This document shows, piece after piece, positions 1 through 25,420 of a DNA stretch of 25,420 nt. This DNA is from a virus, in the IMG/VR virus record IMGVR_UViG_3300032282_002373, positions 1-25,420 of that record; one strand, written 5' to 3'. Both the position numbers and the translations under genes were made by a program. Below the pieces are notes generated by a model, which saw only the letters and a program-made list of their open reading frames with translations, was not told the DNA's origin and made no database searches. Every line of letters starts with the position of its first letter. Position 1 is the first letter of the stretch.

Positions 1-2
1 AC

Positions 3-218
3 ATGAAACTACTTGAACCTGTGACCGTTGCCATTGTCTTAGCTACCGGGGAAGAGATACCGGGCTACACCGTCGAGCAGATGTTGGCATGGGGCAAAGA
101 CTGTGTCGAGGCAGAACGAGAGGCGTGTGCGAAGGTGGCAGAACAATTTGAGCCTGACGAGAAGACTAGCTATGTAATGTATGCAAGCAAAGCCATTAGA
201 GCAAGGGGACAAGCATGA
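3..218 (+). CDS. Small hypothetical protein with EREACAK / AIRARG module
   Basis: This is a 71-residue protein of unknown function. It carries the peptide EREACAKVAE (about residues 38-47) and ends in KAIRARGQA. The protein at 1032-1277 has the same two elements in the same order, so they look like a shared module. From general knowledge, short phage proteins with this EREACAK...IRARG pattern are widespread and uncharacterised. The ATG lies two bases from the window edge, so its ribosome binding site is not visible and a longer protein cannot be excluded. Its last codons contain AAGGGG (203-208), which serves as the Shine-Dalgarno sequence of the next gene. The two genes overlap as ATGA. Confidence 0.7.
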   Translation: MKLLEPVTVAIVLATGEEIPGYTVEQMLAWGKDCVEAEREACAKVAEQFEPDEKTSYVMYASKAIRARGQA

Positions 219-616
219 CAGGATTTGATTCAAAGCGCCAGATGGCGCAGGACAAGCTGGACGACGACGATGACACTCAGGTGTATGCCGACACGCTGCT
301 GATTGCATACCAGAGCGGGTTTGCCGACGGTAAGAACGCAGCACAGCCAAAGCAGGAGCCGGTGGCGTATTACCACCCCCATAAGGGCTTTTACTGGGCA
401 AAACCTACACACATTTCAGCACCAACTGCTGTGGATGTGCCGCCAGTGCCCCTCTACGTTAAATGGAAAGCAGCACAGCGCCCGTGGCAGGGTCTGACGG
501 ATGAGGAAGTTGCAATAGCGTCTGCTGAGTTTGATCTAAAGTTAAAGGTAGCATTTCGTGCAGGAATGTACAAAGCCCAAATTATTCTGAGGAAGAAAAA
601 TGACCCAACATACTGA
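215..616 (+). CDS. Small hypothetical protein with QEPVAY and RPWQGLTDEE modules
   Basis: This 133-residue protein has no assigned function. An acidic N-terminal part (DKLDDDDDTQ) is followed by QEPVAYYHPHKGFYWA and PPVPLY, a peptide pattern common in small phage proteins. Next comes QRPWQGLTDEEV, then a basic C-terminus (ILRKKNDPTY). The RPWxGLTDEE peptide recurs in the neighbours at 600-779 and 769-1035, and in weaker form at 1274-1582. At DNA level 476-509 closely matches 901-933, which points to local duplication or shuffling. The start overlaps the upstream stop by four bases and has AAGGGG at 203-208 as ribosome binding site. Confidence 0.7.
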   Translation: MTGFDSKRQMAQDKLDDDDDTQVYADTLLIAYQSGFADGKNAAQPKQEPVAYYHPHKGFYWAKPTHISAPTAVDVPPVPLYVKWKAAQRPWQGLTDEEVAIASAEFDLKLKVAFRAGMYKAQIILRKKNDPTY

Positions 617-779
617 GCAAGCAATAAAACCCTGCGAGTTTGTAAGCAGGGGTGAGTGGGTAGGGCTGACACAAGAAGAGATACTTGATTTGTTTGACAG
701 GAACAATGTCTACGGCAGCAAGTGGATTGAGTTTGCCCGTACTGTGGAAGCCAAACTAAAGGAGCGCAATGGATACTGA
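600..779 (+). CDS. 59-residue hypothetical protein (WVGLTQEEI module)
   Basis: This short gene is easy to miss. It runs from ATG at 600 to TGA at 777-779 and encodes MTQHTEQAIKPCEF... ending in EAKLKERNGY. It contains EWVGLTQEEILDLF, a variant of the RPWVGLTDEE peptide of its two neighbours, so it is likely a real member of that family and not a chance ORF. GAGGAA directly upstream is a good Shine-Dalgarno sequence. The gene overlaps the upstream gene by 17 bases and the downstream gene by 11. Its KLKER codons contain AAGGAG (759-764), the ribosome binding site of the next gene. The function is unknown. Confidence 0.7.
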   Translation: MTQHTEQAIKPCEFVSRGEWVGLTQEEILDLFDRNNVYGSKWIEFARTVEAKLKERNGY

Positions 780-1035
780 ATACACAGAAAAAACTTACGG
801 CGTAGACCGTTTTCTTCTTGAAGGTTGGTTTTCCATTGAAGAAATTGAGAAGCTGCTTGTGGAAATGAAGGGGAGGGCAATCACACCATCCCTGCCAGTG
901 CAGCGCCCGTGGGTAGGGCTAACGGATGAGGAGATAAATGCAATCGTTGGGCCGTGGGGCAGCACAGAAATCAAAGGCTACACCCGCACACTGTTTGACC
1001 AGATCGAAGCTGCATTGAAGGAGAAAAACACATGA
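769..1035 (+). CDS. Small hypothetical protein with RPWVGLTDEEI module
   Basis: This is an 88-residue protein of unknown function. The first 35 residues are acidic and probably helical (FSIEEIEKLLVEMKG). QRPWVGLTDEEINAIVG follows at about residues 45-61, then FDQIEAALKEKNT at the C-terminus. The LTDEEI stretch and the LKE(K/R)N ending are shared with the protein just upstream, which fits duplication of a small domain. The AAGGAG coding for Lys-Glu near the end (1018-1023) is the ribosome binding site of the next gene. The stop of this gene overlaps that gene's start as ATGA. Confidence 0.7.
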   Translation: MDTEYTEKTYGVDRFLLEGWFSIEEIEKLLVEMKGRAITPSLPVQRPWVGLTDEEINAIVGPWGSTEIKGYTRTLFDQIEAALKEKNT

Positions 1036-1277
1036 CTTACGAAGAGTTTATTGATTTTGTGCCAGCCAAATGTATGTACGAAACCATCTACGAAGACAGC
1101 GAAGGCAGACTAATCCTTGTGATTGATATGTTGAGCGCGTATGGCATGGTGAACAAGTTTGCCCGAGAAGAGCGTGAGGCTTGTGCGAAGTTGATTGAAG
1201 ACTACGGACGCGCAGAAGAAATGCAAGCAATTGGGAATGACTACGCTGAAGCCATCAGAGCAAGGGGAAACACATGA
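1032..1277 (+). CDS. Small hypothetical protein with EREACAK / AIRARG module
   Basis: This is an 81-residue protein of unknown function. The N-terminal part (MTYEEFIDFVPAKC...) is unlike that of the first gene of the window. The second half, EEREACAKLIEDYG...AEAIRARGNT, is clearly related to residues 37-71 of the protein at 3-218. The ATG overlaps the previous stop by four bases and is preceded by AAGGAG with eight bases of spacing. The final AIRARG codons contain AAGGGG (1262-1267), which places a Shine-Dalgarno sequence before the next ATG at 1274. Confidence 0.7.
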   Translation: MTYEEFIDFVPAKCMYETIYEDSEGRLILVIDMLSAYGMVNKFAREEREACAKLIEDYGRAEEMQAIGNDYAEAIRARGNT

Positions 1278-1582
1278 TTGAAGTAGTAACAATGACTGAA
1301 CATGACTGGTTTTGCAGATGCGTGGACTGCCTTGAGGTAAAACTTAAACAAGCCAACAAAGAAATAGTAATGCTGCGCAAAGTCTGTGACAGTAAAAAAC
1401 AACGCTGGGTTGATTTAAACGAAGACGAAGTTTTGCGCTTGTGGGCGATATGCAAGATACCTGTTCATCTGGAAAAGCCGGATGACATTGGTCATAGGTT
1501 TGCACGGGCGCTTAGTTTTGGTTTGCGTGACGTTAACTATTATGCGTTTTGTATTGACGCAAGAGAGGAGCAGAACACATGA
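1274..1582 (+). CDS. Small hypothetical protein, cysteine-containing
   Basis: This is a 102-residue protein of unknown function. It starts MIEVVTMTEHDWFCRCVDCLEVKLKQ. The CRCVDC cluster near residues 14-19 and Cys34 could bind a metal, but no full zinc-finger spacing is clear. A basic helix (KLKQANKEIVMLRK) leads to RWVDLNEDEVLRLW, a diverged form of the WVGLTDEEI peptide of the upstream genes. A later ATG at 1292, where the text reads MTEHDW, is possible, but the AAGGGG at 1262-1267 fits the ATG at 1274. The gene overlaps both neighbours as ATGA. Confidence 0.65.
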   Translation: MIEVVTMTEHDWFCRCVDCLEVKLKQANKEIVMLRKVCDSKKQRWVDLNEDEVLRLWAICKIPVHLEKPDDIGHRFARALSFGLRDVNYYAFCIDAREEQNT

Positions 1583-1758
1583 ACCAAAAGAAACCGCAGC
1601 TACATGAGCGCCTTGGCATGTCCGTGGAGGAAGCACTCAACCGACTGATTTCGTTTGGGCAGCTTAACCACAAGTACAAGCAAGAACACGGCGAATCAAT
1701 AAACCCGCAGCACCTTGACGCTGTGCTTAACGCCACACAACCAAAGGAGAAGACATGA
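1579..1758 (+). CDS. 59-residue hypothetical protein
   Basis: This short gene reads MNQKKPQLHERLGMSVEEAL... to NATQPKEKT and stops with TGA at 1756-1758. It has a good ribosome binding site, GAGGAG at 1565-1570, and overlaps both neighbours as ATGA, exactly as the surrounding genes do. That is the main reason to accept it. No known domain is recognised; SVEEALNRLISFGQLNHKYK looks helical. Its Lys-Glu-Lys tail contains AAGGAG (1744-1749), the ribosome binding site of the next gene. Confidence 0.65.
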   Translation: MNQKKPQLHERLGMSVEEALNRLISFGQLNHKYKQEHGESINPQHLDAVLNATQPKEKT

Positions 1759-1949
1759 AACTAATTGATCTGCACTGGAACACCAATAAAGGTGAGGGCC
1801 ATGTTAAGTACACCAAAGCATTTGAGGAGGCGCATATTGTTTTGCAGCTTGACATGTTGCAAGACTGCCTCGTTGATTTGGAGGATAAGTACAACTCACT
1901 ACTAGCAAAACCGGAGAAGAACAATGGATCACTGGCCCTTCCCAACTGA
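1755..1949 (+). CDS. 64-residue hypothetical protein
   Basis: This short acidic protein of unknown function reads MKLIDLHWNTNKGEGHVKYTKAF and then a likely amphipathic helix (LQLDMLQDCLVDLEDKYNSLLAKPEK). It is translationally coupled to the previous gene by an ATGA overlap with AAGGAG five bases upstream. The C-terminal PEKNN codons contain CGGAG, in position to serve the very small ORF at 1924-2019, which overlaps the end of this gene in another frame. No family is recognised. Confidence 0.6.
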   Translation: MKLIDLHWNTNKGEGHVKYTKAFEEAHIVLQLDMLQDCLVDLEDKYNSLLAKPEKNNGSLALPN

Positions 1950-2019
1950 ACTGCCCAAGCCGCAGCCAAGCAAGCCAATACCTTTCAACCCCAACAATCA
2001 CGAGGACGCGCCGTGGTAA
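1924..2019 (+). CDS. Possible 31-residue proline-rich small protein
   Basis: This is a 31-codon reading frame from ATG at 1924 to TAA at 2017-2019. The product is proline-rich, beginning MDHWPFPTELPKPQPSKPIP and ending NNHEDAPW. It has a reasonable Shine-Dalgarno sequence (CGGAGAAG just upstream) and fills the otherwise empty space between its neighbours. The downstream GTG start at 2013 overlaps its end, which continues the coupled-gene pattern of the region. Length alone cannot support it, so it is a candidate only. Confidence 0.45.
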   Translation: MDHWPFPTELPKPQPSKPIPFNPNNHEDAPW

Positions 2020-2195
2020 CACCTGACATGAGAGACAAGCGCATTTCTAAACAGAAACGAATAGGTGAGCCGCTGTCAGTGGTCTACTGCATAAAGGTTA
2101 CGCAAAGCCAGCGCATTGCATTGATGCGGCTGGGGCCAGAGTGGTTACGAGAACAAATAGAAAAGGCCAAGAATGATAAAGCCCCACAGAGTTAA
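2013..2195 (+). CDS. 60-residue hypothetical protein, GTG start
   Basis: This is a small basic protein of unknown function. The C-terminal half reads VTQSQRIALMRLGPEWLREQIEKAK, a pattern seen in small phage proteins in which a short helix-turn-helix-like or dimerising segment contains RLGxxWLRExIEKAK. The start is GTG at 2013, supported by GAGGA at 2002-2006 with six bases of spacing. The later ATG at 2028 has no ribosome binding site. The gene overlaps its downstream neighbour by 23 bases. Confidence 0.6.
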   Translation: MVTPDMRDKRISKQKRIGEPLSVVYCIKVTQSQRIALMRLGPEWLREQIEKAKNDKAPQS

Positions 2196-2484
2196 GGTCA
2201 GCCACGCTATCTTGACCCAGACGATGCAACTTTTGTTGCAAGGAACCGTGACCGCACAACAACTCAGTAGCCATACTGGTGTACACTTGGTTACAGCCCA
2301 AGAGTGGCTGCGGGCGCTCAAAGCCGGGGCCATCATACATGTCGTGGGCTGGCTGCAGGACTCGCTTGGGCGAGACGCGATACCTGTCTATGGTATGTGG
2401 GACGGCGAGGACAAACCCCGGGCTAAGATGAGCCGAGCAGAGATATCGAGACGATACAGAGAACGACAGAAGGAGAAACAATGA
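2173..2484 (+). CDS. Putative winged helix-turn-helix protein
   Basis: This 103-residue protein is probably DNA-binding. Residues 12-50 read as a helix-turn-helix (LLLQGTVTAQQLSSHTG, then VTAQEWLRALKAG). A short beta-wing-like segment with AIIHVVGWLQ...IPVYGMW follows to about residue 76, and the tail is highly basic (RAEISRRYRERQKEKQ). This order matches the general winged-helix layout found in phage accessory genes, but no specific family is recognised and no target is known. AAGG lies upstream of the ATG at 2173. The KEKQ tail contains AAGGAG (2470-2475), the ribosome binding site of the DUF3310 gene. Confidence 0.65.
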   Translation: MIKPHRVKVSHAILTQTMQLLLQGTVTAQQLSSHTGVHLVTAQEWLRALKAGAIIHVVGWLQDSLGRDAIPVYGMWDGEDKPRAKMSRAEISRRYRERQKEKQ

Positions 2485-2690
2485 GCGCAAATGAGATACA
2501 GGTGGCCGGCAGCCACTACAAGACCAAGGCCATCCAGCCTTGGGACTACATTGCCGCCAATGAACTCGGGTACTTCGAGGGCAACATCGTCAAGTACGTG
2601 AGCCGCTGGCGTGACAAGGGTGGTGTGCAGGATCTGCGCAAGGCGCAGCACTACCTCGACAAGCTCATCGAGCTACAGAATAAAGATTGA
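2481..2690 (+). CDS. DUF3310 family protein
   Basis: This 69-residue protein is a good match to the DUF3310 family of phage proteins. The diagnostic elements are GSHYKTKAIQPWDYI (residues 10-24), the central EGNIVKYVSRWRDKGG (33-48) and DLRKAQHYLDKLIEL (51-65). From family knowledge, this domain occurs in T7 gp1.7, which is linked to nucleotide kinase activity, and widely as a stand-alone protein of uncertain role. A role in nucleotide metabolism is therefore a guess here. The protein spans the whole domain. It is the last gene before the structured gap at 2691-2858 and overlaps the preceding gene as ATGA. Confidence 0.88.
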   Translation: MSANEIQVAGSHYKTKAIQPWDYIAANELGYFEGNIVKYVSRWRDKGGVQDLRKAQHYLDKLIELQNKD

Positions 2691-2745
2691 GTCGGGCCAT
2701 CGATGTAGTCTAGACAACCGCCTTGTATATGTGGCCCTAGATTGC

Positions 2746-2785
2746 GACAGCGCGTAGCCCGACAGCAGTTGTTTGACGCGCTGTC
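2746..2785. repeat. 10-bp perfect inverted repeat (strong hairpin)
   Basis: GACAGCGCGT at 2746-2755 is the exact reverse complement of ACGCGCTGTC at 2776-2785, with a 20-base spacer. No U-tract follows it, so it is not a canonical rho-independent terminator. The loop contains GCCCGAC, which can pair with GTCGGGC directly after the stop codon of the DUF3310 gene. Pseudoknot-type pairing is therefore possible if the region is transcribed. Confidence 0.75.
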
Positions 2786-2803
2786 ACTCCCCCACCACGA
2801 ACC

Positions 2804-2833
2804 GAGGGGGCGTGGAATTTACATTCCCCCCTC
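2804..2833. repeat. Hairpin upstream of the 2859 gene
   Basis: GAGGGG (2804-2809) pairs with CCCCTC (2828-2833), and GGAAT (2814-2818) pairs with ATTCC (2823-2827). This gives eleven pairs, a four-base bulge and a TTAC loop. It ends 25 bases before the ATG at 2859, leaving the GGAG ribosome binding site free. It may be a leader structure or part of a terminator. Confidence 0.6.
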
Positions 2834-2858
2834 ACCTATTAACTAACCGGAGACATCC

Positions 2859-3197
2859 ATGCTGACTCGAATGGAGAGAGCGCTTGTAATGGCGGACAAG
2901 TGCTGGGAAAAAGCCAACAACACTGCACCTGAGTTTGTCGAGCGGTACTTGGAACTGGCAGAAGAACTATTGGCAACAAAGCCCGCAGTACGGGGGGACG
3001 AATTCAGAAGTTATTGCATGCGGCACAAGCTCAAGCGCGATGATCGGCTGCACCCAAATGTGTGGGTGTCCGGCGTACGTGCGCTGCACAGCCTTGGCTG
3101 GATCAGCCCAATAAGAAAGGTTGAGCCCGTCGAACTACACAACCACATGCCTTCGGTCACGTTGTGGCGAAGCGAAGTTTTTTATCAAGGGAAATAA
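2859..3197 (+). CDS. Hypothetical protein, possible winged-helix
   Basis: This is a 112-residue protein. The N-terminal third is helical (ALVMADKCWEKANN...ELAEELLATK). Residues 45-85 read RGDEFRSYCMRHKL...HPNVWVSGVRALHSLGWISP. That resembles small phage proteins in which a GDEFR...C...G segment and HPNxWG...L...GWI form a winged-helix-like fold, an attribution made on pattern only. The function is unknown. CCGGAG before the ATG is a good ribosome binding site. It is the first gene after the structured gap, so its expression may be set by that region. The reading frame ends seven bases after the ribosome binding site of the nuclease gene begins. Confidence 0.65.
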   Translation: MLTRMERALVMADKCWEKANNTAPEFVERYLELAEELLATKPAVRGDEFRSYCMRHKLKRDDRLHPNVWVSGVRALHSLGWISPIRKVEPVELHNHMPSVTLWRSEVFYQGK

Positions 3198-3199
3198 AG

Positions 3200-3490
3200 A
3201 TGGCAAACACGCCAGAGGCGCTTGTGAAGAAGCGCATACGAAAGATTCTTGAAGAAAGCAAAGCGTACTTTGCGATGCCAATTGGTACAGGCTACGGCAA
3301 CAGCGGCGTGCCTGACTTCCTCATCTGCAACCGAGGTGGGTTCATCGCGATAGAAGCCAAGGCCGGCAAGGGCAAGACCACTGCGCTGCAAGAGTCGCAC
3401 CTTGCAAAGATACGGGATGCCGGCGGCATTGCGCTGGTCATCAACGAAGAAAACATTCATGCACTCAAAGGAATACTCAATGGAGACTGA
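3200..3490 (+). CDS. VRR-NUC domain nuclease
   Basis: This 96-residue protein has the hallmarks of the VRR-NUC branch of the PD-(D/E)xK nucleases. GVPDFLICNRGG contains Asp39, FIAIEAKAG contains Glu52 and Lys54, and Gln64 follows in TTALQESH. The end, IRDAGGIALVI, is the usual C-terminal strand. From family knowledge, stand-alone phage VRR-NUC proteins are small, near 90-150 residues, and are thought to cut structured DNA. The exact substrate here is not known. The ATG at 3200 is chosen over an in-frame upstream start at 3164 because AAGGGA lies about seven bases before it and the domain begins at once. The gene overlaps the next by 11 bases. Confidence 0.88.
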   Translation: MANTPEALVKKRIRKILEESKAYFAMPIGTGYGNSGVPDFLICNRGGFIAIEAKAGKGKTTALQESHLAKIRDAGGIALVINEENIHALKGILNGD

Positions 3491-3758
3491 CATCGATGAC
3501 GCGCAGATGATGGAGGCGTTAGCCCAGCTAGACGTACAAGCGCAGGAACACTTCCGGGCTGTCGTGCGCCTGCTTGCGCTCTGCTATACAAGCCCTGAGC
3601 TTTTCAGCGGACTGCTGATAACCCGCTGCGAAGACGAGACACTGATGACATCGCTGAACGCCAATGAGATGGAGGCTGCGGACATCCTTAGCAAAGCAAC
3701 GAAATTCATCGGCGCTGTGGTGACGCATGACGCGCCACCCCGAGATCAATTCAACTAG
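3480..3758 (+). CDS. Hypothetical protein upstream of DNA polymerase
   Basis: This is a 92-residue acidic protein of unknown function. It is mostly helical by appearance: DDAQMMEALAQLDVQAQEHFRAVVRLLALCY, then SPELFSGLLITR, then a second helical part and a polar tail (APPRDQFN). The ATG at 3480 is chosen because AAGGA lies seven bases upstream. The longer in-frame extension to 3402 lies wholly inside the nuclease gene and lacks a ribosome binding site. Its position between nuclease and polymerase suggests a DNA metabolism accessory role, but nothing in the sequence proves this. Confidence 0.6.
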   Translation: METDIDDAQMMEALAQLDVQAQEHFRAVVRLLALCYTSPELFSGLLITRCEDETLMTSLNANEMEAADILSKATKFIGAVVTHDAPPRDQFN

Positions 3759-3765
3759 GAACTAC

Positions 3766-5751
3766 ATGAGCGCACCTTACACAACACTACTGACAATTGA
3801 TTTTGAAACTCGCTGGGACAGCAAGGAGTACACGCTGTCCAAGCTCACAACTGAGGAGTACATCCGTGATACAAAATTCTTGGCTTTCGGAGCGTGTATA
3901 CATGAATACGGAACCGATGCAATCCCTCAATGGTATGGAGGAGATGAGCTTCATCGAATCCTATCGACCTACGACTGGACTAAGACAGCAGTCCTTGCGC
4001 ATAACGCCCAATTCGATGGGTCCATCCTCTCTTGGCGGTATAACGTCCGACCCGCTTTTATCTTCGATTCCTTGTCAATGGCGCGTGCTCTACGCGGCGT
4101 GGAAGTTGGCAATTCCCTCGCGAAACTTGCAAGCGATTTTGGTCTTCCCCCCAAAGGGCGAGCCGTATATTCTACGGATGGACTGGCCGTCCTTGAGCCT
4201 GAGACAGAACGAGAACTTGCTGAGTATTGCAAGCACGACGTATATCTCTGCGAGGAGATATTTAAGAGACTCGTTAAAGGATACCCTGCAAAGGAACTAC
4301 GACTCATCGACATGACGATGAAGATGTACACACACCCGATGCTTGAGCTTGATGAGGATATGCTGTTCAACGCGCTGCATGAGGAGCGTGAGGCACGCGA
4401 AGAACTACTCGAGCGACTGCAGATATCTGACGCTGACCTAGCCAGCAATGATCGCTTCGCGGAACTCCTGCGCAAGGTGGGTATGGAGCCGCCGACCAAG
4501 AAGAAGAAACCTACGGTTAGAACGCCCGAGCCTGTCGGAGACAACTACGCGTTCGCCAAGACCGACGCCATGTTCCAAGCAATGCTCAACGGAGACAACG
4601 AAGATGTGCGCCAGCTATGCGAGGCGCGGCTCAAGGTCAAGTCCACATCCGAGCGCACACGGGCGCAGCGGTTCCTAGACATTGCAGGCCGCGGCACACT
4701 GCCTGTGCCCCTGAGCTACTACGGTGCAGCCACAGGCCGGTGGACGGCGAGCAAGGGCAGCGCCATCAACATGCAGAACCTCAAGCGCGGGAGCTTCCTG
4801 CGCAAGGCAATCATGGCCCCCGAGAAGCACGTGTGCGTGGTGGGTGACCTGTCTCAGATTGAGCCCCGGGTGCTGGCATGGCTGGCGGACTACGACGACA
4901 TGCTGCACATCTTCAATGCCGGCGGGGATCCGTATGCACAGTTCGGTGCACAGATGTTTAACATCCCTGACCTAAGCAAAGAGAGTCATCCTGATCTTCG
5001 CCAAAGTGCAAAGTCTGCTTTGCTAGGCGCGGGTTATGGTCTGGGGTGGGCATCGTTCGCAGCGCAGCTTCTGGTGGGCTTCCTCGGGGCTCCGCCGCAG
5101 CGCTACGACAAGGGCTTCGCCAAGAAGCTGGGGGTGACAGGTGACTACATCGAGCGCTTCCTTGAGTGGGATGACAACGTGGTCAAGATGAACGAGATCC
5201 CGCACACCTGTACGACACAGGAGTTACTGATCCACTGCGTGGCAGCTAAGAAAATCATCGACATCTACCGTGCCACGGCACACGCCGTTGTGGGGTTCTG
5301 GGAACTGTGCTCCAGCCTGATCCAGCGTTCGTTGGCGGACGGTGAGGAGTACCGGCACAAGTGTCTTATTTTCAGGAAAGAAGAAATAGTTCTTCCCAGC
5401 GGCATGAGTTTGCTGTATCCTAACCTTCGTCAGCAGAAAGACAAAGATGGTAGGAGCCAGTGGGTATACGGGCCAGACGCTACCAAGATCTATGCCGGCA
5501 AGATCACGAACAATGTTACGCAGGGAACAGCACGTGTGGTGATGACTGACGGGATGCTCAGGGTTGCCAAACGCTACCCTGTGGTGGGAACAGTGCATGA
5601 CGAATTGATCGCCATTGCACCGGAGAAGGAAGCGCAAGAGGCGCACAAGTGGGTGCTTGAGCAGATGACGCTCGAGCCGAGTTACATGCCGGGGATTCCT
5701 CTGGCGGCTGACGGTGGCTTTCACCGTAGGTATGGACTAGCAAAGAAATAG
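3766..5751 (+). CDS. DNA polymerase, family A, with 3'-5' exonuclease
   Basis: This 661-residue protein is the replicative polymerase of the phage. The N-terminal DEDDy-type proofreading exonuclease shows Asp12 and Glu14 (IDFET), Asn80 to Asp84 (NAQFD) and Tyr154 to Asp158 (YCKHD). The polymerase domain has motif A with Asp361 (VGDLSQIEPR), motif B starting at Arg412 (RQSAKSALLGAGYG) and motif C with Asp612 (VHDEL). All catalytic residues are present, so it should be active in both polymerisation and proofreading. There is no 5' nuclease domain, as is usual for phage members. A longer start at 3727 is possible, but it overlaps the upstream gene and lacks a ribosome binding site. The ATG at 3766 has AGGA and begins just before the exonuclease domain. 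A lysine-rich linker (KKKKPTVRTPEP, around residues 245-256) lies between the domains. Confidence 0.97.
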   Translation: MSAPYTTLLTIDFETRWDSKEYTLSKLTTEEYIRDTKFLAFGACIHEYGTDAIPQWYGGDELHRILSTYDWTKTAVLAHNAQFDGSILSWRYNVRPAFIFDSLSMARALRGVEVGNSLAKLASDFGLPPKGRAVYSTDGLAVLEPETERELAEYCKHDVYLCEEIFKRLVKGYPAKELRLIDMTMKMYTHPMLELDEDMLFNALHEEREAREELLERLQISDADLASNDRFAELLRKVGMEPPTKKKKPTVRTPEPVGDNYAFAKTDAMFQAMLNGDNEDVRQLCEARLKVKSTSERTRAQRFLDIAGRGTLPVPLSYYGAATGRWTASKGSAINMQNLKRGSFLRKAIMAPEKHVCVVGDLSQIEPRVLAWLADYDDMLHIFNAGGDPYAQFGAQMFNIPDLSKESHPDLRQSAKSALLGAGYGLGWASFAAQLLVGFLGAPPQRYDKGFAKKLGVTGDYIERFLEWDDNVVKMNEIPHTCTTQELLIHCVAAKKIIDIYRATAHAVVGFWELCSSLIQRSLADGEEYRHKCLIFRKEEIVLPSGMSLLYPNLRQQKDKDGRSQWVYGPDATKIYAGKITNNVTQGTARVVMTDGMLRVAKRYPVVGTVHDELIAIAPEKEAQEAHKWVLEQMTLEPSYMPGIPLAADGGFHRRYGLAKK

Positions 5752-5759
5752 GGAACATC

Positions 5760-6050
5760 ATGAACGCAATTCCAACGGCAGTTAAGGTAGGCAAGCAGCC
5801 CTACCAAGTACAGTACAAACAGCGAACGCCTAAGACCATGTACGGCAGCATCTACTATGACCGCAAGATCATTGAGGTGTTCAAGAACGATGACGCAGCG
5901 CGGGAACGTAACACGTTCTGGCACGAGTTGACACACGCCATCCTGCACGAGATGGGACATAAGCTTAGCCGCAACGAGAAGTTTGTGACTGAGTTTGCCG
6001 ACAAGCTCAGCGGGGCGGTGGACAGCGCGAGGTTCGACTCGCATGTCTGA
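5760..6050 (+). CDS. Small HExxH metallopeptidase (ImmA/IrrE-like)
   Basis: This 96-residue protein has a clear zinc-peptidase motif, FWHELTHAILHEMGH, with His55, Glu56 and His59 as the predicted metal and catalytic residues. The helix around them resembles the ImmA/IrrE and related phage metallopeptidases, whose known members cleave repressors or regulatory proteins. The assignment beyond 'HExxH zincin' is tentative. Residues 17-45 (VQYKQRTPKTMYGSIYY...IIEVFKND) form the beta-rich lead-in usual in this group. The protein is short and has no other domain. It lies nine bases after the polymerase stop and overlaps the Cas4-like gene by eight bases, so it is expressed with the replication proteins. 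Its substrate is unknown. Confidence 0.8.
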   Translation: MNAIPTAVKVGKQPYQVQYKQRTPKTMYGSIYYDRKIIEVFKNDDAARERNTFWHELTHAILHEMGHKLSRNEKFVTEFADKLSGAVDSARFDSHV

Positions 6051-6714
6051 GCACCAAGTCAAGTGGAGCCATAGCTCTCTCAAAGATTTCGAAGGCTGTG
6101 CTCGGCGATACCATGAAGTGAAGGTGCTCAAGAAGTACCCCTTTCAAGAGACCGATGCCACACGCTACGGCGTGCAAGTCCACGAAGCCATCGAGCACTA
6201 CATCAAGGACGACAAGCCAATCCCGCCACAGTACGCGCAGTTCCAGCCGGTGGTGGACGCCATGATGCAGAAGACTGGGCGGGTGCTGGCTGAGTATGAG
6301 ATGGCGCTGACCAAGGACTTGCGGGTATGCAAGTGGGACTCCCCGAATGCGTGGGTCCGCGGCATTGCTGACATCTTGGTTGTGGACGACGACAACCTGA
6401 CCGCATGGGTGGGGGACTGGAAGACTGGGGGCAACCGCTACCCGGATCGAGACCAGTTGGTGCTGATGTCTATCATGACCTTCGCACACTTCCCACACAT
6501 ACGCAAAGTCAACAGCGCTTTGCTATTCATTGTCAAGAACGACATGGTCAAGATGCAGATGCAGCGGGATCAAGCCGACGCTGCATGGTGGAAGTACCGT
6601 GAGCGCATCGCACGGCTGGAAGCATCGTTTGCAAACAACGTATGGAACCCAACACAGACACCGCTATGCGGGTGGTGTCAGGTGACCGGGTGTGAATTTA
6701 ACCCCAAGCACTAG
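6043..6714 (+). CDS. Cas4/RecB-like PD-(D/E)xK nuclease, likely Fe-S
   Basis: This 223-residue protein has the RecB/Cas4 nuclease layout. VQVHEAIEHY comes near residues 46-55, the metal-binding Asp110 lies in RGIADILVV, and Asp125 and Lys127 lie in VGDWKTGG. One cysteine (Cys19, FEGCARRYHE) precedes the core, and three follow it (Cys209, Cys212, Cys217 in LCGWCQVTGC). That one-plus-three arrangement is the one that holds a 4Fe-4S cluster in Cas4 and AddB. From family knowledge such proteins resect DNA ends for recombination; in phages they often replace lambda Exo. The spacing of the last two cysteines is four residues and not the more usual five. The ATG at 6043 is preferred over a TTG at 5995, though its ribosome binding site is modest. 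Confidence 0.88.
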   Translation: MSEHQVKWSHSSLKDFEGCARRYHEVKVLKKYPFQETDATRYGVQVHEAIEHYIKDDKPIPPQYAQFQPVVDAMMQKTGRVLAEYEMALTKDLRVCKWDSPNAWVRGIADILVVDDDNLTAWVGDWKTGGNRYPDRDQLVLMSIMTFAHFPHIRKVNSALLFIVKNDMVKMQMQRDQADAAWWKYRERIARLEASFANNVWNPTQTPLCGWCQVTGCEFNPKH

Positions 6715-6723
6715 GAGAAAGTT

Positions 6724-6963
6724 ATGACCCAAACCAACGGCAAGCGTGACTACAAACACGCATACAAACTGCAAAAGAAAACCGGCGAGACGCAAGACCA
6801 ACTCGAGCGCCAGAAGGCCCGTGGCCTGTACGACAAGGAGGGCGTTGACCGCGCCGGCAAAGACATCGACCACATCAAGCCCCTGCGTGCAGGCGGCAAG
6901 ACGATCCCCGGCAACCTGCGCTTGCGCGGGAAGAAGGCCAACCAAGCGGACAACGGCAAGTAA
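6724..6963 (+). CDS. Small HNH-like protein
   Basis: This 79-residue basic protein resembles the smallest HNH-type nucleases of phages. The core is KDIDHIKPLRAGGKT (Asp47, Asp49, His50), followed by NLRLRGKKANQADNGK with Asn64 and Asn71. The DH...PL..GG...N.R.R sequence is the expected HNH signature. There are no Cys pairs for a structural zinc, and the domain is minimal, so activity is uncertain. AGGAG before the ATG is a strong ribosome binding site. The stop overlaps the start of the helicase gene as TAATG, which suggests the two products are made together. Confidence 0.7.
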   Translation: MTQTNGKRDYKHAYKLQKKTGETQDQLERQKARGLYDKEGVDRAGKDIDHIKPLRAGGKTIPGNLRLRGKKANQADNGK

Positions 6964-8528
6964 TGGAAATCCTAGACAATAAGGCGGTGCTGATACGCAC
7001 ACGCAATCCGAGCAAGTACACCGTCATACCCAAGAGCCGCGTCATTGAGGATCATGGCAACGGCGGCTATACAGTGGCGGTGTACTGGGGGCTCGATGAG
7101 ATGCGCGTTCTCAAGAACCTCGGAGTCAAGAACACCCCGTCGCCTATCTCACGCAAGTACGACTGGCCCGGGCGCTACATCCCGATGGCGCATCAGATTG
7201 AGACCGCTTCATTTCTGACGCTGCACCGCAGGGCGTTCTGTTTCAACGAGCCGGGGACAGGCAAGACACTCAGCGCTCTGTGGGCGGCGGACTATCTGAT
7301 GAAGCGTGGTGAGGTGCGCAGGGTCTTGATCCTGTGCCCGCTGTCGATCATGCACGCTGCATGGGTAGGCGACATCAACAACAGCGTGATGCATCGCAAA
7401 ACGGTGGTCGCACATCACAGCAGTGCCATGCGCCGCGTCGAGCTTGTTCAAGGTGACTACGAGTTGGTGATCGCCAACTACGAGGGGCTCAACCTGATTG
7501 CCGACGAGGTCAACAATGATGGCCGGTTTGATCTGGTCATCGTTGACGAGGCGAACGCGTACAAGAACCCCAGCACTCAACGCTGGAAGTCTCTGGCTAA
7601 GATCATTCACCCGCACACATACCTGTGGATGATGACGGGTACACCGGCTTCACAAACGCCCGTGGATGCGTACGGCCTTGCCAAGCTTGTCAACCCGTCC
7701 GGTGTGCCTAAGTTTGCTACCGCGTGGCGCGACAAGGTGATGAACAAGATCACCGCGTTCAAGTGGGCTCCCAAGCCCGAGGCCAAGAATCTGGTGCACG
7801 AGGTGCTGCAGCCCGCCATACGCTTTACCAAAGCGCAGTGCCTTGATCTGCCGCCGGTTGTGACCGTGACAAGGGATGTGCCGATGTCGCCACAGCAGGC
7901 CAAGTACTACAAGCTGCTCAAAGAACAGATGTTGTTCCAAACAGCCGGCGAGACAATCTCGGCAGTCAATGCAGGTGTCGCCGTCAGCAAGCTGCTCCAG
8001 ATATCGGCAGGCGCTGCGTACACGGACGACAAAGAAACCGTAGAGTTTGATGCCTCACCGCGTATGAAAGTGCTCATGGAGATCCTCGAGGAGACTGACC
8101 GCAAGGTCATAATCTTTGCAATGTTCCGCTCCAGCATCGCCACGATCACCGCCCACTTGACCAAGCACCATATCCCCAACGCACAGATCCACGGGGATGT
8201 GAACGCCACCAAACGCGGGCACATCATCAACGACTTCCAGAACACGGATGCGGTGCGTGTTCTTGTCATGCAGCCTCAAGCCACTGCACACGGTATCACG
8301 CTGACTGCTGCGGACACAGTTATTTTTTATGGGCCGTTGATGAGCGTTGAGATGTATTTGCAGTGCATCGCACGGGCTGACCGCAAGGGGCAAAACTCTG
8401 ATAAAGTGACCGTCGTGCACATACAGAGCAGCCCCATTGAGGTGCGGATGTTCAAGGCAATGGCGGGCAAGGTGGGTGAGCATGCGTTGCTCGTCGGGCT
8501 GTTCAACCAAGAGATTAAAAATAATTGA
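6963..8528 (+). CDS. SNF2-family (DEAD/DEAH-like) helicase
   Basis: This 521-residue protein is a superfamily 2 ATPase of SNF2 type. Domain 1 has the Walker A motif NEPGTGKT (Lys101), Walker B as VDEAN (Asp195, Glu196) and the motif III-like MMTGTP. Domain 2 has the usual fold with VIIFAMFRSSI and ends in motif VI, QCIARADRKGQ (Arg471, Arg474). The RxxRxGQ ending is characteristic of SNF2 helicases. The N-terminal 75 residues (VLIRTRNPSKYTVIPKSRV...) form a small extra segment of unknown role. From family knowledge, phage members of this group are placed near recombination genes and are thought to translocate on double-stranded DNA. It is directly coupled to the HNH-like protein and follows the Cas4-like nuclease. 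Confidence 0.93.
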   Translation: MEILDNKAVLIRTRNPSKYTVIPKSRVIEDHGNGGYTVAVYWGLDEMRVLKNLGVKNTPSPISRKYDWPGRYIPMAHQIETASFLTLHRRAFCFNEPGTGKTLSALWAADYLMKRGEVRRVLILCPLSIMHAAWVGDINNSVMHRKTVVAHHSSAMRRVELVQGDYELVIANYEGLNLIADEVNNDGRFDLVIVDEANAYKNPSTQRWKSLAKIIHPHTYLWMMTGTPASQTPVDAYGLAKLVNPSGVPKFATAWRDKVMNKITAFKWAPKPEAKNLVHEVLQPAIRFTKAQCLDLPPVVTVTRDVPMSPQQAKYYKLLKEQMLFQTAGETISAVNAGVAVSKLLQISAGAAYTDDKETVEFDASPRMKVLMEILEETDRKVIIFAMFRSSIATITAHLTKHHIPNAQIHGDVNATKRGHIINDFQNTDAVRVLVMQPQATAHGITLTAADTVIFYGPLMSVEMYLQCIARADRKGQNSDKVTVVHIQSSPIEVRMFKAMAGKVGEHALLVGLFNQEIKNN

Positions 8529-8608
8529 AAGGAGCACTTCATGAAGCAAAACTAGGTGTATGATTGTCAAAGGTTTAACAAACCTTGCAGGTAAAACAGG
8601 AGAAATAA
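8529..8608. other. Short intergenic gap with a small hairpin
   Basis: No gene is seen in these 80 bases. AAGGTTT (8570-8576) and AAACCTT (8580-8586) form a perfect seven-bp inverted repeat with a three-base loop. TATGAT at 8559-8564 resembles a -10 box, but no good -35 lies at the right distance. A promoter or operator for the 8609 gene is possible but unproven. A short Met-Lys-Gln-Asn frame at 8541 is too small to count. Confidence 0.5.
8570..8586. repeat. Seven-bp inverted repeat upstream of the 8609 gene
   Basis: AAGGTTT and AAACCTT are exact reverse complements separated by AAC. The element lies just upstream of the AGGAG ribosome binding site at about 8598 and just after a TATGAT box. 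It could be an operator or a leader hairpin. There is no U-run, so it is not a typical terminator. Confidence 0.55.
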
Positions 8609-9025
8609 ATGACTGAAAGCAATGAAGCCGCCACTATCCCGATGGATAAGTTGGCCCGGGTGTATCGCAAGATGCAGACAAAGATTCAGCAGATGACCGC
8701 CGTTTATGAGACGGAAGTTGAAGTGCTGAAGGCGCAGCAGGAAGTGGTTAAGACCGCCTTGAAAGACCAGATGCTGGCACTTGGCGTGAAGTCCGTCAAC
8801 ACGGCGGAGGGCACCGTCATCCTCTCAACGAAGACCCGCTACTCGACCCAAGACTGGGACGCGTTCAAGGAGTTCATGAAAGAGAATGACGCCCTCGATC
8901 TGTTGGAGAAGCGCATTGCGCAGACCAACATGGCTACCTTCCTGCAGGAAAATCCGACCCTTGTGCCGCCGGGTCTCAATAGCAATAGCGAGTACGCAAT
9001 CAGCGTACGCAAACCAACCAAATAA
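8609..9025 (+). CDS. Conserved phage protein with coiled-coil N-terminus
   Basis: This is a 138-residue protein. Residues 12-58 form a likely coiled coil (LARVYRKMQTKIQQM, VYETEVEVLKAQQEVVKTAL). The second half begins GVKSVNTAEGTVILSTKTRYSTQDWDAFKEFM and ends FLQENPTLVPPGLNSNSEYAISVRK. From general knowledge this second half is a pattern met in many phages of Gram-negative hosts next to single-stranded DNA-binding and recombination genes, usually unnamed. No enzymatic motif is seen. A role as a DNA metabolism partner is inference from position. AGGAGA with seven bases of spacing supports the ATG at 8609. Confidence 0.75.
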   Translation: MTESNEAATIPMDKLARVYRKMQTKIQQMTAVYETEVEVLKAQQEVVKTALKDQMLALGVKSVNTAEGTVILSTKTRYSTQDWDAFKEFMKENDALDLLEKRIAQTNMATFLQENPTLVPPGLNSNSEYAISVRKPTK

Positions 9026-9040
9026 CCAAAGGAAAATCAA

Positions 9041-10009
9041 ATGAGTAATGTTGCTCTCTTCAACCCCGGCCAAGTGCCGGCCTTCGCTCGCAAAGCCGAG
9101 TTGTCTAACATGGCTAAGTCCCTCGCAGGGGGCGGTGGTGGCGGTGGTGGACTTCGCGTCAGCATCAAGGGCGGCGTGTTCCGTCTGGTCAACAACGGCA
9201 AAGAGGTGACGGCAATTGATGACCGCCATCTGGACATCGTGCTGGTCAAAGCAGCCCCCAAGGTAGCGCGAGTGTTCTACGCCAAGAGCTACGACTCCGA
9301 GAACACATCGGGTCCAGACTGCTGGTCACCTGATGGCGACACGCCCAGCAACGAGTCCACCAGCAAGCAGGCTTCGCGCTGTTCTGAGTGCCCCAAGAAC
9401 ATAGCTGGCTCAGGTCAAGGTCAGAGTCGCGCATGCCGATATCAGCAGCGTCTGGCTGTGGTGCTCGAGAACGATATGAGCGGGGGTGTGATGCAGTTGT
9501 CGCTGCCGGCTACGTCCATCTTTGGTAAGGCAGTTGAGGACAACCGTCCGCTGCAAGAGTATGCCCGCTGGCTCGTCGCTCAGAACATCAACCCCGAGGC
9601 TGTCGTCACCCGCATGCGGTTCGACACCAAGTCCGAGAGCCCCAAGCTGTACTTCAAGGCGCAGCGCTGGCTGACAGACGACGAGTACGAAACCATCTTG
9701 GAGCAAGCGGCTTCTGATGCCGCGCTCAAGGCCGTCACGATGACCGTGGCGAAGATGGACAACGTAGTGTCGAAGCCCCTCGAGTTGGCCGGCAAGCCCC
9801 CCGCCAAGGTTAAGCCCATCCCTGCTCCCGTAGTGGAAGAGGAAGAAGAGGCTCCCCCGCCTAAAGCCAAGAAGGCCAAGCCTGCCCCCGCACCCGTAGC
9901 GGAAGACGAGCCTGATGAGCCTGTCGTGCGCCAAGAAGTCCCCAAGAAACCCACGGCTCCCGCCAAGGGTACGCTGGCTAGTATGGTCAGCGACTGGGAC
10001 GACGAGTAA
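9041..10009 (+). CDS. Candidate single-stranded DNA-binding protein
   Basis: This is a 322-residue protein. An N-terminal segment ends in an eight-glycine run (residues 30-37). A probable OB-like beta region follows (RVSIKGGVFRLVNNGKEV..IVLVKAAPKVARVFYAKSY). Four cysteines (Cys94, Cys114, Cys117, Cys132) could bind zinc, and a globular part runs to about residue 240. The last 80 residues are a low-complexity Pro/Ala/Glu/Lys linker ending in MVSDWDDE, an acidic tip like the protein-interaction tails of SSB proteins and T7 gp2.5. The replication neighbourhood supports an SSB role, but sequence family membership is not certain. AAGGAAA precedes the ATG, and a strong terminator follows the stop. 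Confidence 0.7.
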   Translation: MSNVALFNPGQVPAFARKAELSNMAKSLAGGGGGGGGLRVSIKGGVFRLVNNGKEVTAIDDRHLDIVLVKAAPKVARVFYAKSYDSENTSGPDCWSPDGDTPSNESTSKQASRCSECPKNIAGSGQGQSRACRYQQRLAVVLENDMSGGVMQLSLPATSIFGKAVEDNRPLQEYARWLVAQNINPEAVVTRMRFDTKSESPKLYFKAQRWLTDDEYETILEQAASDAALKAVTMTVAKMDNVVSKPLELAGKPPAKVKPIPAPVVEEEEEAPPPKAKKAKPAPAPVAEDEPDEPVVRQEVPKKPTAPAKGTLASMVSDWDDE

Positions 10010-10014
10010 CTTGC

Positions 10015-10039
10015 GCAGGGGCTTCGGCCCCTGCTTTTT
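10015..10039 (+). terminator. Rho-independent terminator after the SSB candidate
   Basis: GCAGGGGC (10015-10022) and GCCCCTGC (10027-10034) form a perfect eight-bp GC-rich stem closed by a stable TTCG tetraloop. A run of five T residues (10035-10039) follows. This is a textbook intrinsic terminator five bases after the stop codon. It should end or reduce transcription before the helix-turn-helix gene, whose ATG lies only four bases after the T-run. Confidence 0.95.
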
Positions 10040-10042
10040 GCT

Positions 10043-10321
10043 ATGGCCTACCAACCACACCTGATTGCGCTGATCAAGGCACAGCGCCTGACCCTTGGCG
10101 TTCGCCTTGGACGTTGGGCTGTGTTCCTTGATTTGCCCGCTGCCAAGATTGCACTAGCGATAGGCGCTACCCGCCAGTCCGTGTACAACTGGATGAAAGG
10201 CGGCGAAGTATTCGTTGCGTACCGCCCTGCGGTTACGCGTGTCATTGAATGTATGCAGTCGTCCAAGACGGCTGAAGAAGCATGGGGGAAGATATGCACG
10301 GAATTCGACCTGAGAACTTGA
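10043..10321 (+). CDS. Small helix-turn-helix DNA-binding protein
   Basis: This 92-residue protein has a clear helix-turn-helix at residues 31-52 (LPAAKIALAIGATRQSVYNWMKGG), preceded by RLGRWAVFLD and followed by a short helical C-terminus. The AIGATRQSVYNW segment is like the Cro/C1-type recognition helix. From family knowledge it may regulate the switch of phage operons. The start is unusual. The ATG at 10043 directly follows the terminator, and no Shine-Dalgarno sequence is seen; the only AGGGG lies inside the terminator stem. Either translation is weak or leaderless, or it depends on read-through and an unrecognised start. The gene overlaps the 46-residue gene. Confidence 0.78.
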   Translation: MAYQPHLIALIKAQRLTLGVRLGRWAVFLDLPAAKIALAIGATRQSVYNWMKGGEVFVAYRPAVTRVIECMQSSKTAEEAWGKICTEFDLRT

Positions 10322-10434
10322 GTGATGAAGAGCTTGTGCGTTACGCATGGCTAACAGGCCCCGCACAACTTACCCCTGATTGGGTTGCGGAGTTGATCAA
10401 GCGCCTTGAGCACAAGCTCGACGATCTGAAATAA
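10294..10434 (+). CDS. 46-residue conserved small phage protein
   Basis: This gene runs from ATG at 10294 to TAA at 10432-10434 and encodes MHGIRPENLSDEELVRYAWL...WVAELIKRLEHKLDDLK. Helical peptides with LSDEELVRYA and a C-terminal W..ELI.RLE..L pattern are familiar from many phage genomes. It is therefore likely real despite its length. GGGGGAAG lies about five bases before the ATG. The gene starts inside the helix-turn-helix gene in another frame and fills the gap before the primase-helicase. The function is unknown. Confidence 0.68.
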   Translation: MHGIRPENLSDEELVRYAWLTGPAQLTPDWVAELIKRLEHKLDDLK

Positions 10435-10447
10435 CACAAGGAACGCA

Positions 10448-13400
10448 ATGAAACCGCTTGAGTTTCTAGCGGATGTTCTGCCGTCTCCGGGTCACGGATG
10501 GTACTGTGCGGCGGAACTAAGCTCATCAAAAAAAGAGCACGTGTTTGTTGACGGTGTCGACGCGGTGAAGCCCACAATCAAACGCTGGCTTGATCGCAAA
10601 CGCGACATCTACTTTGCACTGGCAACATTCAAAGACAACGTGGGGGGCCGCAAGGCTACCAACGCGGCCTACATCAAGGCCATCTTCATCGACATGGACG
10701 GCTACGCATCCAAGAAGGCTGCAGCACTGGCGCTGTCTGCATTTCTGGAGAAGACAGGACTGGACGAGTTCGGCACGCCGCACATCGTCGGCTCTGGTGG
10801 GGGCCTGCACTGTTACTGGGTACTGACCGCACCCGTGGACATCGCGACATGGAAGCCGATAGCGGAGAACTTCAAACGTCTGTGTAAACAGGAGGGTCTG
10901 AATATTGACCAGACGGTCACCGCCGACGCAGCGCGGGTGCTGCGCATACCCAGCACGTTTAACTTCAAGGCGAAGTACTCGGAGCCACGCCCGGTTCAGT
11001 TCCTTGCGCAGGGCAGCGGGCCAATTGATCTGAAGCGCTTTGGCGCAACAATCCGTGGGATGTTGACAGAGGCGTTCGCGCCGGCCAGCAATGCGTTCGT
11101 GGCAACCAGTGTAAATCTGCCCGGAACCCGGCCAAGCAAAGCACAGACTGCACGGTCTGCTGCAGCAGAAGCCATGATGAACAACAGCGTCACACGGTTC
11201 GAGCCTATCTGGATAAAGTCCGAGAAGAGCATGGGGTGCGGGCAGCTTGAGTTCTACATAAAGAACGCGGAGCAAGACGGCATGGAGCCGCTGTGGCGTG
11301 GGCTGCTGTCATGGGCCAAGGTATGCGACGACGGACTGGAGCACTCCACCAAGCTGACCGCTCTGCATCCGTACACCATTGACCGAATGCACCAGAAACT
11401 GTCAGAGATCAAGGGGCCGTACCCCTGCATCAAGATGGACAGCGAGAACCCGGGCGTGTGTCCCAAGTGTCCGCACTGGGGGCAGATCACCAACGCACTG
11501 GCGCTAGGGCGGGAGGTACGCACTGATAACCGGGAGAAGGAGATAGAGATTCCGCTGCAGGCGGGGGACGACACCACGGTAGACATGGACGCGGAGTACC
11601 TACAGGATGACCTGACAGAGGAGTCAGACGAGTCCTCGACACCGCAGAATGTCCGCACTCGAAAAGCAACGCGCCCAACCCCACCACGCAACTTCAGCTA
11701 TGGGGAACACGGCGGCGTATTCGTGGATATCAAGGAGAAAGACGCTACGGGCGTGGAGATCAAGACACAGGTGTCGGTGCTGCCGTATGACCTGTTTGTC
11801 GTCGACATGCTGCGTATGGATGAAAAGGAGCACTATGCACACTTAATGGCAATCAAGAAGATAGGCCAGACTGGCGAGTCCAAGCTGACCGAGTACACCC
11901 CCGTCATCATGCCGAGTAAAGCGGCAGTATCAAAAGAGGAGTTAATAAAATGTCTAGCATCACACAACATCTACGCTGCAAGAGGGGCCGTCATGGACGG
12001 TCACCTCTATAACTACGTGAGGGCCTGTATCGAGGAGTCCGCGCTGTTGCGCAAGGCGGTGGACGTTCCTATTCAATTTGGCTGGCAGAAGGATCGCTCC
12101 TTCGTTTACAACAACCGTGTGTTCCGTCGCGACGGCACAGAGATCCCAGTCCCGATGCCCGGGCTGGAGAACATCAACCGCGGCACCAATAGCAAGGGCA
12201 CTATCGAAGGCTGGCGCAAGCCGTGGCAGTTACTGATCGAGAAGAAGATGGACACCATGCTGGCGCTCTGTCTGGACAGCTTCGGCTCTCCGCTCATGCA
12301 GTTCTCGGACTACGAGGGTTTTGTCTGGCACATCGGCTCGACGGGCTCCGGCACGGGCAAGTCGCTGACGCTCAGCTTGAAGGCCGGCGTCTGGGGGCAT
12401 CCTATCCGCTACCGCACAGGTAAGGGAACATCGCCGGTTGCCATGCAGCAACGCGCTGGACTGCTCAACAGCATGCCGCTGCTGATCGACGAGATCACTA
12501 CCAAGACCCGCAACGATACGGAGTGGGCTCCAGCGTTCATCTTCGACATCTCTGAGGGGCAAGGCAAGGAGCGCATGGAGTCGGGTACGAACAAGGAGCG
12601 TATCAACAACAGCACGTGGGCGCTAACCTGTACGCTGACATCCAACACGCACATGACCGACATCCTGACGGGTGCTCGGAAGCATTCATCTCACGGTGAG
12701 ATGATGCGTATGCTGGAGTGGACGCCCTCCAAGGAACTGGAGTTCAGCGAACGTGAGCGCTTGACGCTCAAGGAACTGCGCCGGAACTACGGCGTGGCGG
12801 GTGAAGCGTGGGTGCGGTGGCTGGTGCAGAATCAGGAGATTGCTCGGGCAGTGTGGCTGCGGACTCACGAGGAGCTACGTGTGCTGCTGGGGTTCACCGA
12901 TGAAGAGCGGTACTGGCATGCGGCCTGTACGTCGACGGTGGCGGCAGGCATCCTGATCGGCAGCAGCTATGCGAATCTGCTGGACGTACCGATCAAGTCT
13001 GTGATCAAAGCGCTCAAAGCTTTGGTGGTAGATGCCCGGATCGCACACGTGAAGTCAGCCCGCAATGCCGAGGATGTGCTGAACACGTTTACCCGTGAGT
13101 ACTATGGCCGGTTCGTGGTTGTGCGCAAAGACGCCCACAACAAGCTGCTGGCTGAGATGGGGCGCGATGTGACTGGCAAGACCAGCACGCGGAACACGGT
13201 GATGGCCCGTATTGAACATGGTACGCGTCACGCTGGATTCGTCGAGTACTACGTGGAGGAGCAGATACTCAAGCAGCACTGCGCGTCAATGAGCTTCGGG
13301 TTCTCGGACTTCCGACGACAGCTTGAGGCTATGTCTGAGGAGGGTTACAACGTGCGCTTTGGCGTCAAGAAGGATATGCTGGCGTACACCGACGGCCCGT

Positions 13401-13486
13401 CACTCAGGGTGAATGTGATGCACATCAGCATTCCGAAAGACCGCTACGATGGCATGGAAGATAGCCTTCCCTTGGGAGACGCTTGA
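10448..13486 (+). CDS. Primase-helicase (AEP-like primase plus P-loop ATPase)
   Basis: This 1012-residue protein combines two replication activities. The N-terminal archaeo-eukaryotic-type primase domain has IFIDMDGYA (Asp82, Asp84), GSGGGLHCYW (His121) and DAARVLRIPST (Asp160, Arg166). A cysteine-containing segment follows (Cys264, later PCIKMD and GVCPKCPHWG with Cys338 and Cys341), which may bind zinc. After an acidic, poorly ordered linker (about 360-420), the C-terminal helicase resembles the DUF927 group. It has Walker A GSTGSGTGKS (Lys638), Walker B LLIDEI (Asp681, Glu682) and then TLTSNTHM as a sensor-like segment. AAGGA supports the start. The linked activities suit leading-strand priming and unwinding beside the polymerase; the exact family names are my reading of motifs. 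Confidence 0.9.
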   Translation: MKPLEFLADVLPSPGHGWYCAAELSSSKKEHVFVDGVDAVKPTIKRWLDRKRDIYFALATFKDNVGGRKATNAAYIKAIFIDMDGYASKKAAALALSAFLEKTGLDEFGTPHIVGSGGGLHCYWVLTAPVDIATWKPIAENFKRLCKQEGLNIDQTVTADAARVLRIPSTFNFKAKYSEPRPVQFLAQGSGPIDLKRFGATIRGMLTEAFAPASNAFVATSVNLPGTRPSKAQTARSAAAEAMMNNSVTRFEPIWIKSEKSMGCGQLEFYIKNAEQDGMEPLWRGLLSWAKVCDDGLEHSTKLTALHPYTIDRMHQKLSEIKGPYPCIKMDSENPGVCPKCPHWGQITNALALGREVRTDNREKEIEIPLQAGDDTTVDMDAEYLQDDLTEESDESSTPQNVRTRKATRPTPPRNFSYGEHGGVFVDIKEKDATGVEIKTQVSVLPYDLFVVDMLRMDEKEHYAHLMAIKKIGQTGESKLTEYTPVIMPSKAAVSKEELIKCLASHNIYAARGAVMDGHLYNYVRACIEESALLRKAVDVPIQFGWQKDRSFVYNNRVFRRDGTEIPVPMPGLENINRGTNSKGTIEGWRKPWQLLIEKKMDTMLALCLDSFGSPLMQFSDYEGFVWHIGSTGSGTGKSLTLSLKAGVWGHPIRYRTGKGTSPVAMQQRAGLLNSMPLLIDEITTKTRNDTEWAPAFIFDISEGQGKERMESGTNKERINNSTWALTCTLTSNTHMTDILTGARKHSSHGEMMRMLEWTPSKELEFSERERLTLKELRRNYGVAGEAWVRWLVQNQEIARAVWLRTHEELRVLLGFTDEERYWHAACTSTVAAGILIGSSYANLLDVPIKSVIKALKALVVDARIAHVKSARNAEDVLNTFTREYYGRFVVVRKDAHNKLLAEMGRDVTGKTSTRNTVMARIEHGTRHAGFVEYYVEEQILKQHCASMSFGFSDFRRQLEAMSEEGYNVRFGVKKDMLAYTDGPSLRVNVMHISIPKDRYDGMEDSLPLGDA

Positions 13487-13491
13487 ACCGG

Positions 13492-13515
13492 GGCAGGGGT
13501 TTTTTGTCCCCTGCC
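13492..13515 (+). terminator. Probable terminator hairpin with T-rich loop
   Basis: GGCAGGGG (13492-13499) pairs with CCCCTGCC (13508-13515), leaving a TTTTTTGT loop. It starts five bases after the primase-helicase stop. The stem core is the same GCAGGGG/CCCCTGC as in the terminator at 10015. The T-run lies in the loop and not after the stem, so its efficiency as an intrinsic terminator is uncertain. Confidence 0.6.
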
Positions 13516-13579
13516 TTGATACGACCCGCGTGCTTGAGGCGGGGCTACGTGACGCGCTCTCCTGTCGCATAAACGCTAC

Positions 13580-13605
13580 GGCCACTCCGGGTATTCGGAG
13601 TGGCC
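13580..13605. terminator. 10-bp perfect hairpin, possible terminator for the virion operon
   Basis: GGCCACTCCG (13580-13589) and CGGAGTGGCC (13596-13605) form a perfect stem with a six-base loop. It lies 16 bases beyond the stop of the giant minus-strand gene. No long T-run follows on either strand, so rho-independent action is only likely, not certain. It would also slow transcription coming from the plus strand. Confidence 0.6.
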
Positions 13606-13620
13606 TGATTGGAGTTTGGT

Positions 13621-16600
13621 TCAGTCGACTGACTTCGCCTCTTCCGTCGCCTTGCGCACCATCTCCGCAAGACGAATCTTCATCTGACGGGTGTCATCCA
13701 GCTTAGTGCGTTTCTCTTCGCCGCTTAGGTTAGATGCCCGGATGGCGTTCTCAAACTTGGTGATCTGCTGCATGTTCGAGATAAAGTAGTCCGCTACGCC
13801 GGCCTGTGCAAATTCATCGCTGCGCTTGCTAATCAGTTCCTTGGCTTCCGCAACACGCCCTTCAGCCAGCATGCGGTCAACGGTGGTCTTAACTTTCTTG
13901 ACATCGTCCATGCGTTCATACACAGCATCGATAATGCCGCCGGCATCGTTGGGCTGGAACGAACTGCCGATCACCGGCATGTCCGATAAACGCTTCACAG
14001 TCTTCTCTGGAGACTCCCCGGTAGGCACGCCCATACTGAGCGCCTGCATGAGTGCCAGCCCCATCGTGCCGGTGTAGCCGCTTACCAGCGCTTCAATCTT
14101 GATTGGGGATAACCCCAACCCCGAGCCCATCATTTTGGCAATCTCGCTGGTGCCCTCGCGGAACTGCTGCTCAGGAAGCACCGCCTGCTCACGCCTAGAA
14201 AGAATATCCCGCCCGGTGTAAAACGACTTGCCAAGTGCAGCTTCAATCCCGGGCTTGAGCGCTTGTGGGATGGGGGGCGTAATTGGTATGTTGACGCCTT
14301 TGTACGGCATAGTTGCCATACTCGTCCCGCCCGGAAGCGTTTGCAGAATGATGGTATTGAGCGCCTTAACCGCCTCTTCCGCGCCGTGCTCGTTTGTCAT
14401 CGAGTTGTATAACGCCTCGGGCAACGCTTTGAACAGGTAACCAATTTCATACGGGATTGGAACCTTGATGGGCTCGTCAATACCGGCAATGCGGATGAAC
14501 CAGTTCCCGTACTTCTGTTCAGGAGTCGCGTTCTTGTATGCCTCGTCATCCTGCATCATGGCAGCATACGCCAAGGACGCACCAAACATAAGCGCCCCAC
14601 GGGTGATCAGCTTCTCCTGAATCTTCAGGCGTTTGTCGAATGGCAGCTTGCCCGTCAGCGCCTTGTACAGCACGTTCAGACCTTGGATCTGCGAGTTGAA
14701 GAACGGGATCAGCGCATTTGCCATGTGGATGCTAGGGGACGCACCGCGCTTGTTAAAGTTCATCGACTCCAACGACATCAGCGTGGCTTCCATCTCGGAC
14801 AACCCCTGCTTGATGTAGCTGTTGTACTGTGCGCGGCGGGTCGCGGCATCGGCTTCCATGTTGAGCGCCTCGGCCCTCGCGATCAGCGATCCGAGGTTAC
14901 CCTTGCCCGACAGCATGTCGTTCAGAATCTTGGTCATGGCCTCGCTGCTGTTGCCGCCCGCAAAGATCTGCCCGCCTGTGATACCGCGCTTCTCTAGCGT
15001 AGACTTGGTAGTGGATTTGCCAAGCTGCCCCAACGCCCCAAGGACCGGGGCAAAGTCAGCACCCGACAGGAGCGGAGCGGCCAACGAGTCACGGAATATC
15101 TGGCGTGCAGCATATGTGGGGCTCAGCGTCACTGCTCTGCGCAATATGGTTGATGGCAAGCCCAGCATTCGGACAAGCACGGGCATCTGAGTTGGGATGC
15201 CTTGCATGCCCTTGACCAAAAGATCCGCAGGAACGCCTGCCGTGTCGGTGTCTACGATGGCGTGGTAGTCGTCACCATCCATTTTAAATCGCACTGTTTT
15301 TGGATCCGCAGTACCCGGCCCCCGCCGAATATGCGCTAATCCTATGTCTTGAAGCTCGTTCATGGAGTTCTTGGTAGCCAGATTGCGCAGCCCCATGTCC
15401 GTAATCAAAGCTGTGTTCTGAACGGAGCTTGTTAGGAAATCAAGGATCGGACGGTCACCGCCAACCAGCTCGTGCAGGTATGGCTGCTCAGCAATACTGC
15501 CAATCCGAATGGGCGTCTCACCGCCGATGGTGAGTGACGCTACGCCATCCTTTTCCCGGTAGAAGGGAATGTAATCGTTCTCCTTGGTCAACCGTGCCGC
15601 GTGCTCTTTCGATATGGCCCCCGACTGCGCAAGGAAGCCGACCATGTTGCGGTTGTACTCGTTGTACACCTCGCGGGCCTGTTTGAAGTTTTCCTCCAGC
15701 CCGGGCGTAGCGCGGATGCTTGCCATAGCACTGTTAAGCTGGGCCTCGGTCAGTTCGTTGCCAAAGTGCAACGTCTGGAACCCTTTGTTCTTGGCCCGGA
15801 TGCCGGCCAGATACATCGTGAATAAGCGGTTGGCTGCGTCTGGACTGCCGGCGGGGGCCTTCTTTAAGATGTCCACAACCTGCTGGATGTTGGCCCCGTC
15901 AACGCTTTCGACAACGTACTCAGTGCGCCCGTCAGGCCGCTTCTTGGCAACCCGTTGAATGGCACCGTTGGCAACCGACTGCGCGGTGTAGTTCATCCGC
16001 TGGTCGTACATACGCAGGTAGTACATCATCTGCGAGCCCTTGAGCGCTTCCATCCCCTTGGATACTCGCTCCAGTGGTGCAAACCGATCCACCAACTGCG
16101 TCTCAAGACCAAGGAAACCGCCCGATGCTGAGCGTATCCTGTCAATGACACCGCGCTCCTTGGCAACAAACTTGTCAGTGATGGCCCCTGCTGCAGCAAG
16201 CCCCGGGTTGGCGTAGCTAACCAGTTTTGGATAAGCAATCCCTGCGGGGGACATGGTGATGCCGGCCTTCGCCGCCGTGGTCGAGGGCGTGAACAGTTTG
16301 TAGATGTTCCCCACCGATGCATCGGCCATGTTCTCGGTTTTGAACCCGATGAAGTTCAGAAGCGCCCGGTAGATCTTTTGCAGCAGATTGGTGCCATGCC
16401 ACGTACGCGCAGCCAGCTTGTCCCGTAGCACTTTGTTTGACATCACTTCGGATGCAAACTCATGGATGTCTTTCTTGCCGTACTCGTTCTCAAAAGCACT
16501 ATCGTTCTGGATAGACTTGAACAGCTTCTCCAGTTCTGCCCGGGCCGCACGTTGCTCTTTAGTAAGCTGCGACGGATCCACCGTCAGCAACCGTGTGGTC

Positions 16601-19600
16601 ACCGCGTGGGTTATCTCGTGCAGCAGCGCCTCTTCGGTCAGCGCTTGGGAGTCGATGGTAACGGTGTTGGTCTCAAAGTCGTACACGCCCTCGGCACGCT
16701 TGCCCTTGTGCATCAAGTTGTCTTCGACGCGCAGCTTGGTCCGCATGACCAGAGGGCGCAGGTTCTTGACCAGCTCCTTGACGAACGGCGAGTTCGAGTT
16801 GGCCCCCACGGCATCCAGCGCATCGAGCACACGCCCATCCTGCACAGCCTCCAGTGCCGTGCCAGTCAGGTCGACGGTGTCGCGCAGTTCATAGTCAGGG
16901 CTGTTCTCTCGAAGCAGCTTGGCACCGGACTTCGCTTTTGTACTTAGTTTGGTCTTGCCCGTCTCACCCTCCAACTCACCCGCCGCAGCAATTTCTTTTC
17001 TAATGTCGCGGATGCGTTTAGCCACATCCTTCAATGCCTCCGAAACAAGCGGATTTTTAATGCCTAAGAAGCTTGAAGAAATTCGCGTAGTCGTTCGTTT
17101 TGCCGCAGGCACGCGCTGTTTCATTTTGGCCGCTGCCGTTAGGTACTTTTGCAGGTCTGCCTGCAAAGAAACCGTTTCCGCATCGCTTTCAAGCCCGATC
17201 CCTGTATCCCCACGCGCATTTGCAACAGCCAAATCTTCGCGTGCGTTTGAAAGGTCTCGTTTGATAAGGCGCTGTTCCTCTAAAAGCGCCAGCCGCTTTT
17301 GCTCCGGTTGGACTTTCAGCGCATTAAACCGTGCTACCGCTTGGTCAATAGCTTTTTCTGCGGTAACAAGCGTTTGTACTTTTTCAAAGGCAATATCTTG
17401 TAGTTGATCCGCTGCAAAAACAGCGTCATATCGCGCCTTCTGCTCTTGTTTGACTTTGTTGGCCGCTTCCATATCGGCTTTGCTGATCTCCACATTGCGT
17501 TGCTTGACCCCGCGCTTTTCAGTTAAGCGCATGTCCGGTTTTGTATACGTGCGCTTTTCGGTTTCAGGCAATCCGATCTGAGACGCGTCCCCCGTATACA
17601 GAACTTTAGCGGGCTGTATCTCTTTGCGTGATACAGGGCCGAGAGCACGCCCCTTTGTCTTGTCAAGCTGGGCCTGCTCTTCTTCCGACACCGCCTGCCC
17701 ATACGTTTCCCGGGTCAGCTTGTCGAGCGTCTCAAGGCGCTGTTCAGACGTCTCACGCGTGTCGATAGATACGCCGCGCAGTTTGGCAAGTTGCTTGTCA
17801 CGCTTGAGAAGCTGGGCCTCCGCTTTCTTGCGCCAAGCCTCTGTTTGCTTTCGCTTTTCCTCTGAAAGAGAGGGGTCTTCTAGACTTGCTTTGTGCTTTT
17901 GAACTAGCGCCGACTCTTCGCCGCGAAGACGGTACGCCGTCGCGTAGCTCGCGTCCTTGTCCTCCGCCCGCTTACGAAGTTTTGCAACATACGTGGTCAA
18001 CGCTACTTGTGCGGCATCGCGTTCTGCTTGCGACAGATTGGCGTCGTTGACCATGTCCTCAAGCGCCTGTCGTTTAAGCGGGGCATCATCAATCTGTCGC
18101 AGCATCTCACGCCGCCGCTCGAACGACACACGTTGAGATGGCAACGCAGCAAGCTCTTCCTCTAGCTTGCGCTGCTTACCGGCGGCTTTGTCTCGTTCTT
18201 CGGACTTTTTAGCATCTGCAAGTTGGTTAGCCTTTCTTGCTGCCGCTTGCGCAGTGTTCTCCGCTTTTGCGGTCTCCTGTTCTTTTTCTTCCGCAAACAA
18301 GTCTTCCTGTACGGCAGGTGCCGTTTTTTTCTCAACAGGCGCTTCAGCGGTTTTTGGTAGCGGCATCAGCCTGTTGAGCGCGTTGCGTGCGTCGTGTCGC
18401 GCCCCGCCACTATCGGAATCGTTGATTGTGTCTAGTAGGCTTTTAGCAACCTTGGCTTTCTCAAGCCGCGCCTTGGCGGCTTTCATCTCTTCAGAAACGG
18501 TTAGCGTCTCTTTAATCTTCGTATCGTATTTTGCCGAGGTTTCGGACACGCGTTGCAAAAGCGTGTTGTATGCACCTTGAAGATTGGCAAGTTTTGTAAG
18601 CGCGGGCTTAGCGCCACCACGGGCCTCGGGCTCCGCTTTTTTAACCGCCGCTTTAGCCCTCGCCGCCTGTTCTTGCAAACGCTGAATGGTGTTTGCCAAC
18701 GGCTGCAGCGGGATGCCTGCATCTGCCGCAACTTTGTCTATGGCTTGTCTTGCCGCGGCATATTCTTTCTCAATCTGCGCAGTGCGTTCATCCAGTGCTT
18801 TGGAGGCGGGGCGAACTGTTGCCGCACCTTCTTCCGCTATGCCAAAATAGGATTGCAGGACTTGAGTGGCACCACCAATACCCTGACCAACATCGCTCAA
18901 AAGCCAATTAGCCACAGTACGCCGCGCATCCGCGTCGGCCATGATCTGTGCTTGATTTTCTCCGATAAGACGAAGCAGCCCCGTTTCCTTTTTGCTCAGA
19001 GTTTGCTTTGCACTTTTTGCGAGCATACCCTGCAGTTCACGCGGAGAGACTTCCTGTTGTGATTGGCGTTCAATCTGTGCAAGCTGCTGCCGAAGATACC
19101 GGTCCGTCTCCGGCGCTGCGCGGCCTTGTCGCACACTGTTGAGCCACTCCGCAACATCCTCCCGATAGGGGCTCAGTGCCGGCAGGTTATCGTCGATCCG
19201 GTCCAGTAAAGCCGCCTGCGCTTCTGTCAGGCTGGGCAGACTGCGCACACGCTCTATTTCTGTACGAAGCGCTGCGCGAGACGCAGGCGCTGGCGAAAGC
19301 TGTCCGACTGTTTGCGTACCGGGCATTTCAAGCGTGCCCTTGATCTGCGGCCCTTCCGCATCCTCAAACCCACCTTGCCTGCGAAGGTAGCTTATGCGCT
19401 CCGTAATGGCGCGTGCAGCCCCCTTTCGACCTTCCTGCCGCGCAGCTATGAACTCCTTGCTCAGCCGCTTCAGTTCATCCTTAACCGCCCGCAGCGCTTC
19501 TGGAGTTTTTTCGGAACCGGTGCGCGTCAACGGTGTCTTTACCCCCGGCTCAACACCGGGAATCAGCATCTGGCTTTTATCGGTGCGTACGCGCAGTTCT

Positions 19601-21519
19601 GCAATTAGCTCCCGGGCGTCATCGCGCCGGCCTTCCTTACGCGCTTTATTGATTGCGGCTTTAATCTCGTTGATTGGCCGTGTGCTCGGCGTGCCGGCCA
19701 CCGCTTTGGGCGTGCGGTCCATTGCCGCAAACGACTGATCGAGCGTGCGGGGCTCTGTTGGTTCAACCGTCGTGTCTTCAACAACTGGAGTTACCGGTGC
19801 TGCTGCAATTGCTGCCGCCTTCTTGCCCTTTGCTTTCTTTGCGGGAGCCGCTTCTGCTCCCACAGGCACAGTTACTTCGCCGGTCAGTTCTTCCTGTGCC
19901 AGTCGCTGCTGAAGCATCTCCAAGAAAAGCGCATTCTCTTCCGGCGTCAGCCCCGGCACTTGCTCGTTGTTTGCAACCATCTCGGCAGCAACTTCAGGCG
20001 AGCCCATGATGGCTTCTACGTGCGACTGGATCTCTTCCATCCGCGCAGGGGCCGTGAACGGTGCGGGTTCCGAAACAATCGCCGCTTCCTCTACTTTCTT
20101 ACCCCGTTTTGTCGCTGCAACAGGTGCGGTCGGCATCGGCGTAACAGTCGTAGGCGGCGGAGTGACGACGGGCGCAACGGCAGTCGGTATGGCTGGTACA
20201 GCGGCAATAGCCGCAGGTGCAACGGCAGGCGCAACGGCAGGAGTAGCCGATGGACGGAAGTCAACCCCGGGGTGTAGCTGGCGTACACGGCGGATCTCGT
20301 CCACCAGCGGCTGCATAGTCTCTTTGGCGTAAGTGTCCCGGGCTACACGCGCATCCTTGGCGTCTGCTACGGACAGCGGGTCTTTCTCTGCGCTCAGCGC
20401 CTTGACGGCTTGATTGAGCCGTTGCATCTCAACGTTGGCAGCAACGTAGTCCGCCCGCAGCTTTGCTGCATATGCAGGATCCGCATCTGCAATCTGCTTT
20501 TGCTGCGCTGCAGCATCGTCTTGCTGTTGCTGAAGTTCCGCGGCCTTGGCGGCTTCTTCCTGTTGCTTTGCCGCAACATCCATCCGGGCACCGCCACGCT
20601 CCGACAGCCGGCCAATGGCACCGAGCGGTGCCAGCAGCCCTACCTGATACGCAGTCTCACCGTATTCTTTAAGCGCGTCGGGGCTCGAGAGCGACAGGCC
20701 CGCCTGTGCCCGCTCCAGCATCTGCTGTGCAACTTCTGTGGGAATCTCGGCCAGAGCGCCAACACCCACACCTTTGGCAAGCACCGTCAGCAACCGTTCG
20801 TCAGCCAGCTTAGCTGCACCCGCGGCACTGCGACTCAGCAGCGCCTCCATAGGGATGCCAGTCAGTTTCTGCACCAGCTTGCCGCCAAATGGAATCAAAC
20901 TTGAGGCTACGTCCAATCCTGCCTGCGGAATAGCTGCGGCTGCAGCCCGACCTGCATTTACGGGAACGCCTTCTTGCGCTTGCCGCTCAATGTTGCCACC
21001 AAACTGCTGTACCAGAGAAGGTAACAACGCACCGCCAATACCGCCAACTGTTGCACCAATGGGGCCAAGTGCAGAACCCGCCATCGCCCCGAGTCGCGCA
21101 CTACCTGCCATTGCAGCTAGGTTAGGTGCTTGTTCTGCAAGTGCCGCTGGGATCTGGCTTAGCGCCTCGCCAGCCGCTGATAGAACGCCATCTTTGTTGT
21201 ACGCGTCTTTGACTTTCTGCAGGCTGACTTGGTCAGCGTATTTCTTGTTTATCGCTTCGCCGCGCTCAAGTCCGGCGCGTGCTGCCTCTTCGGCAGCCCC
21301 GGTAGCGGCCCCAAGGGCTGTACGCCCGCTGGAGATAATGGACTCAACGCCCTTGCCTATAGCAGCGCCAATCCCAGTTTTTGGTTTGGGCGCTGCCGCT
21401 TCCTCGGGGGGTTGTGCAGCCATTAGCTGCTGTGCAATTCTGGCTAACTGTCTCGCATCCTCTACATTACCCGCTGCATCTGCATTGCGCAACGCTGTGA
21501 GGACTTGATTAAGTTCCAT
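13621..21519 (-). CDS. Giant virion-type polyvalent protein with internal zincin motif
   Basis: This protein of about 2632 residues is the largest in the window. Residues 1-300 are Ala/Gly-rich with a hydrophobic stretch near 130-165 (LGAMAGSALGPIGATVGGIGG), which could touch membranes. Residues 300-1560 are charged, Ala/Lys/Glu-rich and largely coiled coil. Near 1560-1740 lies a zincin-like domain with LLHEITHAV (His1634, Glu1635, His1638) and HEFASEV (Glu1687 or Glu1691), a possible third ligand. The C-terminal third is globular and includes SIHMANALIPFFNSQIQGLN, which I read as LPD38-like, a large polyvalent protein associated domain. Such giant proteins are thought to be injected with the DNA. 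The ATG at 21519 has AGGTG before it; a GTG at 21528 lies within that same sequence. Confidence 0.85.
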   Translation of the reverse strand: MELNQVLTALRNADAAGNVEDARQLARIAQQLMAAQPPEEAAAPKPKTGIGAAIGKGVESIISSGRTALGAATGAAEEAARAGLERGEAINKKYADQVSLQKVKDAYNKDGVLSAAGEALSQIPAALAEQAPNLAAMAGSARLGAMAGSALGPIGATVGGIGGALLPSLVQQFGGNIERQAQEGVPVNAGRAAAAAIPQAGLDVASSLIPFGGKLVQKLTGIPMEALLSRSAAGAAKLADERLLTVLAKGVGVGALAEIPTEVAQQMLERAQAGLSLSSPDALKEYGETAYQVGLLAPLGAIGRLSERGGARMDVAAKQQEEAAKAAELQQQQDDAAAQQKQIADADPAYAAKLRADYVAANVEMQRLNQAVKALSAEKDPLSVADAKDARVARDTYAKETMQPLVDEIRRVRQLHPGVDFRPSATPAVAPAVAPAAIAAVPAIPTAVAPVVTPPPTTVTPMPTAPVAATKRGKKVEEAAIVSEPAPFTAPARMEEIQSHVEAIMGSPEVAAEMVANNEQVPGLTPEENALFLEMLQQRLAQEELTGEVTVPVGAEAAPAKKAKGKKAAAIAAAPVTPVVEDTTVEPTEPRTLDQSFAAMDRTPKAVAGTPSTRPINEIKAAINKARKEGRRDDARELIAELRVRTDKSQMLIPGVEPGVKTPLTRTGSEKTPEALRAVKDELKRLSKEFIAARQEGRKGAARAITERISYLRRQGGFEDAEGPQIKGTLEMPGTQTVGQLSPAPASRAALRTEIERVRSLPSLTEAQAALLDRIDDNLPALSPYREDVAEWLNSVRQGRAAPETDRYLRQQLAQIERQSQQEVSPRELQGMLAKSAKQTLSKKETGLLRLIGENQAQIMADADARRTVANWLLSDVGQGIGGATQVLQSYFGIAEEGAATVRPASKALDERTAQIEKEYAAARQAIDKVAADAGIPLQPLANTIQRLQEQAARAKAAVKKAEPEARGGAKPALTKLANLQGAYNTLLQRVSETSAKYDTKIKETLTVSEEMKAAKARLEKAKVAKSLLDTINDSDSGGARHDARNALNRLMPLPKTAEAPVEKKTAPAVQEDLFAEEKEQETAKAENTAQAAARKANQLADAKKSEERDKAAGKQRKLEEELAALPSQRVSFERRREMLRQIDDAPLKRQALEDMVNDANLSQAERDAAQVALTTYVAKLRKRAEDKDASYATAYRLRGEESALVQKHKASLEDPSLSEEKRKQTEAWRKKAEAQLLKRDKQLAKLRGVSIDTRETSEQRLETLDKLTRETYGQAVSEEEQAQLDKTKGRALGPVSRKEIQPAKVLYTGDASQIGLPETEKRTYTKPDMRLTEKRGVKQRNVEISKADMEAANKVKQEQKARYDAVFAADQLQDIAFEKVQTLVTAEKAIDQAVARFNALKVQPEQKRLALLEEQRLIKRDLSNAREDLAVANARGDTGIGLESDAETVSLQADLQKYLTAAAKMKQRVPAAKRTTTRISSSFLGIKNPLVSEALKDVAKRIRDIRKEIAAAGELEGETGKTKLSTKAKSGAKLLRENSPDYELRDTVDLTGTALEAVQDGRVLDALDAVGANSNSPFVKELVKNLRPLVMRTKLRVEDNLMHKGKRAEGVYDFETNTVTIDSQALTEEALLHEITHAVTTRLLTVDPSQLTKEQRAARAELEKLFKSIQNDSAFENEYGKKDIHEFASEVMSNKVLRDKLAARTWHGTNLLQKIYRALLNFIGFKTENMADASVGNIYKLFTPSTTAAKAGITMSPAGIAYPKLVSYANPGLAAAGAITDKFVAKERGVIDRIRSASGGFLGLETQLVDRFAPLERVSKGMEALKGSQMMYYLRMYDQRMNYTAQSVANGAIQRVAKKRPDGRTEYVVESVDGANIQQVVDILKKAPAGSPDAANRLFTMYLAGIRAKNKGFQTLHFGNELTEAQLNSAMASIRATPGLEENFKQAREVYNEYNRNMVGFLAQSGAISKEHAARLTKENDYIPFYREKDGVASLTIGGETPIRIGSIAEQPYLHELVGGDRPILDFLTSSVQNTALITDMGLRNLATKNSMNELQDIGLAHIRRGPGTADPKTVRFKMDGDDYHAIVDTDTAGVPADLLVKGMQGIPTQMPVLVRMLGLPSTILRRAVTLSPTYAARQIFRDSLAAPLLSGADFAPVLGALGQLGKSTTKSTLEKRGITGGQIFAGGNSSEAMTKILNDMLSGKGNLGSLIARAEALNMEADAATRRAQYNSYIKQGLSEMEATLMSLESMNFNKRGASPSIHMANALIPFFNSQIQGLNVLYKALTGKLPFDKRLKIQEKLITRGALMFGASLAYAAMMQDDEAYKNATPEQKYGNWFIRIAGIDEPIKVPIPYEIGYLFKALPEALYNSMTNEHGAEEAVKALNTIILQTLPGGTSMATMPYKGVNIPITPPIPQALKPGIEAALGKSFYTGRDILSRREQAVLPEQQFREGTSEIAKMMGSGLGLSPIKIEALVSGYTGTMGLALMQALSMGVPTGESPEKTVKRLSDMPVIGSSFQPNDAGGIIDAVYERMDDVKKVKTTVDRMLAEGRVAEAKELISKRSDEFAQAGVADYFISNMQQITKFENAIRASNLSGEEKRTKLDDTRQMKIRLAEMVRKATEEAKSVD

Positions 21520-21528
21520 AAACCGCAC

Positions 21529-24069
21529 CTATTGTAAATATTTATCCACCAGTGGATTGCCAGTTTTGCCACCAGCAGCCCCCATTGTATCCGCAAGCTC
21601 TTGGTAATTAGTAAGCAAGTCTGCGCGAACTTGCCGTTTTGCTGCAGCCATTTTGACGGGATCCAGTTTCAACATTGCGTCCTTGTTAAGGTCCGCATAC
21701 GCCGCCGCCAGTTCTTTACGGAATTGCGCCAGTGGCTTGTCTTCTTCAGCTTTACGGGCTGCTTCTGCGTCAAGGTAGTTGCCGTGTTTCTCGTAGTATT
21801 TAGACATCGCTCCCGACTGTGCAATCTCAGCATCCGTTTTCCGTCGGTCATACTCCACTTTCTCCCTAGCTTGTTTGGCCGTCAGTGCTGCAACACCCGC
21901 TTCACCCACATTCTGTAGAGCATATTGCGACTTGCCCGCCATCAACTGCAAGCCAAACATCAGCAGGTCTTCGTAGCCAAGCCCGCTACGCTCTGCTTTA
22001 GGTATTTCGGCTTTAGCCTCTGCCACAGCTTCTTTCTTGACCTCGGGGGTAAGTGCTGCAGGTGCTGGAAATGTTGGAAAGCCCCTTGTGTCATCTCCAG
22101 ATGTTCTATCAAAAGGTATAGCATTTTCTGAGCTACTAGCCCCAGAACCAGTACCCGCGCCAGCCGCAGCAATTGCAGGTATAAGTGCAGCACGCCCTCG
22201 ACCAGCTTCTCCAATTGCTGCGCGTGCAGCGGCCATTCTAGACACGGCGGGTACTTCCGCTGCAACTGCCGCGCCTGCGGCTTCAGGCAACGCAGCTATC
22301 CCCGTGCTAGGCGCGGCTGCGCCTTCTTCTGCCGCGGCTGCGGTTGCGCCTTCTTCTGCTGCGGCTGCGGGGGCGGCTCTTTCTGCGGCCCTAGCTTTTG
22401 CTCTAGCCTCGGCAGCGGCCCTGAGTGCGGCTGCGTCAGGGGCCAATGTGGCTATGCCGGTTGCTGCTGGTTTTGGCGGACCTTTTGCTGCGGCCGCGTC
22501 TTGTGCGGCTTGTGCTGCTGCTTGTTGTCTTAGTTGTGTGGCTTGATTTACGCGTGCTAACCCTTGTAGAGGGGGCGCTGGCGCGGCTGCGGGGGCGGGG
22601 GCGGGTTTAACCGCCGGAGGGTTACCTGCGGCCACTTGCGCTGGGGTTGGTACAGTTCGTACTGGTGGGGCTACCGGTGCTGCTGCGGGTGCTGCTGCGG
22701 GTGCTGCCGCCTCGGGTGCTGCTGCTTTTGGACCTCGCCCCAAACGCCCCAAAAACCCTAGTGCTGCGGGGGCAGCTTCGATAGCGCCTTGCACAATAGC
22801 TCCGGTAGCCGGGTTTACGTTCTCCGCCAAGAACTCTCCCGCTGGTTTAGCTACATATTTGCTTAGCGCAGCGCCGGGTGCATTTAGAGCACCTAAAACT
22901 TTTTTGCTGTCCGCAGTGTACTCAGGGTTATAGCCCAAGTAGTCCTCTACCCTTTTTGCATAGTCCGCGCCCTGTCCTTCTGCCCCCGGCAACACTGAAC
23001 CTGCAATCCCCGCATACCCGCCTATAATTTTTGCCAACGGATTCTGCACCAAAGACCGTGCTACTTGCCCCGCCGTCTGTAATTTGTCGCCTGCCCCCGT
23101 TTGCTGGCGCAAAGCTTGCAAATCGGCTGTTGTTGCATCCCGCGTACCAGCGGCTCTTTGCGCTTGATCTGGGGCCATTGGATTGGCCGCGGATGCGGTG
23201 GGTAACTCTTCTGCTTGTGCAGCCCCCATTGGGAGCACTTTTGTTACTGCATTCGCCATTTTCTTAGCGTAATCTGGATCAGTAGCATAGGCCCCCAGCC
23301 GCCCCTTTTGCAACCCTTTGGTGAATTGCTTAACGTCTCCACCCGCACCTACGGCGTCAGGAAAGTTGCGTTTAATCTGCGACACATAGTCTTGCATGAA
23401 CGCTTCAGGCGACTCATAGTTTTTATACTGCGAACGACTTTTCTCGATGTTATCGTAAGCCGCAGTCCCTTTGCCTTTAATATTTCCAAGGTTGTACTTT
23501 CCGGGGATCCCCCGTCCCCAACCCGTTTCATGCCCCCATTGGGCAATTATTAACCCGGGTTCAACGCCAAGGGCTTCGCCGGCTTGTTCTGCCAATGAAC
23601 GGTATTTAGTTGCAAAGTCTTGAACAGGGTCTGTTTTAGATTTTCCCCCACCAGAAAACCCAACAATCCCCCCGTCGGCCATACCGGACAGGCTGCGTTC
23701 GGGTAGAGCGCCTATGCCCATATCTTCGGGTAGGCGGGAGTCCATATAGCCGCCGTCTGCAGCCATTCGGGTTTGCCCTTGTGGCGGAGGCATCCTTTGC
23801 GGCATACCCTGTGGTGGCATACCCTGTGGTGGCATGCTCGGTGGCATCCTTGGCTGGTTCATAGCTTGGATAGCTTGTTGAACCACAGGCGCTTGTACTG
23901 TAGGGTCTGCTTCTTTGCCCTCAGTAAGTTCTTTGGCAATGTTGTTTACAAACAACGCCATTGATACAGCAATAGGATCATCTGCATGGTCTGCGGCGTA
24001 TTTCTGCCGGCCTGCCGGACCCATCCGGGCAAGCATCTTTTGCATGTCACCAATTCGATCATCAAACAT
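21529..24069 (-). CDS. Virion-associated protein with FlgJ-type glucosaminidase domain
   Basis: This is an 846-residue protein. After a helical N-terminus and a MPPQG repeat (about 75-98), residues 148-278 form a glucosaminidase-like lysozyme fold. EALGVEPGLIIAQWGHETGWG contains the candidate catalytic Glu181, then come YNLGNIKG, KNYESPEAFMQDYVSQI and GAYATDPDYAKKMANAV. This matches the order of the FlgJ/N-acetylglucosaminidase family, which cuts peptidoglycan. The middle (about 430-690) is a low-complexity Ala/Pro region, and the C-terminus (about 700-846) is helical with AKQAREKVEYDRRKTDAEIAQ. The likely role is local cell-wall opening during DNA entry, inferred from its place beside large virion proteins. 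There is no signal peptide. AAGGA supports the ATG at 24069. Confidence 0.85.
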   Translation of the reverse strand: MFDDRIGDMQKMLARMGPAGRQKYAADHADDPIAVSMALFVNNIAKELTEGKEADPTVQAPVVQQAIQAMNQPRMPPSMPPQGMPPQGMPQRMPPPQGQTRMAADGGYMDSRLPEDMGIGALPERSLSGMADGGIVGFSGGGKSKTDPVQDFATKYRSLAEQAGEALGVEPGLIIAQWGHETGWGRGIPGKYNLGNIKGKGTAAYDNIEKSRSQYKNYESPEAFMQDYVSQIKRNFPDAVGAGGDVKQFTKGLQKGRLGAYATDPDYAKKMANAVTKVLPMGAAQAEELPTASAANPMAPDQAQRAAGTRDATTADLQALRQQTGAGDKLQTAGQVARSLVQNPLAKIIGGYAGIAGSVLPGAEGQGADYAKRVEDYLGYNPEYTADSKKVLGALNAPGAALSKYVAKPAGEFLAENVNPATGAIVQGAIEAAPAALGFLGRLGRGPKAAAPEAAAPAAAPAAAPVAPPVRTVPTPAQVAAGNPPAVKPAPAPAAAPAPPLQGLARVNQATQLRQQAAAQAAQDAAAAKGPPKPAATGIATLAPDAAALRAAAEARAKARAAERAAPAAAAEEGATAAAAEEGAAAPSTGIAALPEAAGAAVAAEVPAVSRMAAARAAIGEAGRGRAALIPAIAAAGAGTGSGASSSENAIPFDRTSGDDTRGFPTFPAPAALTPEVKKEAVAEAKAEIPKAERSGLGYEDLLMFGLQLMAGKSQYALQNVGEAGVAALTAKQAREKVEYDRRKTDAEIAQSGAMSKYYEKHGNYLDAEAARKAEEDKPLAQFRKELAAAYADLNKDAMLKLDPVKMAAAKRQVRADLLTNYQELADTMGAAGGKTGNPLVDKYLQ
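22290..22740 (-). repeat. Ala/Pro low-complexity coding repeats
   Basis: This stretch inside the glucosaminidase protein is built from imperfect GCT/GCG/GCC alanine codon runs. Near-identical blocks occur at about 22311-22372 (coding EEGATAAAAEEGAAA) and short GGTGCTGCTGC repeats at 22677-22725. It encodes a flexible linker between the enzyme domain and the helical C-terminus. Such repeats are prone to length change by slippage. The long plus-strand open frame over it is a by-product. Confidence 0.7.
23801..23845 (-). repeat. 15-bp tandem repeat coding MPPQG
   Basis: GGCATACCCTGTGGT occurs twice head to tail (23801-23815 and 23816-23830), followed by a diverged third copy (23831-23845). On the minus strand this codes for a proline-rich MPPQGMPPQG linker between the N-terminus and the glucosaminidase domain. 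The exact duplication suggests recent slippage. Confidence 0.85.
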
Positions 24070-24078
24070 TTTGATTCC

Positions 24079-25155
24079 TTATGCCATGCTGTGGATAGCC
24101 AACGCAACAAGCCCTTGTGGCTTCGATTTTACCAGCCCGCCTTTGGCGTAACTCCCAACCATACCGCCGTTTGCTTTAAACCCGCCAGAAGCACCAAACG
24201 CGCCCACCGTAGCCGCGCCCAAGCCACCTAGCTGGCTCAACATGCTGGGCGGGGCTTGGTAGTTGTACATGGTGCTACCGGCATTGGTGGTCGGCGCTCC
24301 CCGCAAGATGTCGGACATGAACCCAATCTGCTTGTACGGGTAGTTCTGAGAACTTTGAAAATCTTGGTACTGATTGTTTAAGCCGCTTTGAACCTGTTGC
24401 TGCTGCTGAGCGCCCAGTTGGTTCTGCATCTGGTTAATGCCCATATTCTGGGAGTACTGCATATTGCCAAGGTTACCCAAGGTGTTTGCCCCGGTCAGCG
24501 CCGTCTGCATCCCCTGCAAGCCAAGCCCCGCACCATACTGCCCTTGCTGGGCGTTTAAGTTGGCCGCGGCTTGACGCGCTTGCTGCTCAGTATTGAATTG
24601 ATTTTGCGCTTGTCCGTACGCGGTGTTTAGCCCTTGGGCTTGGATGTCACCCTTTTGCAACGCCAAATTACGTGCGGCTTCTGCGTCCATGATAGCGGCC
24701 CGAGACCCCCCAAATGCGCCTTTTTGAGTTTGATCTGCCTGCCGTCCAGTTGATGCAATATCCGCTTGACGCTGCGCTTCCCGTTGCTGAATGTCGACTA
24801 CATTTTGCATGTACGGATTCATGGCGTTACTAGCCACTCCGGTATCACCAAACGACTTAGCCGCGTAGGGGTTGTATGTGTAGCCTGTGTTTAAAGCGCC
24901 TAGCGAAGCTAGTCCCGCCGTGGCCGTGGCATCCTGCAACTGAGGCTGGGACTGCATGAGTGCCGCATTGTCGTAAGACATCTGCTGCAAGGGGCTGAAC
25001 TGCGCTACTCGATCCCCCATGTACTGCATGTAGGGATTTTGGGTTGTATCAGACAGTGCTGCGGCTTGCCCCAGCATGTCTTCCGCATAAGGCGCTAGTT
25101 GCGGTGCAAAACCGTACTGATTTTGTTGTACGACTGTTGATGTTGCGTCTGCCAT
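24079..25155 (-). CDS. Gln/Ala-rich virion-type protein (putative internal/ejection protein)
   Basis: This is a 358-residue protein without enzyme motifs. It is rich in Gln, Asn and Ala. An N-terminal region (APQLAPYAEDMLGQAAAL...PYMQYMGDRVAQFSPLQQ) leads to NPYMQNVVDIQQREAQRQADI and QKGAFGGSRAAIMDAEAARN. A glutamine-rich helical part (QLGAQQQQQVQSG) follows, then a Gly-rich C-terminus with ANGGMVGSYAKGGLV. From general knowledge, proteins with the NPY.QNVVD...AFGGSR pattern recur next to large tail or ejection proteins in podovirus-like phages, without a firm function. It is the first of three consecutive minus-strand genes of increasing size. AAGGA precedes the ATG at 25155. Confidence 0.72.
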   Translation of the reverse strand: MADATSTVVQQNQYGFAPQLAPYAEDMLGQAAALSDTTQNPYMQYMGDRVAQFSPLQQMSYDNAALMQSQPQLQDATATAGLASLGALNTGYTYNPYAAKSFGDTGVASNAMNPYMQNVVDIQQREAQRQADIASTGRQADQTQKGAFGGSRAAIMDAEAARNLALQKGDIQAQGLNTAYGQAQNQFNTEQQARQAAANLNAQQGQYGAGLGLQGMQTALTGANTLGNLGNMQYSQNMGINQMQNQLGAQQQQQVQSGLNNQYQDFQSSQNYPYKQIGFMSDILRGAPTTNAGSTMYNYQAPPSMLSQLGGLGAATVGAFGASGGFKANGGMVGSYAKGGLVKSKPQGLVALAIHSMA

Positions 25156-25164
25156 GATGCGTCC

Positions 25165-25420
25165 TTATGCGGGGAGGTATTTGTGTGCTTTGGAATCCAC
25201 AGCCACACTGTTTTTGCCGGTAGTTTTACGGCGGTTGGCTTGTATGCGGTCCATCATTTTGTACAGTGCCCGTGCGCCTGCCTCTGTGGAGCCGTTGCCC
25301 AGTTCAGACACAATTCTCGCAGGAACCACGAACTCGCCATCCGCAAGCCGTGCCGGCTGTCGGCCTTGCCCAATACTTGCCGGTTTTCTGTCTGTCACGC
25401 CATCACCGGGGCCACGCAAG
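25165..25420 (-). CDS. C-terminal part of a structural-type phage protein (partial)
   Basis: The reading frame runs off the right edge of the window, so only about 85 C-terminal residues are seen. They read GPGDGVTDRKPASIGQGRQP..LADGEFVVPARIVSELGNGSTEAG..LYKMMDRIQANRRK and end in SKAHKYLPA. The pattern GPGDG.TD.......G..PA.LADGEFV.PA..VS.LGNGST.AGA..LY.MMDR is familiar from C-termini of uncharacterised structural proteins in phages. No start is visible: the first possible codon is TTG, inside a conserved segment. The gene ends nine bases before the start of the 358-residue gene, so it belongs to the same minus-strand operon. Confidence 0.75.
   Translation of the reverse strand, partial: LRGPGDGVTDRKPASIGQGRQPARLADGEFVVPARIVSELGNGSTEAGARALYKMMDRIQANRRKTTGKNSVAVDSKAHKYLPA

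Follow-up and report, generated by a model that had tools for sequence, protein, structure and literature searches.

The window analysed here is a stretch of 25,420 bases that makes up the stand-alone virus contig recorded as IMGVR_UViG_3300032282_002373. We collected 78 related viral loci, a non-random sample because they were found with patterns derived from the window protein; 49 proteins, the window's own included, carry both end modules described below and form the full-length set, in which near-duplicates are present and about 40 of the 49 are distinct. A giant gene is the last and largest member of a minus-strand cassette of three to four genes, laid out as follows:

25165–25419, minus strand: reading frame of 84 aa at the contig end, first gene of the cassette, conserved in 45 loci
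24079–25155, minus strand: protein of 358 aa matching phrog_4287, 'DNA ejection protein' (E = 6.7e-12), present in 46 loci
21529–24069, minus strand: gene of 846 aa upstream of the giant, with a glucosaminidase domain (PF01832) at aa 159–276 (E = 5.4e-18), its position conserved in relatives
21526–21530, minus strand: AGGTG, a ribosome-binding-like site by its sequence, six bases 5' of the ATG
13621–21519, minus strand: giant gene of 2632 aa, with its ATG at 21519 and its stop at 13621–13623

The open frame with a GTG start runs from 21528 down to 13621 and encodes 2635 aa, and the start at the ATG at 21519 gives 2632 residues plus the stop, which reproduces exactly the size given in the initial annotation. 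We preferred the ATG because AGGTG lies upstream of it, because the TAG of the preceding gene directly adjoins it, and because many homologues start at the same position. Residue numbers below follow the 2635-residue GTG frame unless the ATG is stated. The overall observation made earlier, that of a giant protein with an HExxH motif, was confirmed, with the gene on the minus strand.

The order of an ejection-protein family gene and a wall-hydrolase gene upstream of the giant is conserved in about 45 loci, and the virion-type cassette of the initial annotation is supported by neighbours that encode a 'DNA ejection protein' family member and a peptidoglycan hydrolase. Directly before the giant, relatives L019 and L013 carry an SLT domain (just below the Pfam cut-off in L013) and L018 carries GH108; other relatives have no recognised hydrolase in that gene. 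The wall hydrolase of the neighbouring gene is therefore itself exchangeable among glucosaminidase, SLT and GH108. A P22-type portal (PF16510) was not found in 12 relatives.

On the plus strand, a replication cassette at 3727–13486 encodes a family A DNA polymerase, a RecB-like exonuclease, an SNF2-type helicase and a 1012-aa DUF927 primase/helicase-like protein, and meets the virion cassette in convergent orientation near 13.5 kb; Rfam gave no match. The same replication cassette contains, at 5760–6050 on the plus strand, a 96-aa ImmA/IrrE-like protein (Peptidase_M78, E = 1.3e-5) whose HExxH reads HELTH. Homologues of this small protein occur in 51 collected loci, convergent to the giant gene, making it a second conserved small zincin in this phage group.

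The giant consists of a constant N-terminal module, a variable middle of about 1,200 residues, a zincin and a constant C-core of about 860 residues that ends in LPD38:

20521–21396, minus strand: constant N-terminal module, aa 45–336 in GTG numbering, from an alignment of 34; Ala/Gly-rich and predicted all-helical
16873–20520, minus strand: variable middle module, aa 337–1552, replaced wholesale between relatives, with no Pfam or PHROG family in the window protein
17209–18288, minus strand: highly charged helical stretch by composition, aa 1081–1440
16279–16872, minus strand: type I zincin domain of 198 residues, aa 1553–1750, from a profile and an alignment of 30
16606–16620, minus strand: HEITH, predicted metal-binding and catalytic motif, aa 1637–1641 (1634–1638 from the ATG), its H, E and H invariant in 30
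16447–16461, minus strand: EFASE, aa 1690–1694, with E1690 as predicted third zinc ligand, its E and F invariant in 30
13624–16197, minus strand: constant C-core, aa 1778–2635, from alignment with relatives
13969–14547, minus strand: LPD38 (PF18857), aa 2328–2520, E = 7.9e-32 and 111.3 bits against a cut-off of 27

Pairwise comparisons show how sharply the constant and variable parts are separated. The ends of the window protein are 72% and 78% identical to those of L005, with about 1,000 residues between them that have no detectable similarity. Relatives L073 and L074 have N-terminal modules that are 89% identical and C-terminal parts that are 91% identical, separated by about 1,800 unrelated residues, and their zincin classes differ; this pair apparently records a recent module exchange that replaced the middle and, with it, the peptidase class. 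The C-core is 34–95% identical across about 860 residues in 51 relatives, so that the large conserved C-terminal part reported earlier is real and includes LPD38.

The long coiled-coil region of the initial annotation corresponds to a charged helical stretch at aa 1081–1440. Its composition, with K/R/E/D/Q at 45–47% and G+P at only 3–8%, makes a coiled-coil-like reading plausible. The suggestion that the long segments hide further domains was not borne out: the middles of 40 relatives gave only scattered single matches, essentially nothing, in Pfam and PHROGs, and those of 25 relatives with a type I zincin gave zero matches in PADLOC. One of the 25 (alignment A4) has an FtsK-gamma DNA-binding domain in its middle (Pfam E = 2.6e-9; PHROG FtsK/SpoIIIE-like, 3.6e-9). 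In the window protein itself, no domain was recognised beyond the zincin and LPD38.

The N-terminal module was modelled with a mean pLDDT of 76 and had no Foldseek match in the PDB. Insertion of this module into a membrane is not supported, because hydrophobic 19-residue windows of canonical transmembrane type occur in only 9 of the 49 proteins. The model of the C-core is of low quality (mean pLDDT 63, pTM 0.42), and its Foldseek search against the PDB gave no match with E ≤ 0.001; the sole zincin in that PDB list, IrrE 3dti, has E = 2.6 and is not significant. Foldseek matches in BFVD are mostly other phage proteins annotated as polyvalent, and consequently assign no function to the C-core. 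In one relative, L076, the giant is split across overlapping frames (1–4650 and 4361–5578) near query residues 2222–2230, by a frameshift or a sequencing error.

The motif placed at residue 1634 by the initial annotation is HEITH, at that residue from the ATG, and it lies within a true domain. The only invariant columns of the 30-row domain alignment are H85, E86, H89, E138 and F139, that is, the zinc-site residues and one Phe. No Pfam or NCBIfam model fits aa 1553–1750. An AlphaFold model of aa 1549–1709 (pLDDT about 80–88) places strands at 59–63, 75–78 and 83–87, followed by a helix at 93–110 that carries HEITH and a helix at 149–158 that carries E1690; as modelled, this strand-helix-helix order is that of a zincin. 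Searched against PDB sequences, the profile of the domain matched the internal virion protein 9sfn chain G (5.8e-11), the PhiM1 gp48 tetrameric ejection protein (PDB 8vb2; 1.8e-9), the full chain of the N4 virion RNA polymerase (8.6e-7) and 23sg gp10 (4.4e-6). These are sequence-profile matches and not metal density; the zinc site is kept in the residue alignments with 9sfn, 8vb2 and N4. The profile also matched all 14 N4-like C-terminal regions tested.

A motif of the form HE(2-3)H was present in the middle of 49/49 full-length relatives, against 0.55 proteins expected after shuffling the same middles. This count, together with zinc-site residues that are, with one Phe, the sole invariants of the domain alignment, argues that HEITH is not a chance occurrence. 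Judged by its sequence, the giant holds a real zincin-type zinc-peptidase domain, and the predicted peptidase is likely to be catalytically active. A metal-dependent structural or regulatory element, in which the zincin fold would hold neighbouring domains in place or inhibit them and catalysis would be dispensable, has a precedent in the N4 C-terminal domain, which contains the HExxH subdomain, keeps the polymerase inhibited and is required for encapsidation (PMC12633501, PMC5512222). However, all intact domains keep the general-base Glu, a constancy that zinc binding alone would not demand; we consider such a non-catalytic role quite improbable.

The match to PhiM1 gp48 bears on a further possibility, namely that the domain breaches the cell envelope by acting on peptidoglycan. 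The PhiM1 authors annotated gp48 268–528 as endolysin/exotransglycosidase-like by BLASTP and DALI (PMC11440229), which would fit such an activity, but our profile aligns a complete zinc site (HEAAH + HEF) at gp48 379–511, and this alignment suggests that the 'endolysin-like' domain is a zincin. Moreover, a glucosaminidase, SLT or GH108 wall hydrolase is encoded in the adjacent gene, which makes envelope breaching the least likely of the alternatives, and a very remote one.

The type I profile (aa 1553–1750) was found in 29 of the 49 full-length proteins, each time with HExxH and the downstream E-F. A search for loss of the HExxH in homologues found zero cases in which the domain was present and these residues were gone. 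The remaining full-length homologues, about 40%, have, in place of the type I domain, a zincin of another class in that module: 18 of these 20 have an HExxGH domain (HELGH in one of them) and two have HEVG[TA]H. Compared with each other by hhalign, the two main zincin-class profiles proved to be related (probability 84.6%, E = 6.8e-6); the HExxGH profile additionally reaches two N4-like polymerases. On the C-core tree, the zincin class changes at least 9 times, against a shuffled mean of 18. Both classes occur in cultured phages: the HExxGH-class profile matches phiARM81mr, CF418P1, D274, PTXU04 and DC1, where the zincin of gp67 lies at 3571–3724 and is followed by the C-core, and MinM2 matches the HExxH class. 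The cultured relatives FGH and VvAW1 have HE[LM]AHYLD. Scans with D274 and MinM2, plus a scan of genome contigs, returned zero further relatives. In the giant reading frame of L056, the HExxGH match is split (1149–1314 and 1414–1558) by additional residues that give a weak TAT-signal-like match, so that aa 1149–1558 may contain an insertion into the peptidase.

Short relatives, whose middle is small or absent, do not have a zincin. Lederberg (1254 aa) and 13 similar contigs have only about 340–390 residues before the C-core, and Pony (1679 aa) and HTVC010P (504 aa) are further short relatives of this kind. The association between the presence of a zincin and a large middle is suggestive only, because the short forms represent few independent lineages. 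Taken together, these comparisons identify, at the sequence level, a new feature of this protein group: a predicted peptidase position that is filled in every full-length relative by interchangeable zincin classes.

Repeated exchange of this kind (at least 9 changes) is what would be expected of an arms-race module, and an injected zincin could be an effector that cuts some host protein in the cytoplasm, such as a transcription or defence factor, a possibility listed by Iyer et al. (PMC5512222). Yet pure cargo should sometimes vanish, and the zincin is missing in 0/49 full-length proteins although other parts of the middle vary freely; nor would an activity directed at the host have to stay in the module that precedes the C-core. 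We regard the effector role as rather unlikely.

We instead favour, at a probability of about 0.55 for the explanation as a whole, an LPD38-type internal virion protein that is ejected and whose zincin acts on the giant itself. The giant would travel packaged in the virion and leave it through the tail together with the DNA; after delivery and refolding, the zincin would sever the exchangeable middle from the N- and/or C-core frame, separating parts with different destinations, and cell-wall cutting would be the job of the neighbouring 846-aa gene product. The function appears tied to the protein itself because the kind of peptidase is replaceable, its presence is constant wherever the middle is large, and its active-site residues are strictly constrained. 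This pattern favours an obligatory role in handling the protein's own polypeptide, possibly by self-cleavage after ejection. That the own polypeptide is the main substrate, at whatever stage, is in our judgement slightly better than an even chance. Counting against the explanation, the zincin of several relatives lies about 700–850 residues ahead of the C-core and does not adjoin it.

The timing of such a cleavage is a separate matter. Iyer et al. proposed that such peptidases process their own protein, whether before packaging (as for P1 DdrB), inside the head or once injected, or that they act on host proteins (PMC5512222). If the zincin served maturation, it would trim virion proteins, the giant or others, before packaging or in its course, as P1 DdrB is cleaved before packaging (PMC5512222); however, the N4 virion RNA polymerase, with its homologous domain, is packaged whole (PMC5512222, PMC12633501), and we consider maturation unlikely. 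Burkholderia phage JC1 gp69 (4515 aa, LPD38 at 4195–4401) was detected, whole or cleaved, in CsCl-purified virions with 51 unique peptides (PMC9144972). Action after ejection is favoured, with low confidence, because the N4 relative is packaged whole, and the choice of after rather than before packaging is accordingly tentative. The same N4 evidence also counts against self-cutting as such: the polymerase is packaged unprocessed (PMC5512222), and no degradation is reported in the study of its structure (PMC12633501).

A broader proposition, which we put forward with reserve, is that the peptidase position is an obligatory part of this widespread group of injected phage giants, swappable, unlike the surrounding cargo, among at least three zincin classes and never empty where there is a large middle. 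It would reveal a universal delivery step, in which a carried protease would set the cargo free once ejected, common to N4-like polymerases and T7/PhiM1-like ejectosome proteins. The role of the common metallopeptidases in injected phage proteins is so far apparently a proposal. A position that is always filled, exchangeable in class and absent without cargo points to a peptidase in the service of the protein's own delivery, and the comparative pattern makes the known idea of self-cutting directly testable. It also links environmental giants to proteins of solved structure in the tractable phages PhiM1 and N4, the latter a phage of E. coli K-12 with a type I zincin, and to the E. coli phage PTXU04, whose zincin is of type II.

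By its domains, the window protein is a phage polyvalent ejection protein (LPD38-type) such as Iyer et al. described in 2017 (PMC5512222), and its assignment as a polyvalent zincin protein is very likely correct. LPD38 and the zincin are two disparate recognised domains, and the neighbours are late and virion-type, as the polyvalent claim implies. The earlier interpretation is partly supported: the zincin-like domain and the polyvalent character stand, with ejection-type neighbours and homology to virion-internal proteins in favour, and no further hidden domains turned up. The giant is probably carried in the particle of a short-tailed-type phage and injected with the DNA; the presence of the giant in the virion, inferred from the relatives JC1 gp69 and N4, and its ejection are likely by this analogy.

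Iyer et al. described metallopeptidases in 36% of polyvalent proteins, HEXXXH forms included (PMC5512222). Their proteins share with the window's the very large size, the late cassette, LPD38 and an HExxH with a downstream Glu, and the window protein differs in having a middle with no recognisable second enzymatic domain. A position occupied in all members by interchangeable classes, as in the window group, is not part of the statistics in that work. JC1 gp69 and its close kin DC1 gp67 (DarB-like, Lessievirus) likewise have LPD38 about 115 residues from the C-terminus and lie next to late genes, and DC1 gp67 also has its zincin before the C-core; they carry lytic transglycosylase, methylase and helicase domains, none of which is detectable in the window protein, whose wall hydrolase belongs to the neighbouring gene. 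Assignment as a DarB antirestriction protein was rejected, since the methylase and helicase domains were not found. P1 DdrB, compared through the literature only, is also a virion-associated polyvalent protein with a metallopeptidase, but its peptidase is C-terminal, it has a ParB-like domain and it is cleaved before packaging.

N4 gp50 and its Schitoviridae relatives are, like the window protein, giants encoded last of three ejection genes, with ejection inferred for the window's. The N4 order (16.5 kDa, 66 kDa, giant virion RNA polymerase) is comparable, and the N4 polymerase is itself ejected (PMC12633501); its zincin, homologous by profile comparison, precedes a large helical C-terminal region. 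The window giant was rejected as an N4-like virion RNA polymerase, as no polymerase family was found in its 2635 aa; the PF21894 match (E = 0.025) was too weak for the cut-off and did not lie in the middle. A homology between the C-core and the C2 domain of N4, plausible by eye, was also rejected (hhalign probability 0.8%, with reversed-alignment decoys close behind), which limits the N4 analogy to the zincin. PhiM1 gp48 (8vb2) and the 9sfn internal virion protein share the homologous zincin with its zinc ligands kept, within solved virion structures; they are half the size and have no C-core match, and the gp48 domain carries the endolysin-like annotation, unlike the zincin of the window protein. 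Proteins of this kind were already known, and the analysis adds a peptidase position that is always filled but interchangeable, together with a link to ejectosome proteins of solved structure.
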